The notes under the pieces were generated by a model that worked only from the letters and a program-made list of their open reading frames with translations, did not search any database and was not told where the DNA came from. This document shows positions 1 through 64,000 of a DNA stretch of 64,000 bases, one piece after another (the first letter of the stretch is position 1; each line of letters opens with the position of its first letter). The translations under genes were made by a program, and so were the position numbers. The DNA comes from Kineosporia sp. R_H_3 (GTDB lineage Bacteria; Actinomycetota; Actinomycetes; Actinomycetales; Kineosporiaceae): contig NZ_MWLL01000013.1 of NCBI RefSeq assembly GCF_002198675.1, positions 1 to 64,000 of the forward strand, given 5' to 3'.

Positions 1-195
1 CGGGTGCACCAGCACCTCGACATCGGTCAGGGCGAGGTCGACTGGGACGAGTTCTTCGCAACCCTCGGCGACCTGAAGTTCGGCGACCGTGACGACAACA
101 TCATGACCGTCTGCGTCTTCGCCTGGGAAGAACGCGCCCGCGAGTCTGCCGTGTTCATGCGCGAGCAGATCGCGAAGCACACCTCCACCTGGTGA
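1..195 (+). CDS. sugar phosphate isomerase/epimerase family protein, C-terminal part
   Basis: This is the last 64 codons of a gene that begins left of the window; reading frame 1 is open from the first base to the TGA at 193-195. The tail has [18 protein letters not shown], the pattern near the end of xylose isomerase-like TIM barrels (IolE/IolH type), where a histidine and an acidic residue close the metal site. It ends in a helix-rich stretch typical of the family. A second TIM-barrel isomerase follows 61 bp downstream on the same strand, so both probably belong to one sugar or polyol catabolic operon. The exact substrate cannot be read from this fragment. Confidence 0.75.
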
Positions 196-256
196 CCTGG
201 CCCTCCGCACCCGCCCGGACACCGGTAACTCCTTCGAGCACAACGAAAGGCCTGCC

Positions 257-1273
257 ATGAAGCTCGGCGTCTACAACGCGATCCTCCACGACCGACCGTT
301 GCCGGAGGCCCTCGAGGTCGTTGCAGGTCTCGGCCTGACCGGCATCGAGATCAACTCCGGTGGCTTCCTCCCGCCGGTGCACATCCCCAGCTTCGACGAC
401 ATTCTCATCTCCGACGCCGCCCGCGACGACTACCTCGCCGTCTTCGACGGCACCGGTGTCTCGATCGCCGGCCTCAACTGCAACGGCAACCCGCTCCACC
501 CCAACCCCGTCATCGGTGACAAGCACGCCGAGGACGTCCGACGCTCCATCCGGCTCGCCTCCCGGCTCGGCCAGCACCGGGTCGTCACCATGTCCGGCCT
601 CCCCGGCGGCGAGCCCGGCGCCACCCGCCCGAACTGGATCGTCAACGCGTGGAACTCCGCGGCGCTCGACGTCCTGGACTACCAGTGGTCCGTCGCCGCA
701 CCGTTCTGGGCCGACATCGACAAGCTCGCCCGCGACCACGACGTCAAGGTCGCTCTCGAACTGCACCCGCAGAACCTCGTGTTCAACACCGCCGACATCC
801 TCAAGCTCGTCGAGCTCACCGACGCCACGAACGTCGGCGTCGAGCTCGACGCCTCCCACCTGTTCTGGCAGCAGATGGACCCGGTCGCCGTCGTCCGCAG
901 GCTCGGCCCCCTCGTCTTCCACGCCGCCGCCAAGGACGTCCGGGTCAACCCTGAGCACGCCGCCGTCTACGGTGTCCTCGACAACAGCTTCCGCCGCCTC
1001 GACCCGTCCGAGAACCGGGTCAACCTCGGCGGCGACGAGTGGGCCAACGAGTGGCCACGTGAGTCGGCGTGGGACTTCGTCGCCCTCGGCAAGGGCCACG
1101 ACGTCGCCTTCTGGACCGAGTGGCTGCGCGCCCTCCACGACGTGGACCCCGACATGCTCGTCAACATCGAGCACGAGGACACGGAGCTCGGCCGGCTCGA
1201 AGGGCTCGAGGTCGCCGCCGCCGTCCTCAAGGACGCCGACGCCAATCTCACCCGCGGCCTCACGACTGTCTGA
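257..1273 (+). CDS. sugar phosphate isomerase/epimerase (xylose isomerase-like TIM barrel)
   Basis: The protein is 338 residues, about the usual length for the AP-endonuclease 2/xylose isomerase-like superfamily. It opens with MKLGVYNAIL followed by a helix and GLTGIEINSGG, as in the first barrel strands. Likely metal ligands are Glu168 (ALELHPQN), Asp198/His201 (VELDASHLFW), His222 (FHAAAKD) and a late Glu/His in NIEHED. Start ATG 257 has GAAAGG about 7 bp upstream. Enzymes of this family isomerise or epimerise keto-sugars or inositol derivatives in the cytoplasm. The substrate is unknown. The neighbouring GMC oxidoreductase on the opposite strand could oxidise a related sugar or polyol, but this is only inference. 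Confidence 0.85.
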   Translation: MKLGVYNAILHDRPLPEALEVVAGLGLTGIEINSGGFLPPVHIPSFDDILISDAARDDYLAVFDGTGVSIAGLNCNGNPLHPNPVIGDKHAEDVRRSIRLASRLGQHRVVTMSGLPGGEPGATRPNWIVNAWNSAALDVLDYQWSVAAPFWADIDKLARDHDVKVALELHPQNLVFNTADILKLVELTDATNVGVELDASHLFWQQMDPVAVVRRLGPLVFHAAAKDVRVNPEHAAVYGVLDNSFRRLDPSENRVNLGGDEWANEWPRESAWDFVALGKGHDVAFWTEWLRALHDVDPDMLVNIEHEDTELGRLEGLEVAAAVLKDADANLTRGLTTV

Positions 1274-1384
1274 CGGGCACCGCCGGACGACCGCGGCCGA
1301 TGTGTGGGAGCACGCGCAGGGGGATGTCATGCGGCTGCCGGGCCGCCACCCCAAGAGGCTTATCGGCAGACGGGTCTGAAGAAC

Positions 1385-3052
1385 TCAGGTCGGCCCGGAG
1401 GGCGACCACCGCGTGCCGCCCGACCGGTGGAAGGCAGCTGTCGCGACAGGCAAGGCCGCGCGCCCTCGGATTCGGTCGGAGATCTTCTCGGCCATCATGA
1501 CGATGGGTGCGTTGAGGTTGCCGGTGACGCTCTTGGGCATGATCGAGGCGTCGACGACGCGCAGCCCGGTGATGCCGTGGACGCGGCCCTCGTCGTCGAC
1601 GACGGAGTCCTCGCCGGTGCCCATCCGGCAGGCGCTCGATGGGTGGTACGACGTGCCGACCCGCCGCCGCAGGTAGGCCAAGAGGTCAGCGTCGGTGACG
1701 GCGTCTGCTCCAGGGCTGAGCTCACCGGTGGTGACGCGGGCGAACGCCGGCTGCCGGGCGATCTCTCGGGCCAGCCTGACGCCGTCGAGAAGGTCGCGGG
1801 CGTCGCGGGGGTCGGCGAGGTGGTTGAAGACGATGGACGGCGCGTCGGCCGGGTTCGCCGACCGGAGGCTGACCTGCCCTCTGCTCTCGGGGCGGGACAG
1901 GTCCATCCAGAACTGGAACCCCGGGACCGGGACGACCTTGCCGCCGCGCAGCTGCCGGGTGAGGGGGAGGAACTCGTACTGCATGGTGGGGAAGTCGGCG
2001 TCGTCCCGGGTGCGCAGGAAGGCGCCGGCCTCGAAGAGGTTCGAGGCGCCGAGACCTCGGTGGGTGAGCAGCCAGCGCGCGCCGAGCACCGCGCGGCCGA
2101 CGAGGCCGATCTGCGAGGTGAGGGAGTCGGCGTGCCGGGTGCCGAACTGGACGTCGACGCCGGGGTGGTTCTCGAGATGGCGGCCGACGGCGGGCACGTG
2201 CGCGGCGACGTCGATGCCGTGGCCGTGCAGGTCGTCGGCGTCGCCGATCCCGGACAGCAGGAGCAGTTTGGGGGAGTTGAACGGGCCCGCGGAGAGGACG
2301 ATTTCACGGCTCGCGTGGACGGTGCGACGTCCGTGCGGGCCGCTGACGACGATGCCGGTGGCCCGCCCACCCTCGACGACCACCTTCTCCACGAGGGCGT
2401 GGGTCAGCAGCTGCAGGTTCGGGCGTTCGAGGGCGGGCCGCAGGTAGCCGCGGGCGGCGTTCCAGCGGATCCCGTTGTGCACGAACGCCTGCGCGATGTG
2501 CAGGCCCTCCTGCTTGTACCCGTTGTGGTCGGTGGCGACCTCGAACCCGGCCTGCTCGCCGGCGCGCAGGAAGGTCTCGAAGAGCGGGTGCTCCGCGCGG
2601 CAGCGGCTGACGTGCAGCGGGCCGTCGCCGCCGCGCCAGTCGTCGGCGCCCTCCTCCCAGGTCTCCATCTTCTTGAAGTACGGCAGCACGTGCGCGTAGG
2701 ACCAGTCCGGCAGGCCGAGGGCCGCCCACCCGTCGTAGTCCATCGGGTTGCCGCGGTTGAAGATCATGGCGTTGATCGCTGACGAGCCACCGACGACCTT
2801 GCCGGTCTTCTCGTCGATGGTGCGGCCGTCGAGGTGCGGCTCGGGACCGGCCTGGTACCCCCACTGGATGCGGGTGCTCTGGTAGGTGAAGGGCAGGGCG
2901 GCGGGCATATCGAGCAGGAAGCTGCGGGGTCGGCCGCCTGCTTCGACCAGCAGGACCCGGACGCCCGGGTCCTCGGCGAGGCGGGAGGCGACGACGCTGC
3001 CGGCCGGGCCGGCGCCGACGACGAGGTAGTCGTACTCGTCAGGAGTGGTCAT
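1385..3052 (-). CDS. GMC family FAD-dependent oxidoreductase (choline dehydrogenase-like)
   Basis: The product is 555 residues, the normal GMC length. The N-terminus has the Rossmann motif VVGAGPAGSVVASRLAE (about residues 11-27), then the GMC signature GGSSAINAMIFNRGNPMDYDGW around residue 90. The C-terminal catalytic pair appears as YHPSSACRMG (His) and TGNLNAPIVMMAEK (Asn), as in choline dehydrogenase and related alcohol oxidases. It starts at ATG 3052, only 13 bp after the upstream flavoenzyme, and is the last gene of a three-flavoenzyme leftward operon. The reaction is oxidation of a primary alcohol to an aldehyde. Choline-type substrates would fit the methylated-amine theme of the neighbourhood, but sugars or polyols are equally possible. 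Confidence 0.9.
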   Translation of the reverse strand: MTTPDEYDYLVVGAGPAGSVVASRLAEDPGVRVLLVEAGGRPRSFLLDMPAALPFTYQSTRIQWGYQAGPEPHLDGRTIDEKTGKVVGGSSAINAMIFNRGNPMDYDGWAALGLPDWSYAHVLPYFKKMETWEEGADDWRGGDGPLHVSRCRAEHPLFETFLRAGEQAGFEVATDHNGYKQEGLHIAQAFVHNGIRWNAARGYLRPALERPNLQLLTHALVEKVVVEGGRATGIVVSGPHGRRTVHASREIVLSAGPFNSPKLLLLSGIGDADDLHGHGIDVAAHVPAVGRHLENHPGVDVQFGTRHADSLTSQIGLVGRAVLGARWLLTHRGLGASNLFEAGAFLRTRDDADFPTMQYEFLPLTRQLRGGKVVPVPGFQFWMDLSRPESRGQVSLRSANPADAPSIVFNHLADPRDARDLLDGVRLAREIARQPAFARVTTGELSPGADAVTDADLLAYLRRRVGTSYHPSSACRMGTGEDSVVDDEGRVHGITGLRVVDASIMPKSVTGNLNAPIVMMAEKISDRIRGRAALPVATAAFHRSGGTRWSPSGPT

Positions 3053-3065
3053 CGTGCGGCGCTCC

Positions 3066-4283
3066 TCAGATGATCCCGCGCTCGGGCAGCGGAGTGCCGT
3101 CGGCGATCCGCTGCCAGCCGAACCGGGTCAGGTCGATGGTCTCGTACCCGCCGGTGAGGAGGAGCTCGGCCATCGCGCGGCCGCAGCCGGGGGCGTGCAT
3201 CAGGCCGTGCCCGGAGAAGCCGGCGAGCAGGTGGAAGTTGCCGTAGCCCGCGACCGGGCCGATGACGACGTTCCCGTCGAGGTCGTTCTGGTCGTAGAGG
3301 CCGGGCAGGGTGCTGAGGCACTTCGTGCGCTCGAACTGCGGGAACCGATGCGCGAGCGCCGGCCACACGACGTCCTCGAAGTAGCGGCGGTCGACGAAGA
3401 AGTCGACGCCCCGGGGCTGGTCGAGGGTGGGGACGCCGCCGGAGTAGCCGGTGCCTTCGGGCCGGAACGCGAGCCGCTGGGTGTCCTTGAGGTAGGGCAG
3501 CGGCTCGATCGGTTCCTGGGCCTCGAAGTAGTGCTCGTACCGCTTGAGCGGGGTGATCGGCACGTCGACGCCGGCCATCGCGCAGATGTCGGCGGCCCAG
3601 GCGCCGGCCGCGTTGACGACGTGGCTCGCGGTCACCGTCGTCCCGGACGCGAGCCGGGCGCCGGTCACGGCGTGCCCGGCGACGTCGAGCCCGACGACTT
3701 CGTCGGCGACGAAGCGCGCGCCGAGGGAGCGGGCCTTGTTCCGGTAGCCCATGAGGACGGCGTGCGGGTCGAGCCAGCCGTCGTCGGGGGAGAGCACCGC
3801 AGCCCCGAGGTCGCCGACGTACATCGACGGGAACCGGTCCTTGACCTCGTCGGGCGTCAGCCACCGGACGTCGCAGCCGAGCGAGAGCTGGGTGTCGTGG
3901 TTGGCGCGGAGCATGTCGGTGCTCTCCGGCGGGACGATGAAGATGTAGCCGTTGCGCTTCCAGCCGATCTCGGCCGGGACGCCGTCGACGGCCATGAGGT
4001 CGGCGAAGCCGGCGAAGACGTCGATCGAGTACTTCGACAGCTCGATGTTCTCCGGCAGCGAGAACAGGCGCCGGACGCCGCCGGAAGCGCGCGGCGTCGA
4101 GGCCCGCTCGTACGTCGGGTCGCGCTCGACGACGGTGACGGACACGGACGGGTCCGCAAGCCGCAGGTAGTAGGCGACGGCGGCGCCGACGGCACCGCCG
4201 CCGACGACGAGGACGTCGGTGCTGCTCGGGACATCGGTGCTGTTCGGGACATCGGTGCTGTTCGGGACGTCGGGGCTCGGCAT
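3066..4283 (-). CDS. FAD-dependent oxidoreductase, DAO/sarcosine oxidase-like
   Basis: Start ATG 4283 gives 405 residues. The stop of the upstream gene and this start share one base (TGATG), so translation is coupled. After an unusual repetitive N-terminus (STDVPN units, residues 5-22) comes the FAD-binding motif VLVVGGGAVGAAVAYYL. Further on are ASGGVRRLFSLPENIELSK, VVNAAGAWAADICAMAG and near the end GFSGHGLMHAPGCGRAMAEL, the standard DAO-family order. Family members oxidise secondary amines such as sarcosine, dimethylglycine or D-amino acids, making H2O2 or passing electrons on. It resembles the single-chain FOXRED1/sarcosine oxidase beta-like group. The substrate is not determined. Confidence 0.88.
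   Translation of the reverse strand: MPSPDVPNSTDVPNSTDVPSSTDVLVVGGGAVGAAVAYYLRLADPSVSVTVVERDPTYERASTPRASGGVRRLFSLPENIELSKYSIDVFAGFADLMAVDGVPAEIGWKRNGYIFIVPPESTDMLRANHDTQLSLGCDVRWLTPDEVKDRFPSMYVGDLGAAVLSPDDGWLDPHAVLMGYRNKARSLGARFVADEVVGLDVAGHAVTGARLASGTTVTASHVVNAAGAWAADICAMAGVDVPITPLKRYEHYFEAQEPIEPLPYLKDTQRLAFRPEGTGYSGGVPTLDQPRGVDFFVDRRYFEDVVWPALAHRFPQFERTKCLSTLPGLYDQNDLDGNVVIGPVAGYGNFHLLAGFSGHGLMHAPGCGRAMAELLLTGGYETIDLTRFGWQRIADGTPLPERGII
4216..4275. repeat. 18-bp tandem repeat in a gene start
   Basis: Three nearly identical 18-bp units (4216-4233, 4234-4251, 4252-4269) and a partial fourth lie at the 5' end of the DAO gene. They encode repeated STDVPN in the first 20 residues, before the FAD motif. 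Units differ by one or two bases. Unit number could change by slippage without a frameshift. Confidence 0.9.
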
Positions 4284-5596
4284 CAGATCATCACCTCGGG
4301 GGACGGGACCCGGCCCGCGAACCGGGCCAGGGCGAAGGGGCTGAGGTCGTGGCCCGGGGGCCGGTCGAGCGTGAGGTCGGCGGCGGCCTCGCCGAGGGCG
4401 GGCGCGACGGCGAGACCGTGACCGTTGAGGCCGGCGACGACGACGAGCCCGTCGGCCCCGCAGCGGCCGTCGACGACGGGCAGCCCGTCGGGGCTGAGGT
4501 CGACGACGCCGCCCCAGGACCGTTGCGTGACAGCACCGGCTGCGGCGGGGAAGACCTCGGCGAGCGCGCGCAGTGCCGCGTCGAGGGACGCCCTGTCGCA
4601 GAACGGCTCCGGCGACATGTCGGGGACGAGCGCCGGGTCGAGGGCACGTCCGCGGCGCAGCTCGCGCAGCACCTGCCGGCCGTCGACGCGAAGCTGCAGG
4701 TGGGCGCGGAAGGCCGCCGCCCGCGGCAGCCAGAACCGTAGGCCGTGCAGGTCGGCCAAGGACGCGCGGCGGGTGACGCGCGCGCCGAGCCCGGCGCTGA
4801 CGACGAGCCGGCCGTCCGGCCGCTGCCGGGCCCCGAACCCGGCGGCGCGCACCGTCGGGCCGAGCAGGGGCGGCAGCGGTGCGGTCTCGACCTCGGACAG
4901 GACGACCGGCATCAGGGGCAGCCGCACGCCCGCGCCGGCGAGCAGGTGCGCCGCCCAGGCCCCGGCCGCGACGACCACGCGGTCCGCCTCGACGTCCGCG
5001 TCCGCCGTCCGGACACCGGTGACCCGCCCGCCCGCCGTCCGTACCGCGGTGACCTTGCTCCCGTAGACGAACCGGGCACCGAGGCGGGCCGCACGCCGGA
5101 CCCACACCCGGGTCGCGGCGTCCGGCTGCGCCTGCGCGTCGTAGGGGCTGACCATCGCGCCCAGCACCGGGCCGGTCGCGGCGGGCAGGAGCGCGCGCAC
5201 CTCGTCGGCGCCGACCCAGCGCACGGCGTCGAGCCCCACCGCCCGCGCCTGCTCGGCGAGCGCCCGCAACCGATCCGGCTCGTCGGCGCGCGTTGCGAGG
5301 TAGACGTTCCCGCGGGTCTCGAGTTCGGCGTCCGCGGCGTCCGGGTCCTCGGCGACGGCCTGCCGCCACAGCCGCAACGCCTCGACCGCGAGCGGCAGTT
5401 CCGCCGGATGCCGGCCCTGGACCCGCAGCGACCCTTGCGCGCGGCCGGACCCCTCACGGGCCGGGCCAGGCTCCTTGTCGAGGACGACGACCCGCGCGCC
5501 ACGGGCGGCGAGCGCCGACGCGGTGGCCGCACCGACGACGCCTGCGCCCACGACGACGACGTCCGCGGCGCGCGGCAGGTCGTCGGGTGTCGTCAC
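4283..5596 (-). CDS. FAD-dependent oxidoreductase, DAO family
   Basis: The protein is 437 residues from GTG 5596. It begins with VVVVGAGVVGAATASALAA (residues 13-31), the dinucleotide-binding fold of DAO flavoenzymes, followed by VVVLDKEPGPAREGSGRAQG, VVVAAGAWAAHLLAGAG and a C-terminal GLNGHGLAVAPALGEAAADL. It is the first gene of a leftward operon with a second DAO enzyme (one-base overlap) and a GMC enzyme. Two DAO proteins together suggest sequential oxidations, for example stepwise N-demethylation of an amino acid, but no substrate is visible. The divergent XRE regulator at 5653 is the probable controller, with only 56 bp between the two starts. Confidence 0.87.
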   Translation of the reverse strand: MTTPDDLPRAADVVVVGAGVVGAATASALAARGARVVVLDKEPGPAREGSGRAQGSLRVQGRHPAELPLAVEALRLWRQAVAEDPDAADAELETRGNVYLATRADEPDRLRALAEQARAVGLDAVRWVGADEVRALLPAATGPVLGAMVSPYDAQAQPDAATRVWVRRAARLGARFVYGSKVTAVRTAGGRVTGVRTADADVEADRVVVAAGAWAAHLLAGAGVRLPLMPVVLSEVETAPLPPLLGPTVRAAGFGARQRPDGRLVVSAGLGARVTRRASLADLHGLRFWLPRAAAFRAHLQLRVDGRQVLRELRRGRALDPALVPDMSPEPFCDRASLDAALRALAEVFPAAAGAVTQRSWGGVVDLSPDGLPVVDGRCGADGLVVVAGLNGHGLAVAPALGEAAADLTLDRPPGHDLSPFALARFAGRVPSPEVMI

Positions 5597-5640
5597 AGGA
5601 CCAGCCTGATGACCGGTTCATCCTGCTACCAGCCGCTTGT

Positions 5641-5652
5641 TATCGTAGGACT
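5641..5652 (+). promoter_or_regulatory. -10 element of a leaderless promoter
   Basis: TATCGT at 5641-5646 fits TANNNT and ends exactly six bases before GTG 5653, so transcription should start at the start codon. No Shine-Dalgarno sequence is present and the -35 is weak. This supports 5653 as the true start rather than the longer open frame. Confidence 0.45.
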
Positions 5653-6513
5653 GTGAGTCCCACTCTCGAGGGCGACGGGCGACGGCTCCGTGAGCTCGCC
5701 GAGTTCCTCCGCCTGCGCCGCGCCCGCCTCGACCCAGCCGCCGTCGGCCTGCCCGTGCGGGCCCGCCGCCGCACACCCGGGCTGCGCCGCGAAGACGTCG
5801 CGGAGCGCGCCGGGGTGAGCGTCGCCTGGTACACGAGCCTCGAGCAGGGTCGGCCGGTCAGCCCTTCGCTGCGCGTCGTCGTCGCCCTCGCCGATGCGCT
5901 GCAGCTGTCCGACGCCGACCGACAGCACCTGCACACGCTCACCGGGCACCCGCCGCCGCAGCCGACGGACGGGTCCGCCGACACGGTGCTGCTCCAGCAG
6001 CTCGTCGACCATCTCGACGTCCCCGCCTACTGCACCGACGCGCTGACCAACGTCATCGCCTGGAACCCGCTCGCCGCCGAGGTCTTCGGCGACTACGGCC
6101 GCTGGCCGGCGGGGCGGCGGACCCTGCTGCGCCTGCTCTTCGAGGAGCCGGCGTTCGCGGGCCGGCTCGTCGACCGCGACGAGTACGCCGCACGCGTCGT
6201 GCAGACCTTCCGTGGCCGCTCCGGCGCCTACCTCGAGGACCCGGTCGCCATTGCGCTCGTCGACGACCTCGTCCGAGAGCATCCCCGCTTCGCCCGGCTC
6301 TGGGGCGCGCACACCGTGCGCCGCACCGACTCCGACACCCTCGAGGTCGACCACCCCGTGGGCCGGCTGACCCTGACGCTGGTCAACCTCCAGGGCGTCG
6401 CGACGCCGGGCACGCGGTTCAACGCCTACCTGCCCGCGGACGGCGTCACGGCGTCCCGGCTGCGGGCCGCGCTGCCCCCGCGGGTCGGGACTGACGCAGC
6501 CTCAGGGTCATGA
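5653..6513 (+). CDS. XRE-family transcriptional regulator with MmyB-like ligand-binding domain
   Basis: From GTG 5653 the product is 286 residues. Residues about 30-85 form a helix-turn-helix (RTPGLRREDVAERAGVSVAWYTSLEQG), the typical actinobacterial XRE start. Residues about 110-270 match the MmyB-like domain: DVPAYCTDALTNVIAWNPLAAEVFGDY, followed by LLRLLFEEP and VNLQGVATPGTRFNAYLPAD. Such proteins repress or activate an adjacent, usually divergent, oxidoreductase gene in response to a small ligand. Here the divergent gene is the DAO operon at 5596. The 3' end overlaps the convergent GntR gene by 68 bp. Confidence 0.88.
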   Translation: MSPTLEGDGRRLRELAEFLRLRRARLDPAAVGLPVRARRRTPGLRREDVAERAGVSVAWYTSLEQGRPVSPSLRVVVALADALQLSDADRQHLHTLTGHPPPQPTDGSADTVLLQQLVDHLDVPAYCTDALTNVIAWNPLAAEVFGDYGRWPAGRRTLLRLLFEEPAFAGRLVDRDEYAARVVQTFRGRSGAYLEDPVAIALVDDLVREHPRFARLWGAHTVRRTDSDTLEVDHPVGRLTLTLVNLQGVATPGTRFNAYLPADGVTASRLRAALPPRVGTDAASGS

Positions 6514-7828
6514 GACCCGTCGCAGCGTCGACCTTGGCGTGCCAGCGACGCAGCGCGGCCGCCTCGTCGTGCGCGCGGAGGTGCTGCACCAGGGCGATGT
6601 CGTCCTGGCACATGTCGGGGATCGGGTAGGAGTAGCTCAGCCCGATGACGGCGACGTACAGCTTGATCTGCGCCGTCGTCGTGCGGAACATCGGGGCCGC
6701 GCTGCGCAGGCCGGTGACCCCGGCGAGGACGTCCTGCAGGTCGAGGTCGGCGTCGCCGGTGAGGTAGGAGTCGCTCGTCGTGCGGGCGACACGGAGCATC
6801 CGCTCCAGCGCCTGCTCGACGGGGGCGAGCGTGCTGGCCGGCATCTGTGCGGCGTGCCGGACCACGATGGCGCCGAGCGCCCGCCGGACGGCGTAGGTCT
6901 CGAGGATGTCGCTCACCAGGGGGCTGGGCACGAACGCGCCCCGGTGCGGCTCGAGGTCGACGAGGCCGTCGGAGGCGAGTGTTCGGAGGGCATCGCGCAC
7001 GTGCAGCCGCGACGTGCGCAGAACCCGGGCGAGGTCCGCCTCGGTGAGCCGGGACCCGGCGCGCAACCGGCCCTCGACGAGCCGGCGGACGATGAGCCGG
7101 AACATCTCGTCAGCCACAGCCCGGGCCGTCGGCGGCGGACCCTGCATCGGCGGTCTCGGCTCGTAGGGTGCTTCGGCGTCGAGCCACTCGAAGCGCTGCG
7201 CCCCGCCGCGTGCCCACTGCATGAGCTGGTGCTGCAGACCGGTCAGGACCGGCAGCGCGGGTTCAGCGCACTGCCGGACGAGGGCCTCGAGCAGGCGCTG
7301 CCAGTCGGCGTCCCCGGCGACGACGATGTGAGTGCAGCCGTCATCCAGGGCGGGCAGCGCGCGCCGGCTGACGACGAGAACCTGTGCACCGGTGTCGACG
7401 ACCGAGCGTGCGTTCCCGGCCAGTGCGGCGTCACGGGCCGGGCCGCCCGGGTCGACCGCGGCGCCGCTGGTGGCGTCGAAGCGCAGGTCGGATGCGAGGA
7501 CGGTCTGCAGGGCCGGCCGTCGGACCGACCGCATGAACGTCCGCGGGCCCCCCGGGACGTGCGTCCCGGACGACGTCGTCGACGTGAGCACGAGCATGCT
7601 GTTCTCGGGCGAGACGGCGACCGCGAGCAGGCGCAGCGGCCCCGGTGGGAGCGGGCCGGCTCCTCGTGCGTAGCACCTCGCCCACACCCGGGCGACGTCC
7701 GACTGGCTCGTGCCGGTGAAGGCGGCCACCGATCGCGACGACCAGCGGGGCGTCGGCAGGTGCAGCGGTGCCGCGAGCACCGCCCGGTCGCGCTCGGCAA
7801 GCAGCTCGGGCGGAGGGTCTCGGCGCAC
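6446..7828 (-). CDS. GntR/FCD-family transcriptional regulator with long N-terminal extension
   Basis: The protein is 460 residues, about twice the usual GntR/FCD length. The C-terminal half is canonical: a winged helix at about residues 240-305 (GSRLTEADLARVLRTSRLHVRDALRTLASDGLV) and an all-helical FCD ligand domain to the end (ETYAVRRALGAIVVRHAA). The first ~230 residues are not part of that family. They include SVAAFTGTSQSDVARVWARCY, which looks like another helix-turn-helix, and a segment (VLVVSRRALPALDD) resembling an alpha/beta domain. GTG 7828 lies six bases after a TAGACT -10. The gene diverges from the StcD-like operon, which it probably controls in response to the catabolic substrate. 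Confidence 0.85.
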   Translation of the reverse strand: MRRDPPPELLAERDRAVLAAPLHLPTPRWSSRSVAAFTGTSQSDVARVWARCYARGAGPLPPGPLRLLAVAVSPENSMLVLTSTTSSGTHVPGGPRTFMRSVRRPALQTVLASDLRFDATSGAAVDPGGPARDAALAGNARSVVDTGAQVLVVSRRALPALDDGCTHIVVAGDADWQRLLEALVRQCAEPALPVLTGLQHQLMQWARGGAQRFEWLDAEAPYEPRPPMQGPPPTARAVADEMFRLIVRRLVEGRLRAGSRLTEADLARVLRTSRLHVRDALRTLASDGLVDLEPHRGAFVPSPLVSDILETYAVRRALGAIVVRHAAQMPASTLAPVEQALERMLRVARTTSDSYLTGDADLDLQDVLAGVTGLRSAAPMFRTTTAQIKLYVAVIGLSYSYPIPDMCQDDIALVQHLRAHDEAAALRRWHAKVDAATGLMTLRLRQSRPAGAARPAAGTP

Positions 7829-7866
7829 CGGTCGAGTCTACGACGCAATGACTCATTGACTCATGG
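7829..7866 (-). promoter_or_regulatory. leaderless promoter and probable GntR operator
   Basis: On the minus strand TAGACT (7840-7835) ends six bases before GTG 7828. The -35 region is covered by two direct TGACTCA copies (7849-7855 and 7857-7863), part of near-palindromes of ATGAnTCAT type. Spacing of 8 bp between copies suits a GntR/FCD dimer site. Autoregulation and control of the divergent operon at 8013 are inferred. Confidence 0.5.
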
Positions 7867-8012
7867 CTCGTGCCCGATCGGTCTGCTCACTCGGCAGGGC
7901 GCAGGTTCTGCTCCATCGTTTCCCCACCTGACACGACGGCGAGTCGTCAGTTCAGGGCTGTGGAACCCGCTGGTGGACAGGTGAAACTGATCCGCACGAG
8001 ATGGAGCGCGGT

Positions 8013-10046
8013 GTGACCGTCGATCCTCTGCTGACGCCCTTCGAGCTGAAAGGGCTGACTCTGCGCAACCGCATTGTCAGCACTTCTCACGAGCCGGCGT
8101 ACAGCGAGGATGGCCTGCCGAAGGACCGCTACCGGGCGTACCACGTGGAGAAGGCCAAGGGCGGCGTCGGCCTGACGATGATCGGCGGCAGCGCCATCGT
8201 CAGCCGGGGGAGCACGCCCGCCTTCGGCAACCTCCTGCTGTGGAAGGACGAGTCGGTGCCGTGGTTGCGCCGGCTCGCCGACGAGGTGCACGACCACGGT
8301 GCGGCCGTGATGACCCAGCTGACCCACATGGGGCACCGCACCCATAGCCACACCCACGACTGGCTGCCCGCGGTGTCTGCGAGCGCCGTCCGCGAGCCCA
8401 CCCACCGCGCCTTCGCGAAGGAGGCCGAGGTCTGGGACCTGGAGCGGATCAGGGCCGACTTCGTCGCCGCCGCGCAGCGCTGCGCAGAGGCGGGCCTCGA
8501 CGGCGTCGAGCTCATGATGTACGGCCACTTCCTCGACGCGTTCATCACGCCCTACTGGAACCACCGCGACGACGAGTACGGCGGCTCCTACGCGAACCGG
8601 ATGCGCTACCCCCTCGAGGTCGTCCGGGCCGTCCGCGCGGCCGTCCCGGCGGGCTTCCTCGTCGGTGCCCGGCTCAGCTTCGACGAGGGCCGCGACCCCG
8701 GCGTGACCGTCGAGGAGTCGGTGACCGTCGCGCACGACCTCATCGACGCCGGCATCGACTTCGTCAGCGCGCTCACCGGCTCGATCGAGCTCGAGGCGAG
8801 CGTCGCCAAGCAGATCATCCCCCCGATGGGGACACCGTCGGCGCCCGCGCTCGCGTTCATCGGTGAGGTGAAGCGCAAGCTGTCCGTGCCCGTCATGCAC
8901 GCGGCCCGGATCGCGGACGTCGCGACGGCCCGGTACGCGATCGAGGCGGGACTGCTCGACCTCGTCGGGATGACCCGCGCGCTGCTCGCCGACCCGTACC
9001 TGCCGCTCAAGGTCGCCCAGGGCCAGGAGGACCGGATCCGCCCGTGCGTCGGCGCGAGCCAGTGCATCGACAGCATCTACACGACCGGTGCGGCGTACTG
9101 CATCCACAACCCCTCCACCGGCCGCGAGCTCGAGCTGCCGCACGTCGTCGGGCCCGCCCCGGCGCGACGGAAGGTCGCCGTCGTCGGCGGCGGGCCCGCC
9201 GGCCTCGAGGCCGCCCGCCTGCTCGGCGAACGCGGCCACGACGTCACGCTGTTCGAGGCCGGCCCGCGGCTCGGCGGCCAGCTCGTCCTCGCCTCGGGGT
9301 CCCCGCGCCGGCGCGACCTCCTCGGTGTCGTCGACTGGCGGGCGCAGGAGCTCGCCCGTCTCGGCGTCACGGTGCGCTGCAACGCCTACGTCGAGGCCGG
9401 CGACCTGGCGGCCGGCGGCTGGGACGTCGTCGTCGTCGCGACCGGTGGTCTGCCCGCCGGGCTCCGGGTCCCCGGCGCCGAGCTCGCGGTCGACGGCTGG
9501 GACGTGCTGTCCGGCGCCCGGAGGGTCTCGGGCCGGGTGCTCGTCTACGACGACCACGGCGGCAACCAGGCACTCGACGTCGTCGAGGCGGTCCTGCGCG
9601 GTGGCGCGAAGGTCGAGCTGGCCACGCCGGAGCGCACGGTCGCGCCCGACGTCGGCGGGCTCGTCGCGTCGGGCTACTTCGCCGCTCTCGCCGAGAATGA
9701 CGTCGCCCTGTCGGTGCTGCGTCGGATCCTCGCGCTGCGACGCGGACCGGACAGCGTCGTCGTCACCTTCGGCGTCGACGGCACCGACTGGACGCAGGAG
9801 CGCACGTTCGACGCCGTCGTCGTCGAGGCGGGGACGGCACCCGTCGGGGACGTCTACGACGGGCTCCTCCCAGGGTCGCGCAACGGCGGCGCGACCGACC
9901 TGGACGACCTGCTCGCGCTGCGGCCCCAGACGCAGGTCCGCAACCCCGACGGCGCTTACCAGGTCTTCCGGATCGGCGACGCCGTCGCGAGCCGCGGCGT
10001 GCACGCGGCGATGCTCGACGCCGCCCGCCTGTGCAGGGCGATCTGA
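8013..10046 (+). CDS. StcD-like NADH:flavin oxidoreductase, probable N-methylproline demethylase
   Basis: GTG 8013 has GGAG at 8003-8006, a better start than ATG 8001; the product is 677 residues. It has the trimethylamine dehydrogenase/2,4-dienoyl-CoA reductase layout: an FMN barrel (residues 1-330), a cysteine cluster, then an FAD/NAD half with AVVGGGPAGLEAARLLGERG (about residues 390-408). The opening LTLRNRIVSTSHEPAYSEDGLPKDRYRAY resembles rhizobial StcD, proposed to demethylate N-methylproline in stachydrine breakdown. The iron-sulfur motif reads Cys345-x2-Ala348-x2-Cys351-x11-Cys363, so one of four usual ligands is absent. It is first in an operon with a binding protein and hydroxyproline-type enzymes, consistent with use of an N-methylated proline derivative. 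The substrate is inferred. Confidence 0.85.
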   Translation: MTVDPLLTPFELKGLTLRNRIVSTSHEPAYSEDGLPKDRYRAYHVEKAKGGVGLTMIGGSAIVSRGSTPAFGNLLLWKDESVPWLRRLADEVHDHGAAVMTQLTHMGHRTHSHTHDWLPAVSASAVREPTHRAFAKEAEVWDLERIRADFVAAAQRCAEAGLDGVELMMYGHFLDAFITPYWNHRDDEYGGSYANRMRYPLEVVRAVRAAVPAGFLVGARLSFDEGRDPGVTVEESVTVAHDLIDAGIDFVSALTGSIELEASVAKQIIPPMGTPSAPALAFIGEVKRKLSVPVMHAARIADVATARYAIEAGLLDLVGMTRALLADPYLPLKVAQGQEDRIRPCVGASQCIDSIYTTGAAYCIHNPSTGRELELPHVVGPAPARRKVAVVGGGPAGLEAARLLGERGHDVTLFEAGPRLGGQLVLASGSPRRRDLLGVVDWRAQELARLGVTVRCNAYVEAGDLAAGGWDVVVVATGGLPAGLRVPGAELAVDGWDVLSGARRVSGRVLVYDDHGGNQALDVVEAVLRGGAKVELATPERTVAPDVGGLVASGYFAALAENDVALSVLRRILALRRGPDSVVVTFGVDGTDWTQERTFDAVVVEAGTAPVGDVYDGLLPGSRNGGATDLDDLLALRPQTQVRNPDGAYQVFRIGDAVASRGVHAAMLDAARLCRAI

Positions 10047-10134
10047 CGGCGGCCCGTGCCGGCGACCTGCCGGACGCAGTTCGCACGACCCGGGAGCGGT
10101 CCGCGCCCCCGGTCCACCCCAGGAGGGACACGCA

Positions 10135-11403
10135 ATGAACCGAACGGTCAGGGTGGGCGCCGTCATCGCGCTCACATCACTCGCGCTGGCCGCGTGCGGC
10201 GGCGGCTCGTCGGCGTCGGACGCCGGTGGCGACGGCAAGACCCTCTACATCGGCACCGACCTGCCCTTGCAGGGTGCGCCGAAGGACGCGTCGGACGCCA
10301 CGAACAAGCTCATCCAGCTCTACCTGGACAAGATCGGCAGCAAGGCCGGTGCCTACACGATCAAGCTGCGCATCTACGACGACTCGACGGCCGCGAAGGG
10401 CTCGTGGGACGACGCGCAGTGCGCCAAGAACGGCGCTGCCCACGTCGCCGCGACCGACGAGATCGCCGTCATGGGTGCGTTCAACTCCGGGTGCGCGAAG
10501 ATCCTGGTCCCGATCCTCAACCAGGACCCGACCGGCCCGATGCTCATGGTGTCGCACGCGAACACCAACCCGGGCCTGACGAAGACGTGGGAGCCGGGCG
10601 AGCCGGAGAAGTACGCGCCGAGCGGCAAGCGCAGCTTCGGCCGGGTCATCCTCAGCGACGACTTCCAGGGCTCGGCGACCGCGAAGTACGCCAGCGAGAA
10701 GCTCGGCGTCAAGAAGATCTACGTCCTCAACGACAACCAGACCTACGGCCAGGGCGTCGCGAAGTCGCTCGTCGACGCGGCGCCGAAGTACGGCATCGAG
10801 GTCGTGGGCAACGAGGCGTGGGACGGCAAGCAGAGCAACTACACCGCGCTCTTCAACAAGATCAAGGCCACCAACCCGGACATGGTCTACCTGTCGGGGA
10901 TCTACGACAACAACGGCGGCCAGCTCGTCAAGGACAAGGTCTCGGTCCTGGGTGACAACACCAAGGTCAAGCTCATGGCCCCCGACGGCTTCTCCGGCTT
11001 CCCGGAGATGGACAAGCTGCCCCAGGGCGAAGGCATGTACCTGACCTTCGCCGGCCAGCCGACCGACGCCGCGGTGGCCGCGGGCGGCGCCGCCGCCGAC
11101 CTGCTCAACGAGTACAAGGCCAAGTACGGCGCCTACCCCGCGTCGAGCTACGCCTTGTACGGAGTCGCCGCGATGCAGGTGCTCCTCGCCGCCGTCGAGA
11201 AGTCCGACGGCACCCGCAAGGGCGCCACCGACGCGGTGTTCTCCGGCACGGGCATCACCATCCCTGCCGACACGTCGATCCTCGGCGACGAGATCAAGAT
11301 CGACCCGGCGTCCGGTGACCCGATCGGCGGCAAGGTGTCCTACCTGCAGCTCACCGGCGGCACGGAGAAGTTCCTCGAGGCCCAGACCGTCTCGGCGTCC
11401 TGA
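10135..11403 (+). CDS. ABC transporter substrate-binding lipoprotein (branched-chain amino acid type)
   Basis: The 422-residue product starts at ATG 10135 behind AGGAGGG. It has a lipoprotein signal with the lipobox LALAAC (Cys21), then GKTLYIGTDLPLQG, the first strand of a type-1 periplasmic binding fold. KKIYVLNDNQTYGQGVAKSL marks the second lobe. The mature protein is membrane-anchored outside the cell and would capture a small amino acid or derivative for an ABC importer. No permease or ATPase genes lie in the window, so the rest of the transporter is elsewhere. Its position between the demethylase and the epimerase suggests proline betaine, hydroxyproline or a methylated relative as ligand. 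Confidence 0.88.
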   Translation: MNRTVRVGAVIALTSLALAACGGGSSASDAGGDGKTLYIGTDLPLQGAPKDASDATNKLIQLYLDKIGSKAGAYTIKLRIYDDSTAAKGSWDDAQCAKNGAAHVAATDEIAVMGAFNSGCAKILVPILNQDPTGPMLMVSHANTNPGLTKTWEPGEPEKYAPSGKRSFGRVILSDDFQGSATAKYASEKLGVKKIYVLNDNQTYGQGVAKSLVDAAPKYGIEVVGNEAWDGKQSNYTALFNKIKATNPDMVYLSGIYDNNGGQLVKDKVSVLGDNTKVKLMAPDGFSGFPEMDKLPQGEGMYLTFAGQPTDAAVAAGGAAADLLNEYKAKYGAYPASSYALYGVAAMQVLLAAVEKSDGTRKGATDAVFSGTGITIPADTSILGDEIKIDPASGDPIGGKVSYLQLTGGTEKFLEAQTVSAS

Positions 11404-11410
11404 CCCGAGT

Positions 11411-11448
11411 GACGGCGTCCGGGCGGGCCGTCCCGCCCGGACGCCGTC
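11411..11448 (+). terminator. very stable hairpin between binding-protein and epimerase genes
   Basis: A perfect 17-bp inverted repeat (11411-11427 with 11432-11448) encloses a four-base loop and begins 8 bp after the stop codon. It is almost pure G/C and lacks a T-run. It probably acts as a partial terminator or RNA-stabilising element giving higher binding-protein expression than the downstream enzymes. Confidence 0.7.
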
Positions 11449-11485
11449 CACACGGGTCGGCAGGACACGAACACCAGGAGGCATC

Positions 11486-12487
11486 GTGCGCAGCTCGCGG
11501 GTCGTCCACGCGATCGACACCCACACCGAGGGCATGCCCACTCGGGTCGTCACCGGCGGTGTCCCGCCGGTCCCCGGTGCGACCATGGCCGAACGCCGGT
11601 CATGGGCCAAGGAGAACCTCGAGGACCTGCGCGGGCTGCTCATGCGGGAACCCCACGGCCATGCCGCGATGTCCGGAGCCATCCTCCAGCCGCCCACGTC
11701 GCCCGACGGGCACTGGGGTGTGCTCTACATCGAGACGACGGGCTTCCTGCCGATGTGCGGGCACGGCACCATCGGCGTCGCCACCGCGCTCGTCGAGACC
11801 GGGCTCGTGCCCGTCACCGAACCGGTCACCGAGATCCGGCTCGACACCCCGGCCGGGCGGGTCATCGCATCGGTCGACGTCGAAGACGGTCGCGCTCGTT
11901 CGGTCTCCCTCACGAACGTTCCGGCCTTCGTCCTCGAGGACGAGGCCGTCGTCGACGTCGAGGGCCTCGGCGAGGTCCGCTACGCGATGGTCTACGGCGG
12001 CAACTTCTACCCGGTGGTCGACGCAGCCGCCCTCGGCGTCGAGCTCGACCTCGTGCGCAAGGACCAGATCCTCGCCCTCGGACTGCGCATCATCGACGCC
12101 GTCAACGAACAGCGCCCGCCCGTGCATCCGGGTGACCCGGCGATCCGAGGCATCCACCACGCCCAGTTCGTACAGCCCGGCACCGGCGGCGCGGACACCC
12201 GCAACGCCGTCCTCAACGTGCCCGGCTACTTCGACCGGTCGCCCTGCGGCACCGGCACGTCCGCGATCATGGCGCTGCGCTGTCACCGCGGCGAGCTCTC
12301 CGTCGGCGGCCGGCACGTGAACGAGTCCATGCTCGGCACCCGGTTCACCGGCGAGGTGCTCACCATGACCGACGTGGCGGGCCGCCCGGCCATCGTCCCC
12401 CGGATCACCGGCCGCGCCTGGGTGACCGGCTTCAGCCAGCACCTGCTCGACCCCGCCGACCCGTTCCCGGCCGGCTTCACCGTCTGA
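11486..12487 (+). CDS. proline racemase family protein, probable 4-hydroxyproline 2-epimerase
   Basis: The product is 333 residues from GTG 11486 behind AGGAGG. Both catalytic cysteines are present: Cys91 in PMCGHGTIG and Cys254 in RSPCGTGTS. Family members with two cysteines are racemases or epimerases; trans-3-hydroxyproline dehydratases have Thr in place of one. The adjacent DapA-like and FAD oxidase genes are the classic partners of 4-hydroxyproline 2-epimerase, which converts trans-4-hydroxy-L-proline to cis-4-hydroxy-D-proline in the cytoplasm. Proline racemase is the alternative, but the pathway context favours hydroxyproline. Confidence 0.88.
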   Translation: MRSSRVVHAIDTHTEGMPTRVVTGGVPPVPGATMAERRSWAKENLEDLRGLLMREPHGHAAMSGAILQPPTSPDGHWGVLYIETTGFLPMCGHGTIGVATALVETGLVPVTEPVTEIRLDTPAGRVIASVDVEDGRARSVSLTNVPAFVLEDEAVVDVEGLGEVRYAMVYGGNFYPVVDAAALGVELDLVRKDQILALGLRIIDAVNEQRPPVHPGDPAIRGIHHAQFVQPGTGGADTRNAVLNVPGYFDRSPCGTGTSAIMALRCHRGELSVGGRHVNESMLGTRFTGEVLTMTDVAGRPAIVPRITGRAWVTGFSQHLLDPADPFPAGFTV

Positions 12488-12513
12488 AGCCTCTGTCGCA
12501 CAAGGAGTTCCTC

Positions 12514-13440
12514 GTGGACCGCAGCTCTGTGTCCTGGCGCGGGTACATCCCTGCCTCACCCACCCCCTTCACCGCGGGCGGCGCCGCCGTGGACGAAGAG
12601 GCCCTCGCTGCGCTCATGGAGCACTACGTCGCGGCCGGCGTCCACGGCGTCATGCTCAACGGGACGGCGGGGGAGTGGTGGACCCAGTCGGACGCCGAGC
12701 GCCGCCGCGTCGCCGAGATCGGGATCGCAGCGGTGGCCGGCCGGGTCCCGGTCATCGTCGGCTGCTCCTCGTTCACCGCCGCGGGCGTCGTCGCGCTCGC
12801 CCACCACGCACAGACCGCCGGCGCAGACGGCGTCATGTTCACCCCGCCCCCGTACGCGCACCCTTCGCAGCAGGAGATCCTCAACCACTACCGGCTCGCC
12901 GATGCCGAGATCGGCCTGCCGATCCTGGCCTACAACTGGCCGCGCGGGACCGGCGTCGAGATCGACGTCGAGACCGCCGCGGCCGTCGCGGACCTCGACC
13001 ACGTCGTGGCGCTCAAGTGCAGCACCGCGAACACGGACGTCGTCCTCGACTACATCGAGAAGCTCTCGGACCGGGTCCGCGTCTTCGCCGCCCTCATCAG
13101 CCCGCGCGGCCTCGCGGTGCTGTCCGGCCTCGGCGGTGACGGCTACATCGACGGCGGCGGTATCGGCGCGCCGTTCGCCGTCCCCTACTTCGAGGCACTC
13201 TGGGCCGGCGACCTCGACACCGCCCGAGGGCACGGCCGCCGCTGGGCCGACCTCACAGGCGCGTGGGTGACACCGGACTTCGGCGGCCGGTTCGGCTCGC
13301 CGGCCGGACAGCTCAAGGCCGCGATGCGGATGCTCGGCCACCCCGGTGGCGACGTCCGCCAGCCCCAGCTGCCCGTCACCGACCCCGCGAAGCTCTCCGG
13401 GCTCGAGGCGGTCCTGAGGTCCGCCGGGCTCCTGGTGTGA
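12514..13440 (+). CDS. DapA-family lyase, probable pyrroline-4-hydroxy-2-carboxylate deaminase
   Basis: The 308-residue protein starts at GTG 12514 with AAGGAG upstream. It is a full-length dihydrodipicolinate synthase-family TIM barrel: NGTAGEWWTQS for the substrate loop, Tyr140 in ILAYNWP, and Schiff-base Lys168 in VALKCS. In hydroxyproline catabolism a DapA homologue deaminates and opens pyrroline-4-hydroxy-2-carboxylate to alpha-ketoglutarate semialdehyde. Placement between the epimerase and the FAD oxidase, with a 4-base overlap to the latter, supports that role over lysine biosynthesis. The expected semialdehyde dehydrogenase is not in the window. Confidence 0.87.
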   Translation: MDRSSVSWRGYIPASPTPFTAGGAAVDEEALAALMEHYVAAGVHGVMLNGTAGEWWTQSDAERRRVAEIGIAAVAGRVPVIVGCSSFTAAGVVALAHHAQTAGADGVMFTPPPYAHPSQQEILNHYRLADAEIGLPILAYNWPRGTGVEIDVETAAAVADLDHVVALKCSTANTDVVLDYIEKLSDRVRVFAALISPRGLAVLSGLGGDGYIDGGGIGAPFAVPYFEALWAGDLDTARGHGRRWADLTGAWVTPDFGGRFGSPAGQLKAAMRMLGHPGGDVRQPQLPVTDPAKLSGLEAVLRSAGLLV

Positions 13441-14681
13441 CCCCGGCCGTCCCGCCCGGCGGCACCGTCCTCGTCGTCGGGGGCGGAGTCGTCGGCGCCA
13501 GCGCGGCCTATGCCCTGACCGCGGCGGGGTACGGGGTCACGCTCGTGACCGCCGGCCGGGTCGGTGACGGTGCGAGCGCCGGCAACGCCGGCCTGCTCGT
13601 GCCGGCCGACTCCGTGGTGTGGCCCGGGCCGGAGAACGCCAGGGCCATACCGGCAACCCTGCTGGGCCGCAGCGGAACCATCAGCGTCAACCTCGGTAAC
13701 CCGGCCACCGCAGGCTGGGGGCTGCGCTTCCTGGCAGCCTCCGGGCGGCGCCGATACGACGCGTCGTGCAGGGCGGCGCACACCCTCAGCGCCCACAGCC
13801 TCGCGGTGACGCAGACGTGGGCGGCGCAGCTGTCGGTGCCGTTGTACAACACAGGAATGCTGTTCCTCGTCGGGTCCGACAATGCGGTTGCCGCGGCGCG
13901 CCACGCCCGAGCGCCGCTCCGGGAGACCTACACCGAGCTGGGGCCGGAGGCGCTGGCAGCTCTCGACCCTGCCTATCAGGGCCTCCCGCCGCACCTGCGG
14001 GTGCTCTACGCGCCGCACGCGGCGCAGGGCGACAGCCACGCCTTCGCCCAAGCGCTCGCCGGCGAGCTGCGAATCTCGGGCGCGCAAGTGCTCGAGAACG
14101 AGCCCGTGACGGCGCTGTCCCTGCGCAGTGACACCGTCGTCGGTGCCGGCACCGCGACGCGCAGCCTGCGGGCCGACGCCGTCGTGCTGGCAGCAGGCGC
14201 GGCCTCGTACCGCCTGGCGCGCAGCGCGGGCGTCACGGCACGCGTGCTGCCCGTCAAGGGGTACAGCGCCACCGTGCCGCTGGCCCACCCTGCAGCCGGC
14301 CCGCGGATCGGAGGCGTCCTGGAGCCGTTCCACGTCGCCTTCTCCCGGTTGGAGGACCGGCTGCGGTTGTCGACCGGAGCAGAGATCGGTCGGGACGACC
14401 ACCTCGTCGACCCCGCCGCCGTCGCGACCATCCGGCGGGCCGCCGAACTCCTGTTCCCCGACGCGCTCGAGTGGAAGAACGCCGAGTACCGAGCCGAGCA
14501 CCGACCCATGACCCCGCACGGACTGCCGCTCGTCGGGGCGACCCGGCGGCGTGGGCTGTTCCTCGACACCGGTCACGGGTCGCTCGGCTGGACCCAGGCA
14601 GCCGGCTCTGCGGACCTGCTCGTCGATCTGGTCCGCGGAACGACGCCAGCGGTCGACCCTGCGCCGTTCCGGCCGGGGTAG
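13437..14681 (+). CDS. FAD-dependent oxidoreductase, probable D-hydroxyproline oxidase
   Basis: GTG 13437 overlaps the upstream stop (GTGA), so translation is coupled; the product is 414 residues. The FAD motif VLVVGGGVVGASAAYAL is at residues 11-27, followed by SAGNAGLLVP, a GNAG signature common in DadA-like and hydroxyproline oxidases. The C-terminal DTGHGSLGWTQAAGSADLL closes the FAD site. The expected reaction is oxidation of cis-4-hydroxy-D-proline to pyrroline-4-hydroxy-2-carboxylate, the substrate of the DapA-like enzyme upstream. A broader D-amino-acid dehydrogenase activity is possible. Confidence 0.87.
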   Translation: MTPAVPPGGTVLVVGGGVVGASAAYALTAAGYGVTLVTAGRVGDGASAGNAGLLVPADSVVWPGPENARAIPATLLGRSGTISVNLGNPATAGWGLRFLAASGRRRYDASCRAAHTLSAHSLAVTQTWAAQLSVPLYNTGMLFLVGSDNAVAAARHARAPLRETYTELGPEALAALDPAYQGLPPHLRVLYAPHAAQGDSHAFAQALAGELRISGAQVLENEPVTALSLRSDTVVGAGTATRSLRADAVVLAAGAASYRLARSAGVTARVLPVKGYSATVPLAHPAAGPRIGGVLEPFHVAFSRLEDRLRLSTGAEIGRDDHLVDPAAVATIRRAAELLFPDALEWKNAEYRAEHRPMTPHGLPLVGATRRRGLFLDTGHGSLGWTQAAGSADLLVDLVRGTTPAVDPAPFRPG

Positions 14682-15119
14682 ACCGGAAGAGCCCTCCGGG
14701 ACGGGGCCGACGAGTGGGTTCCAGGACCTGTCCCGCCTTCGCCCGTCTTGCGTTGTTGGGGCGGCCTGACGCGTGGATGACCGAGCCGCTGCTGTAGGCG
14801 CTCTATGGGCGGGATCTTGACCGTGTCCGCCGTCCGGCCTGTTTCGGCTGGCCACGGTCGGCGTGGACGGCACGGGCGGCCACATGCGACGAAGATCTTT
14901 GACCTGCGAAGAATAGGTTTCGTCTCCGCAGGTCAGCGGCCCTCTCCCGGCGGCCAGGGGCGGGGATGGGCCGCGACGTGTCAGTGCAGACGCAGAACCG
15001 ATGCTCGCCCCGTTGGGGTGGGTGGTCGTAGGTGGGGTCCGGATGGGTGTTCGTGCTGGTCAGAGGCCAGATGACGTAGGAACGGCTCCGGTCTTGGAGG
15101 GTCGCTGCGGAAGGACGTA
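14682..15119. other. intergenic region with a stem-loop, boundary of the catabolic region
   Basis: No convincing gene is seen in these 438 bp. An inverted repeat GACCTGCG / CGCAGGTC (14901-14908 and 14927-14934) with an 18-base loop lies midway and could terminate the catabolic operon. AAGGA at about 15110 is the ribosome site of the next gene. Disrupted and mobile genes begin immediately downstream. Confidence 0.5.
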
Positions 15120-15899
15120 GTGACCACCAAAGTGACCACCGGCGAGAGCAGTGCTCTGGACGCTGGAGGGGTCGTTCCGTTCCCCGTCAACCGGCCCGCT
15201 CGCCGACCTGGACGTCGGCTTGGTGCGGGCTTGATGTCTGGAGCCTCGGACGTGATGACTCTTTCAGCATCCCCACAGATCGTAGGTCACGAAGAAGACG
15301 GTGCGTCGCTGGCGGTGCCGGCGTCAGCCGAATGCGGCGTCGGTGTCGGCGCTGTCGGCTCGGACGCCGATGAGGCGGGCGACACCGTCGTCGGTGCCGA
15401 GCGCGATCTGTTGGTCGTGGAGGGCCGGTTCGCGATCGTCCCGGAGTGGTTGCTCGACGCAGACGTCTCCGACGTCGCGGTCCGGTTGTACGCGGTGCTG
15501 CTGCGGTACGGGCAGACGTCGGGGGCGAGGATGCCGAGCCGGCGGCTGCTTGCGCAGCGGCTGCGCAAGCGGTCCACTGACACCGTCGACCGCGCGATGA
15601 AGGAGCTCGTGGCGGTCGGGGCGGTGGTGGTCGAGCGGCGCCGGCGGGGGCCGGTCAACCTGACCAACCGGTACGTCGTCCGGACCGACGTGCCCGGCTC
15701 GAGCGCCGGCGCGCCGGCAGGGGCACCAGGTGGGCGGGTAGGAGGAACCGCGTGCTCCGGTCTGCGAGGTGGTGGGGGAGGGGGTGGCCGCAGATCTGCG
15801 GCCACCCCCCTCCGAACCGGCGGTCGTCCATACGGCCTCGACCACGCGACCTCGCGCGGGTGTGGATGGGGGTGGCCGCATTCCTGCGGCCAGGGGTAG
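15120..15899 (+). CDS. helix-turn-helix domain protein, N-terminal part (frameshifted)
   Basis: GTG 15120, behind GGAAGGA, opens a 259-codon frame. Residues about 95-185 form a winged helix (FAIVPEWLLDADVSDVAVRLYAVLLRYGQ, then MPSRRLLAQRLRK and TDTVDRAMKELVAVGAVVVERR), similar to replication-initiator-like or MarR-like domains common in actinobacteria. Beyond residue 220 the frame runs into low-complexity sequence at iterated palindromes and stops. The expected C-terminal domain continues in the +1 frame to 16527. I read this as one gene of about 465 codons with a frameshift between 15810 and 15870, where runs of six Cs and five Gs occur. Programmed frameshifting or assembly error cannot be excluded. 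Confidence 0.65.
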   Translation: MTTKVTTGESSALDAGGVVPFPVNRPARRPGRRLGAGLMSGASDVMTLSASPQIVGHEEDGASLAVPASAECGVGVGAVGSDADEAGDTVVGAERDLLVVEGRFAIVPEWLLDADVSDVAVRLYAVLLRYGQTSGARMPSRRLLAQRLRKRSTDTVDRAMKELVAVGAVVVERRRRGPVNLTNRYVVRTDVPGSSAGAPAGAPGGRVGGTACSGLRGGGGGGGRRSAATPLRTGGRPYGLDHATSRGCGWGWPHSCGQG

Positions 15900-16527
15900 C
15901 CGCATTTCTGCGGCGAGGGTGGCCGCAAGATTGCGGCCCAACCCAGAGTTCTTGACCCAGAGGAAGCACCCTCCTCCCCGCCCCTCCACACCGTCGACGG
16001 CCGGCGGTCGCCGGCCGTGGCGTTCGAGCGAGCAGGCCGAGCAGCAGCGCGCCGCGGCTCTGGACGCCCTCGGACACCCCGACCTCGCCGAGTTGGCCGC
16101 CCGGTGTCACGACCTGCGTGCACAGCTCGGGCTACCCGCCCGGCTGTGGACCGAGACCACCCTCCTCAACGTCCTGACCGACGCCGTCCTCGAGCACGGC
16201 ATGACCGCGAGCATCGCCGTCCCGGCACTGCTCGCGTTGGCCGCCGACCCGGCCACCCGCAGCCCAGCCCGCCTGACCTGCCCCGGCCCCTGGTGGGAAC
16301 TACCGACCATAGACCGGCTTCGCGACGGAACGGACGACGCGTCGGGTGCTGAGCTGGCAGCGCTGGAGGCGCGGCTGGCGGAGGCCGACGGCGACCGGGT
16401 GCGGCTGCAACGGCTCGCGCGCGAGCAGCTCCGGGAGGAACGTCACCCGGTCACGCGGCTGGCGGTGGCACGCCGCGCCTGCGCCCTGCTCACGCGACCC
16501 TGCGAACGCCCTTGGGCACCGGCCTAA
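15769..16527 (+). pseudogene. C-terminal part of the helix-turn-helix gene, shifted frame
   Basis: This frame carries the conserved C-terminal region expected of the upstream gene: LAARCHDLRAQLGLPARLW, VPALLALAADPATRSPARL, CPGPWWE, and a basic tail (REQLREERHPVTRLAVARRAC). The same domain recurs at 61771-62340, and a short tail remnant at 18510-18596. The first ~60 residues of the open frame are antisense-like readthrough of the palindromes and are unlikely to be a native N-terminus. No good ribosome site supports separate translation. The function of this domain is unknown. Confidence 0.6.
15780..15938. repeat. four iterated palindromes TGGCCGCA-N4-TGCGGCCA
   Basis: Copies lie at 15780-15809 (perfect 30-bp palindrome), 15873-15892 (perfect arms), 15899-15914 (shorter arms) and 15920-15938. 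The last three are spaced about 23-24 bp centre to centre, roughly two helical turns. They sit in the linker of the helix-turn-helix gene, close to its frameshift. The layout resembles iterons or an autoregulatory operator array. Confidence 0.85.
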
Positions 16528-16666
16528 GGCCACAACGAACACGTCGCGAAGCGCTTGGTCCGTCGCCCACGGACTCCGGTGGTCGACATGGCGAGCCCGA
16601 CCCCCGTCGGGTTCGGCGATCCGCGGGGTGCCTCGGCCGCCTATGAGTTGTCGGGTGGCCCCGGTG

Positions 16667-18304
16667 TCAACCTCGCAGGGAGCGCACTGCTACCTCGAGC
16701 AGTCCGCTAGCGACGGTGCTCGTGCCGTCTCCGCGGGCCAGCTCGACCAAGTCGACACCGCTGCTCCCAAGCCACGTCCCTATGCATAGGTCGATGAAGT
16801 ATGTGTCGAGACCGACCGCTGCATGGCGTACCTGCGTGTAGTTGACGATGATTGTCTTCTGGTCGCTCGCAGCCCTCGCCTGCCTGATTGCATCCAGCAA
16901 CTTCGCTGGAACGACGAGAACCGTGCCGTCATGGCACATCAGCCAGTATGCCGATGTTGGACTCTTGGCGAGCAGTCCGTGTAGTTGCAAAAGGTCAATC
17001 TTCCACCGGTCGTTCGGAGGCGGTGCCGTGGTGGCCCCGTTGTAGAGGGTCTTCTTGACCTGAACGAGATCGGCAACCTTGGTGCGCAGTTCGCCGAGGA
17101 TGTCGATGTCGACGACGATCGCGAGGTCGGCGTAGACGGTCGCCTCTTCCGACTTAGGGATCCTCCTGTAGTCGCACCGGACGTCGACCGGCGTGGCGCC
17201 TGTTTCCAGCTCAGTCGTTGTGGCCGCCTGGCGGAGAGCAAGCTTGATGTGAGTGATGAGAGAGCCCAAATGACCCTCTTCCTCAGACCTCGCCTGGGCC
17301 GGAAAGTCCTGCGCCCACTCGCTGCGGGCAACGTTGAGGGCGCCGCGCAGGCGCGCCTCCACGTCCAAGCTCGACATCCACGTACTTGTAGGAGAGGCGA
17401 GTGGGCGCGGAAAGGCGTCGAGTAGGCTCCTGTCATAGTTGCGCGCGATCGCATTCAAAAGAGCGTCATCCGAGTCGCGGCCGCGCAGGGTATCCAGCAG
17501 TTGAGTTGCCCGGTCCGCGGCCGGGTTTATGGCGGCATGCTCAGTTGCGAGCAAGGCAGGTGTTGCGTCAACCTCCTGGCCGTGCGCCCATGTGATTGTT
17601 TCGACGAGGGTCCGCTCGTCCGTGCTCAACTGGAGTGCCCAAGGAACGAGCAGCAGCCAGTCCTCGGGGTTGGACTCGATGAGGGCCCGAAGTCGCTTTC
17701 TGCATGCCGCTTGAAGTGCGCCGTGCCCCCGCGCGAGCTGCATAGCTCTGAAATTGCTGATCATTGAGGCGCACGTGTTGGAGAGCTGCGGCGGGACTCT
17801 TCCTGCGATCATGCCGGACTTGACTTGTACCTCGGCGTGCTCCAAGCCGTCGGCCACCGCTGCTGCCATCTGAAGGGCGGCGGGCAAGGGGTCGGGGTTG
17901 TACCTTCGCCAAGTGGTGATGACGTAGTGGCCGGCAGCACGCGGGTTTGCCAGTGCGTCGCTGATCAGTATCTGTAGTCCCTCGCTCACCAATACTGGCC
18001 TTATCTGGCCGAGTCTTCGAAACGCTCTCGGATACTGTTGCACGCCAGTACCCATAATCTTGGCTTCGCCTGTCACCTCTGCAGCAAAAGCATCTATTTC
18101 AGCATCTTCTGCTCGGCCAAGAAAGTCCTCGTAGTCAGAGTCTCGGGGAACGAATAGGCTATCGTAAGGATTGTTCACGTGGGGATGCTTCTCGTTCGCG
18201 GGGCGCCGGTGATCGATTGCTCGACCATTCTCATCACATTTCCCGAGACGGGTCCATGACTTCCTGGGGACCGGGTCGCTCCACGAGTGCCGATCAAAGA
18301 CCAT
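16667..18304 (-). CDS. hypothetical protein with putative PD-(D/E)XK-like C-terminal region
   Basis: The product is 545 residues and I do not recognise a named family. Residues 1-340 are mostly helical with no motif I can place. Residues 345-420 contain a helix (EEGHLGSLITHIKLALRQ), then ADLAIVVDID (Asp393) and ADLVQVKKT (Gln415, Lys417). This D...QxK arrangement is typical of restriction-endonuclease-fold nucleases, but only as a pattern. Codon use is less GC-biased than in neighbouring genes, which suggests horizontal transfer. AGGAG is 13 bp before ATG 18304; GTG 18178 is an alternative. The P-loop ATPase downstream and the Fic gene point to a defence context. The function is inferred. Confidence 0.7.
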   Translation of the reverse strand: MVFDRHSWSDPVPRKSWTRLGKCDENGRAIDHRRPANEKHPHVNNPYDSLFVPRDSDYEDFLGRAEDAEIDAFAAEVTGEAKIMGTGVQQYPRAFRRLGQIRPVLVSEGLQILISDALANPRAAGHYVITTWRRYNPDPLPAALQMAAAVADGLEHAEVQVKSGMIAGRVPPQLSNTCASMISNFRAMQLARGHGALQAACRKRLRALIESNPEDWLLLVPWALQLSTDERTLVETITWAHGQEVDATPALLATEHAAINPAADRATQLLDTLRGRDSDDALLNAIARNYDRSLLDAFPRPLASPTSTWMSSLDVEARLRGALNVARSEWAQDFPAQARSEEEGHLGSLITHIKLALRQAATTTELETGATPVDVRCDYRRIPKSEEATVYADLAIVVDIDILGELRTKVADLVQVKKTLYNGATTAPPPNDRWKIDLLQLHGLLAKSPTSAYWLMCHDGTVLVVPAKLLDAIRQARAASDQKTIIVNYTQVRHAAVGLDTYFIDLCIGTWLGSSGVDLVELARGDGTSTVASGLLEVAVRSLRG

Positions 18305-18509
18305 GTGTAAGGAATCGCTCCTAGGTCGATGGCTTTCATGCTTCTGCTGATTGTGTCGGTGTCGGACGTCGGCATTCTAGCGATGTATGTGCCTGGCGAT
18401 GCGTGGAGCGCAAGTAGCAGCGTGCCTCTGTAATCCTTGTTGGTGGCGGGTTCACCGGCTATCGAGATACCTTAGAAACATGCTCTGAGTGCTGAGAGGT
18501 GTCTCTATG

Positions 18510-18596
18510 GGCTCGCCTCGGGATCAACTCCGCCAGGACCGGCGCCCGGTTGCGCGCCTGGCAGCGGCCCGCCGCGCCTGCGCGCTGTTGCCCTGA
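18510..18596 (+). pseudogene. 3' remnant of the helix-turn-helix family gene
   Basis: About 28 codons ending in TGA at 18594-18596 encode RDQLRQDRRPVARLAAARRA plus CALLP, matching the C-terminal tail REQLREERHPVTRLAVARRA of the copy ending at 16527. Nucleotide identity over the best 57 bases is about 77 percent by eye (13 differences), so it is a diverged paralogue rather than a fresh duplication. The rest of the gene is gone. It lies upstream of the 545-residue gene, so that gene is bracketed by two copies of the same tail. Confidence 0.6.
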
Positions 18597-19006
18597 GTGG
18601 GCGAGGCCGAGAGCGCCGGGCCACGACGGCAGGTGTGTGTCTCGTGGCGGCTCAGCGGCTCCGCGCAGGTCCAACGGTTGATGAGTTCAATTGAGTGGCG
18701 TCAGGACGCATCAACTCCTGAACGGCGGACAACGGAGCGCATCGGACGGCCCTGCCACTGCCCTCGTTGGCGCACCCTCGCCTCGCCACTTGAAGGCAAC
18801 ACTGGTCCCCCTTGTCGCCGAGCATGTGCATCGGACGGCCGGTCGTGAGGATGGGCGTCGGCTGCGTGGGGTGCACATCGGAAGCCGTCACCACTGGCGC
18901 GACGCCGCGCCGAAGCAGGCTTTCCTGATGGATCATGACGTTTGTCCACACGCCTCGACTACTTCAGGTAGCGTTCCAGGCACTGACAGTCAGAGGAGAT
19001 CGAGCG
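18597..19006. other. intergenic region upstream of the P-loop ATPase
   Basis: These 410 bp contain only short frames without recognisable protein features. AGAGGAG at 18992-18998 is a good ribosome site for TTG 19007. I see no tRNA and no clear promoter. Confidence 0.4.
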
Positions 19007-20530
19007 TTGACGCCTGGAACCGCTGTCCCGATCGATTTGAGCACCGTCTACCTCGGAGCGCCGAGCGCTGAACGTGACATTCACAGTGGACTCGAGCACT
19101 ACTTCGTGGAGAGTGAAGCGTTCCGTCGCGTCGCCTCAGGCCAGAAGACTGTCATCTTAGGGAACCGTGGCTCGGGCAAGAGCGCAATCTTCCAGATGCT
19201 GGGCCGTCAGGCCCAATCGCGCAACGATGTCGTAATCGAACTTGCGCCTGAAGACTACTCGTACGAGCTTCTTCAGAGCGCGCTGGCCAAGGAGTCTGAC
19301 GGAGCATGGGCGAAACTTGGCGCCTACTCCGTAGCTTGGAAGTTTCTCATTTATGTTCTGGTCATGAAGGAACTCGTTTCCCGCAGTGGGGGCCGCCCTG
19401 GGCGCGGGCCGCTCGCGAAGATCACAGCTTATGTTCGCGACAATCACCCAAACACTGAGATGAGCAAGCTGTCCGCCCTGATTGGCTACATGAAGCGCCT
19501 TGAAGGAGTGAAGGTGGGCGGGGTGGAGGCCGCACTCAAGACTCGCGAACTTGAAAAGCTCTATAAGTTGGAGGAGATCCATGCAGTCTTGCCTGCGCTA
19601 AGGGAAGTCCTTGAGAAGCAGCGTGTTTACGTGTTTGTTGACGAGCTCGACAGAGGCTGGGACGCCAGTGAGGATGCTCAAGCGTTTGTCGCGGGCCTCT
19701 TCCAGGCTTGTATGTCCATCAACAACCTTTCGCGCGGCCTCACTGTCTACATGTCGCTTCGACAGGAGCTTTACGAGAATATCCCCGCCCTGTACGACGA
19801 CGCGCAGAAGTTCCGGGATGTGATCGAGACGGTCTCCTGGTCGGAACCGGGGCTTCGTCAACTGATTGCCCGCAGGCTCAGGTACAACGTACGGGAGTTG
19901 AAGGATGCTGACGATGAGGGTTGTTGGAACTCAGTGTTCGCCGAGACGTTGAGTTACAGGCAGAACAAGTCGTTCAACTACATGGTTGATAGGACCCTCT
20001 TTCGCCCTCGTGAACTAATCCAATTCTGTGCGACGGCGATTGAAGGCGCCCAAGACAGTAGAATTGATCCCGCGCTCGACTATGGTGTCATTCTGAATGC
20101 CGAGACCACATATTCCGAGGCGCGTACGAAAGATATCGCCGCCGAGTATCGTTTTCAGTATCCTTCGCTTCTGAGTGTGTTCGAAGCGTTTCGCGGTCGG
20201 GTCTATTCATTTGATAGAGACGACCTTGAGTCTATCTGCATGGATCTGATACTTGGCGGACTGGTAATCGATGCCGAAGCCCAGGATTGGGTGACCAAAC
20301 TTGGTGACCCGAGTGACCTCATCACCATCCTATGGCAGGTGGGATTTCTGAGAGCCCGCGCGCAGGGCGGGATCAAGGCGCAGCGAAGAAGTGGCAGTTC
20401 ATACCTCGGCCCTCACCAAGTCTCGAACTTGCGCCTAGACAATATCTCGAGATTTCAGATACATCAGATGTTCCGAAGCTATCTAGGCCTGCGTGAACCG
20501 AAGAAGAGCGCCTCGGCGGACGACGAGTAG
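19007..20530 (+). CDS. P-loop ATPase, Sll1717-family type
   Basis: TTG 19007 with AGAGGAG 8 bp upstream is the preferred start, giving 507 residues; ATG 18935 in frame would add 24. IDLSTVYLGAPSAERD and HYFVESEAFRRVASGQKTVI lead to Walker A GNRGSGKS (residues 52-59); VYVFVDELDRGW (207-218) is Walker B. The layout matches the Sll1717-type P-loop ATPases, STAND/KAP-like proteins often found in defence islands. GC content is visibly lower than the chromosome average here. The partner may be the putative nuclease at 16667-18304, which is divergent. A role as ATP-driven sensor of phage or plasmid invasion is inferred. Confidence 0.8.
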   Translation: MTPGTAVPIDLSTVYLGAPSAERDIHSGLEHYFVESEAFRRVASGQKTVILGNRGSGKSAIFQMLGRQAQSRNDVVIELAPEDYSYELLQSALAKESDGAWAKLGAYSVAWKFLIYVLVMKELVSRSGGRPGRGPLAKITAYVRDNHPNTEMSKLSALIGYMKRLEGVKVGGVEAALKTRELEKLYKLEEIHAVLPALREVLEKQRVYVFVDELDRGWDASEDAQAFVAGLFQACMSINNLSRGLTVYMSLRQELYENIPALYDDAQKFRDVIETVSWSEPGLRQLIARRLRYNVRELKDADDEGCWNSVFAETLSYRQNKSFNYMVDRTLFRPRELIQFCATAIEGAQDSRIDPALDYGVILNAETTYSEARTKDIAAEYRFQYPSLLSVFEAFRGRVYSFDRDDLESICMDLILGGLVIDAEAQDWVTKLGDPSDLITILWQVGFLRARAQGGIKAQRRSGSSYLGPHQVSNLRLDNISRFQIHQMFRSYLGLREPKKSASADDE

Positions 20531-20607
20531 ATGCGAGCGAAACGGCGCAGTGGACGGGGAGGCTTCCTCGACCCCGCAGCGAGCCTCGAGTCCGACACGC
20601 CGGTGAG

Positions 20608-22134
20608 CTACCCGAGCCCTTCCGCGAACCGCGCGACGGCCGCAGCGAGCGTCTGCTCAATGACGGCGTCGATCTCGGCCAGCCGTGGGGCGAGCGTCTC
20701 TTCGCTGACGAGAGTGACGGAGTCGGTGCTATCGGGAGTGAGCAGGGGGACAGCGACCGGTGCCTCAGGAGCGCCGTCTGCAGGGGCGTCACCGGGCGCT
20801 TGGCGGCCTGAGGCCGCCTGGAGCGACTCCGCGAAGACAGTTAGGGCCAGGACGCCAGTCTCGCCGTGGCCGACCTTCTGCACAACGGTTACGAAGCGTA
20901 GGTTCTGCCCGAGCGCGGTTAGCCGCAGGTGCGTCCACCAGGTCCCCTCGGAGATGTTCGCGAAGAAGCCGCCGTGCCTTGCGGCTCGAACGATCTGTGC
21001 GCGCCACCAACGAGCTGCTGGCTCTGGAGGACGCGCTGTGAAGACCACGGCAGTGGCATCTGGATCGACCGCGCGGAACTGGGTCGCAAGGTCACGCCCG
21101 ACGGACTCCAACGCCGTCTCGACATGTCTGTGGATCTCGTCAGCGAGGCCTAGGGCCCTGGAGGCACGTTGTGTGGCGTCCTCGTCGCGCATCGCCCGCA
21201 ACCGCTCCACATACGCCCGCGCCACGTCCACGGCGCCTGCGCCGACCGCAGGGGCTGCAGCGACGGCAAGGGGACGCTCGATCTCCGCGCGGAGAGCGAC
21301 GACTTCGAGACGGGCGAACAAGCGCGTTAGCGCCCGTAGGTCGCCGTCGTTGGCGTTCTCCAGGGCCAGCAGGTAGTCCTCGCGCGAGTAGCGGTCCACG
21401 ACCAACGGGGCATATCTGCTGCGTAGCAGAACGAGCAACGCCAAGGCACGCGCCACACGGCCGTTGCCGTCGTCGAAGGGGTGGATCGCCACGAAAGCAT
21501 GGTGCAGCCAGGCCGCTGCGACGACGGGGTGGAGCTCAGATGCCTGGGGGTAGAAGGCGACCAGGCGATCGATCTCGGCGTCGACCTGGTCTGGGGGCGC
21601 GAAGAGGAGCACCCCACCGGATCGCATGTGGGCCTGGTTCGGTGACTGCTTCCACGAGCCGTGGCGAAGCGGTCGCTCCGTGACCCGGCCGAACTGGTCG
21701 ACAGCCTTGAACGTCGACTGGGACCGGCAGAGTGCGGTGTGCAGCTCGCGGATGAAGTGGGCAGATAGGTCCCGGCCGTTCCCTGCCGCATCGGCGAGGA
21801 AGGTCAGCGCCTCGAACTGGGACCGGATCGTCTCCAGGGCACCCTCATCGATTCCTCCCTCACGAGCGGCTACTTCAGCGCTGAGCCCTTCGGCTACGAG
21901 CGCCTCGGTGACACCCCAGTCCACGTCGTAGAGCCGTTCGATGATGCCGGTTTCAATCGCATGCCGCCGCAGGTTTCGCTGGCGTGACTCTCGGAACTCG
22001 GCAGACGACTCGTCTCTTACCACGTCGGCCCAGGCTCGCTGGAGTGCGTCGACGGACGCCAGGACCTGCGCCAGATCGCCGTTCAGCGCCGCCGGCGGGC
22101 GGACTCGCCACCACGGCTCCGCATCGCTCTCCAC
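20608..22134 (-). CDS. Fic family protein (AMPylator-like)
   Basis: The 508-residue protein starts at GTG 22134. The Fic core motif HPFDDGNGR occupies residues 218-226, with all catalytic residues (His218, Asn224, Arg226). An N-terminal stretch TGIIER (residues 62-67) aligns with the inhibitory [S/T]xxxE[G/N] motif of class II Fic proteins, but the final Gly/Asn is Arg. A roughly 230-residue C-terminal region (from about 280) is of unknown type; it includes VVFTARPPEPAARWWRAQIV and may recognise a target. Fic enzymes transfer AMP or other nucleotides to proteins. Its place next to defence-like genes suggests a toxin or stress-response role. Confidence 0.85.
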   Translation of the reverse strand: MESDAEPWWRVRPPAALNGDLAQVLASVDALQRAWADVVRDESSAEFRESRQRNLRRHAIETGIIERLYDVDWGVTEALVAEGLSAEVAAREGGIDEGALETIRSQFEALTFLADAAGNGRDLSAHFIRELHTALCRSQSTFKAVDQFGRVTERPLRHGSWKQSPNQAHMRSGGVLLFAPPDQVDAEIDRLVAFYPQASELHPVVAAAWLHHAFVAIHPFDDGNGRVARALALLVLLRSRYAPLVVDRYSREDYLLALENANDGDLRALTRLFARLEVVALRAEIERPLAVAAAPAVGAGAVDVARAYVERLRAMRDEDATQRASRALGLADEIHRHVETALESVGRDLATQFRAVDPDATAVVFTARPPEPAARWWRAQIVRAARHGGFFANISEGTWWTHLRLTALGQNLRFVTVVQKVGHGETGVLALTVFAESLQAASGRQAPGDAPADGAPEAPVAVPLLTPDSTDSVTLVSEETLAPRLAEIDAVIEQTLAAAVARFAEGLG

Positions 22135-22233
22135 GGGTGAAGACTAGCCGCCCTCATCCGGTGAGGTTCGGAGGTGCAGCACGCCCGGTGTCGGCGATTG
22201 CGGTCCCTCGATGTGGCCGTGTCCGGGCAGTGG

Positions 22234-22662
22234 TCACCCAAGTTGCGGGCTGTCCTGCGACTTGGAGGAGACGACGTTGCCATCGGCGTCCGTTTCCTGC
22301 TGTGTGGTCGTGGTGTTGCTGGTCTTCGCGCCGACCAGGTAGCCGGCGATGGTCCCGAGCAGCGTGTAGAAGGCTGCCACCGTCTCACTCTTGATCGCCA
22401 GGGCGAGGCCGAGGCCGAGTAGGCCCAGGACGGCGATGGCGATGAGGCCGATCAGACGAGCGAAGGTGGCGTCTACCTGACGAATGCCGACGAGGCGACC
22501 ATCGTCGCCCTTCTGTCGAGAGTTGATGTACTGGCGGTTCAGCTGCCAGGCCACCAGAACCAGGACTCCAAACGCGGCGGCGATGGAGCCGACGACCAGG
22601 GCGACCCGCTCCGCCGAGACCGTCCCAGCATCAGCACTCGTGATGGCTGTAGTGAAGATCAT
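22234..22662 (-). CDS. small membrane protein of unknown function
   Basis: ATG 22662 has GGAGG at about -14 and gives 142 residues; a longer frame starts at 22713. Two hydrophobic helices are clear: RVALVVGSIAAAFGVLVLVA (about residues 20-39) and LIGLIAIAVLGLLGLGLALA (about 70-89). A third, weaker helix lies around YTLLGTIAGYLVGA. The C-terminus is polar (TSNTTTTQQETDADGN). I do not recognise the family. It lies 99 bp from the Fic gene on the same strand and might be co-transcribed upstream of it. Confidence 0.65.
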   Translation of the reverse strand: MIFTTAITSADAGTVSAERVALVVGSIAAAFGVLVLVAWQLNRQYINSRQKGDDGRLVGIRQVDATFARLIGLIAIAVLGLLGLGLALAIKSETVAAFYTLLGTIAGYLVGAKTSNTTTTQQETDADGNVVSSKSQDSPQLG

Positions 22663-22734
22663 GAGTGGTCGTCCTCCGTAGCTCAGGAGCATGGATCTGC
22701 TGTTGGATCGCATTCATGTCGCGAGCGGCACATG

Positions 22735-23070
22735 TCACCGCGTCGAGTACGCATCGCGGGAAGCAGGCGTTACTGTCGCCGAGACTGAGGACCGTCCGTG
22801 ACGGTCGGGCGGGCCGAGCACACGGCGCAGCTTGGCCGGCAGCCCGCGCGAGTGCACCACGACCAGTTCCCGGTTAGCCCGTGTCAGGCTGGTGTACAGC
22901 GGCCCTTCCTTGTCGACGCTCCGCGGGAACAGCCCCGGATCCACGACCACGACGCCGTCGAACTCGAGGCCCCGCACATCACGCGGAACGAGCAGGCGAA
23001 CTCGGGCGTCGTCAAGCACCCACTCGTCGCTCCCGCCGGGGACTGTCCGATCAAGGGATGCTTCTATGTT
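22735..23070 (-). pseudogene. UvrD/Rep-type helicase, C-terminal stump cut by IS110
   Basis: The fragment encodes SDEWVLDDARVRLLVPRDVR, then LEFDGVVVVDPGLFP and GPLYTSLTRANRELVVVHSR. These are motifs of the UvrD C-terminal helicase core (motifs V and VI with the arginine finger). Everything N-terminal is missing, and the frame runs into the IS110 element at about 23070. The remaining ~110 residues cannot bind ATP or act as a helicase. This fixes one boundary of the IS110 insertion. Confidence 0.75.
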
Positions 23071-24290
23071 CGTCAACCGGTCCGGGCGAGCAGGAGCAGT
23101 GGGTGGAGCTCGCGGGCGATGTAGCGCTTGAGACATCGCAGGATCTCGGTGCGTGCGAGTCCTTCGCGGGTGCGTCGTTCGACGTACTGGCGTGTACGAG
23201 GGTCACTGCGCATGCGCACGACGGCGACGGTGTGCAGGGCGGAGTTCGCTTGCCTGTCGCCTCCTCGGTTGAGGCGGTGTCGGCGAGTCTTGCCCGAGGA
23301 CGCAGGTAGCGGGCTGACGCCGCAGAGGGCCGCGAAGCCTGGTTCGGCCAGGAGTCGTTCCTGGTGGCCGCCGGCGGTGATGAGCAGCGCTGCGGCGACA
23401 TCGGGACCGACTCCGAATTGGGCGAGGAGCTGGGGTGCTGCTTCCGCGGTGATCACCTTGATCGGCTCGTCCAGGTCACGGATCTCGGCGTCCAGGTGCT
23501 GCCATCGACGAGCCGCGGAACGCAGAGCGGTCTTGGTGGCGGTGCTGGCATCAGTACCGCGGCCGGGGCGCAGCGCGGCGCAGCGTGTGACGCGTTCACG
23601 GAGCGTGCCGGTGTCGAGGTTGGCGCGTAGATCTGCGGGGGCGGTGACCAGGAGGGCCTGGAGCAGGTTGGCTGCCTGGGTACGCGCCTTGATCGCGGAT
23701 CGCCTGGCGGCACGGAGCTGGCGCAACGCCTCGGAGGCACCGATCCCTTGCCTGGGACTGCCGGAGGATTCGCCGGCAAGGAGTGCCCGGGCGGCCGCCT
23801 CGGCGTCGAGCTGGTCGGACTTGCCGCGCTCACGGCGAAGTCGCCGGCCCGGCCGGGAGACCTCCAGAACGGCCTCGCCCTGCTGGCGCAGGTAGCGGGT
23901 CAAGCCGGCGCCGTAGCTTCCAGGACCCTCGAGCCCCCACTGCCTGGCCGGTCCGAGCGCCCGCGCCCACGCCAGGAGTGTCTTCAGGCCGGCGCCGGTG
24001 GTCGGGACGCTGAGGTCACCCAGGCGGCGTCCCAGCCTGTCTATGGCGACGGCGACGTGGACGTCCTTGTGGGTGTCGACGCCGACGATGACGTCGTTCG
24101 CTGATTGGGCGGTCGTGGTGCCGGTGCTGGTCATTGTGAGGGTGCCACCTTCGCGAGCAGGGCCATGGTGGCGATCTGAGCGGGCCTGGTCGACAACACA
24201 GTGATGAGGGCTCGTGCGCCCAGGCTTCTATTAGGTCAGGCCCGGCCCGCTCAGAACGCGAGGCCCCGGACCGGTCGACGGATCCCTTGC
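23060..24290 (-). mobile_element. IS110-family insertion sequence
   Basis: The left edge is set by the interrupted helicase frame (about 23060-23070). The right edge is uncertain because the IS256 element begins near 24290. IS110 elements lack terminal inverted repeats, and none were seen. The ~155 bp upstream of the transposase start (24135-24290) is non-coding, as expected for the end that encodes the guide (bridge) RNA in IS110-group elements. Confidence 0.7.
23073..24134 (-). CDS. IS110 family transposase
   Basis: The 353-residue product is full length for the family and appears intact. The N-terminal DEDD/RuvC-like domain begins VIVGVDTHKDVHVAVAIDRLG (residues 15-35) and continues with KSDQLDAEAAARAL. 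The C-terminal Tnp-20 domain has GVGPDVAAALLITAGG, FAALCGVSPLPASSGKTRRH and NRGGDRQANSALHTVAVVR, including the catalytic serine region. It catalyses RNA-guided, site-specific recombination of its element. It starts at ATG 24134 and stops at the helicase junction. No frameshift is visible, so the element could be active. Confidence 0.92.
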   Translation of the reverse strand: MTSTGTTTAQSANDVIVGVDTHKDVHVAVAIDRLGRRLGDLSVPTTGAGLKTLLAWARALGPARQWGLEGPGSYGAGLTRYLRQQGEAVLEVSRPGRRLRRERGKSDQLDAEAAARALLAGESSGSPRQGIGASEALRQLRAARRSAIKARTQAANLLQALLVTAPADLRANLDTGTLRERVTRCAALRPGRGTDASTATKTALRSAARRWQHLDAEIRDLDEPIKVITAEAAPQLLAQFGVGPDVAAALLITAGGHQERLLAEPGFAALCGVSPLPASSGKTRRHRLNRGGDRQANSALHTVAVVRMRSDPRTRQYVERRTREGLARTEILRCLKRYIARELHPLLLLARTG

Positions 24291-25743
24291 AGGACAGTCC
24301 AGAGGACGTCGGTGTAACTGAGAGTCAGACCGGTCCGGAGCCATCGCCCATTCTCACTGTGTAACTGATCTTGCCTGACACGCCGAGCCTGCGGGCTTGG
24401 CGGGGAGGTATGGATCATGAGCGACACCATCGAGCCCGTGGCGAAGACCCGGGGATCGAAGCAGCAGCGTGAGCAGGATCAGGCGTTGGCGAGTGAGCTC
24501 GTCGAGCGGGCCCGCGCCGAGGGGGTGGAACTCATCGGCCCGGGCGGTCTGCTGACCGGGCTGACCAAGACGGTCCTGGAGACCGCGCTCGAGGTCGAGC
24601 TGAGCGACCATCTCGGCTACGACAAGCACGACCCCGCCGGCCGGAACGGGGAGAACTCCCGCAACGGGACCCGCCCCAAGACGGTGCTCACCGAACTCGG
24701 CCCGGTCGAGATCGACGTCCCTCGGGACCGAGCCGGAACCTTCGAGCCGGTCATCGTGAAGAAGCGGCAGCGCCGACTGGACTCGATCGACCAGATCGTC
24801 TTGTCGTTGAGCGCCCGTGGTCTGACGACCGGTGAGATCAGCGCTCACTTCGCCGAGGTCTACGGCGCCTCCGTCAGCAAGGACACCGTCTCCCGGATCA
24901 CCGACGCGGTGCTGGAGGAGATGACCGAGTGGTCGACCCGGCCGCTGGACCGGGTCTACCCGGTGGTCTTCATCGACGCGATCGTGGTCAAGGTCCGCGA
25001 CGGGCAGGTCGTCAACCGGCCGGTCTACGCCGCCATTGGTGTCACCGTGACCGGCGAACGCGACATCCTCGGTCTGTGGGCCGGTGACGGCGGCGAGGGC
25101 GCGAAGTTCTGGCTGTCGGTGCTGACCGAGGTCAAGAACCGCGGGGTCCAGGACGTCTGCATCCTGGTCTGCGACGGCCTCAAGGGCCTGCCCGACGCGG
25201 TGAACACCGCCTGGCCGCTGGCGCTGGTCCAGACGTGCATCATTCACCTGCTGCGCAACAGCTTCCGGTACGCCGGCCGGCAGGACTGGGAGAAGATCGC
25301 CCGCGCCCTTCGGCCGGTCTACACCGCCCCGACCGAGGCCGCTGCCAAGGAACGGTTCACCGAGTTCGCCGCCGAGTGGGGCGAGAAGTACCGGGCCATC
25401 GTGCAGCTGTGGGAGAACGCTTGGACCGAGTTCGTGCCGTTCCTCGACTACGACGTCGAGATCCGCCGGATCATCTGCACCACCAACGCGATCGAGTCCC
25501 TGAACGCCCGCTACCGACGCGCCGTCCGCGCCCGAGGCCACTTCCCCACCGAGCAGGCCGCGCTCAAGTGCCTCTACCTGGTCACCCGGTCCCTGGACCC
25601 GACCGGCAGGGGTAGGGCACGCTGGGCCATCCGCTGGAAGCCCGCCCTGAACGCCTTCGCCATCACCTTCGAAGGCCGCCTCAACCCGAGCACCACCAAC
25701 TGACCGAGCGAGAGTCAGTTACACCGAAGATCGGACAGTCCCC
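24291..25743 (+). mobile_element. IS256-family insertion sequence
   Basis: Imperfect terminal inverted repeats share GGTGTAACTGA: left at 24311-24321 with GGACAGTCC outside it (24291-24299), right as the reverse complement at 25715-25725 with GGACAGTCC at 25733-25741. A further copy of GTGTAACTGA at 24359-24368 makes the exact left end uncertain. No 8-9 bp target duplication could be identified by eye. Confidence 0.75.
24417..25703 (+). CDS. IS256 family transposase
   Basis: The 428-residue mutator-type transposase starts at ATG 24417 behind GGAGG (24404-24408). Conserved parts are DHLGYDKHDPAGRNGENSRN, PRDRAGTFEPVIVKKRQRRL, the catalytic region VYPVVFIDAIVVKVRDG (first Asp) and LVCDGLKGLPDAVN (second Asp). 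RIICTTNAIESLNARYRRA carries the catalytic Glu. The length and all DDE residues indicate an intact enzyme. It lies immediately beside IS110, which suggests that this site has repeatedly received mobile elements. Confidence 0.95.
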   Translation: MSDTIEPVAKTRGSKQQREQDQALASELVERARAEGVELIGPGGLLTGLTKTVLETALEVELSDHLGYDKHDPAGRNGENSRNGTRPKTVLTELGPVEIDVPRDRAGTFEPVIVKKRQRRLDSIDQIVLSLSARGLTTGEISAHFAEVYGASVSKDTVSRITDAVLEEMTEWSTRPLDRVYPVVFIDAIVVKVRDGQVVNRPVYAAIGVTVTGERDILGLWAGDGGEGAKFWLSVLTEVKNRGVQDVCILVCDGLKGLPDAVNTAWPLALVQTCIIHLLRNSFRYAGRQDWEKIARALRPVYTAPTEAAAKERFTEFAAEWGEKYRAIVQLWENAWTEFVPFLDYDVEIRRIICTTNAIESLNARYRRAVRARGHFPTEQAALKCLYLVTRSLDPTGRGRARWAIRWKPALNAFAITFEGRLNPSTTN

Positions 25744-26169
25744 TCAGACGGGCATGCGCGCGTGGTGGTCCTGGAGCAGGTCGTGGGCGTCGTCCAGCGT
25801 GGCGGTCTCGTAGACGGCGAATCCCCATGCCCGGCCGTGCTGCTGCCAGCGTTGGGTGCCCATCCTGGTGTGGGCGTCGCGGGGCAGGACCGTGACGATG
25901 GCGGCGAGGCCGCCTGCGCGGTAGCGGGGGTAGACGAACCGGTTGACGTAGTCGTGGTCGCGGGCGGACGGGGAGCCGGTGGCGGCCTGGACGTCGACGA
26001 CGATGAAGCGGGCCCGGCCCGCCTCGACCAGGTCGGCCTGCGCATCGAGGCTGTCCCGGAACGTGGTGTGGTCACCGAACCGGGTCCAGCGCACCACGAT
26101 CTCTGCGGGGTTCGCGTCGAACCAGACGCTGACCTCCCCGGGTGCCTCGTACACAACCGTCGCCGTCAT
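25744..26169 (-). CDS. hypothetical protein, alpha/beta (STAS-like) fold suggested
   Basis: ATG 26169 with GGAG/AGGA about 12 bp upstream gives 141 residues; the longer open frame upstream lacks coding character. Alternating strands and helices (AEIVVRWTRFGDHTTFRDSL, RARFIVVDVQ, GGLAAIVTVLP, RAWGFAVYETATLDDAHDLL) resemble STAS or SpoIIAA-like single-domain proteins, but no diagnostic motif is seen. Its stop codon sits directly at the right end of IS256, so the C-terminus may have been trimmed or replaced by the insertion. Confidence 0.6.
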   Translation of the reverse strand: MTATVVYEAPGEVSVWFDANPAEIVVRWTRFGDHTTFRDSLDAQADLVEAGRARFIVVDVQAATGSPSARDHDYVNRFVYPRYRAGGLAAIVTVLPRDAHTRMGTQRWQQHGRAWGFAVYETATLDDAHDLLQDHHARMPV

Positions 26170-26400
26170 GGTGGTGGTCCTGCTCCGTGTCCGCCTCATT
26201 CGCCGATGGTGGTCACCGGCTCTGACTGAAGGATGGAGCACAATGGTTCGGCGCGCATCGCCCACGAGAGTGAGGAACGGTGGCGTTCGGGTAGCGACGC
26301 CGCTGGGCCTTTCGAGTAGCTGAAACGGGCCCTGCGGGACGCGGTCGTCACCCAGCTCCTTCCGGTTACTACGAGCCCGACCAGAGCGGTCGGCGGGGGC

Positions 26401-26505
26401 CGAAGGCCGCTGTACGGGTCGCTGAAGATGTGGGGGCACCTGCGCCGTCTGGCCATCAAAGGGGTGTCGCGCTGCCAGGTCGAGCGGCCGATGCGGGCAA
26501 CGGGC
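26401..26505 (+). pseudogene. relic of an IS3-family transposase (OrfB HTH_21 region)
   Basis: The frame starting at 26410 reads LYGSLKMWGHLRRLAIKGVS then RCQVERPMRATG. It matches the HTH_21 pattern YGxRKVWxxLRRxGxxVxRxTVERLMRxxG of IS3-group OrfB proteins. No start, DDE core or second ORF remains. The rest of 26170-26653 holds no gene that I can support. Confidence 0.6.
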
Positions 26506-26653
26506 GCCGAGTCCACCGACGAGCGCATGCGGGATGTACGGCGGGCACCGTCGGACGGCAGACCCATGGACCGGAGATGATGGCGGGGCACGAGGGGACG
26601 GGTGCAGACCTCCTCGCGGTCGTCCGAAGGATCGGCGATTGCCGGATCGCGGC

Positions 26654-26665
26654 TATCGTGAGGTC
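26654..26665 (+). promoter_or_regulatory. -10 element of a leaderless promoter
   Basis: TATCGT (26654-26659) ends six bases before ATG 26666, the same hexamer and spacing as upstream of the XRE gene at 5653. The -35 is not recognisable. Confidence 0.4.
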
Positions 26666-26752
26666 ATGTCGCAGTTGATGGCTGTCGTGGCAGCCCGCGA
26701 CGCCGGTTCGGGCAACGCGACCCGTCCGCGGGGATCGGGTCCTCGACGGTGA
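26666..26752 (+). CDS. short leader ORF (28 codons) coupled to the DUF3592-like gene
   Basis: The frame encodes MSQLMAVVAARDAGSGNATR followed by PRGSGPRR and stops at TGA 26750-26752. The stop overlaps the GTG start of the next gene (GTGA), which suggests translational coupling. The next gene has no ribosome site of its own. A leaderless start at 26666 is supported only by the TATCGT hexamer. It could be a regulatory leader peptide, or the remnant of a longer N-terminus after a frameshift. Confidence 0.35.
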   Translation: MSQLMAVVAARDAGSGNATRPRGSGPRR

Positions 26753-27156
26753 CCGTGTTGTGGGTCCTGTTCGGGGCCGGTTGGCTCGTCAGCGGTACGT
26801 CGATTCTCGTCCGTGAGGGTCGGCTGCTGCATCGCCGTCGGGGTTGTCGGCCCGCGGTCGGCCAGGTCCTGGCGGTGCGCAAGGACCGATCGACCGGGCA
26901 GTGGCTCTTTCGCCCGACCGTCAGCGTTCTCGACGCTCACGGTGCGACGGTGACGGTCGAGACCTTGAACCCGTCGCACCGCCCTGACATGGCACCGGGT
27001 GACTTCGTCAACCTGCTGGTCGACCCGATCAACGGCACCGCAGTGCAATTGGCGGACAGGACCGTGCAGATCATCAACATGGCCCTCGGCGCTGCTGCGG
27101 TGATGATCGGTGCCGGCATGCTCGCGGTCGTCACGGTGTGGGGTCTGCGGCGCTGA
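26749..27156 (+). CDS. DUF3592-like membrane protein
   Basis: The 135-residue protein starts at GTG 26749. It has an N-terminal membrane helix (VLWVLFGAGWLVSGTSILV, about residues 3-21) and a C-terminal one (MALGAAAVMIGAGMLAVVTV, about 111-130). Between them is a soluble beta-rich loop (FRPTVSVLDAHGATVTVET, DFVNLLVDPING), the layout of DUF3592 proteins. The function of that family is unknown. No partner gene is evident; the next gene is a convergent, broken lipoprotein gene. Confidence 0.65.
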   Translation: MTVLWVLFGAGWLVSGTSILVREGRLLHRRRGCRPAVGQVLAVRKDRSTGQWLFRPTVSVLDAHGATVTVETLNPSHRPDMAPGDFVNLLVDPINGTAVQLADRTVQIINMALGAAAVMIGAGMLAVVTVWGLRR

Positions 27157-27182
27157 GACCCGTTCCCGCGGGCCGCGGGTGC

Positions 27183-28061
27183 TCAGCACGTCCGGTCTGT
27201 GCTGAACCTGCAGAGTGCTGCTGACACGCCGTCCGCGACCTGTTGCACGAGTTGCGCGGGGACGTCGCCGTCGCCGACGAACACCCGGGTCACCGACACC
27301 ACCGTTCCGACCTGCTGCACGACGACGGCCCTGACCGCGGAGCCCTGCCCCGTCGCCTCACGCAGCGCGACGCCGTGGGGCACCGTCACGTCGGACCGCT
27401 CGGCCGGGGTGTCGCAGCCGGCGAAGGCACGCAGGTCCTTGACCCAGGAGGCCGCGCCGTCGGCCGAGTCGAAGCGCAGGAGCTGCTGGCGGGTCCCGGC
27501 CGGCAGCGTCGCGGCCGAGTCGATCAGCGCACCGGCGAGAGCCTGGCTCGGCGTCGGACGGGCGCCTGCCGGGAAGCAGGGGAGGTAGGCGAGAACCGGG
27601 TCCTGCGGAGGCGGGACGGCGGAGTCGGTCGTCCAGTCCGGTCCGAGGGCCGAACCGGGCATCAGGTCCGTGGTTCGCAGGCTCGTCGCAGCCGGGCCGG
27701 TGGGCAGGGTGCGACCCGTGGCGCGTTCGAGCAGCCGCGCACCGACGCGGACCGCGACGGCGTCCTGCTCGACGCTCTCACCGAAGGACGCCGTCGCCTC
27801 GATCCCTGTCGTCCCGGCCTGAACCGCGAACCGGTAGGTGGCCCAGGGCGTCTCGGCCTTGGCGGGATCGCCGTTGCGTCGCTGGAGCAGCAGGCCGGCG
27901 CTGTCCGTCAGAGTCGTCCATGTCGGCCCGGTGCACCGGCTCTCGGGCCGCAACCGGTCCGAGACCACCTCCTGGACCACGGGACCCTCGGTCGGCACAG
28001 GCCGGCCGTCGGCCCCGACCTCGACCAGCTGGACGACTTCGTCCGGGCCGCCTGCACTGCA
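27183..28061 (-). pseudogene. secreted lipoprotein-like gene truncated at its signal peptide
   Basis: About 290 residues of an extracellular protein remain, beginning at the Cys of CSAGGPDEVV, which looks like the lipobox cysteine. The preceding signal peptide is absent, because the frame upstream is antisense to an acyl-CoA dehydrogenase fragment. Four more cysteines (SRCTG, LPCFP, AGCDT, ALCRF) and a final RTC suggest disulfides. The body (SDVTVPHGVALREATGQG, VVVSVTRVFVGDG) resembles sensor-type extracellular domains of PknH-like or related lipoproteins. With no export signal it is probably dead. Confidence 0.6.
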
Positions 28062-28503
28062 GGTCATCGCAAGCGTGGCGTTCCCGATCATCTCCGGCGT
28101 GTACCTCGGTGTCGCCGAGGCCGCGTACACGGCAGCGCTGAGCATCGCCAGGGGCCGGGCCGAGGATCCGTTGCTGCAGCGCACGATCGGGCTCATGCGA
28201 CACAGGCTGCAGGTCGCGCAGTGGTCGCTGGACGGCGCGCTGGCCGTCGTCGGGGACGACCCTGCCCCCTCCGCCGAGTGCTTCCTGGCGGCGATGGCGG
28301 CGAAGGCCGAGGTGGCCTCTGCGGGGGCGGACGTCTGCAGCTTGGCGATGGACGTCGCCGGCGGCCAGGCGTACTTCAAGGGGTCGGTCATAGAACGTGC
28401 CTACCGCGACATCCGCGCTGCGCCGTTCCACCCGCTGACGCCGGAGGTCACGCACGTCGAGGCGGGGCGGCACGCGCTCGGGGCGCCGGGACTACTTCGG
28501 TAG
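28062..28503 (+). pseudogene. acyl-CoA dehydrogenase-like, C-terminal fragment
   Basis: From about 28062 the plus strand encodes FPIISGVYLGVAEAAYTAAL, LMRHRLQVAQWSLDGAL and VCSLAMDVAGGQAYFKGSVIE, then AYRDIRAAPFHPLTPE. This is the last ~145 residues of the C-terminal helical domain of an acyl-CoA dehydrogenase-like flavoprotein. The N-terminal and middle domains, including the catalytic base and most of the FAD site, are absent. The fragment is fused head-to-head with the truncated lipoprotein gene, so one rearrangement or deletion damaged both. Confidence 0.7.
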
Positions 28504-28646
28504 CGCCTGAAGGGCGGTGGCGTCCGGGCTCGTTCAACCCCGCGGCTCCGGATCGGCGCACACTCAGGCGAGCCGCCGGGCGGGACCGGTGTGCACCTGC
28601 CGTCCGACGAGGCCACGCCGGGGACGGCGCCCTGCGCGGTAGTTGG

Positions 28647-30470
28647 TCACGGGGAGCCATGGTCGCGCCATCGGCTTCGGACGTCGGTGATCGCGGCGTT
28701 CAGGACGTCACTGCCGTCGCGATCGCTCGAGCGCGCAGCAGGGTCTGCGCAGTAGTGCGCGTAATGTACGAGTACGTCGATCTGATCGTGTGGCCAGCAC
28801 GAGTCGATGCCGGTGCGCACTGCGTCGAAGACGGAGCCGACGGTCCAGCCCGGTCTGCGGTCCGCGAGGATGATGACGAACTCTCCGCTGCTGAGGCGAG
28901 CGACGGCAGCGGCGTCAGGGACGGCGTCCGTCAGGGCCTTCGCGGTGTCCTTGAGAAGCCGGTCGCCCCGAGGCCGCCCCAAGGTGGCGTTGACGGTCTC
29001 GATCGCGAGGTCGCAGACAATGACGATGACGTGCCGGTCCGGCGGGCAGCTCAGCAGGATCTGGTGCAGCGCGGTCTCGAGTCCGAGCCGGTTGCGCAAC
29101 CCGGTCAACGGGTCCCGGCGCGCGGCCAGCTCGGCGGAGTTCCGTTGCTGCTGCAGGCGTTCGCGTTCGCGCTCCTCGGCTGTGACGTCCCGGCAGATCA
29201 CCGCGATCCGGCCGCCGGCAGTGGGGGAGGCGGTCACCAACATGACGACGTCCCGAGGAGGTTCTCCACCGGAGTCGGCTGGTGACCTCGTCGTCAGCCG
29301 GGCCTGGTGGCGCTGTCGTGAACGGGCCACGGTGCCGACCAGGGTGAGCAGCTCGCTCCTGCATGAGGCCGGGACCACGTGCTCCAAGGGAGCCCCGGCT
29401 GCATGCGACTCGTCGATATCGAGGAAGCCGGCCGCCGCCTGGTTGATGAACACGCATGTCGGGCCGTGCTGCCCGAGAGGGCTGTCCGACGTCGCGGCAG
29501 GGGGCCGGTGGTCGTGCCCGTCACTGCGGGCGTCGGAGCCATCGACGAGCAGGACCGGGTCCGGTAGTGACGCCAGGATGTCGTGCAAGAGGTCCCATGC
29601 GGTCTGCGCGCGGGCGTATGCGTCCATGAGGACGCCCTCGGCCTGCACCTGCGTGGAGATGTCCCGCCACGTCACGACGACCCGCGTCGGGTCCAGGCGG
29701 GCGGCGACGACATCCAGGATGCTCTCCCAGCCCGGCAGCTCGACCACGATCCGGCGTCGGTGCAGGCCGGGGCCGGCGCTCGACCTCGTGACCAGGTCCC
29801 GCAGCGGGATCGCGACCTCGGGCGGAGCCATCTCCTCGAGCGACCGTCCGCGCAGCAGCGGAGGGTCGATCTGGTACGCCGTGGCACCCACCTTGTTGAT
29901 CATCTGCAGTGTGATCGACTGTTCTGTGGCCGGCTCGGGGCCGCGGCGATGGACCCTGAAGATCGCGAAGCCGTCCGGACTGGCGTCCAGTGCAGCCGGC
30001 AGCCACCGCCAGTCGGCGTCCTCGTCGAGGGTGTCCGACCTGTCGCTTCCGTCTGCGTGGCGGTCGTTCGAGGCATCGTGCAGTCGCAGCAAGGTCGCAG
30101 GTCGGCCGTTGTTGCCCGCATGCTGGCCTAGGACGACGCCCTCGACCCACCGATACTCACCATCGCTGCAGAGTAGTCTTCGCCGCTTGAACCGCCGTGG
30201 CGGCCCGGTCGATGGTGACGGTGGATCGACGAGCAGGGCGTCCGCGGGATGCACCAGCGACGCCACGGGGCGCCCGAGGAGCTGGCTGGCAGTCCATCCG
30301 AGCAGCCCCGACACCGATGGGGAGACCCATGTGATCGCCTCGGCCTCGACTACGACGAGGACTCCGACTGAGAGCACGGTGTCCGTCACCCATGGCGGGG
30401 CGCTCCGGGCGGCAATCGGTGAGCTCGACACTGTCGACCACCCTGCCTCTCGTGCAGTAGCGCCAGTCAT
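28647..30470 (-). CDS. PAS-containing protein with degenerate GGDEF domain
   Basis: The 607-residue soluble protein starts at ATG 30470. Three PAS-like regions are visible: about residues 30-125 (VVVEAEAITWVSPSVSGLLG), 160-270 and 305-420. The GGDEF domain follows (RDPLTGLRNRLGLETALHQI) but its signature reads RLSSGEFVIIL, SSGEF instead of GGDEF. The metal-binding strand is DLAIETVN instead of DLDxFKxxN. Diguanylate cyclase activity is therefore unlikely; a GTP- or c-di-GMP-sensing or partner-binding role is more probable. It diverges from the LAL regulator at 30906. Confidence 0.85.
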   Translation of the reverse strand: MTGATAREAGWSTVSSSPIAARSAPPWVTDTVLSVGVLVVVEAEAITWVSPSVSGLLGWTASQLLGRPVASLVHPADALLVDPPSPSTGPPRRFKRRRLLCSDGEYRWVEGVVLGQHAGNNGRPATLLRLHDASNDRHADGSDRSDTLDEDADWRWLPAALDASPDGFAIFRVHRRGPEPATEQSITLQMINKVGATAYQIDPPLLRGRSLEEMAPPEVAIPLRDLVTRSSAGPGLHRRRIVVELPGWESILDVVAARLDPTRVVVTWRDISTQVQAEGVLMDAYARAQTAWDLLHDILASLPDPVLLVDGSDARSDGHDHRPPAATSDSPLGQHGPTCVFINQAAAGFLDIDESHAAGAPLEHVVPASCRSELLTLVGTVARSRQRHQARLTTRSPADSGGEPPRDVVMLVTASPTAGGRIAVICRDVTAEERERERLQQQRNSAELAARRDPLTGLRNRLGLETALHQILLSCPPDRHVIVIVCDLAIETVNATLGRPRGDRLLKDTAKALTDAVPDAAAVARLSSGEFVIILADRRPGWTVGSVFDAVRTGIDSCWPHDQIDVLVHYAHYCADPAARSSDRDGSDVLNAAITDVRSRWRDHGSP

Positions 30471-30905
30471 GTATCGCTGCGGCGGCCGCCGCTCCGAAGC
30501 AAGGTAACGGTCACGCGCGCCTAACTTGCGGCGACACGGTCGTCACCACCATGATCGACTGTCGCCGGGGCGCGGCCATCAGTGCACCCGAGGTCGACGG
30601 GTCTCCGTCGAGCGTCCGTGAGCGTCTCTGCGACCCAGTCGCAGCCGTGGTGGCGGCCGGCTGCACGGCCGCCGGGCCGCCGCGCTCGCTGCCCGAAGGT
30701 GCACCATGAGGCAGCGGTCGCCGGCGGTGCTGAGCCGGGTCAGCGACCCGGGGGCGGCATCGAAACCGGTGGCGAAGATCATGGTGAACGGGGCGGCAGC
30801 AGCGTGAACCACCGCGGCGAGGTGTCCGCCCGCGGCTGTCCGTTCACCAGGCTCGGGAGCCTTGACGGTATGTGCTGGCGCGGAGCAGCCTCCTAGCATC
30901 GGCTG
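30471..30905. other. divergent intergenic region with a leaderless promoter
   Basis: No gene is supported in these 435 bp. TAGCAT at 30894-30899 ends six bases before GTG 30906, a probable leaderless -10. TTGACG at 30862-30867 is too far upstream to pair with it at normal spacing. Confidence 0.4.
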
Positions 30906-33530
30906 GTGCGGCTCCTTGAACGGGACCAGCAGGTCGCGGCGGTGCACGGCTACCTCGCCGAGGCCGCGGACAGTCATGGCCGGATGGTCTTCGTCGCCGG
31001 GGAGGCGGGGGTCGGCAAGACCTCGTTCGTGGGCCGAGTCGTGCAGGAGGCGGCAGACATGGCCCGCGTCGCCGTCGGTGGTTGCGACGGGTCCTCGACG
31101 CCGGCGCCGCTGGGCCCGCTGATCGAGATGCTGCCGCGGCTACCGGCGCAGGTGTGGCCTCCGGGGGCGACCAGGCACGAGGTCTTCGCCCGGCTGGTCA
31201 CCGCTCTGAGGGAGCCCGGTCTCGGTGAGCCGTTCCTCCTGGTGGTGGAGGACGCGCACTGGGCGGACGAGGCGACGCTGGACCTGGTCCGCCATCTCGC
31301 CCGCCGCGTCCATGCATGCCGGGCGCTGGTGCTCGTCACGTACCGCCCGGAGGACGTCGTGACGGGGCACCCGTTGCGTGTGGTCCTCGGGGACGCCGCG
31401 ACAGCGGCTGGTGCCCGGCGTCTGGATCTTCCGGGTCTGTCGCGCTCGGCGGTGGGGCACCTCGCACGGGAGTACGCCCTCGCGAACCCGGACGCCGCTC
31501 CGGCGGATGTCGACCGCCTGCACCGGGTGAGCGGGGGTAACCCGTTCTTCGTCACCGAGGTGCTCTCGGCCGGTACCGGTGCGGTTCCGCCGACCGTCCG
31601 GGATGCCGTCCAGGCCCGGGTGTCCCGGCTGACCCCGCCGGCCCGCGCCGCGCTGGACGCCGTGGCCCTGTGCGGGGCGCAGGCGGACATGCATCTGCTG
31701 GAGCACGTTCTGGACGACGGCCCGGAAGTGCTCGACGAGCCCCTTCAGCGCGGACTTCTCACCGCTTCCTCCGGCCAGGTGGCGTTCCGGCACGAACTGG
31801 CACGCTTGGCTGTGGCCGAGCCGATGCCGGCGTTCCGGCGCGTCGCGATCCACCGCCGGATCCTGGCCGCCCTGTTGGAGCGCGCGGCAGACGGCGCGCT
31901 CGATCACGCGCGCGTCGCGCACCACGCCGAGGCCGCCGGCGACACCGCGGCCGTGCTGAAGCACGCTCCTCTGGCGGCCGCACGAGCAGCAGACCTGGGG
32001 GCGCACCGCGAAGCGGTCCATCAGTACCGCCGCACCCTGCGATGCGCCCACGGTCCGGCGGACGGTCGCCGCGCGGACCTGCTGTGGGCGCTGGGCTACG
32101 AGTGCTACCTCACCGACCAGGTCGAGGATGCACTGCGCGCGATCCAGGAGGCTCTGGAGATCTGGGCGGCGTCCGGTGACACGGTCAGGGTCGGCGACGC
32201 CCATCGCTGCCTGTCCCGTCTGCACTGGTTCGCAGGGCGCAACGACGTGTCCGAACGGCAGGCAGAGCTTGCAGTGCAGGCGCTCGAGGGGTCGGGCACC
32301 GTCGAGCTCGCCATGGCCTACAGCAACGTCGCGCAGCTTCGGATGCTGTCGTCGGACGTGCACGGAACCAGGCTCTGGGGACGGCGTGCCCTGGCCGCGC
32401 TGGACGACCTGCCGGACGGGCGGAAGCGGGCCGAGGTCCGGGTGCACGCGTTGAACAACCTCGGAACGGCGGAGGTCGTGTCCGGCGACTTCGACGCGGG
32501 CATCCGGATGCTCACCACGAGCCTGGAGCAGGCCCGGGTGGCCGACCTGCACGAGCACGCCGCGCGCGCCTACTGCAACCTCGTGTCCTGTGCCGTCGCC
32601 CAGCGCAGGCACACCGACGCCGCGGAGCGGTTGGAGGCAGGGCTGGAGTACTGCATCGACCGCGACCTGGACGCCTGGACGCTCTACCTGCAGGGCCTGC
32701 AGGCGCAGCTCCTGCTCAACCGCGGGCAGACGACCGCGGCTCGGGACTGCGCCGAGAAGGTGCTGCAGCGCACCGAGTCCGCGCCGACCAGCCAGGTCGA
32801 ACCGCTGGTCGTCCAGGCGCTGTCCCTGGCCCGGAGCGGCGACCACCGATGGCAGCAGCCGATGGAGCGTGCGGTCCGGCTGGCCGACGGGATCGGGGAG
32901 ATCCAGCGTCTCGGGCCCGTCACCGCCGCCCGCTGCGAGATCGCCTGGTTGTCCGGTGACGCCGAGAGTGCGCGACGGTACGCCGCCGAGACCTGGCCGA
33001 AGGCGACAGCGGCCGACTGCCCGTGGAACAGGGGATCGGTCGCCACCTGGCTCGGCGACCCGACGGCCGGTGACGGCGCTGCGCTGGCTCCGCCGTACGC
33101 CCTCGAGGTGGCCGGTCGCTGGGGCGAGGCCGCGCAGCGGTGGAAGCAGCTGGGATGCCCCTACGAGCACGCCCTGGCGCTGGCGCGCAGCGGTGAGCGC
33201 GCGGCGATGACCGAGGCGGTCGAGTGCTTCGACGCGTTGTCCGCGACCGGGGCGGCCGCCCGGACCCGGGCGCTTCTGCGAGCCAACGGCTGGTCGGTTC
33301 CCCGCGTTCCGCGGGCCTGCGACCAGCCGCACCCCGACGGGCTCAGCGCCCGCGAGGCTCAGGTGCTGGAGCTGTTGGCGGAGGGCCTGCCGGACGCTGT
33401 GATCGCCGAGAGGCTCGTCCTGTCACGACGGACCGTCGAGCACCACGTCGCTTCCGTCCTGCGCAAGCTCGGGGTGCGGTCCCGTCGCGAGGCCGCCTCG
33501 CGCTCGCAAGCCCGACCCGGTCACCCCTGA
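30906..33530 (+). CDS. LuxR-family ATP-binding regulator (LAL type)
   Basis: The protein is 874 residues, typical for large ATP-binding regulators of the LuxR family. MRLLERDQQVAAVHGYL precedes Walker A GEAGVGKTS (residues 32-40); LLVVEDAHWADEATLDLV near residue 115 is Walker B. A long TPR-like helical middle region spans about 300-780. The LuxR helix-turn-helix is at about 810-866 (LSAREAQVLELLAEGLPDAV, SRRTVEHHVASVLRKLGV). Such proteins activate catabolic or secondary-metabolite genes after binding a ligand and ATP. The small nickel-binding-type gene downstream is a possible target, but no operator is visible. Confidence 0.92.
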   Translation: MRLLERDQQVAAVHGYLAEAADSHGRMVFVAGEAGVGKTSFVGRVVQEAADMARVAVGGCDGSSTPAPLGPLIEMLPRLPAQVWPPGATRHEVFARLVTALREPGLGEPFLLVVEDAHWADEATLDLVRHLARRVHACRALVLVTYRPEDVVTGHPLRVVLGDAATAAGARRLDLPGLSRSAVGHLAREYALANPDAAPADVDRLHRVSGGNPFFVTEVLSAGTGAVPPTVRDAVQARVSRLTPPARAALDAVALCGAQADMHLLEHVLDDGPEVLDEPLQRGLLTASSGQVAFRHELARLAVAEPMPAFRRVAIHRRILAALLERAADGALDHARVAHHAEAAGDTAAVLKHAPLAAARAADLGAHREAVHQYRRTLRCAHGPADGRRADLLWALGYECYLTDQVEDALRAIQEALEIWAASGDTVRVGDAHRCLSRLHWFAGRNDVSERQAELAVQALEGSGTVELAMAYSNVAQLRMLSSDVHGTRLWGRRALAALDDLPDGRKRAEVRVHALNNLGTAEVVSGDFDAGIRMLTTSLEQARVADLHEHAARAYCNLVSCAVAQRRHTDAAERLEAGLEYCIDRDLDAWTLYLQGLQAQLLLNRGQTTAARDCAEKVLQRTESAPTSQVEPLVVQALSLARSGDHRWQQPMERAVRLADGIGEIQRLGPVTAARCEIAWLSGDAESARRYAAETWPKATAADCPWNRGSVATWLGDPTAGDGAALAPPYALEVAGRWGEAAQRWKQLGCPYEHALALARSGERAAMTEAVECFDALSATGAAARTRALLRANGWSVPRVPRACDQPHPDGLSAREAQVLELLAEGLPDAVIAERLVLSRRTVEHHVASVLRKLGVRSRREAASRSQARPGHP

Positions 33531-33688
33531 GCCCGGGGCTGCAGCGGCTGTCACGCTCCTCGGTAGGTACCGCGGGCGGTCCGGATGGGTAGTCCTCACG
33601 GATGTGGCGCCGTCCCGTCGATCGGTAGACCAGAGGCAGGCGACCAGCGGTGCGTCCGCGCCGCGCCGCCACGAGGAAGGACCGCGAG

Positions 33689-33940
33689 ATGCCTCTGTTC
33701 ATGGACGTCCACCACCTCGGCGACGGAGTCACGATGGACGCCGTCGCCAAGGCCCATCAGGCCGACCTCGCCACCCAGGAGGGCCACGACGTGCGCTACC
33801 TGCGGTACTGGGTCGACGAGTCCGGCGGTCAGGTCTTCTGCCTGGTCGAGGCCCCGGACGCCGACGCGGCGAACCTGGTGCACCGCGAGGCGCACGGACT
33901 GGTCGCCGACGCGATCTACCAGGTGCGGGAAGGGGCCTGA
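33689..33940 (+). CDS. SCO4226-like small protein (DUF4242, nickel-binding type)
   Basis: ATG 33689 has GAGGAAGGA upstream and gives 83 residues; the longer frame from 33650 lacks such a site. The sequence MPLFMDVHHLGDGVTMDAVA, HQADLATQEGHDVRYLRYW and VFCLVEAPDADAANLVHREA matches the DUF4242/SCO4226 ferredoxin-like fold, whose Streptomyces member binds nickel. The His pairs (MDVHH, VHREAHG) fit metal binding. It lies 3 bp before a secreted protein gene, so they form an operon. Confidence 0.8.
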   Translation: MPLFMDVHHLGDGVTMDAVAKAHQADLATQEGHDVRYLRYWVDESGGQVFCLVEAPDADAANLVHREAHGLVADAIYQVREGA

Positions 33941-33943
33941 CCC

Positions 33944-34498
33944 ATGCCCGCTCGCCGCACGATCACGCTCACCGGCGTCACCGCCGTCCTCGCCACCGCT
34001 GCCGCACTGACCGGCGGCCTGGTCCCCGGCATCGCAGCTGTCGGGGGCTCCGACCCGCTCGGCCAGGTCCGCCAGGCCACCCGGGCCTACCGCGACGTCG
34101 ACCGGGCGGTCGCCGCCGGCTACGTGCAGTTCTTCGGCTGCGTGCACGAACCGCTGGCCGGCGCGATGGGCACGCACTTCGTCAACCAGGCGCTGGTCGG
34201 CGACGGAACGATCGAGGCCACCCGGCCCGAGGCGCTGATGTACGACGTCCGCCCCGACGGCCGGCTCGAGCTGCTGGGCGCCGAGTACGTCGTCTTCAAG
34301 GACGCGTGGGACGCAAGACACAGCGCACCACCACGCCTCTTCGGGCAGACCTTCGTCACTGTCGCGACGCCGAACCGCTACGGACTGCCCGCCTTCTACG
34401 AACTGCACGCATGGGCCTGGAAGACCAACCCGACCGGGGCGACCAAGGACTGGAACCCCAGGGTCCTGTGTGTCAGCACCGAGGGCCACACGACATGA
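33944..34498 (+). CDS. secreted protein of unknown function
   Basis: The 184-residue product has a Sec signal peptide (basic MPARRTITL, then a hydrophobic run to about residue 30 ending GIAAVGG). The mature part is VRQATRAYRDVDRAVAAGYV, FFGCVHEPLAGAMGTHFVNQ, EALMYDVRPDGRLELLGAEYV and AFYELHAWAWKTNPTGATKD, with His/Cys-rich patches that could bind metal. I recognise this only as a conserved exported hypothetical type. It is probably co-transcribed with the DUF4242 gene 3 bp upstream. Confidence 0.75.
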   Translation: MPARRTITLTGVTAVLATAAALTGGLVPGIAAVGGSDPLGQVRQATRAYRDVDRAVAAGYVQFFGCVHEPLAGAMGTHFVNQALVGDGTIEATRPEALMYDVRPDGRLELLGAEYVVFKDAWDARHSAPPRLFGQTFVTVATPNRYGLPAFYELHAWAWKTNPTGATKDWNPRVLCVSTEGHTT

Positions 34499-34509
34499 CC
34501 CAGCGAGCA

Positions 34510-35125
34510 GCCGGGCCGCTGCCGCGTGGACCGGGTCCCGTGCAGGAGGACGTCGGCAGGGGTACCGAGCGTGGGTGCATGCCTGCGTCGACTCCGGCGA
34601 GGACCCGGAGCCCGTGCTCCCGTAGCCGGCTGAGGAAGGCGAGGCGGGCGCCGTACAGCTTGTCGAGGGGCGCTGGGCCGACCCTGCCATGAGCGCGGCC
34701 AAGGGACGGTGGTGGTGGATCGGGCGCAGGCGCTGCGGGCTCTCAGCGGTGAGTGGAGCGTACGACAAGGCCGGCTCGATGTGCCGTGTCAGCCTTTGTG
34801 CGGATCTCGTTGCGGTGAACCGAGGGCCGGTCTGGTCGCTGCCGGGGTCGCGAACCCGCCGGAAGCCATCAACCGTCAAGACGTCGACACCGTGGCGGAC
34901 ATGTTCCTCGACCGCGGCTCGGGAGTCGCCGGCAACTTCTGCTCCGACGTCGTGGCGCTGCCCTCCGCAAGTGGTCAGCGGTGGGCCCGCCGCCACGACG
35001 CGCGGAAGACCCGGGCGGTCTCGGAAGTCCAGCACTCGGCAGTTGAGGTCGTCGAGGTCGCGGACGGTCGTGACGCCGGCGTGGGCATGCAGCGGAGACG
35101 TGCCGATTCAACGCGCACACAGGAC
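34510..35125 (-). pseudogene. degraded amidohydrolase (imidazolonepropionase-like) gene
   Basis: Reading leftward from about 35125, fragments in more than one frame match metal-dependent amidohydrolases: HAGVTTVRDLDD, then LDFRDRPGLPRVVAAGPPLT and EVAGDSRAAVEEHVRHGVDV. After a gap comes LREHGLRVLAGVDAGMHPRS near 34610. The order is right, but the middle of the protein (AHAH and IEHCTF regions) is missing and the frame shifts. It is therefore a pseudogene, and no intact gene is seen between 34499 and 35183. Confidence 0.6.
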
Positions 35126-35183
35126 GTGCAGGTTCACCCTGTTGAGGGCTTGGCTTCGGTGATCTTCGGTCGACGGTAGCTGT

Positions 35184-37553
35184 GTGAGCAGGGTCGAACT
35201 GGCGAGGGGGTACCACCGAGCACGGTCGTCAGCGGCGATCGTGCTCGTGGTGCTCCTCGTTGCGCTGGCCGCCTGGGGGACGTTGCGGCTGAAGCACTCC
35301 GGGGAGGCGGCGGTAGCTGCGGAGCGGGATCTGCAGTCCGCGTTCACCGAGCTGTATCGCCAGGACGCTCTGGAGTGGCGGATGGTGAGCGGGCGCGTGG
35401 ATCCGCGGGACATCGCGGTCGGTCTGGAACAGTCACGAGACCGCCTGGCCGCGCTGGTCGAGACCGCCGAAGACTCGCAATCTGATCCGGATGGGGACGT
35501 GCGCCGCGTGGCGGCGCTGCAGCGCACGTATGCGGAAGCGGTCGACAGGGAGCTCGCCCTGTACGCCGCGGGGAAGGATCGGGAAGCGGAGGAGTTCGAC
35601 GAAGACGCTGTTGATCCGGCGTTCGACGCTCTGGCGGACGCGATGGCTTCCGAGGGGCGGGAGCAGGCTGCCTACGGGCGGACGGCACGCCGTCTGAGTG
35701 ACGTGGGGCTGGTCATCGGTGTTGTCCTCGCGCTGCTGGCCGTGGGGCTGCTGCTACGGCGTCAGCGTCGCTTGGACATTCACCGAGAGGCAGAGCGTCG
35801 TGGAGAGAGCCGGTACCAGGCGCTGATCGACCAGTCCGCCGATCTGGTGGTGGTCACCGATCGTGCCGGCCGGGTGCTCTTCCGCAGCCCTGCCGCCGAG
35901 CGTGCGACACCCAAGGGCCAGGAGACCGACAACCTGCTCGACGTCATCGTGGTCGAGGACCGCGGGTGTGCCAGGAACGCAGTGGCCGAGGTCGGCACGG
36001 CAGGTCCGGTCGCGCTGCAGTCACGTGTGGACACCGCAGCCGGCCACCGGGTGATCGACTGGACGCTGCGTGATCTGACCCACGAGCCGCAGGTCGCGGG
36101 GATCGTATGGACCGGGCACGACGTCAGTGAGCGACACCTCTTGCAGGCCGAGCTCGAGCACCGTGCGTTGCACGACGCGCTGACCGGGCTGCCCAACCGG
36201 GCTCTGCTGGCCGACCGGTTCGAGCAGGCGCTGGGCGCCGGCGCCGAGTCGGGGATGAGGACCGGCCTCCTGCTGATCGACTTGGATCGGTTCAAGGAGG
36301 TGAACGACACCCTCGGACACCACGTCGGTGACGAGCTGCTGATCCAGGTCAGCCGCCGCCTGGCGTCCACGGTCCGCGCCGGTGACACCGTTGCGCGGCT
36401 CGGTGGCGACGAGTTCGCCGTGCTGCTGCCGGCGATCGGCGACGCGAACTCGGCGCTCGGTGTGGCTGAGTCGCTGCACGAGGCCCTGACCGCGCCATTC
36501 GTCGTCACCGGCGCCGATCTGGACGTCGATGCCAGCATCGGAGTGGTCTTGTCCGGTCGTGACGGCAACGACGCCTCGGTCCTGCTGCAGCGCGCCGACA
36601 TCGCCATGTACGCGGCCAAGCACTCCGGTCTACCGGTTGCGGTCTACGACCCAGGCGCGGACCACAACAGTCCGCAGAGACTGTCCATGCTCGCAGACCT
36701 GCGGCGGGCCCTCGCCGGTGACGACGAACTGTGCCTGGTCTACCAGCCCAAGATCGACCTGCGGACCGGTGATGTCTGCGGTGTGGAGGCCCTTCTCAGG
36801 TGGCAACATCCGACACACGGGTCCATCTCGCCGGAGGCGTTCATCCCGCTCGCCGAGAACACCGGCCTGATCGGTCTCGTTGCAGCCACCGTTCTTCGAC
36901 TCGCCGTCGCTCAAGCCGCGCGTTGGGCGGCCGCCGGTCAGCCGCTGCAGATCGCCGTCAACCTCTCTGCTCGCAACCTGCTCGACGAACGGCTCGTCCC
37001 CCTGGTCGAAGATCTGCTCGCCAGCGAGCACGTCTCTGCCGGCCTCCTGAAGCTCGAGGTCACCGAGACCGCGATCATGGCCGACCCCGAGCGTGCCAGG
37101 TCCACCCTCGGACGACTGAGCAGCTTGGGGATTGCGTTGTCGATCGACGACTTCGGGGTCGGGTACACGAGCTTGGCCCAGCTCAAGCGACTACCCATCA
37201 GCGAACTCAAGATCGACCGTACCTTCGTGCAGGCCATGGCCACCGAAACCAGTGACCGGATGATCGTCCGCAGCGTCGTCGAACTCGGCCACAACCTCGG
37301 CCTCACCTGCGTGGCCGAAGGTGTCGAGTCCGAGGAGGCTCTGCGCACGTTGATCGGCTACTCCTGCGACGTCGCACAGGGGTATCACCTCTGCCACCCT
37401 CTCGCCGCCTCGGCCTTCGATGTCTGGCGAACGCAATGGCCCGGCATCCGCGACCGCTCGCTCTCCGACAGCACGGCCAGCACTTTGCTGCCCCGTCCCA
37501 GGACCGAACGAGCGCCGACGATCACGCATGACCTCGACTCGGGCCGAGCCTGA
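35184..37553 (+). CDS. membrane GGDEF-EAL protein with PAS domain
   Basis: The 789-residue protein begins at GTG 35184. TM1 is at about residues 17-34 and TM2 at about 174-191, enclosing a ~140-residue extracellular helical sensor. A PAS domain follows (YQALIDQSADLVVVTDRAGR, ~210-325). The GGDEF domain carries an intact RLGGDEFAVLL and an RAGD (RxxD) inhibitory site five residues upstream. The EAL domain carries VEALLRWQHP and AIMADPERAR. Both synthesis and breakdown of c-di-GMP are possible; which one dominates is not visible. It is the only one of the GGDEF proteins here with an I-site. Confidence 0.93.
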   Translation: MSRVELARGYHRARSSAAIVLVVLLVALAAWGTLRLKHSGEAAVAAERDLQSAFTELYRQDALEWRMVSGRVDPRDIAVGLEQSRDRLAALVETAEDSQSDPDGDVRRVAALQRTYAEAVDRELALYAAGKDREAEEFDEDAVDPAFDALADAMASEGREQAAYGRTARRLSDVGLVIGVVLALLAVGLLLRRQRRLDIHREAERRGESRYQALIDQSADLVVVTDRAGRVLFRSPAAERATPKGQETDNLLDVIVVEDRGCARNAVAEVGTAGPVALQSRVDTAAGHRVIDWTLRDLTHEPQVAGIVWTGHDVSERHLLQAELEHRALHDALTGLPNRALLADRFEQALGAGAESGMRTGLLLIDLDRFKEVNDTLGHHVGDELLIQVSRRLASTVRAGDTVARLGGDEFAVLLPAIGDANSALGVAESLHEALTAPFVVTGADLDVDASIGVVLSGRDGNDASVLLQRADIAMYAAKHSGLPVAVYDPGADHNSPQRLSMLADLRRALAGDDELCLVYQPKIDLRTGDVCGVEALLRWQHPTHGSISPEAFIPLAENTGLIGLVAATVLRLAVAQAARWAAAGQPLQIAVNLSARNLLDERLVPLVEDLLASEHVSAGLLKLEVTETAIMADPERARSTLGRLSSLGIALSIDDFGVGYTSLAQLKRLPISELKIDRTFVQAMATETSDRMIVRSVVELGHNLGLTCVAEGVESEEALRTLIGYSCDVAQGYHLCHPLAASAFDVWRTQWPGIRDRSLSDSTASTLLPRPRTERAPTITHDLDSGRA

Positions 37554-37595
37554 ACTGGCATTCCGAGTCCAAGGCCGCGTCCCGGCTGGTTGATA

Positions 37596-37613
37596 CGCGG
37601 GGCAAGCCCCGCG
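37596..37613 (+). terminator. short G/C hairpin
   Basis: CGCGGGGC and GCCCCGCG (37596-37603 and 37606-37613) form a perfect stem 43 bp after the stop of the GGDEF-EAL gene. There is no T-run, as is common in actinobacteria. Confidence 0.55.
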
Positions 37614-37816
37614 ACGCAGCCGCCGGAAACCCCCTCGGGTTTAGATCGACGGACGCGGCGCAGGTTGAGGCGGTCTGAGGCAGGTGCGGGCAGCGGATGC
37701 TGCAGTGAGCCCCAGCTGGGCAGCACGCGCAGGGCGTGGGACGTTCGTCAGTCGCCGCCCTGCGTCCGTTCGCCACAAAATGTCTGTATATGCCGCCTCG
37801 GTGGTGGAGGTGTGTC

Positions 37817-38485
37817 ATGGTCGGTCCAGCGCCGTTGAGGACGGTTCGCCCGGCGGGCGAGGATGTGTCGAGGCGTCCGAACGCCACGTGGCGGACCGTT
37901 CAATGGCTCGGCGTGCTCGCCGCGATCATGGGCGTGGAGCACGGGATCGGCGAGGTGACCCAGGGGTGGCAGCGGCTTCCGGAGCCGATGTTCACGGCCT
38001 GGGGGGATGCGGAGGCGTTCCACCTCGTGGGCGGCGAGCCGGCGCTGTCCGTCCTGCCGAGCTACACGGTGTCCGGCTTGGCCAGCATCGCGGTTGCCTG
38101 TGCCCTCGGGGTCTGGTGTACCACGCAGCTGCACCGTCGCAGGGCGGGCGAAGAGATCATCTTGTTGTCGGTCGTGCTACTCGTGGTCGGGGGAGGTTTC
38201 GGGCCACCGGTCATCGGTGTGCTCGTGGGGGCCTTCGCGACCAGGATCGGCGCTGCAACGCCAGGGACTTGGAGCGGCCCCGAACGGATAGCTTCTCTTC
38301 GACTGTGGCGGTGGGCCCTGGCTGCCGCCGTCGCCGGGTTCCTGGCGCTGGTGCCGGGCCTGGTCCTGCTCGCCCTAGTCGTGCGGACAGGCAGTCCGTC
38401 CATCGTTCTGGCCGTCACATCGTTCGCATTCGCCGCGACGGCGGCTGCGATGACCGCGGCCCGCGCCCACGACCGTCACGGTTGA
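37817..38485 (+). CDS. integral membrane protein of unknown function
   Basis: ATG 37817 with GGAGG six bases upstream gives 222 residues; the frame is open further 5'. About five membrane helices are visible: TVQWLGVLAAIMGVEHGIG, YTVSGLASIAVACALGVW, IILLSVVLLVVGGGFGPPVI, WALAAAVAGFLALVPGLVLL and IVLAVTSFAFAATAAAMTA. No active-site motif is seen. I do not recognise the family. The preceding intergenic 37614-37816 contains nothing else supported. Confidence 0.7.
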   Translation: MVGPAPLRTVRPAGEDVSRRPNATWRTVQWLGVLAAIMGVEHGIGEVTQGWQRLPEPMFTAWGDAEAFHLVGGEPALSVLPSYTVSGLASIAVACALGVWCTTQLHRRRAGEEIILLSVVLLVVGGGFGPPVIGVLVGAFATRIGAATPGTWSGPERIASLRLWRWALAAAVAGFLALVPGLVLLALVVRTGSPSIVLAVTSFAFAATAAAMTAARAHDRHG

Positions 38486-38776
38486 CTGGCCTCGTGGCGG
38501 CGCTGGCCGGTGACGAAGCCCGTTGCTCTTGGGCGTCGCGTGCCGGTGTCGGCGGTCTCGGGACCGTCAATGTTGTGGCGCGTTCTGCTCCAAAGCGCGC
38601 AGAGGGGCCTCGCGGACCCTGAATGGCAGATCGATGTACTCGCCCAACGTGCCGATGCTTCCCGCTTCCACCGTCGCTGAGCAGCGCGGCGAGCCGGCCG
38701 GTGCCCTCCCCTCAGCCACCAGCTCCCTGGGGCGCGGTCTACGACCTCGACGATTCGGCTTGAGGCCGCCTCGGGG

Positions 38777-40642
38777 TCAGAGCCCAATGATGCTGTGGAT
38801 CGTGTGCAGCTCGTCCGAGGTGAGGTCAGTGAATCGAATGCCGACCTCTGCCTCCACATCGCTGGTGGTACGGGCGATGCAGCCTCTGATGCGCAAGGCG
38901 CGGCCGTCGATGACGAGTGCTGCCGTGAGCGGTGTCCCCGGGGGTGGGGCGGGCGTGTGCGGCTCGCTGTCGTCGAGGCGGCAACGCAGACCTGTGGTGC
39001 TCATGTCGATGAGTCGGGCTGGCAATTGGCGGCCGTCGATGTCGATGGTGGCGGTGCCGGTGACGCTGTGGCGCTCTGCGGCGCGGCGTTCCAGGCGTTC
39101 GGTGAGGGTGCCCATCTCGTGGACGCGGGTGATGGCGGTGGCTAGGGCATCGTCGAGGTGAGCGACGGCTTCGAACTGTTCGGCGGCAACCTGAGTGAGT
39201 GCGGCCGTGGCGTCGTCGAGGGTTCCGATGTTGGTGCCGACAGTACTGATGGCCAGCCCGACGCGGCCGGCGTCCGCCTCGAGGGCTGCCAGCGTGGTGC
39301 TGATGCGTTCGGTGGAGGAGGCGGCCGTCGTGGCCAAGCTCTTCACCTCGGTAGCAACGACGCTGAATCCTTGGCCAGCGGTCCCTGCGCGAGCGGCCTC
39401 GATGGTTGCGTTGAGTGCGAGCAGCTTTGTCTGCTCGGCGACGCTTCCGATGAGTGTCGCCATCGAAGCGACCTCGCGGAGGCTGTTGCCGAGGGAAGCG
39501 ACGTCCTGGTCGGCGGCGCGAGTGTCCGCGACGACGCCCCGGGTGACGATGTCTGTCGCTGCGACCCGGGACTCGATGGCACCGGCTGCGCGGCGAACGG
39601 CGTCGACGTGTTCGGCGAGCGTCGACAGCTCGGTCAGGACTCCGGCCGCAGTGTCGTCGATGATCGCCTGGGCGCGCATGCGGACGAACTGCTCTGCGGC
39701 GCGTTGGTGCTCGAAGCCGGCGGCCATCTGGGCCTCGCGGTCGGCGTGCGCTGCGGAGATCTCGGCGTCCCGTGCCCGAAGGGAATCGAGCATGTTGTTG
39801 AATGCCCGCGCCACAGCGGCCAGCTCCTCGTCGCCCGATTCGGGAAGGCGATCGTGGCGGCCGGTCGCCGTGTCGGGCCCGGTGTCAGTTCCGTTGCGGG
39901 TCCCGGGTCCGGTCGTGGCGCCTGTGTGGGCGATCGCCAGCACACGGGCTCGCAAGAGCCGCAGCGGGCCAAGGACGGCGAACCGTGTCCCGAGAGCCAG
40001 GGCTGCGACCAGAAGCGTGCCCACGACCACCGAGCCGATGGCGAGCAGCCGCACCCGGGTCTGGCGCTCGTCGAGGTCGGCCAGGTCCTGCGTGGCAGAC
40101 TCGGTCGCGGCGTCACGGGCCTGGTCCAGCGCGGCCATCAGGGTGTTCGACGCTTCCAGGTTGTCCCGGGTCGCTACCCGCACCGCGCCGTGCAGGTCAC
40201 CGCTGCCGACCAGGCGCAGCGTCTGGTCGGCGTAGCCGTCGAACGCGGCCAGGGCGTCGTCCACTGCGGTCAGGGCGGCTGGCAGAGGGCCGGGATGATC
40301 CGTGATGGTGGCCAGCTGTCGGGCGGTCGCCAGGTCGCTGTGGAGCGCAGCACGTGCTGCCTGGGCCTGGACACGGGTCTCGGACGCGAGTTCGTCGATG
40401 CGGCCGTCCCGGTTGGCCTCTGCATCGAGCATCACGGCGACGTACATGTTCATCTGGTCGTCGTAGGCGTAGAACTCCGCTCGCATCGAAGCGACCCGAG
40501 TCTCGAGCGCCGCGGTGACCGAGCGGTACTCCTTGAGGTGCTGCGAGGTCCTGTCCGCCTGGTGGAACACCAGCCCCGACACCGCGACGGTGCTCAGGAA
40601 CACGACGGAGAACCCGGTGTACGCCTTCCGTGCCAGTCCCAC
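38777..40642 (-). CDS. methyl-accepting chemotaxis-like receptor with C-terminal PilZ domain
   Basis: GTG 40642 has GGAGGAG upstream and gives 621 residues; the open frame beyond is antisense. TM1 (about residues 5-24) and TM2 (around 193-215) bracket a ~165-residue helical sensor. After a HAMP-like segment comes the signalling domain ([33 protein letters not shown]). The last ~110 residues form a PilZ domain, with RRAAERHSV and DMSTTGLRCRL as the c-di-GMP-binding RxxxR and [D/N]xSxxG motifs. It links chemosensory signalling to c-di-GMP. It is divergent from the SipW cluster. Confidence 0.9.
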   Translation of the reverse strand: MGLARKAYTGFSVVFLSTVAVSGLVFHQADRTSQHLKEYRSVTAALETRVASMRAEFYAYDDQMNMYVAVMLDAEANRDGRIDELASETRVQAQAARAALHSDLATARQLATITDHPGPLPAALTAVDDALAAFDGYADQTLRLVGSGDLHGAVRVATRDNLEASNTLMAALDQARDAATESATQDLADLDERQTRVRLLAIGSVVVGTLLVAALALGTRFAVLGPLRLLRARVLAIAHTGATTGPGTRNGTDTGPDTATGRHDRLPESGDEELAAVARAFNNMLDSLRARDAEISAAHADREAQMAAGFEHQRAAEQFVRMRAQAIIDDTAAGVLTELSTLAEHVDAVRRAAGAIESRVAATDIVTRGVVADTRAADQDVASLGNSLREVASMATLIGSVAEQTKLLALNATIEAARAGTAGQGFSVVATEVKSLATTAASSTERISTTLAALEADAGRVGLAISTVGTNIGTLDDATAALTQVAAEQFEAVAHLDDALATAITRVHEMGTLTERLERRAAERHSVTGTATIDIDGRQLPARLIDMSTTGLRCRLDDSEPHTPAPPPGTPLTAALVIDGRALRIRGCIARTTSDVEAEVGIRFTDLTSDELHTIHSIIGL

Positions 40643-40777
40643 TCCTGCTCCTCCGCCTCGGTGACCCCCAGGCCGCGTCGCCGCGGTCACGGAGAAGATC
40701 TCGGCCGGAGGACGAGTGACCTTGACGTTCACACGCTCATGGCTCAAGGAGATCGTCCTGTATGGCGATGATCTCCC

Positions 40778-41947
40778 GTGTCCCCCGGTCGTGGAGCAGG
40801 ATGGCGCCGGACGGCGGCTGTCCTCGGCGCTGCCGCCATGACCTTGTCGCTGTCTGCCCTGTCCGGGACGTCGGCGGTCTTCTCGGGGGTCACCGACGCC
40901 GGCGTGAGCAGTTTCACCGTCGGCTACTTCGCCTTCGACACCGCGGTGATCAGCACTTGGGCCGGCACGGGGGTCTCCGGCTACGCGGGCGACGGGGGGA
41001 TCGCCACCTCGGCGAAGTTCCTTCAGCCGAGCCAGATCGCAGTGGACGCCGGGGGCAACCTCTATGTCGCGGACATCAGCAACAACCGTGTCCGCAAGAT
41101 CACTGCAGCCGGCGTCATCAGCACGATCGCCGGCACCGGCGCGGCGGGCTACTCCGGAGACGGAGGCGCTGCGACCAGCGCGCAGCTCGACGCCCCGCGC
41201 GGCGTCGCGCTGGATGCCGCAGGCGCTCTGTACATCACGGATGGCGGCAACCACCGTATCCGCAAGGTCAGCCCCGCAGGCACGATCACCACCGTGGCCG
41301 GCAACGGAACGGCAGGCTTCTCCGGTGACGGCGGACCCGCCTCCGCGGCCATGGTCAACCTGCCCCGCGGCATCGCGAGCGACACCAGCCACGACGTCGT
41401 CTACTTCGTCGACAGCCTCAACTTTCGCGTCCGGAAGATCGATGCGAGCGGCAGCATCAGCACCGTCGCCGGCGTCGGGACCAGCGGCTTCTCCGGTGAC
41501 GGTGGCCCGGCGACAGCGGCGCAGATCAGCGAGTCCTACGACCTGACCCTCGGCGGCAGCGGCTGCTTGTACCTGCCCGACACAGGCAATCATCGGCTGA
41601 GGACCTTCTGCCCCGGTGGGACCATCAGCACCGTCGCCGGCTCCGGTCTTGCGGGCTCAACCGGAGACGGGGGACCCGCGATCTCCGCCCGACTCAATGG
41701 TCCCTCCGGCGCGGCCGTCGACTCGGCCGGCGTCATCTACCTCGCGGATCGCTACAACAACCGGCTCCGGAAGATCACTCCAGCCGGGGTGATCACTACC
41801 GTCACCGGCAACGGGGCTGCCAGCTCGACCGGGGACGGCGGACCAGCCAGCTCCGCGACGGTCTACGGCCCGAGGTCGATCGTTCTCTACGGCACGTACC
41901 TGTACCTCGTCGAGCAGGACGGACAGCGGGTCCGCAGACTCGCGTAG
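40778..41947 (+). CDS. NHL-repeat secreted protein with SipW-type signal
   Basis: The 389-residue product starts with RRTAAVLGAAAMTLSLSALS then GTSAVFSG, a signal of the kind cleaved by SipW-like peptidases. It continues with at least five beta-propeller repeats of the form GxGxxGYSGDGGxATxAxL / VDxAGxLYVADxxNxRVRKI, so a full propeller is likely. GTG 40778 is the first start in frame, but an excellent AAGGAG serves ATG 40762 in another frame. Residues from that ATG (MAMISRVPRSWSR) could be the real N-terminus joined by a one-base indel near 40800. It is the first gene of the SipW module and is probably a surface or matrix protein. Confidence 0.8.
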   Translation: MSPGRGAGWRRTAAVLGAAAMTLSLSALSGTSAVFSGVTDAGVSSFTVGYFAFDTAVISTWAGTGVSGYAGDGGIATSAKFLQPSQIAVDAGGNLYVADISNNRVRKITAAGVISTIAGTGAAGYSGDGGAATSAQLDAPRGVALDAAGALYITDGGNHRIRKVSPAGTITTVAGNGTAGFSGDGGPASAAMVNLPRGIASDTSHDVVYFVDSLNFRVRKIDASGSISTVAGVGTSGFSGDGGPATAAQISESYDLTLGGSGCLYLPDTGNHRLRTFCPGGTISTVAGSGLAGSTGDGGPAISARLNGPSGAAVDSAGVIYLADRYNNRLRKITPAGVITTVTGNGAASSTGDGGPASSATVYGPRSIVLYGTYLYLVEQDGQRVRRLA

Positions 41948-42049
41948 AACCCGCGGTGCCGCGCGGTATCCCGGTCTCAAGAACTCGGGCCGCCCGTTCG
42001 ATAACGATCACAGGGGTGTTGATCGGCTCACCGGCAGAGGAATGGAGCT

Positions 42050-42763
42050 GTGACCTACAGGGCACGGGTGCGCGGCAGGACGTCGATGCTGCGTCGGTGC
42101 GCCTCCCGGCAACGGTCAGGTGCATCGAGTCGCAAGGAGCGGTGGCAGACCAGTACCGGCCGGCACGTCCTCTGCGAACAGCCGACGGCCGCCGCGTGGC
42201 GTCGGATCGTCGCTGACAACCGCACAGCGTTCGGCGTGGGCGCCCTGGTCAGCCTCGGGCTCATCTGGGGCGGCACGACTGCGGCCTTCACGTCCTCGAC
42301 GCCGTCCGGGAACAACTCCTGGACAACCGGGACGGTGACCCTCTCGGACGACGACGCAGGCACCGCCCTGTTCACCGCCACCGGTCTGGTGCCCGGCTCC
42401 GCAGGATCCAACTGCATCACCGTGAGTTACAGCGGCAGTGTCGCGGCGACCGTGCGGTTCTACGCCTCCGCTTCCACCGACGCCGCGGCCGTGGCCGCCT
42501 ACCTCGACCTGACCATCCAGGAAGGAACCGGGGGAGGCTTCGGCACCTGTACCGGATTCACGCCGACCTCGACGCCCTACACCGGCACCCTCGCGACGTT
42601 CATCACCACGAAGGCCTCGTACGGCACCGGGGTCGGAGCATGGAATGCCACCTCGGGTACCGCACGCGTGTACAAGGTCACGTATGCGCTGAACGCGGCC
42701 ACTCCCAACACCAAGCAGGGTGCGACCACCACCGCCACGCTGCAATGGGAGGCTCAGACGTGA
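42050..42763 (+). CDS. TasA/camelysin-like SipW-dependent secreted protein
   Basis: GTG 42050 gives 237 residues with an unusually long cytoplasmic N-tail (about 57 residues) before the hydrophobic signal AFGVGALVSLGLIWGGTTAAF. A start nearer the signal is possible. The mature part is a Thr/Ser/Gly-rich beta domain: NNSWTTGTVTLSDDDAGTAL, GSNCITVSYSGSVAATVRFY, RVYKVTYALN. This pattern is typical of TasA/CalY-type fibre subunits. Its stop overlaps the start of the signal peptidase gene (GTGA), which tightly couples substrate and peptidase. A role as fibre or matrix subunit is inferred. Confidence 0.8.
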   Translation: MTYRARVRGRTSMLRRCASRQRSGASSRKERWQTSTGRHVLCEQPTAAAWRRIVADNRTAFGVGALVSLGLIWGGTTAAFTSSTPSGNNSWTTGTVTLSDDDAGTALFTATGLVPGSAGSNCITVSYSGSVAATVRFYASASTDAAAVAAYLDLTIQEGTGGGFGTCTGFTPTSTPYTGTLATFITTKASYGTGVGAWNATSGTARVYKVTYALNAATPNTKQGATTTATLQWEAQT

Positions 42764-43485
42764 ACGCCCGAAAGGCCGTTCGAAAGCTCCTGATCGTCTA
42801 CGTCAGTGCCATCTACGTCCTCCTGGCGGCGGCCAATGCTCCGCGGCTCATCGGCTGGACCCCGACCGTCGTGCTCTCCGGATCCATGCGTCCGTCCATC
42901 CACGCGGGCGACGTCGTCGTCCTCGAACCGGTCCGCAGGGGCGACGTCGTCTCCGTCGGAGACGTCATCACCGTGAGCGCACCGGACACGCCCGGAGGCA
43001 CGTACCTGCATCGCGTCGTCGCCACATCCGTCACAGGAACGCTCGTGACCCGTGGGGACGCAAACCGCCAGGACGACTTCCCAGCCGTTGACCGGGGACT
43101 CGTCAGAGGCCGCACACGTCTGGTGCTGCCCTTCGTCGGCGCCCCCTACCTCGCGCTCCGCGACGGTGACCCCGCACCGCTGGTCGCTACGGCTGCCCCG
43201 CTCCTGCTTCTCGCCCGAGTACGTCCACCCTCACGCAGGCGACCGCGGACTGCGCAGTCACGGCGTCGTGCGGTCGGCATCGGCGATCGAGCGGCCAACG
43301 TGAGCGTCGCCGACCGAGGGGAAGCGCAGACACCCTCTAGGGCTTTGGTCCCGGGACGGCGGCCGGCTGGGACTACTGCGCACGACTCGGGCAACCTCCT
43401 GGTGAGCGTCACCATTCAAGCGCGCGACGCGTGGGGTCGAATGCTCACTGTGGATCGGAACCAGCCTGGCAAGGGGCCGCGATGA
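42760..43485 (+). CDS. sipW: signal peptidase I, SipW/ER type
   Basis: From GTG 42760 the product is 241 residues. An N-terminal membrane helix ([17 protein letters not shown], about 11-27) is followed by the catalytic serine in SGSMRP (Ser42), His84 in YLHRVV replacing the usual lysine, and RGDANRQDD (Asp100). The Ser-His arrangement is that of archaeal/ER/SipW signal peptidases. A second hydrophobic stretch is near residue 145 ([13 protein letters not shown]). The C-terminal ~80 residues are basic and low-complexity. It should process the two neighbouring SipW-type substrates. Confidence 0.88.
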
Positions 43486-44717
43486 CGCGCACGCGGAGAG
43501 CGGCCGCTCGAACAGACGCGCTGCTGACGGCCATCTCGACGATCACGGCCGTGGCCGGATCGATCGCGAACGGAGACCTTGAAGCGAGGATCCCGCCGTT
43601 GGGTCTCGCCGAGACCGACGCGGACGTCGAGCGTGCACTTCGCACCGCGGTCAACGGCATGCTCGATGTCGTCGATGCGTACATGCGCGAGACCGCGGCC
43701 GCGATCGTCGCCGCGAGCCAGCAGCAGTTCCACCGTCGACTTCTCGAGGAAGGACTTCGGGGAGCCTTCCTCGACGGTGCACGGATCATCGAGAGCGGTC
43801 GTGTGGCCATGGAAGCAGCCCACGACGCCGCAGTGTCCGCTGCCGAGTCCCGTCGAGATCTCGCACAGCAACTGGAGACGACACTGCTCTCCTTGACGGA
43901 CGAGATGTCCTCGGCCGCGACTTCGATGGGCACGACCGCTACCGGGGTCGCAGCGTTCGCCGGGGAGGCACGCTGCGAGGCGCAACAGGCCCTCAGCACC
44001 GTGGAGTCGCTGCGTTCGAGCACCGACGACATCCGTTCCGCGGTCGACCTGATCACCCAGATCGCGGCGCAGACGCGTCTGCTCGCGCTCAACGCCACCA
44101 TCGAGGCTGCCCGCGCCGGCGACCACGGACGTGGATTCGCCGTCGTCGCCACCGAGGTCAAGGCCCTCGCCGACGAGTCGACCGACTCCTCCCAGACCAT
44201 CATCGACGGCGTTACCGCAGTCAGAGGAGCCGCAGAGTCCACCATCGGCGTCCTGGAGACCGTCACGAACCGGATCACCGACATGAGCCACCAGGTCGAG
44301 GAGATCGCCGCCGCCGTTCAAGGGGACGGCAACGGCGAAGGCCTCGTCCCCGTCGCCCAACGCCTGGCCACCCAGGTCGCCGGCTTCGTGGAGGCGATTC
44401 GGGCCGCCGAGCGGCGCGGTGCCCGCCGAGCGACCGTACGAAGCCCTGTCCAGGTTCACCTCGGTGACCGCAAGGTCAACGGGATCCTGAACAACCTCAG
44501 CCTGACCGGTGCGGCATTCGAACTGCCCGCGACCGCGGGCCCGCAGGCGGGCGCCAAGGCTCGCCTCACCCTCGACACCCCCGCCGGGCCGCTGGACTTC
44601 ACCTGCGTCGTCCTGCGTGTGGAAGCGAGTGACCCTGACCAGGTCAGCGTCGCTGCCCGCATCGTCTACAAACGCCCACCCTACGAACAGGCGCTGTCAG
44701 CGCTCATGGGCGGGTGA
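43482..44717 (+). CDS. soluble methyl-accepting-type protein with PilZ domain
   Basis: ATG 43482 overlaps the peptidase stop (ATGA); 411 residues. No membrane helix is seen. An N-terminal HAMP-like region ([34 protein letters not shown]) leads to the chemoreceptor signalling core [20 protein letters not shown] and [14 protein letters not shown]. The C-terminal PilZ domain has RRGARRATV and [11 protein letters not shown] (NxSxxG). It is a cytoplasmic relative of the receptor at 38777-40642. Coupling to the SipW module suggests that c-di-GMP and chemosensory input control assembly of the surface structure, which is inference. Confidence 0.88.
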
Positions 44718-44853
44718 CGTGGGCCCATCCAGCAGGCAGAGGTCGGCTCCCGGACAAACCGGAGCCCGCCCTCAAGTAGGACCGGCGAGCGATCGATAAC
44801 ACATTCAGTGCGCCGGACCATGACGAGCCTGCGCAGGTCCGAGGGAGGGCCCA

Positions 44854-45126
44854 ATGACCGGCGTGAATCTAGAGCAACTCTCAGTCGCACTGATCCTGTC
44901 CTGCGCCAACAGCGACACGAATGGATCAGCAGCTCTGCTCGTCTCTATGTCCCGTGACGAGCTCATGGCGGTCGCCACCTACTGTGCGCAGTTCGCGGTC
45001 GGTATGTCTCGACAACTGAGCAGCGTCATCGACGATGACCTTCACGCTGAGCTCGGGAGATACGCACTGAGACTGGCGTCCGCCGGTTGCCCGGACGGCC
45101 AGAACAGCCGGCCGTCGAACAGGTGA
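44854..45126 (+). CDS. small hypothetical protein
   Basis: The 90-residue product starts at ATG 44854 with GGAGGG about 8 bp upstream. It reads LEQLSVALILSCANSDTNGS, SMSRDELMAVATYCAQFAVG, then a helical part and a polar tail. It is mostly helical without membrane segments or known motifs. The good ribosome site and codon bias make it a plausible gene, possibly a regulator or adaptor for the preceding PilZ receptor. Confidence 0.5.
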   Translation: MTGVNLEQLSVALILSCANSDTNGSAALLVSMSRDELMAVATYCAQFAVGMSRQLSSVIDDDLHAELGRYALRLASAGCPDGQNSRPSNR

Positions 45127-45510
45127 GAAGCGACCGATGCTGGTCCTCGCGCCGTCGACATCACTGGCGTCGATCGGAGCTGACCTGCCGTGCGGCCCAA
45201 GTCGGTGGCGCATCGGGGCGGCGAAGGCGTCATTCTCATCGGGGGTTGCAGCGCCCGGCTCGAGACTTGATCCAGACGGAGGTCGTGTGTGCTGTCGACT
45301 CCTGGTCGGGATGGTCAGTGTCAGTCATGTCACCGACTCGAGCGTGTGAATAGCTGGGTCGGCAGGAGAGAACGCGACCGGAGATCCCAGATTGTTGTGG
45401 TTGTGAACGTCGTCGACGGGCATGTCGCATAGCCTCCATGGGCTGATCCGGTTAGCCCATGGCGGTGATGATCGAAATGTCGGATTCATGTTCGGACTGT
45501 TCGAGCCGAC
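45127..45510. other. intergenic region, nothing recognised
   Basis: These 384 bp contain only short overlapping frames without ribosome sites or protein-like patterns. No hairpin with a convincing stem was found by eye. It presumably holds the promoter of the GGDEF-EAL gene at 45511. Confidence 0.4.
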
Positions 45511-47844
45511 ATGCAGTTGAGAACGAGTGTGACGGCTGATCCAGCGTTGGCAGAGGCGGAGGTGCATCGCGTGCGGAGCGGACCCGTGCGTCAACGCGGC
45601 GTGACCTTCGGTAGCACCTGGTCGCTCTCTGCTGTGAGGGCCATCTCCTGGGCAGTCCCGTGCGCGGGGGTGGGGTGGATCCGCTTCTCGCCGCCGACAA
45701 CTGGGCCCGAAGTTTCGAGCACAGTCGCCGTCGCGGTCGTCGGAGTTCTGTTCCTTCTGCTCATCGGCCGGGTGACGGTGACCGCGGCCCGCCGCCGCGC
45801 TGCAGGTGCCCCGTTGTGGGCACTGGCGTTCGGGCTCGTTCTATGGGCCGGTGGATCGGCTGTGCTCAACTCGACGGCCCAGCCCGAGACCGTGTCGTTC
45901 CCGGCGCCGGGAGAGTGGCTGTTCCTCGCCGCGTACATCGGGTTCTCCGCGTTCTTGGTCTTGGACCGCGCCGGCGCGACACAGGCCGCGGGCGGCGGAT
46001 GGCTCGACGGACTGATCATCGTCGGAGGGACGGCCTGCGTCGCGCTCGTGGCGGTTCTGACTCCCTTCGCGGCCGATCCCGGTGGCGCCCTGCCGCTGCT
46101 CGTGGCGTTGATCTACCCGCTGCTGGACGTCACGCTGCTGCTTCTGGTGGTTGCGCAGATGGCGTTGCGGCAGCGGCCTGTGGGCGGGCGTGGCCTAGTG
46201 CTGGCGGCAGCGTTCGTCGTCCTCGGCATCGCCGACACCAGCCTTGTGGCGAGTGCCCGATCGGGGTCGTACCAGTCCGGTGAACTCTTCGACGTCACCT
46301 GGTGCGTGGGCTTCCTGCTGCTCGTCGAAGCGGCCTGTCACCGCGCGGGCAGAACCGTGCCGGACGACGTGACGCAGCCCAAGCCGGGGGCGATCCCGAT
46401 CATCCTCGCGGCCACGGTTGCGTTGGTGACGCTGCTGCCTCAGCAGGCCACCGGTATCCGTCTCGTCGTGGTGGCCCCCGCACTGGTCACTCTGCTCGCG
46501 GCGGGGCTGCGGTTGGGGCTGGCGCTTCGCCAGGCCCAGCAGCTGAACGAGGCGTTGCTTCTGTCCAGGACCGACGACCTGACCGGGCTGCCGAACCGAC
46601 GCGCGTTGAACGACCTGCTGGGCAGCGACCGCGACTCGGGCGGGCACGGTCTGCTGCTCCTCGATCTGGACGGGTTCAAGGAGATCAACGACACCCTCGG
46701 GCATGCGGCCGGCGACGCTGTCCTGAGAGCGATCGGCAGTCGGATCCGGGCCGCGGTCGACGCGTCCGCGCTGGTCGTGAGGCTCGGCGGTGACGAATTC
46801 GCCGTAGCAGTGCCCCAAGACGACCCGGTCCGGCTCACGGAGCTGGCCTTCCGGCTGCGGGACGCGGTCCGCAAGCCGGTGCGCGTGGACGGGCTCGAGG
46901 TCTGTCTCGACGTATCGATCGGCATCGCCGTCCGTGACGATGGCACCGCCGGAGTCGGTGGCCTCCTGCGTCGTGCTGATGTCGCGATGTACCAGGCGAA
47001 GACCGGCCGCGCCGGCGTTCTGGTCTACGACGCCGCGCGCGACGACTTCTCCCGGGAGCGGCTGCGGATCGCAGAGGAGCTGCGGCGCGGAATCGACTCC
47101 GGCGAGATCGTTGTCTGGTACCAGCCGAAGGTCGACGCAACCACAGGAGCGCCGACAGGCGTCGAGGCGCTCGTCCGCTGGTCGCACCCCAAGGACGGGC
47201 TCCTCCCACCGGCGGCGTTCCTCCCGGCCGCTCGTCGCACCGGTCTCATGCCTGCCCTGACCCGGGCGGTGCTCGCCCAGGTGATCAGCGACCTCGCGCG
47301 CTGGCGATCGGACGGCCTCGACATGCACGCGGCGGTCAACGTCGCCCCTGCCGAGCTGCTCGCGCCGGCCGTGATGTCCGACCTCTTCGGCATGATCGCT
47401 CGCGCGGGCCTCGGCGACGGGAGTCTGGTCATCGAGGTCACCGAGGACTCATTCCTCGCGGACCCGGACCGCGCCCGCGAGGTGATCGAGGCGATCGGAG
47501 CACGAGGCATCGAAGTGGCCATCGACGACTTCGGGACCGGCTACTCCTCCCTGGCCTACCTCAGGGACCTCCCCGTCCAAGAGCTGAAGATCGACCGATC
47601 CTTCGTATCGGACATCCTCACCAACCCTCGCAACGAGATGATCGTCAGGACCACCCTCGAGCTCGGGCGCGGTCTCGGTATGCGGACGGTTGCGGAAGGG
47701 GTCGAGGACGAAGTCATCGCAGAGCGACTGCGCGAGCTGGGCGTCGATGAACTGCAGGGTTACCACTTCGCGCGTCCCATGCCACCGGCACACCTGGCGA
47801 CATGGCTCGTGGAGCGAACGGCCCGCACGGTCACACGTTCTTGA
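45511..47844 (+). CDS. multi-pass membrane GGDEF-EAL protein
   Basis: The 777-residue protein starts at ATG 45511. The first ~340 residues hold about nine membrane helices, with conserved-looking elements EWLFLAAYIGFSAFLVLDRA, YPLLDVTLLLLVV and ELFDVTWCVGFLLLVEA shared with the protein at 50661. This is a membrane sensor domain found fused to GGDEF-EAL in actinobacteria. GGDEF (RTDDLTGLPNRRAL, RLGGDEFAVAV) is intact but has no RxxD site. EAL (VEALVRWSHPKDGLL, IDDFGTGYSSLAYLRDLPVQ, ELKIDRSFV) is intact. The 3' end overlaps the convergent gene at 47831 by 14 bp. Confidence 0.92.
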   Translation: MQLRTSVTADPALAEAEVHRVRSGPVRQRGVTFGSTWSLSAVRAISWAVPCAGVGWIRFSPPTTGPEVSSTVAVAVVGVLFLLLIGRVTVTAARRRAAGAPLWALAFGLVLWAGGSAVLNSTAQPETVSFPAPGEWLFLAAYIGFSAFLVLDRAGATQAAGGGWLDGLIIVGGTACVALVAVLTPFAADPGGALPLLVALIYPLLDVTLLLLVVAQMALRQRPVGGRGLVLAAAFVVLGIADTSLVASARSGSYQSGELFDVTWCVGFLLLVEAACHRAGRTVPDDVTQPKPGAIPIILAATVALVTLLPQQATGIRLVVVAPALVTLLAAGLRLGLALRQAQQLNEALLLSRTDDLTGLPNRRALNDLLGSDRDSGGHGLLLLDLDGFKEINDTLGHAAGDAVLRAIGSRIRAAVDASALVVRLGGDEFAVAVPQDDPVRLTELAFRLRDAVRKPVRVDGLEVCLDVSIGIAVRDDGTAGVGGLLRRADVAMYQAKTGRAGVLVYDAARDDFSRERLRIAEELRRGIDSGEIVVWYQPKVDATTGAPTGVEALVRWSHPKDGLLPPAAFLPAARRTGLMPALTRAVLAQVISDLARWRSDGLDMHAAVNVAPAELLAPAVMSDLFGMIARAGLGDGSLVIEVTEDSFLADPDRAREVIEAIGARGIEVAIDDFGTGYSSLAYLRDLPVQELKIDRSFVSDILTNPRNEMIVRTTLELGRGLGMRTVAEGVEDEVIAERLRELGVDELQGYHFARPMPPAHLATWLVERTARTVTRS

Positions 47845-48610
47845 CCTCCGACGATGAGCTCTCAGCGGCGCTGAGGTCGACGACATCGCGAGTGTCCAGG
47901 GCAAGGCCTTCGTCATCTGGTAGCAGAACGTCCGTCAGGCCGTGCCCCAGCGTGATCAGGCGATGTGCCTCAGGGTCCGATGCGCGCTGCATGTCGACAA
48001 GGGTCGGCATATGGGCATACACCGGCGCGCACGCCGGTGACCCCATGTACAGCTCGGGCGCCGTCCCCGGGATGGCGTGCAGCGGCAGACCCACCATGGA
48101 CAGCAGGGATCGCGCGCGCCGGTCGATGATCGCGACGATCCATGAGCAGTCGTTGACCCGGGTGCCATTGATGAGCCCGTAGTACAAGGCGCCGGCGACG
48201 ACGCGCCCGGCCGCTCCGAGCTCCCGACGCACCGTGATCGTCGCGATGTCCCAGGTGTGGTCAGGATCCAGTCCCGCGGCGGAGACGGCGCGAGGTGCGT
48301 CCACGGACCACGGCGGGGATCCGATGTCTGCCAGCGTCTTCAGCCCGCGCCCGCCCGGGATGATCACGCGGCTGACTCCGACCACCAATCCGTCGTCGCG
48401 CTCGACCGCCAAGAAGGCCGTCTGGTCGGCGTAGCCTCCGTAGGCCTCGTCCAGCAACTGCTCGGTGTCGCCGTACCAATGGGCAAGGACGTCCAGTTCG
48501 CAGCGACGGACCGATGCGTCCGCGGACCGCCCCATCGTCAGGCGGTACATGGGAGAGGGCTGAATGGGAGAGGGCTGAATGGGAGAGGGCTGCATGGGAG
48601 AGGGCTGCAT
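47831..48610 (-). CDS. LuxI/FeeM-like N-acyltransferase candidate
   Basis: The product is 259 residues from ATG 48610, preceded by GGAG. The first 20 residues are repeats of QPSPM/I. The core (DTEQLLDEAYGGYADQTAFL, then AVERDDGLVVGVSRVIIPGG, WDIATITVRREL, WIVAIIDRRARSLLSMVGLP, IPGTAPELYMGSPACAPVYA) follows the GNAT-type fold of autoinducer synthases and N-acyl amino acid synthases. Similarity is by pattern only. It lies 96 bp downstream of a PLP decarboxylase on the same strand, so the pair may decarboxylate an amino acid and acylate the amine. Confidence 0.6.
   Translation of the reverse strand: MQPSPMQPSPIQPSPIQPSPMYRLTMGRSADASVRRCELDVLAHWYGDTEQLLDEAYGGYADQTAFLAVERDDGLVVGVSRVIIPGGRGLKTLADIGSPPWSVDAPRAVSAAGLDPDHTWDIATITVRRELGAAGRVVAGALYYGLINGTRVNDCSWIVAIIDRRARSLLSMVGLPLHAIPGTAPELYMGSPACAPVYAHMPTLVDMQRASDPEAHRLITLGHGLTDVLLPDDEGLALDTRDVVDLSAAESSSSEVKNV
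48549..48608. repeat. four 15-bp tandem repeats at a gene start
   Basis: Units 48549-48563, 48564-48578, 48579-48593 and 48594-48608 are identical except for one base. On the minus strand each encodes QPSP plus Met or Ile, so several in-frame ATG codons are available. Changes in copy number keep the frame. Confidence 0.92.
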
Positions 48611-48706
48611 GGGGCTCCGTTCAGGCCGGTTGGCGTGGCCAGTGTCCAGGCGGTGCAGAGACCGGGGACCACGGCTCGGGCGAGCAAGGTCAGGAGTGCG
48701 TGCGCC

Positions 48707-50311
48707 CTAGCCATCCGCGAGTCGTTCTGCCGTTGCGACGATGGTGGCCACGGCCCTGAGCAGGTGATCTTCGTGCGTGTAGGCGGATCCGATGGCCGCG
48801 CGTAACGTGACACGTCCCTGCAGGACGGTGGTCGTGACGTAGACCTGGCCGGACTGCTGGAGGCGGCGAGCCAGCTCCTGGTTGAAGGAGTCGCCGTCGA
48901 TTCCGGCGGGGGCGGCACGGTAGGTCGCCACGGTGAGGTCCGGAATCGGGCCGACCCGGAACAGCCGGTGCTCCGCGAGCGCAGCGTGGAAGCTGCGGGC
49001 CAGGTTCAGCTTCTCGCTGAGAGCGTCCCGGAACGCTTGCACGCCTGACAGTTGCAGGGGCAACCACAGGCCGAGCGCTCGGAAGGGCCGTGTGAGCTCC
49101 ATGCCCAGGTCGGCCGGCGACGGTACGGCCCCCGGACCGTCCTGAGCATCGGCACCGCAACCATGTGAGAGCGGGGGTCTGGCCGGGAGGTAGCTCGCGT
49201 CGTGCGAGAAGGTCGACGTCAGGACCTGAGGGTCACGCACCAGGATGGCGCCAGTCCCGTACGGCAGGAACAGAGTCTTGTGAGGGTCGACGGTCACACT
49301 GTCGGCATCACCGAGACCGCGCAGTCGCGGGCGGGCTTCGGGAGCGAGCGCGAACAGGCCTCCGTACGCAGCGTCCACGTGCACCCAGGCCCCGGCGTCG
49401 CGTGCGGCCGACACCACGTCGTCGAGCGGGTCGATGCTACCGCTGCCGGTGGTGCCGGCAGTGGCCACCACCAACCAGGGCCGTAGTCCGCTCGTGGCGT
49501 CGACCGAGAGGAGGCGGCGCAGCGCCACCGAGTCCATCCGATGATTCCCGTCGGACGGCACGACGCGGACGGGACAGCCTCCGAGCCCCGCGAAGCGAAG
49601 CGCCCGGTCCACGCTGTGGTGCCGGTGCTCACCCACGTACACTGAACATGCCCCGGCGTCCTGCGGTTGGACACCCATCCAGTCACGAGCGGCGACGACG
49701 GCAGTGAGCGTCGCGCTGCTCCCGCCCGAGGTGAGCGTGCCCGACGATCCGACGGGCAGGCCCACCGCCTCGCACAGCCACTGAACGACCACCTGTTCGA
49801 GTTCTGCCGCACCCGGCGAGATGGACTCCATCGCGCTGTACGGGTTGAGGACCGACCCCAGGAAGTCACCGAGCGCCGCCGCGTACAGTCCGCCCGCCGG
49901 AAGGTAGCCCAGATAGCCCGGAGATCGGGTGTTCACCCCTGACTGCCAGACCCGGCGGGTCAGCACGTCCAGCGTGCTGCTGATGTCGCGTGGGCTCTCC
50001 GTGACGCCCAGCTCCCTCGACGACGGCGGCTGGGAAGTTCGATCTTGCGTGGCGTCCGGGGTCTCAGGGCCATCACGGAGGACCACTCCTGCCGGCGTCG
50101 CGTGGACCTCTGGGTCTGAGGGCCAGACGGTGGGTGCCGACCGGCTCGTCACCAGCACGTGCTGAGCGAAGGCACCGACGGCTGCTGTCAGCGCGCTCAC
50201 CTCGGTCGATCCCGGTTCGAGCAGGGCCGCCGCCTCGACAAGAACGGGGGGTTCGCGGAGGTCGACCGGCTGCGCATCCAGGCTGGGGCCTCTGCCTTCG
50301 ACGTCGGTCAT
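48707..50311 (-). CDS. PLP-dependent group II decarboxylase
   Basis: ATG 50311 after GGGGGGA gives 534 residues; TTG 50350 would add 13. The N-terminal substrate region has NTRSPGYLGYLPAGGLYAAA and LNPYSAMESISPGAAELE. The PLP site has SGTLTSGGSSATLTAVVAAR, HHSVDRAL, HVDAAYGGLFAL and the Schiff-base lysine in SVTVDPHKTLFLPYGTGA. These are the marks of aromatic-L-amino-acid, tyrosine, glutamate and diaminobutyrate decarboxylases; the exact substrate is not visible. It is first in an operon with the LuxI/FeeM-like gene and diverges from a GGDEF-EAL gene. Confidence 0.9.
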   Translation of the reverse strand: MTDVEGRGPSLDAQPVDLREPPVLVEAAALLEPGSTEVSALTAAVGAFAQHVLVTSRSAPTVWPSDPEVHATPAGVVLRDGPETPDATQDRTSQPPSSRELGVTESPRDISSTLDVLTRRVWQSGVNTRSPGYLGYLPAGGLYAAALGDFLGSVLNPYSAMESISPGAAELEQVVVQWLCEAVGLPVGSSGTLTSGGSSATLTAVVAARDWMGVQPQDAGACSVYVGEHRHHSVDRALRFAGLGGCPVRVVPSDGNHRMDSVALRRLLSVDATSGLRPWLVVATAGTTGSGSIDPLDDVVSAARDAGAWVHVDAAYGGLFALAPEARPRLRGLGDADSVTVDPHKTLFLPYGTGAILVRDPQVLTSTFSHDASYLPARPPLSHGCGADAQDGPGAVPSPADLGMELTRPFRALGLWLPLQLSGVQAFRDALSEKLNLARSFHAALAEHRLFRVGPIPDLTVATYRAAPAGIDGDSFNQELARRLQQSGQVYVTTTVLQGRVTLRAAIGSAYTHEDHLLRAVATIVATAERLADG

Positions 50312-50660
50312 CGATCCCCCCGAGGTGGGCAAGAGGTGAGCGGGTGTCAACGAGGCGTCGGGCCTTGTGCGGGCGTCTCAGGAGTATCACATTGAGTGGT
50401 GTATTTCCTACCCTTGGTTACTGCAATCCTTGCATGTACTAGACCGCCGACACGGGTCGATGCGCGCTTGGTCGCCTCCCTCCGCGGGGTGGGGATCTCG
50501 GCCCGGCGGTCGGTGCCGCCGCGGCGCACCGGGCGGAGAGCGCCGTCGCAGGTCGAGCCAGCCGTGTTCGCCGGACTGCCTTGCGTCTGAGGATCAAGGT
50601 TCCCGAGATTCTGCCGAGAACCTTGTCACCGTGAAGGTTCACATGTCGGAGGAGTGGTCG
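50312..50660. other. divergent intergenic region
   Basis: This region carries the promoters of the decarboxylase operon and of the GGDEF-EAL gene. A more A/T-rich stretch is at 50385-50450. GGAGGAG at 50648-50654 is the ribosome site for ATG 50661. No gene is supported. Confidence 0.5.
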
Positions 50661-53069
50661 ATGGGCGTTGTCAGGCCTTCTGATGCTCCCGCCGGACGGC
50701 CCGGAGCTGCGCTGTCGAGGGCTGGTTCTCTCCCTGAGCGGGCCGCCATGGCCGGGGCAGTCCTCAGCACCGTCGTCTTCGCGGTGCTGACGCATCGAGA
50801 GAACTCGACGCTGATGCTGTGGCGGGACGCTGGCCTGTACCCCCTGGTCTTCGGCCTCGCTGCCGTGGCCGCCGGCCTGAGGGCCGCACGTCGCGGTCCC
50901 GTGCTGCCGTGGGCCGCACTCGCTGCGGGGCTTGCTGCGAGTACGGCTGCCAACGTCTACTACACCCTGGTTCTGGCACCTATGGCGACGCCGCCGTATC
51001 CGTCGTGGTCCGACGCCGGGTACCTGGTCTTCTTTCCCTGTGTCTACGTCACAGTCCTGGCCCTGCTGCGGCAGCGGATGCCCCGCTGGCACGCCAGTCT
51101 GGGCCTGGACGGCGCGTTGGCGGCGACTGTCGCCGCGGCCGGCTGCGCAGGATTCGTCCTTGCCCCAGTCCTGGACATCAGCGGGGACCGACCTGCGGTC
51201 GCCATCACGAACCTTGCCTATCCGATCGGGGACCTGCTACTCCTCGCCGTTCTCACAGCAGGCAGCCTGGTCATCGGCGGCCGGTTCGACCTCGAGCTCG
51301 CGCTAGTCCTGCTCGGTCTCACCTTCATGTCCATCGGCGACTTCGTCTACACGGTCGTGGACACCGCAGGCACCTACACCGAAGGTGGCTACCTGGACCT
51401 CACCTGGCTGGTCGGTGTCTGCCTGCTTGCAGCGGCTGCGACGGCCCGGAGTCGTTGCGGCTCAGCCGAGGGAAGACAAGACCGGCAGCCCACAACGGTG
51501 ACGTCGTCCCCGTCCGCCGGTGTCCCCGAACATGCCTGGCAGTCCGACGCTTTCGGCGCGTGGTGGCGACTGCTGACCATGCCTGCGGTCGGCACGCTGT
51601 CGGCCCTGGCACTGCTGTCACCACCAGTGGCGGGCGTCATCAACGCGCCCGCGCGATGGCTGGCCATCGCCGCTCTGCTCGTAGCGTCGCTGCGGACAGC
51701 GCTGACCTATCGAGACCTGTACGCGTTGCAGGACGCCCGTCGCCAGGCTCACACTGACGACCTCACCGGCCTGACGAATCGCCGCGGGTTCATGGCAGCC
51801 GCCCAGATGCAGCTGTCGAGCGACACCCGGCCAACGGCGCTGCTGCTCCTGGACCTCGACGGGTTCAAGGAGGTGAACGACAGCCTGGGGCACAGCGCCG
51901 GTGACGCCCTTCTGGTCGTGATTGCCGGCCGGCTGGCGCGCGCCCTCGCCCCGCCGAACGTCCCGGGCTCATGCGCGCTGGGCCGTCTCGGCGGCGACGA
52001 GTTCGCCGTGCTCGTGACAGGAGCGGACACGCACATGGCGGAAGCCGCGGCCCAGCTGCTGCGCAACTCGCTGCTCGAACCATTGACGATCGATGGCGTG
52101 AAGGTCCATGTCACGGGCAGCGTCGGGGTGGCCGTCGCGGGCGACCCGAGCCACAGTTCCGCCGACGGGCTGCAGCGCGACGCTTCGCACCTGCTGCGTC
52201 GTGCCGACATAGCGATGTATCGCGCGAAGACCACACGCACGGGCGTGGCCGTCGATGCCGGTGACCCCGACGACGACAGCGAGTCCCGACTCGAGCGCAT
52301 CGCCGCCCTGCGTGAGGGGCTGCAGCACGGACAGTTCGTCCTCCACTACCAACCCAAGATCCAGCTCGGGAGCGGCGACGTCACGGGGGTGGAAGCTCTC
52401 GTCCGCTGGAACCACCCGCAGCAGGGACTTGTCGCTCCCGGATCCTTTCTGCCGCTCGTCGAGTCCGCCGGTCTCATGCCTGAGCTCACCCGGCAGGTGC
52501 TCGAGCAAGCCATCGCGCAGGCCGGGTTCTGGCAGGCAGTCGGCCTTGACCTGACGGTGGCGGTGAACCTCCCCAGTTCCGTCGTCGTCGACGAAGACCT
52601 CCCCGAGAAGATCCGCTCGATTCTCGAGGCACACGGTGTGGCACCAGAGCGCCTCCAGATCGAGATCACCGAGGAGACGCTGCTGAGTGACCGACAACGG
52701 GCGCGGCAGGTCTTGGCTGCTCTTCGCACCCGGGGCGTGCGCGTGGCCATCGACGACTACGGTGTGGGCTACTCCAGCCTCGCCTACCTGCGCGAGCTAC
52801 CTGTCGACGAGCTCAAGCTCGATCGGTCCTTCGTCGCACCTATGACGCAGGACCCGCGGGCCGCCGCCATTGTGCGGTCAACCGTCGACCTGGCCCACTC
52901 TCTCGGCCTGCACATCGTCGCCGAGGGGGTCGAGCATCTGGAAGCCGCTCAAGCGCTGGCAGACTTCGGTTGCGACTCGGCTCAGGGCTTTCATTTCGCC
53001 CGACCGCTCACCGCGGCGGACCTGACTGTCTGGCTGAGGGCGCGTCAGTCGAACGTGGTGGCTCGATAG
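50661..53069 (+). CDS. multi-pass membrane GGDEF-EAL protein
   Basis: ATG 50661, six bases after GGAGGAG, gives 802 residues; ATG 50643 is an alternative. About ten membrane helices span residues 30-360, with YPSWSDAGYLVFFPCVYVTV, LAYPIGDLLLLAVLTAGSLV and GYLDLTWLVGVCLLAAAA resembling the membrane domain of the protein at 45511. GGDEF (HTDDLTGLTNRRGF, RLGGDEFAVLV) lacks RxxD. EAL (VEALVRWNHPQQGLV, IDDYGVGYSSLAYLRELPVD) is intact. Codons and layout indicate a paralogue of 45511 sensing perhaps a similar membrane-associated signal. Confidence 0.92.
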   Translation: MGVVRPSDAPAGRPGAALSRAGSLPERAAMAGAVLSTVVFAVLTHRENSTLMLWRDAGLYPLVFGLAAVAAGLRAARRGPVLPWAALAAGLAASTAANVYYTLVLAPMATPPYPSWSDAGYLVFFPCVYVTVLALLRQRMPRWHASLGLDGALAATVAAAGCAGFVLAPVLDISGDRPAVAITNLAYPIGDLLLLAVLTAGSLVIGGRFDLELALVLLGLTFMSIGDFVYTVVDTAGTYTEGGYLDLTWLVGVCLLAAAATARSRCGSAEGRQDRQPTTVTSSPSAGVPEHAWQSDAFGAWWRLLTMPAVGTLSALALLSPPVAGVINAPARWLAIAALLVASLRTALTYRDLYALQDARRQAHTDDLTGLTNRRGFMAAAQMQLSSDTRPTALLLLDLDGFKEVNDSLGHSAGDALLVVIAGRLARALAPPNVPGSCALGRLGGDEFAVLVTGADTHMAEAAAQLLRNSLLEPLTIDGVKVHVTGSVGVAVAGDPSHSSADGLQRDASHLLRRADIAMYRAKTTRTGVAVDAGDPDDDSESRLERIAALREGLQHGQFVLHYQPKIQLGSGDVTGVEALVRWNHPQQGLVAPGSFLPLVESAGLMPELTRQVLEQAIAQAGFWQAVGLDLTVAVNLPSSVVVDEDLPEKIRSILEAHGVAPERLQIEITEETLLSDRQRARQVLAALRTRGVRVAIDDYGVGYSSLAYLRELPVDELKLDRSFVAPMTQDPRAAAIVRSTVDLAHSLGLHIVAEGVEHLEAAQALADFGCDSAQGFHFARPLTAADLTVWLRARQSNVVAR

Positions 53070-53270
53070 GTTCGTGCAGGCACGCTTGTGCTGGCGGCAC
53101 GGGGCAGTTGCACGGGGTGGCTGCCGGGGAGCCTCCGCGTCCAGGGCCCTCGACTCGTCCAGGTGCGAGAGCGCGTCCGCACCGGACAGCATGATGCGTG
53201 CCGGCCGGCCGCGGTGCAGGGACCGCCTGGTCGCCGTGCCGACACGATCATCGGCCGGCTTACGAGTCGA

Positions 53271-53282
53271 TACGTTTGGGCC
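53271..53282 (+). promoter_or_regulatory. -10 element of a leaderless promoter
   Basis: TACGTT (53271-53276) fits TANNNT and ends six bases before GTG 53283. No ribosome site precedes this start, so a leaderless transcript is likely. Confidence 0.4.
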
Positions 53283-54152
53283 GTGACCGATCGATGGACG
53301 TGGCCGCCGGACTCGGCAGGCGCCGTCTGGGACGCGGTTCCGACCATTCTGGTTCTGGTGAGTCGGACAGGGGCCATCCGTTCGGTGAACAACGCGTTCG
53401 TCCAGACCTGTGTCATGGGCGTGGACGAGGTGGTCGGCAAGCCTGTGTGGGAGGTGCTCCCGGTTGAGGTCGGCGTCGCAGCGCTTGCACTGTGGGAAAC
53501 GGCGATCATCGGATCGGTGAACGTGCCGGAGCAGGTGCTCACCGACCAGAATGGCGCCGTGCGCCGCATCTCCTGGTCGCTGACAAGAGTCGTGCTCGGG
53601 AGGATGGAGCCGCACTTGCTCGTGACCGGTGTCGACCTCACCGCAGAGCGCAGCGCCCAGGCCCGGCTCTTGGACCGTGTGGAACGAGATCCCCTCACAG
53701 GGATGGGGAACCGGCTGTACGTCCGCAGGGTCCTGACGGAATGGCTGGATGCTGTTCACGGCAGCGAGGTCGCGATCTTCTACTGCGACCTCGAGCGGTT
53801 CAAGGCTGTGAATGACCAACACGGACATCGTGCCGGAGATGTGGTGCTGCGATCCGCCGCAACCAGGCTCGCCGAGGCGCTCGGGCCCGAGGGGGTCGTT
53901 GCTCGGCTGGGTGGAGACGAGTTCGTCGCTCTGGTCCGTGCACGGGACTCCGCGGACCTGCGGCGCCTCACGCACGAGCTGCGCAACCGGGTAGCGATCC
54001 CGATCGACATCGGGCCGTCGACGGTCAAGGTCGGGCTCAGCGTGGGGTTGCACGTGGCCCAGAGAGGGGCGGATACCGATCAGGCGCTGCAGTGCGCCGA
54101 CGAGGCTATGTACCGGAGCAAGCGTCCTTGGCGGTTTCGCCGTCGCAGATAG
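53283..54152 (+). CDS. PAS-GGDEF diguanylate cyclase
   Basis: From GTG 53283 the product is 289 residues, soluble. A PAS domain (VPTILVLVSRTGAIRSVNNA, about residues 18-125) precedes GGDEF (RDPLTGMGNRLYVRRVL, CDLERFKAVNDQHGHRAGDV). The active site RLGGDEFVALV is intact and an RxxD I-site is absent. There is no EAL domain, so it is a probable c-di-GMP synthase regulated through PAS. It is followed by the convergent V4R gene after 73 bp. The open frame extends to 53088, but the promoter evidence favours 53283. Confidence 0.88.
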   Translation: MTDRWTWPPDSAGAVWDAVPTILVLVSRTGAIRSVNNAFVQTCVMGVDEVVGKPVWEVLPVEVGVAALALWETAIIGSVNVPEQVLTDQNGAVRRISWSLTRVVLGRMEPHLLVTGVDLTAERSAQARLLDRVERDPLTGMGNRLYVRRVLTEWLDAVHGSEVAIFYCDLERFKAVNDQHGHRAGDVVLRSAATRLAEALGPEGVVARLGGDEFVALVRARDSADLRRLTHELRNRVAIPIDIGPSTVKVGLSVGLHVAQRGADTDQALQCADEAMYRSKRPWRFRRRR

Positions 54153-54225
54153 GCCCACTCACTCGATCCTGGGTGACATCGCCCCGTACGAGCCGAGGGG
54201 TGGCGTCCGCGCTTCTGCGCGGGCC

Positions 54226-54693
54226 TCAGGCGAGCGCGGTATGCGGCCGAATCAGATAGGTGCACGTCGGGTGGCCCATGGCTTGGCACTCCGTCTCCAC
54301 GCCCTGCATGGTTCTGCCGTTGATGGCTTGAAGGGCTCCCACGAACACTCCCAGCGTGAAGACGCACATCGGCTCGTCGGTCTGAGCGAGGTAGGTGCAC
54401 GCACCTTCGACGAGTTGCACGGTGTAGCCGCCACTTCCGTCCGACTCGACCCTGGTCACGGTGCACAGACGCGTTCCTTCGATCCCGAAGACCTCGAGGA
54501 ACAGGGCGTGCAGCTTGTCGTCGGCCAGAGGAGAGTTGGCAAGACCGCGGTCTTGGATGACGGCCTGCCCACGCAACCTGCCTGCGCCCAAGATGGGCCC
54601 TCGGCCGGCGATGTCTTCGGTGTAGAGGCGCAACTGCTGAAGACACACGGCGGAGACCATCGGCCCCAGCGTAAGGCGCTCGTTGACAGCCAT
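54226..54693 (-). CDS. V4R domain protein
   Basis: ATG 54693 with AGGAG upstream gives 155 residues. The C-terminal half matches the V4R (4-vinyl reductase) domain: EGACTYLAQTDEPMCVFTLG, FVGALQAINGRTMQ, and the closing ETECQAMGHPTCTYLI with two conserved cysteines. V4R domains bind small hydrophobic or gas-related ligands and often associate with signalling proteins. It is the last gene of the leftward operon containing protoglobin and roadblock genes. A sensory input role is inferred. Confidence 0.78.
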   Translation of the reverse strand: MAVNERLTLGPMVSAVCLQQLRLYTEDIAGRGPILGAGRLRGQAVIQDRGLANSPLADDKLHALFLEVFGIEGTRLCTVTRVESDGSGGYTVQLVEGACTYLAQTDEPMCVFTLGVFVGALQAINGRTMQGVETECQAMGHPTCTYLIRPHTALA

Positions 54694-54806
54694 GGCGTAC
54701 TCCTGGCGATTGGACGTTTTGGTGGACGGACGTTCCTTCGGCAGCCGGTCTTGCGGCTCAGCGTGCGCGGTCGGGGCTGACCGGCTTCTGCCGGCCAGCC
54801 CCGACC

Positions 54807-55409
54807 TCATCGAGCGGCCAGACCAAGCTCTGTGCGGGACTTGGCCAGCTCGGACTCGACCTCCTGGTCACGGAGCCTGCGCAAGAGACCCTCGGGCATT
54901 CCAGCGACCGAGTAGAGGGCCGACACGACGGCCTGGTCGTATCCGTAGGTGATGATCGAAGCCACTGTGGCGCACAGGCGCCGCACCGCGTCGACCAGGT
55001 CTGCTGCTGCGTCTGGCGGCATCGCCGACGCGTGGATCTTCGCGGTAGCCGTGCTGGAGACGAACTCCACCATCGGCAGCATCATCGGGTTGGTCACGTT
55101 CCGCACGACGTGGACGAGTCCGACCATGGCCATCCAGGCGAAGTAGTCCTCGTCGAGCGGGCCGTTCACCGTTCGTCGCCACCAACCGCTCAGGGTCTCC
55201 TCGCGGGAGGGGCGCTCGTCGATGCCCAGCACCTGCGCCGTTGGCGGGTGGGCGTAGAGCGTGTCGTAGAACCCCTTGATGAGGTCCGGCTCGATGGAGA
55301 GCAACAGGTCGCGGTGTTCTGTGATGGCGGCGGCGTCCTGCGGACGGAACCGTCGTTCGGCAGGGATGAGTCCGATCGCCTCGAGGGCGGTCTCGTGCAT
55401 CGTCTTCAT
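54807..55409 (-). CDS. protoglobin-domain protein
   Basis: ATG 55409 with GAAGG about nine bases upstream gives 200 residues; GTG 55415 is also possible. LIKGFYDTLYAHPPTAQVLG, SGWWRRTVNGPLDEDYFAWM and GLVHVVRNVTNPMMLPMV match protoglobin/globin-coupled-sensor heme domains. His100 is the probable proximal heme ligand and the Trp-Trp pair lies near residue 77. The tail (LRRLRDQEVESELAKSRTEL) is short and coiled-coil-like, without an effector domain. It would bind O2, NO or CO and pass a signal to partners, probably the roadblock/V4R proteins of the same operon. Confidence 0.82.
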   Translation of the reverse strand: MKTMHETALEAIGLIPAERRFRPQDAAAITEHRDLLLSIEPDLIKGFYDTLYAHPPTAQVLGIDERPSREETLSGWWRRTVNGPLDEDYFAWMAMVGLVHVVRNVTNPMMLPMVEFVSSTATAKIHASAMPPDAAADLVDAVRRLCATVASIITYGYDQAVVSALYSVAGMPEGLLRRLRDQEVESELAKSRTELGLAAR

Positions 55410-55446
55410 CTGCACGCGCCTTCGGCTCTCGCTCGACGGCTGGTCG

Positions 55447-55812
55447 TCACCGCAGGACCTGTGAGATCTGCGCAGACGCGGTCCGCGCCTCGATGCGCAT
55501 CAGTCCCAGGTTGGAGTCGGTGGGACCAGACATGACCAGGACGGCGGAGGAACCTGCGCCGTACACGACGAGGTAGCCGTTGTCGCCGCGGACCACCGTC
55601 TCCTGCATCCCGCCGAGCGATGTGCGCTCGGTGATCCGCTGACCGAGGCCCAGCGCGGTCGCCGCCATCGCCGCGACACGCTCCGCCTCCGCTTCCGGGA
55701 AGTCGGACGCGATCGCCATCCCGTCCGTCGTCGCGATCATGACCCCGTGGAGCTCGGGGATCGAGCGCCGGGTCGTGGTGATCACCTGGGCGAGCTCTTC
55801 TTGCTTGCTCAT
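55447..55812 (-). CDS. roadblock/LC7 domain protein
   Basis: ATG 55812 with AGGAGAAG upstream gives 121 residues. MSKQEELAQVITTTRRSIPE, GVMIATTDGMAIASDFPE, AERVAAMAATALGLGQRITE and NGYLVVYGAGSSAVLVMSG are typical of the MglB-like roadblock fold. Such proteins regulate Ras-like GTPases of the MglA type, and here also could scaffold signalling. The same frame stays open to 56163 and would add a Pro/Arg-rich 117-residue tail; lower third-position GC there argues against it, but it cannot be excluded. It lies 37 bp upstream of the protoglobin gene. Confidence 0.85.
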   Translation of the reverse strand: MSKQEELAQVITTTRRSIPELHGVMIATTDGMAIASDFPEAEAERVAAMAATALGLGQRITERTSLGGMQETVVRGDNGYLVVYGAGSSAVLVMSGPTDSNLGLMRIEARTASAQISQVLR

Positions 55813-56422
55813 CGGCTGTACTTCTCCTGTCTTGGCGGCGACTGGTGGTTGGGGCACTTGCGGTCCGGCGGGATCCCCGGGCTTCTGATCGTCCGTTGAC
55901 CGTGGACGGGGCCTGCGGCTTGCGGTGGTTCCACGAGCAGTGGTGCCGATTCCGGGAAGGCCGGAGAGGGCTGCGTGGCTGCCCGCAGATCCAGCAGACA
56001 CGTCCTGCCCTGGCGAGCCAGCCCCGCTGGCCGGCGTCGGGCGTCGGTCGAGCTCTGGATCAGGCGGCTTCTCAGGCGTGCCGGGCTCGTGGCGACGACG
56101 ACCGAACAACCGGCTGCGGCGCGCAGGCTCAGACGGCTGTCCCTCGTTCCCCGATCGGGTCACGCCGGTGCGACCTCCCGTCCCCGAGCCGGGGCCGCAC
56201 CCGAGAGGCGGCTGCGGCCAGGTACTGGCTCGTCCGCTCGGTGGTCGTGCGGATCAAGCCGCTGCGACGATATCGGCGTCCGCGGCGCGCGTGCACCAGA
56301 ATCGTTGAGTCGTCACTCCTTCTGGGGCACCGGCGGATTCAGAGTGGCGATGCGTGCGCACTCGCGCACCTCGTGTGACCAGCCGGGTGTCACGTGCCGC
56401 TCCACCTCGTCGTGGTACCGAG
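55813..56422 (-). other. intergenic or low-complexity coding extension
   Basis: From 56163 to 55813 the frame of the roadblock gene is open and encodes Pro/Arg/Gly-rich sequence (RRSRLFGRRRHEPGTP). 56164-56422 contains no supported gene. If GTG 56163 were used, the roadblock protein would be 238 residues with a disordered N-terminus. Confidence 0.4.
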
Positions 56423-56785
56423 TCAGTCGGCCAACATCGCTGTCAGCCTCGTGGACGCCTGCCGGACAGCGAGATGGAGCAGGGCGACGTTTGCGACCTC
56501 GCGGCTGTACACGAGCAAGATGCCTGTGCCCAGCAGAGGATGGACGGCGACGCATCCCCCCGCGGCTTGGATCACCGTGGTTGTCGACGCGCCGAAGCCC
56601 AGGCAGGCAGCGAACTGTGCACTCAGACCGGACGTCGCCGAGCACATCGCCGCGAGCGTGTCCGCCTCAGCCCCGGACACCGATCCTGCGAGCAACAGCC
56701 CGTCCGTCGTCGCCAGCAGCGCGCCGTCGATGCCGATCGCATCGCTGAGAATGGCGCGCAGTTCGTCGGCGAGGATGCGATTCAT
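56423..56785 (-). CDS. roadblock/LC7-type protein
   Basis: The 120-residue protein starts at ATG 56785. MNRILADELRAILSDAIGID, GALLATTDGLLLAGSVSG, ADTLAAMCSATSGLSAQFAA and GTGILLVYSREVANVALLHL follow the roadblock/LC7 order of helix, two strands, helix and strands. It lies 13 bp after the 95-residue gene, so it belongs to the leftward operon. It is clearly diverged from the copy at 55447-55812, which suggests that the two form distinct homodimers or heterodimers. Confidence 0.82.
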   Translation of the reverse strand: MNRILADELRAILSDAIGIDGALLATTDGLLLAGSVSGAEADTLAAMCSATSGLSAQFAACLGFGASTTTVIQAAGGCVAVHPLLGTGILLVYSREVANVALLHLAVRQASTRLTAMLAD

Positions 56786-56798
56786 GGTGTCCTCCGCT

Positions 56799-57086
56799 TC
56801 ATGGTGCCGCCGCGTCGGCGTCGTGCTCGCCGGCCGTGTGGGCTGCCGCGAGGATGGAACCGCTCGCTCTCCGTCCGGCGCCCGAGGCGCCGGGAACCCG
56901 CCGTGCGAGTGTGCCTTCGGGGCGTCCTGTGGCAGCGGGCGGGTGCGCGGTCGCGGGGGCAGGTCGCGGTTTCAGCAGCTCCTTGAGCGTGGACCAGTCC
57001 ACCGCGGGCGACGCGTCGGCGCTCGTCGGTGCCGAGGGTCCTCGTGTCGCGGTCTTCTTGACCCGGGTCTTCCTTCGGTCGTTCAT
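56799..57086 (-). CDS. small basic/proline-alanine-rich protein
   Basis: ATG 57086 overlaps the stop of the DUF4388 gene (ATGA) and gives 95 residues. It reads MNDRRKTRVKKTATRGPSAP, then DWSTLKELLKPRPAPATAHP and an Ala/Gly-rich tail. It appears disordered apart from one short amphipathic helix (WSTLKELL). The strict overlap and 13-bp spacing to the roadblock gene support expression. Its role may be as a linker or adaptor between operon partners; no homologue is recognised. Confidence 0.55.
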   Translation of the reverse strand: MNDRRKTRVKKTATRGPSAPTSADASPAVDWSTLKELLKPRPAPATAHPPAATGRPEGTLARRVPGASGAGRRASGSILAAAHTAGEHDADAAAP

Positions 57087-58096
57087 TCGCCTGCCTTCAG
57101 CTTCTGCAGGATGTGCGTCAGGACGGTGACGTCGGTCAGGGCGACGGGGGGGACGTTCGGCTGTGCCGCGTCCCAGGGCCGCGCCTGTGCGGTTCGGCGT
57201 GGGAGAAGACCAGGCGCACCGGCCGGGAGATGCTCGTCGTCCTCGGAGCCTGCGTGCTGTGCCAGAGGACCAGGGGTGCCCGCAGCAGCTGCAGCTTCGA
57301 CACGGTCCGTGGCCGCCGGTTCGCCGTGTGTCGCCAGGAGCGACGACGTCTCGACCGGCGTCGGGCGGGGCGGCAGCTGCCCCTGCGCGGGCTCGGAAGG
57401 ACGCGGGGAAGCCGGACGGCACAGGTCGGCAGCAAGAAGTCCGGCCGCGGCCCGGATGGCGTCGACAAGGGACAGGCCAGTCCGCCATGCCAGCTGACGC
57501 ACCGTCTGGTCGCCGTCCAGGCCCCATCTCAGGAGCCACTCGGTGTGGGAGAGCACCACGGCACCAGCGGGGTCCTGCGGCACCAGGACGTCGTCCGTCG
57601 TCACGCGGCGCTGCAGCGCTGAGACCGCGGCGGCGGCTGCCTCGTCGACGACCGTGTCGATGTCCAGACGCACGGAACTGCCGGTCCATCCCGCCCAGCC
57701 GACCGGGGACGGCACCGCTCGGGCACCTAGCGCCGGGTCGTCCGCGACGACGAGCTCGAACAGAGCGTCTACGACACCGGATCTGACCACCGAGTTGAAC
57801 TCGTTCTCGTCCAGGACGCCCGCGGCCCTGAGCACCGTTGGAAGGTCGGAATGGGTCAGCGCCGACGTGCGTAGCTCGGCCCACTCCTGCCAGCTGAGCC
57901 GGCCCGCAGCGACCAGCCGAACTCCGAGCCCGGGGGCGGTGGGTGACTCGGCGTAACTGATCAGACCGTCGACGAAGTAGAACGCGGCCTGGGATCCGGT
58001 GGTCATGTGGACGACCCCCGTGGGGCACGTCAGCGCGCACCCGGTCAGCAGCGTTCTGACCCGTGTCCCCGCCCCTGGAACCTCGTTGGCTGCCAC
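57083..58096 (-). CDS. DUF4388 (PATAN-like) domain protein
   Basis: The start is GTG 58096 (GGAGG six bases upstream) or the adjacent GTG 58099; 337 residues. The N-terminus is VRTLLTGCALTCPTGVVHMT, SQAAFYFVDGLISYAESP and LSWQEWAELRTSA, the DUF4388 pattern seen in proteins linked to gliding and roadblock/GTPase systems. The middle contains VVDEAAAAAVSALQRR, and LDGDQTVRQLAWRTGLSLVD is a winged-helix-like segment. The C-terminus (to KLKAGE) is Pro/Ala-rich. It is the first gene of the leftward operon. Confidence 0.75.
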   Translation of the reverse strand: MAANEVPGAGTRVRTLLTGCALTCPTGVVHMTTGSQAAFYFVDGLISYAESPTAPGLGVRLVAAGRLSWQEWAELRTSALTHSDLPTVLRAAGVLDENEFNSVVRSGVVDALFELVVADDPALGARAVPSPVGWAGWTGSSVRLDIDTVVDEAAAAAVSALQRRVTTDDVLVPQDPAGAVVLSHTEWLLRWGLDGDQTVRQLAWRTGLSLVDAIRAAAGLLAADLCRPASPRPSEPAQGQLPPRPTPVETSSLLATHGEPAATDRVEAAAAAGTPGPLAQHAGSEDDEHLPAGAPGLLPRRTAQARPWDAAQPNVPPVALTDVTVLTHILQKLKAGE

Positions 58097-58388
58097 CACG
58101 CCCCTCCGACACAGCGGCGAGCCCGCACCCCTGAGTGTCGGCGGGTCGGCGCGCCTGGTTCTGGCTGATGATGTTGCCAAACCTTTGCCGTGGGCGGGAT
58201 CCGAATCCACCACGGGAGCAGTGGTTATCACCCGTCGTCGTCGTTCGGTGACCGGGCGTGCAATGCCCCTCAAGGCGGATTGTCCTGCGCCCCGACTCCC
58301 GACACACTGGGCGGCCGATGGCGGGTCATGTGGCCGGGGTCTGGGGTGAGATCTCCCGGGCCGTCAGCGGGCACGCGGGAAGGACGTC
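58097..58388. promoter_or_regulatory. shared divergent promoter region of the roadblock/DUF4388 operons
   Basis: These 292 bp separate the two divergent operons and must contain both promoters. GGGAAGGACGTC at 58377-58388 is the ribosome site for ATG 58389. No exact palindromic operator was found by eye. Confidence 0.5.
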
Positions 58389-58802
58389 ATGAAGTTGGCG
58401 CAGGCTGTAGACCGGGCGATCGCGTCCGTGCGGGCCGACGCTCCGGAGTACCTGGGAGCGGGGGTCGTCGACCTGACGACCGGCATGCTGCTCGCAGTCG
58501 ACACGGTGGACCACCACCCTCGCGACGTTCTCGATGTGCTCGCCTCGGCGACGACGAACCTGTTCCAGGGGCGCAGTGTCAGCGACATAGAGAAGATGTG
58601 GCAGAACCGGCGAGGTAGGGGAAACACCACCGATCACCAGTTCCAGGAGATTCTCCTGCACAGTGACCACCTCGTGCACCTCTTCGTGCGGAGCGCCACG
58701 GTGACCGACCTCGTGGTGGCAGTCATCTGCCGCCGCAGCGCCAACCTAGGGCTTCTGCTGTCGGTCGGCCGCCAGGCCGTGGGCCACCTGTCCGACGGCT
58801 GA
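58389..58802 (+). CDS. roadblock-like protein
   Basis: The 137-residue protein begins at ATG 58389. MKLAQAVDRAIASVRADAPE, YLGAGVVDLTTGMLLAVDTV, DVLDVLASATTNLFQGRSVS, HLFVRSATVTDLVVAVICRR and ANLGLLLSVGRQAVGHL reproduce the roadblock helix/strand order, though more diverged than the leftward copies. It is the first gene of the rightward operon. The second similar protein follows 68 bp downstream. Confidence 0.7.
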   Translation: MKLAQAVDRAIASVRADAPEYLGAGVVDLTTGMLLAVDTVDHHPRDVLDVLASATTNLFQGRSVSDIEKMWQNRRGRGNTTDHQFQEILLHSDHLVHLFVRSATVTDLVVAVICRRSANLGLLLSVGRQAVGHLSDG

Positions 58803-58870
58803 GCGGCAGCGCACCTTCGCAAGCAGTCCCCGACGACAGTCAGATCGTCCCCGTGACACGAAGAGGATCC

Positions 58871-59317
58871 ATGCTGCATCACACGCAGTCAGAGCGGTAC
58901 GGCCTGCCGGACGTCTTCGCTGCAGCTGCCGAGCTCGACGGCCTTCTGGTCCTGGGCGTCATCGACCCGCAGACGGCGACGATCCTCGTCAGCCACTGGA
59001 CCGAAGCTGCTGGCAGCGACGACCTGGGTGTCCACCTCGCTGCCGGCGTGAGTGACGCCGTCCGCTCACTGGCTGTCCTGGCTGCACGCGTGAGCCCGGA
59101 CTCCGCCTTGGAAGACGTGGTGGTCACCCTCGTCGACCACCACTACCTCATCCGCCTCGTAACTCTGGAGGACGGCGACGCCGTGGCGGTCGTTCTCGTC
59201 CTGGCCCGACAGACCGTCAACCTGGCCATGGCTCTGCGTGTCCTGAGGTACCTCCCCGGGGTCCTGCCCGAGTTCCGCAGCAACGGAGCCTCGGTCCGCA
59301 CCGGGACGCTGTCGTGA
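58871..59317 (+). CDS. diverged roadblock-like protein
   Basis: ATG 58871 after AGAGGATCC gives 148 residues; GTG 58853 would add six. PDVFAAAAELDGLLVLGVID, PQTATILVSHWTEA, DAVRSLAVLAARVSPDSALE, VVVTLVDHHYLIRLVTLEDG and AVAVVLVLARQTVNLAMALR keep the alternating strand and helix pattern of the roadblock/profilin-like fold. Similarity is structural by pattern. Its stop overlaps the next start (GTGA), so the DUF4388 gene is coupled to it. Confidence 0.6.
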   Translation: MLHHTQSERYGLPDVFAAAAELDGLLVLGVIDPQTATILVSHWTEAAGSDDLGVHLAAGVSDAVRSLAVLAARVSPDSALEDVVVTLVDHHYLIRLVTLEDGDAVAVVLVLARQTVNLAMALRVLRYLPGVLPEFRSNGASVRTGTLS

Positions 59318-60084
59318 ACCGGCTGCGACGCATCAACGTGCCCAGTCCCGATGCCTTGTCCACGCATCTGGTCAGTCTCGGCCGGTCTGGGCGGTCTGCC
59401 CTGCTGACCGCCCGGTGGCCGGTCGGTGCTGAGATAGCCGTCTCGCACGGGCGGGTGCTCCACGCTCACAGCCTGATCGCGCCCTCACCAGAGGCGATGC
59501 TGCGAGCACGGGGCCGCCAAGACGAACCCCCGACGAACGACGACCCTCCGCCGAGGCGACCCAGTGCCCGGGAAGCGGGTGTCACCCTCGCCCACGCGTT
59601 GCGCGTCAGGAACGAAGCTGTTGTCGACACCCTCCGAGAACTGATCGTGGGCGGAGCAGAACACCCATGGCGCCGACGCCGGCTGCCGCATCCGCCGGCT
59701 CCGGACGAGACTGTCGACCTGACCATCGACAGCGTCCTGGCCGAGGCGCAGCGCCGGCAACGTGTCCTCCAGGCTCTGGCGCCCCTGGTGGGGCCCGATG
59801 TCCCGGTGGCCCGAAAGGCACAGATTGCCCCTGGGAGAGTACGCGTGGCCCCCCAGCAGTGGGCGTTGCTCGCCACGACCAGCATCGCAACGACCCCCCG
59901 TTCGCTGGCGAACACGCTCGGCGACAGCGTTTTCCGCATGACCTGCCGCGTTGCGGAGCTGCTCCGTGCAGGTCTGCTCCAGGTCGCCGACAGCACAGCC
60001 GTCGACATCCGCGCCGACACCGCGTTCCACACAGTCAGCGGCATGTGGTTCCTCGAGGCCACGACGGGCGCGGAGTCACGGTGA
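59314..60084 (+). CDS. DUF4388-like domain protein
   Basis: GTG 59314 overlaps the upstream stop; 256 residues. The N-terminus (VPSPDALSTHLVSLGRSGRS, ALLTARWPVGAEIAVSHGRV, LHAHSL) has the DUF4388 pattern. A Pro/Arg-rich linker follows, then a helical C-terminal domain: VALLATTSI-like turns and LANTLGDSVFRMTCRVAELL, GLLQVADSTAVDIRADTAFH, resembling a winged helix. This parallels the DUF4388 protein of the leftward operon. Its end overlaps the OmpA-family gene. Confidence 0.68.
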   Translation: MNRLRRINVPSPDALSTHLVSLGRSGRSALLTARWPVGAEIAVSHGRVLHAHSLIAPSPEAMLRARGRQDEPPTNDDPPPRRPSAREAGVTLAHALRVRNEAVVDTLRELIVGGAEHPWRRRRLPHPPAPDETVDLTIDSVLAEAQRRQRVLQALAPLVGPDVPVARKAQIAPGRVRVAPQQWALLATTSIATTPRSLANTLGDSVFRMTCRVAELLRAGLLQVADSTAVDIRADTAFHTVSGMWFLEATTGAESR

Positions 60085-60848
60085 CCGCCTCTACGGTGCC
60101 ACCCAGGCACGTCCGCAGGGCACGCACCCTTCGGCGTCGCACACTGGGAATGGTCTGCCTGGTCGGTGTCACCGTGCTGGGGTTGACCACGTGGTCCGCG
60201 TACGACATAGAACGATCCCTGCGACGTGAGGCACAGGCAGCGCTCGCAACCTCAGGATCAGCCGGCCAGGTGTACGTCGAGGGGCGTGACGCACGTGTGT
60301 CGGGCGCAGCCGCGGACAGGGACGGTCTCGCGCGCGCGGCCGCGGTAGTGGCTGGTGTGCCCGGGATTCGAGTCGTGGAGACTGACGGCCGTGCAGCAGC
60401 GCCGTGGGCTACGACACCGCAGCCCTCGGCCACAGGGACCCAGACCGGCCAGGACCCACAGGTCGTGCCATCGCCGGGGAAGCCGACAGTCGGAACCACC
60501 GAGCCGTTGAAGCGCCGTACCCTGCTGCGCTTCGCATCGGATGAGGCGTTGCTCAACGCTTCGGCGAGGGCCAGGCTCGACGGGGTCGCGGCGTACCTTC
60601 TCGAGCATCCGACAGTTCGGGTACGCGTCCAGGGTTTCACCGACGACACCGGGACCGACGAGGGCAACCTTGACCTCGCTCGCCGTCGGGCGCTTGCCGC
60701 AGCGCGGTACCTCAGCGCGTCGGGGGTTCCAGCGACCAGGTGCGTGATCGAGTCCTACGGTGCGAGCCGGCCCCTGGCGGACAATCGAACGTCGCAGGGT
60801 CGAGCCGAGAACCGGCGCGTCGAGCTGGTCTTCGAGAGGGTGGCCTGA
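60081..60848 (+). CDS. BON-OmpA family envelope protein
   Basis: GTG 60081 (4-base overlap) gives 255 residues. A basic N-terminus precedes one membrane helix (MVCLVGVTVLGLTTWSAYDI, about residues 24-43). Next is a BON-like segment (AGQVYVEGRDARVSGAAADR, VVAGVPGIRVVE). After a Pro/Thr-rich linker comes an OmpA peptidoglycan-binding domain at 147-255: LLRFASDEALLNASARARLD, RVQGFTDDTGTDEGNLDLAR, GRAENRRVELVFE. It should anchor the system to the cell wall outside the membrane. Confidence 0.85.
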   Translation: MTASTVPPRHVRRARTLRRRTLGMVCLVGVTVLGLTTWSAYDIERSLRREAQAALATSGSAGQVYVEGRDARVSGAAADRDGLARAAAVVAGVPGIRVVETDGRAAAPWATTPQPSATGTQTGQDPQVVPSPGKPTVGTTEPLKRRTLLRFASDEALLNASARARLDGVAAYLLEHPTVRVRVQGFTDDTGTDEGNLDLARRRALAAARYLSASGVPATRCVIESYGASRPLADNRTSQGRAENRRVELVFERVA

Positions 60849-61303
60849 TGCTCGACGGAATGCCGTTTCTCTTGGCACAGATCGCTGCTCCGATGGCTGC
60901 CTCGACGGCGTTCGGCGCACTGGTCGGCTGGCTGATCGGCTCAGGGTGGGACCGTCGACAACACGCCCGTAGAAGCGTCCGTGCCGACCATCTCGCCACC
61001 GCGGAGGAGCTCGCTGCCGCGCTGCAGTCGGTGCAGACCCTGCAGACGGAGGTGTCCCGAGTCCGTGACCAGAAGGACACCGAACTCGGGCGACTTGAGA
61101 CCCACGCCATCCAGGCGATGGAGACGACGATGACCCTGAGCGAGTCGCGCATCAAGGAACTCGAGCAGGAACTGGCCGACGCTCGCAGCGCGCTTCGCCG
61201 CACCGAGGACGATCTGACGACGCAGCGTGGACAGACGGAACGTCTGCGCAGGGCCTTGGCGGAGCGGGATCTGCGCATCAGCAAGATGGCCGGAGACCGT
61301 TGA
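60848..61303 (+). CDS. membrane-anchored coiled-coil protein
   Basis: ATG 60848 shares one base with the upstream stop (TGATG); 151 residues. An N-terminal membrane helix (FLLAQIAAPMAASTAFGALVGWLI, about residues 7-30) is followed by a long heptad-rich region, HLATAEELAAALQSVQTLQT, EVSRVRDQKDTELGRLETHA and ESRIKELEQELADARSALRR, to the end. It is probably a cytoplasmic coiled coil projecting from the membrane, able to bridge the roadblock/DUF4388 proteins to the OmpA protein. It is the last gene of the rightward operon. Confidence 0.75.
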   Translation: MLDGMPFLLAQIAAPMAASTAFGALVGWLIGSGWDRRQHARRSVRADHLATAEELAAALQSVQTLQTEVSRVRDQKDTELGRLETHAIQAMETTMTLSESRIKELEQELADARSALRRTEDDLTTQRGQTERLRRALAERDLRISKMAGDR

Positions 61304-61460
61304 CCCGTAGCCAGCCTCGGACGACCCGAAGGGTCGCCAGACCCGGGCGGAGCCACCTCAGCTGCTCCGAGAAGGACATCGGCCGCTGACCTGCGACGCG
61401 AGCCTGGTGCACGCGAGACGTTGGACGGGTTCCAGCGATGGGCCCGCGCCGGGTGCGCCG

Positions 61461-61757
61461 TCAGGTAGTAGCTCTCGGCGCCGGGGTGTGGGCGCAGATG
61501 TACCTGCTGAGCAGCGTGAAGAGGATCTCCTGCTCGGCATCGGTGAGTACGTTGCGTGCTTCCGCCAACACCGACCTGACGTGCGGTGCGGCGTGACGGA
61601 CGGCCGCGCGGCCGCTCTCGGTCGGGGTGACGTTAACGCGTCGGCTGTCGGTGGAGTCTCGTTCTCGGACGACGTAGCCGTCGCGTTCGAGTCGACAGAT
61701 GATGGCACTGACAGTGGTTTCGCGGAGAGCGCAGCTTGCGGCCAGTTGCCTGACGGT
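61461..61757 (-). pseudogene. MarR-family regulator missing its N-terminus
   Basis: About 97 residues remain: VRQLAASCALRETTVSAIIC, RLERDGYVVRERDSTDSRRV, NVTPTESGRAAVRHAAPHVR and LTDAEQEILFTLLSRYICAH. This is the MarR winged helix and C-terminal dimer helix. The N-terminal ~50 residues are lost at about 61760, where the sequence becomes antisense to the helix-turn-helix-family fragment at 61771. Without its own start it is probably non-functional. Confidence 0.6.
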
Positions 61758-61770
61758 GCTGGTCAGGCGC

Positions 61771-62340
61771 ATGGAGAAGCTGGGGGACGAGGCTGTCCGT
61801 CGGTCGGCTGCAGCGGCCCGGCCGCGGCGGTCCTGGGCGCAGCCGCCAGCCTGGACGGCCGGCGAACCGGCTGGCGAGGTGGCGAGGCTCGGGCCGGTCG
61901 ACCTCGAGGAGGTCGCAGAGCAGTGCCGGAGACTGCGACAGGACCTCGGGCTGCCAGCCCGGCTGTGGACGGCCGACCACCTCGGCCAGGTCCTCCTGGC
62001 CGCGGTCCGCGACCACGACCGGCCCGCCGACGCAGCGGTCCCCGCGCTGCTCGCGATCGCCGCCGACCCAGCTACCCGCAGCCCAGCCCGACTGTCCTGC
62101 CCCGGCCCCTGGTGGGACACCCCCGTCAACACCCAAGCCGCCAACGCTGACCAGCCGGGCGGTGACGAAGGTGAGACGAGTGAGCTGGAGAGCCTTGAAC
62201 AGCGGCTCGCGGAGACCGACGGCGCACGGGTGGCCCTGCAACGGCGGGCCCGTGACCTGCTGCTGGGTGAGGGACGTCCGGTCACCCGGCTGACCGTCGC
62301 CCGCCGCGCGGTGCAGCTGCTCGACGAGCCAAGCCGATGA
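61771..62340 (+). pseudogene. C-terminal domain copy of the helix-turn-helix family
   Basis: From ATG 61771 the frame encodes 189 residues: EEVAEQCRRLRQDLGLPARL, VPALLAIAADPATRSPARLS, CPGPWWDTP and a basic tail RDLLLGEGRPVTRLTVARRA. These align throughout with the C-terminal part of the gene ending at 16527. The winged-helix N-terminus is missing, and the frame begins exactly where the truncated MarR gene ends. Sequence is well conserved with no internal stop, so the domain could still be expressed. Confidence 0.65.
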
Positions 62341-62446
62341 ACCGGTCGGCCCGACCAGTCGGTCGATCCGTGAAGGCCGTCAGCGGCAGATGACGCAACT
62401 GTCTGTACTCCTTGCGCACCTGCACGGACTAGTTCCTCGAGAGGCT

Positions 62447-63016
62447 TCACGGGCCGACCCAGTCGCCGACCGCCGCCACGCACTGCTCGATCAGTTCGGC
62501 GTCGACGGGCGCTCGTTCGATGGTGGCGCGGTAGTAGATGGGTCCGATGGCCATCGCTGCGGCGGTGCCGGGGGCGGTCCGCGGCGAGAGCTCACTGCAT
62601 CGCTCGGCCTCGTCGAGGGCCGCGGCGAGGCGGCCGGTGATGACCTGGGCGAAGCCGGCTCGTCGGGCGTCCATGGCAGGGTCCCAGAGGGCGGTGTTGG
62701 CGAGCGTGGTGGTGACGGCGAGCACGTCGTCGTGCTCGAGCTGGCGGGCGATCGCCGTCAGCTCGCGGGTCAGCCAGTCGCGGTAGGGGGATGTCGGCTC
62801 GGCGAAGAACGGCATCGGCACGGTGGCCATCGCCTCGGCGAGGAGCTGGTCGGTGCGTGGCCAGTGCCGGTACACCGTCGCCCGGCCGATGCCGGCGTGC
62901 TCGGCGATCCGGTTGTGGGTTACCGCGGCCGGCCCCAGAGCGAGCAGCAGCTCGCGCGCCGCGTCGAGGATCGCCGCGCGGCTGCGCAGGAAGCGCGGGT
63001 CCGTCTCGCTACTCAT
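62447..63016 (-). CDS. TetR-family transcriptional regulator
   Basis: ATG 63016 gives 189 residues; TAGAAT (63029-63024) is an appropriate leaderless -10, and ATG 63025 is an alternative. The N-terminal DNA-binding domain is RSRAAILDAARELLLALGPA, HNRIAEHAGIGRATVYRHWP (helix-turn-helix around residues 28-50). The C-terminal ligand domain has RRAGFAQVITGRLAAALDEA and AAAMAIGPIYYRATIERAPV. It diverges from an NAD(P)-binding oxidoreductase across a perfect inverted repeat, its likely operator. Confidence 0.9.
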   Translation of the reverse strand: MSSETDPRFLRSRAAILDAARELLLALGPAAVTHNRIAEHAGIGRATVYRHWPRTDQLLAEAMATVPMPFFAEPTSPYRDWLTRELTAIARQLEHDDVLAVTTTLANTALWDPAMDARRAGFAQVITGRLAAALDEAERCSELSPRTAPGTAAAMAIGPIYYRATIERAPVDAELIEQCVAAVGDWVGP

Positions 63017-63025
63017 GCAACTCAT

Positions 63026-63082
63026 TCTATGAGATGCCTTGACTCATAGATGACCAGAGTCCATTCTCTGTCTGTGAGACAG
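63026..63082 (+). promoter_or_regulatory. TetR operator and leaderless promoter
   Basis: Perfect arms TCTATGAG (63026-63033) and CTCATAGA (63043-63050) with a 9-bp centre form a TetR-type operator. The right arm overlaps the -35 TTGACT (63039-63044), which is 17 bp from -10 CATTCT (63062-63067). This -10 ends six bases before GTG 63074. A second inverted repeat CTGTCT-GTG-AGACAG (63068-63082) covers the start point. Confidence 0.75.
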
Positions 63083-63712
63083 AATGTATCGGACAGGACC
63101 GTGGCCGTCCTTGAGGCCACCGGCGCGACGGGTCGGCACGTGGTGGCCGGGGCGCTGCGGTCGGGCCACCGGGTCGTTGCAGTCGTCCGCCGCGCGGGCT
63201 CGTTCGCAGCCACGGCCGGGTTGCGGGAGGTGGTGTGGGCCGACATCGCCGACGAGCCGACACTGACGGTTGCTCTGAACGGTGCGGGCGTGGTGATCAG
63301 CACCCTGGGTGGCGCAGGGAAGGGACCGACCACGGTGTGCACCGACGCGGTCCGCACCGCGATCCGGGCGATGGCCACCGCGCGGGTGACACGGCTGATC
63401 GCCGTCAGTGCCCACGGGGTGCTGGAGACCCATGATCGGTCGCTCTACTCGATGGCGGCCCGGTCCGGGGTGGGCGAGAGGATGAAGGACAAGGAGACGA
63501 TGGAGCCCCTCATCGTCGGCTCGTCGCTGGACTGGACGATCGTGCGCCCGCCACGACTGAGGAACACCCCGGCCACCGGCACGTACCGGGTCGGCGAGGA
63601 CCTCCCGATCAAGTTGTGGCACTTCATCGGCCGCGAGGACCTCGCCACCTTCCTGGTCCGTGAAGCCGATGAAGACCGGTACACCCACCGCTACCCGCGG
63701 ATCCGTCGATGA
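63074..63712 (+). CDS. NAD(P)-binding oxidoreductase (NmrA/SDR-a type)
   Basis: The promoter position supports GTG 63074 and 212 residues, rather than ATG 63050. The Rossmann motif is LEATGATGRHVVAGAL (about residues 10-25), then HRVVAVVRRAGSFAATAG and VVISTLGGAGKGPTTVC. SLDWTIVRPPRLRNTPATGT resembles the atypical SDR 'WTIVRP' segment. Such proteins bind NADPH and act as reductases, quinone reductases or redox sensors. It is under control of the divergent TetR and is followed by an SDR gene overlapping by 4 bp. Confidence 0.87.
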   Translation: MRQNVSDRTVAVLEATGATGRHVVAGALRSGHRVVAVVRRAGSFAATAGLREVVWADIADEPTLTVALNGAGVVISTLGGAGKGPTTVCTDAVRTAIRAMATARVTRLIAVSAHGVLETHDRSLYSMAARSGVGERMKDKETMEPLIVGSSLDWTIVRPPRLRNTPATGTYRVGEDLPIKLWHFIGREDLATFLVREADEDRYTHRYPRIRR

Positions 63713-64000
63713 CCGGGGCCGAAGACCCGCCGATCGAGGTCGCTGTCGTCACCGGCGCGACCGGCGGCATGGGCCGCGTCATCGCCGCCACCCTCGCCGG
63801 CCGGGGGATGCACGTCGTCACCGTCGCCCGCGACCCGTCACGCGCCGATGAGCTCCGTGCCCGGATCGCCCTCGGTCCTGGCTCTCTCGAGGTGATCCGC
63901 GCAGACCTCGCCACCCGCGCCGGGGTGACCGCGGCAGCGGCCGCGATCGCCGGCAGGCATGAGGCGGTCAAGATCCTGGTGAACAACGCCGGCGCGCACT
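63709..64000 (+). CDS. short-chain dehydrogenase/reductase, N-terminal part
   Basis: ATG 63709 overlaps the previous stop (ATGA), and the frame is open to the window end. EVAVVTGATGGMGRVIAATL is the TGxxxGxG cofactor motif. GMHVVTVARDPSRADELRAR, LEVIRADLATRAGV and VKILVNNAGAH (NNAG motif) follow in normal SDR order. About 97 residues are visible, so the catalytic Ser-Tyr-Lys is outside the window. It is co-transcribed with the NAD(P)-binding gene. Confidence 0.9.
   Translation, partial: MTGAEDPPIEVAVVTGATGGMGRVIAATLAGRGMHVVTVARDPSRADELRARIALGPGSLEVIRADLATRAGVTAAAAAIAGRHEAVKILVNNAGAH

What the first reader, a model, noticed from the sequence alone, without database searches (positions are those of the whole stretch)
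47831..50311. Decarboxylase plus LuxI/FeeM-like synthase: possible amide signal
A group II decarboxylase and a GNAT-type protein with autoinducer-synthase-like order are in one operon between two GGDEF-EAL genes. Together they could make an N-acylated amine as a signal molecule, which would be a novel small-molecule circuit.
Basis: inference. Interest (0 to 1): 0.6.

Follow-up and report, generated by a model that had tools for sequence, protein, structure and literature searches.

The report
Amine-acylating signal module near c-di-GMP genes
In this actinobacterium a gene for an amine-making enzyme sits beside a gene for an enzyme shaped like the makers of bacterial signal molecules, and the pair recurs with membrane signalling genes in many relatives, which points to an undescribed chemical messenger system whose molecule still has to be found.

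Summary
Window 47831-48610 (-) encodes a 259-aa acyltransferase-like protein ("SYN") 96 bp downstream of a group II PLP decarboxylase; membrane GGDEF-EAL genes flank the pair. SYN has no Pfam match, but its AlphaFold model (pLDDT 91) fits FeeM (Z 16.2) and the AHL synthase LasI (Z 16.1) best, and its profile aligns with LuxI proteins (hhalign 97%). It is no ordinary LuxI: LuxI's Arg23 position is Glu in 89 of 89 SYNs.

The larger finding is the association. In 17 of 17 related loci a GGDEF-EAL gene adjoins SYN or its SpeD-SYN pair. In 10 of these an AdoMetDC/SpeD-like decarboxylase takes the PLP enzyme's place. A search begun from that decarboxylase found SYN beside it in 72 of 80 loci; of the 72, 53 have a GGDEF-EAL neighbour and 7 a histidine kinase of the 7TM kind (six Saccharibacteria/Patescibacteria, one Mycolicibacterium). 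The GGDEF-EAL partners share a membrane domain found in 7 of 38 paralogues.

Best reading (0.6): the decarboxylase makes an amine, SYN acylates it, and the membrane protein turns the product into c-di-GMP or phosphorelay output, like RpfF/RpfR with unrelated parts. Substrate, product and signalling are untested. My paper searches found no description.

The parts
47831..48610 (-). SYN: 259-aa LuxI/FeeM-like acyltransferase (GNAT superfamily)
   Evidence: ORF; AlphaFold2 model pLDDT 91.2; best structural matches FeeM Z 16.2 and LasI Z 16.1; hhalign to a LuxI profile 97%, E 9.6e-11
48707..50350 (-). Group II PLP-dependent amino-acid decarboxylase (in-frame ATG at 50311)
   Evidence: PF00282, 183.4 bits against cut-off 27; DPHK motif aligned with DAHK of 4obu
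45511..47844 (+). Membrane GGDEF-EAL protein GG1, convergent with SYN (3' ends overlap by 14 bp)
   Evidence: PF00990 and PF00563; GGDEF and EALVR motifs; a homologue adjoins SYN or the SpeD-SYN pair in 17 of 17 related loci
45601..46542 (+). N-terminal multi-helix membrane domain of GG1, proposed sensor
   Evidence: AlphaFold2 pLDDT 86.8, ten helices; strong matches in 7 of 58 relatives: the 6 SYN-positive genomes plus G007
50367..53069 (+). Second membrane GGDEF-EAL protein GG2, divergent from the decarboxylase; possible second receptor
   Evidence: PF00990 and PF00563; its N-terminal domain matches the profile of the Blastococcus-type partners, E 5.7e-36; no counterpart in L008
48549..48613 (.). 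15-bp tandem repeat (4.3 copies) covering the start of SYN, translated as QPSPM/QPSPI repeats
   Evidence: sequence

Best explanation
The locus is a small-molecule signalling module. Step 1 (inferred from family): the decarboxylase turns an amino acid into an amine; here it is a group II PLP enzyme, in most relatives found an AdoMetDC/SpeD-like pyruvoyl enzyme. Step 2 (fold predicted, reaction inferred): SYN, which has the LuxI/FeeM fold, transfers an acyl group from acyl-ACP or acyl-CoA to that amine. Step 3 (inferred): the N-acyl amine is sensed by the multi-helix membrane domain of the adjacent GGDEF-EAL protein, which changes c-di-GMP turnover; in Patescibacteria and Mycolicibacterium sphagni a histidine kinase with a 7TM-type N-terminus takes this place. 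Shown here: gene positions, predicted fold, conserved association, exchange of decarboxylase type, shared membrane domain. Not shown: substrate, product, release, binding, density dependence.
For: SYN fold: FeeM Z 16.2, LasI 16.1, TofI 15.2, BjaI 15.1 over 167-195 residues; best ordinary GNAT Z 15.0 over 140. Profile match to seven LuxI proteins, 97%, E 9.6e-11. GGDEF-EAL adjoining SYN or the SpeD-SYN pair in 17 of 17 loci from 16 genomes. SpeD-like gene adjacent in 10 of 17; PLP decarboxylase in L008 and, in an overlapping same-strand run PLPdec-GGDEF/EAL-SYN, in L036. G000, G002 and G621, which carry the PLP enzyme there, have no SpeD-like gene. Search begun from the SpeD-like gene: SYN beside it in 72 of 80 loci; of these, GGDEF-EAL within 300 bp in 53, in four arrangements, and a 7TM-type kinase in 7. 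The GGDEF-EAL partners form three groups (33, 22, 10) without a sampled paralogue inside, plus one single; 4 label changes against 31.4 shuffled. Their membrane domain: 65 of 66 partners, 7 of 38 paralogues. Over 58 relatives, strong matches to the GG1 membrane domain in 6 of 6 SYN-positive and 1 of 52 other genomes. LuxI Arg23 position is Glu in 89 of 89 SYNs, which fits an amine substrate without carboxylate.
Against: No chemistry was tested. SYN is below Pfam cut-offs where scanned. Five of 17 loci show no decarboxylase of either kind nearby (L037 is cut at the contig end), and the genomes of these five loci (G045, G060, G414, G551) have no SpeD-like gene, so a linked decarboxylase is not obligatory. 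Eight of 80 SpeD-like loci lack SYN; seven Actinoplanes-group loci have SYN but neither GGDEF-EAL nor the kinase within about 5 kb, and one of them, L103, has an amino-acid permease there. The membrane domain is not exclusive to SYN partners (7 of 38 paralogues) and the kinase N-terminus is not detectably homologous to it. The window's SYN departs from the family at sites 42, 48, 56 and 61. Counts are not corrected for shared ancestry; the 17-locus and 80-locus sets share at least four loci. Polyamine acetyltransferases of the same superfamily also match (Z 12.1).
Confidence: 0.6

Rival explanations
1. Polyamine homeostasis: the decarboxylase makes a polyamine (putrescine, agmatine or similar), SYN acetylates it for storage or export, and the GGDEF-EAL protein senses polyamine state. 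No secreted acyl signal exists.
For: SpeD-derived enzymes of known function make putrescine or agmatine (PMC10407285, abstract and section 7). Spermidine acetyltransferase SpeG is among the Foldseek matches (TM to target about 0.6) and a viral polyamine acetyltransferase, 3qb8, has VIA Z 12.1. An amino-acid permease lies near SYN in L103.
Against: The top VIA rows are FeeM and LuxI-type synthases over 166-197 residues, and no SpeG row is among the 50 shown (not an exclusion). LuxI-like sequence signal (the former not significant).
Confidence: 0.17
2. Lipid or surfactant biosynthesis: SYN makes an N-acyl amino acid or amine that serves as a membrane lipid or surfactant; the c-di-GMP enzyme only regulates production.
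For: FeeM, the best structural match, is an N-acyl amino acid synthase; c-di-GMP often controls surface traits (general knowledge).
Against: The second partner is repeatedly a membrane protein with a signalling output, of two unrelated kinds and with three separate GGDEF-EAL groups.
Confidence: 0.13
3. An AdoMet-derived signal: the SpeD-like enzyme makes decarboxylated AdoMet, which SYN acylates in place of AdoMet, giving a carboxylate-free relative of an AHL.
For: LuxI synthases use AdoMet (recalled); AdoMetDC family membership of the partner; Glu at the LuxI Arg23 site.
Against: The SpeD-like clade is separate from AdoMetDC-type proteins (99/96) and has Thr before the pyruvoyl serine, as in the group I take to be the ornithine decarboxylase type (short alignment). 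In the window a PLP amino-acid decarboxylase stands in its place, and none of that group is known to me to act on AdoMet.
Confidence: 0.05
4. Chance neighbours of unrelated function.
For: The window is rich in c-di-GMP and chemotaxis genes, so a GGDEF-EAL neighbour is less surprising there.
Against: 17 of 17 and 53 of 72 adjacency with rearranged gene order, against 6-36 EAL matches per genome in 9 genomes.
Confidence: 0.03

Closest known systems
RpfF/RpfR (BDSF) system of Burkholderia and relatives (PMC6361424, passages; others by listing)
   Same: A signal synthase gene adjacent to the gene of a GGDEF-EAL receptor whose phosphodiesterase activity the signal triggers (adjacency and BDSF effect).
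   Different: RpfR senses with a PAS domain and RpfF is an enoyl-CoA hydratase-type enzyme making a fatty acid (recalled; fatty-acid nature in the listed abstract); here the synthase is LuxI/FeeM-like with a decarboxylase partner and the proposed sensor is a membrane domain.
LuxI acyl-homoserine lactone synthases (LasI, EsaI, TofI, BjaI)
   Same: Fold (Z 12.5-16.1), profile similarity, conserved Phe27, Arg70 and acidic Glu101 positions.
   Different: Arg23, Trp33, Asp44 and Arg104 positions are Glu, Asn, Gly and Thr in 89, 82, 69 and 75 of 89 SYNs (LuxI invariant set and numbering recalled); partnered with a decarboxylase and a membrane signalling protein.
FeeM N-acyl amino acid synthase
   Same: Best structural match, Z 16.2 over 178 residues; two of 18 members have a weak PF21926 hit.
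   Different: Sub-threshold by sequence (16.9 against 27 bits in L004); FeeM acylates an amino acid, whereas the partner gene here suggests an amine.
SpeD-derived pyruvoyl ornithine and arginine decarboxylases (PMC10407285, PMC9992855)
   Same: AdoMet_dc family with conserved pyruvoyl Ser and Cys; Thr before the Ser and a His-Phe pair as in the group I take to be the ornithine type.
   Different: Separate clade; clustered with an acyltransferase and sensor genes. In PMC10407285 the words acyl and GGDEF do not occur in the main text and its clusters hold polyamine genes.

Membership tests
LuxI AHL synthase (PF00765) | LuxI fold | tested here: met
   LasI Z 16.1, rmsd 3.0, 178 aligned
LuxI AHL synthase (PF00765) | Reaches the family model | tested here: not met
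   No hit for the window protein; 6 of 18 members hit weakly, best E 0.0013, bits not shown; 13.1 bits against cut-off 24 for L005
LuxI AHL synthase (PF00765) | Invariant residues (recalled set R23, F27, W33, D44, D47, R70, E101, R104) | tested here: not met
   Phe27 87/89, Arg70 89/89, acid at 101 88/89, acid at 47 73/89; Arg23 is Glu 89/89, Trp33 Asn 82/89, Asp44 Gly 69/89, Arg104 Thr 75/89
LuxI AHL synthase (PF00765) | Makes acyl-homoserine lactone from AdoMet | not testable with these tools
   needs enzyme assay
FeeM N-acyl amino acid synthase (PF21926) | FeeM fold | tested here: met
   Z 16.2, rmsd 2.9, 178 aligned
FeeM N-acyl amino acid synthase (PF21926) | Reaches the family model | tested here: not met
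   0 hits for the window protein; best member 16.9 bits against 27; 2 of 18
Group II PLP decarboxylase (PF00282) | Family model and PLP lysine | tested here: met
   183.4 bits against 27; DPHK aligned to DAHK of 4obu
AdoMetDC/SpeD family (PF02675), for the partner in related loci | Family model, pyruvoyl Ser, catalytic Cys | tested here: met
   28.5, 33.7 and 29.9 bits against 25 in three scanned; Ser and Cys invariant in 10 of 10. The His at the AdoMetDC spacing (+5 from Ser) is not kept; a His sits at +3
Pyruvoyl ornithine decarboxylase SpeDC | Diagnostic Gln, Thr, Phe, Tyr (PMC10407285) | tested here: inconclusive
   Thr and Phe present, Gln and Tyr not, but positions were assigned by me from L153 because the figure is not held
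RpfF/RpfR-type synthase-receptor pair | Synthase gene next to a GGDEF-EAL gene | tested here: met
   16 of 17 loci directly beside SYN, L040 beside the SpeD-SYN pair
RpfF/RpfR-type synthase-receptor pair | RpfF-type synthase and PAS sensor | tested here: not met
   Synthase has the LuxI/FeeM fold; no PAS family listed for GG1 or GG2 at E up to 1
Quorum sensing | Released signal, sensed by the population | not testable with these tools
   needs culture work

The most novel reading that the evidence does not exclude
A separate class of bacterial chemical communication: N-acyl amines made by a dedicated decarboxylase plus a re-tooled LuxI/FeeM-like synthase whose carboxylate-binding side has been reversed, read directly by membrane receptors with c-di-GMP or histidine-kinase output, spread over Actinomycetota and Patescibacteria, where the synthase-kinase version would be an intercellular signal of ultra-small host-dependent bacteria.
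Probability: 0.45. Interest if true: 0.88.

Novelty: new variant of a known kind. Interest (0 to 1): 0.74.

Why it matters
Signal systems that feed straight into c-di-GMP are known in Gram-negative bacteria (RpfF/RpfR). A 2026 study of Actinomycetota describes luxI homologues in the genomes it examined as solitary, without LuxR partners, one Salinispora locus lying among sensing and stress genes (PMC13136126, passages only). The module here puts a synthase, its likely substrate supplier and its likely receptor in one locus, in named strains of genera such as Actinotalea, Blastococcus and Modestobacter, so signal, receptor and effect on c-di-GMP can be tested directly. The same gene pair with a histidine kinase in Saccharibacteria would be a rare lead on communication in that group. 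The exchange of a pyruvoyl for a PLP decarboxylase is a natural experiment on which amine is needed.

Tried and rejected
Weak SYN matches dropped before counting: L007 in G055 (31% identity, a stop inside) and L043 in G861 (E 2.7e-4, short stretch, not followed). The genome-contig scan with the window protein found no relative; neither did plasmids. The SYN alignment A3 was too divergent for a pattern scan, so I scanned with the SpeD-like alignment; the 80-locus census therefore sees only SpeD-type modules, and only the best 80 of 132 relatives.

A SpeD-like query found nothing in named phages, but 14 viral contigs carry a separate sister group (13 of 14 in the tree); I did not study their neighbours. 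PADLOC and PHROGs gave nothing for SYN and the decarboxylase. PDB by sequence: the SYN profile hit only LasI at E 0.17, not significant; the SpeD-like profile found no SpeD chain up to E 1.

The sensor model's nearest rows are GPCR- and rhodopsin-type 7TM bundles (best VIA Z 12.9, Foldseek E 0.43 or worse with unrelated chains), within what helical bundles may give by chance, so I claim no fold. A first tree took paralogues by too strict a motif and held 12, some probably in wrong frames; one search replaced it with 38 of 40 fetched paralogues (two fell out because no long enough catalytic region was cut; GG2 counts among the 38; the 40 are a part of 85 EAL matches in the four genomes used). 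In one search my branch test of the first group left out one row and failed; repeated with it, the group is one side of a branch (99).

L117 has a lone membrane protein between SpeD and a kinase that matches the sensor profile (E 3.6e-5 among 299 proteins), but hhalign gave it only 4.8% probability, though best of 14 hydrophobic proteins: suggestive only. L096 and L116 have a PLP decarboxylase about 3.6 kb from SpeD-SYN, 46% identical to that of L036: unexplained. Near the Actinoplanes-group SYNs, cluster c6 recurs in five loci; its L103 member is an amino-acid permease, other members lie partly in doubtful frames and were not scanned; a sulfotransferase and a glycosyltransferase also turned up there.
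Full report
What is in the window. SYN (47831-48610, -) lies 96 bp downstream of a group II PLP decarboxylase (48707-50350, -; ATG at 50311). The membrane GGDEF-EAL gene GG1 (45511-47844, +) converges on SYN with a 14-bp overlap of the 3' ends, and a second one, GG2 (50367-53069, +), starts on the other side of the decarboxylase. No promoter- or terminator-like site was found across the pair. The genome (G000, 7.26 Mb, 270 contigs) is unnamed; it has one SYN and no SpeD-like or AdoMet_dc match.

What SYN is. By sequence it matches no Pfam family, and across 18 homologues only weak hits to Autoind_synth (6 of 18, best E 0.0013), Acetyltransf_5 (3) and FeeM (2) appear. With an 18-sequence alignment AlphaFold2 gave a confident model (mean pLDDT 91.2). 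Foldseek ranks LasI first (E 7.4e-7). VIA-align gives FeeM Z 16.2 and LasI Z 16.1 over 178 residues, TofI 15.2 (167) and BjaI 15.1 (195); the best ordinary GNAT reaches 15.0 but over 140 residues. Rows within 1 Z are tied, so the argument rests on coverage as well as Z; a polyamine acetyltransferase (3qb8) is at Z 12.1. A profile of 89 SYN sequences aligns with seven plasmid-borne AHL synthases (fetched) at 97% probability, E 9.6e-11, over 141 columns. On that alignment LuxI Phe27, Arg70 and Glu101 correspond to Phe42 (87 of 89), Arg81 (89 of 89) and Asp/Glu121 (88 of 89), whereas Arg23, Trp33, Asp44 and Arg104 correspond to Glu38 (89 of 89), Asn48 (82), Gly58 (69) and Thr124 (75) (the LuxI residue set and numbering are recalled). 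I read this as a LuxI/FeeM-type acyltransferase with an altered amine side. The window's copy itself has Leu42, Asp48, Ala56 and Ala61 where the family mostly has Phe, Asn, Glu and Glu/Asp.

Conserved neighbourhood, from SYN. Searches of 58 relatives (7 hits), 396 genomes of the order (8), 394 of the class (11) and 296 of the phylum (3) (sets overlap, own genome included) show a patchy distribution. After dropping two weak matches (G055, G861), 17 loci from 16 genomes besides the window were examined. A GGDEF-EAL gene lies beside SYN in 16 and beside the SpeD-SYN pair in one (L040); a SpeD-like gene is adjacent in 10 of 17, a PLP decarboxylase is present in 2 of 17, and 5 of 17 show neither, one of these cut at the contig end. 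In L003, L004 and L005 the SpeD-like stop overlaps the SYN start (TGATG). In L036 the order PLPdec, GGDEF-EAL, SYN forms an overlapping same-strand run; its decarboxylase is only 31% identical to the window's, which suggests a separate recruitment. Among 24 genomes searched for the SpeD-like gene, it is present in exactly the 10 that have it beside SYN, and absent from G000, G002 and G621, which carry the PLP enzyme there. SYN-positive genomes G045, G060, G414 and G551 also lack it, as do the seven SYN-negative relatives included.

Conserved neighbourhood, from the decarboxylase. The SpeD-like family is PF02675 above cut-off in three scanned members with an invariant WETSGAHFYAW core in ten. 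A scan of genome contigs found 132 relatives, of which the best 80 were returned. SYN lies beside it in 72 of 80. Of these 72, 53 have a GGDEF-EAL gene within 300 bp of the pair (28 on the SYN side, 25 on the SpeD side), in four arrangements (26 convergent, 23 upstream in the same direction, 2 divergent, 2 downstream); 7 have a kinase similar to those of L081 and L102 (six Saccharibacteria or other Patescibacteria MAGs, and Mycolicibacterium sphagni); 12 have neither, of which 5 are cut close to SYN and 7 are Actinoplanes-group loci, three with a Ser/Thr-kinase-like gene downstream. Pfam was run on two of the seven kinases (both HisKA_7TM), on one response regulator nearby and on one Ser/Thr kinase.

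The receptor candidate. A tree of 66 SYN-associated and 38 paralogous GGDEF-EAL catalytic regions needs 4 label changes against 31.4 on shuffling (starred branches force 2). The associated proteins fall into three groups of 33, 22 and 10, each one side of a branch with no sampled paralogue inside (supports 99, 100, 98), plus L098 alone: a few recruitments, each kept with the pair. The N-terminal membrane domains of the three groups are homologous to each other (hhalign 95-96%) but not detectably to the kinase N-terminus. A combined profile, trained on most of them, finds 65 of 66 partners and 7 of 38 paralogues; the profile of the first group alone finds 16 of 22 and 3 of 10 members of the other two, and 5 of 38 paralogues. 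GG2 of the window has this domain too. Over the 58 relatives, strong matches to the GG1 domain (E below 1e-25) occur in 6 of 6 SYN-positive genomes and in 1 of 52 others, G007, where the gene stands without SYN or SpeD, next to what looks by eye like a glutamyl-tRNA synthetase gene (Fisher p 1.7e-7, not corrected for ancestry). Weaker matches (1e-10 to 1e-14) occur in five further SYN-negative genomes. The GGDEF string is intact in 69 and EALVR in 56 of 70 proteins.

Which amine. On a 70-row tree the SpeD-like family with its viral sister group (96/93) is separate from AdoMetDC-type proteins and from a group I take to be the ornithine-decarboxylase type. The alignment is short (113 columns). 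The family shares with that type a Thr before the pyruvoyl serine and a His-Phe pair. Known SpeD derivatives decarboxylate ornithine or arginine (PMC10407285: abstract, passages, section 7; PMC9992855: passages). A diamine such as putrescine is therefore my leading guess in SpeD-type modules; the PLP enzyme of the window could supply the same or another amine, its nearest solved relatives being decarboxylases of varied substrates.

Literature. Searches for combinations of SpeD/AdoMetDC, LuxI or autoinducer synthase, FeeM/N-acyl amino acid synthase, GGDEF, N-acyl putrescine and Saccharibacteria listed no description of this module; several listings were capped, and only open-licence PMC papers are held. 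PMC13136126 (passages only) reports luxI homologues in the Actinomycetota genomes it examined as solitary genes without LuxR partners; GGDEF and decarboxylase do not occur in its main text. The nearest working parallel is RpfF/RpfR.

Verdict. The module is best seen as a predicted signal synthase-receptor system that works like RpfF/RpfR with unrelated parts. The chemistry and the signalling are inference.

Noticed in passing
window 28647-30470, 35184-37553, 38777-41593, 43431-44717, 53088-54152: The surroundings are crowded with c-di-GMP and chemotaxis-type genes: a GGDEF-like gene, another GGDEF-EAL gene, two chemoreceptor-like proteins ending in PilZ-like domains and a PAS-GGDEF gene. Pfam was run only on 43431-44717 and 53088-54152; the EAL of 35184-37553 is; the rest is by eye.
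   Followed up: partly
window 48549-48613: A 15-bp tandem repeat spans the start of SYN and offers more than one in-frame ATG; copy number could vary the N-terminus.
   Followed up: no
window 30906-33530: Large ATPase-type regulator with a LuxR-like C-terminal helix-turn-helix by eye (no family search run).
   Followed up: no
L184-L197 (viral contigs): Viral contigs carry a sister group of the SpeD-like decarboxylase (37-45% identity, Glu instead of Thr before the serine in the 13 aligned); neighbours not examined.
   Followed up: partly
L061 7271-8563 and L114 6348-8626: In a Bdellovibrionales and a Micavibrio MAG the SpeD-like gene has no SYN but lies near a class I/II-type aminotransferase (Pfam run on L114 only); possibly a different pathway for the same decarboxylase.
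   Followed up: no
L117 4975-5817: A lone membrane protein between SpeD and a kinase in a Saccharibacteria locus weakly matches the sensor-domain profile; SYN was not found there.
   Followed up: partly
L238 6225-8582 (G007): A GGDEF-EAL protein with the SYN-type membrane domain but no SYN or decarboxylase found in the 13 kb held, like a solo receptor.
   Followed up: yes
L133 and L153 (G869 contig 43): Two adjacent SpeD-type genes in an unnamed actinobacterium, one AdoMetDC-like and one with the ornithine-decarboxylase-like motif.
   Followed up: no
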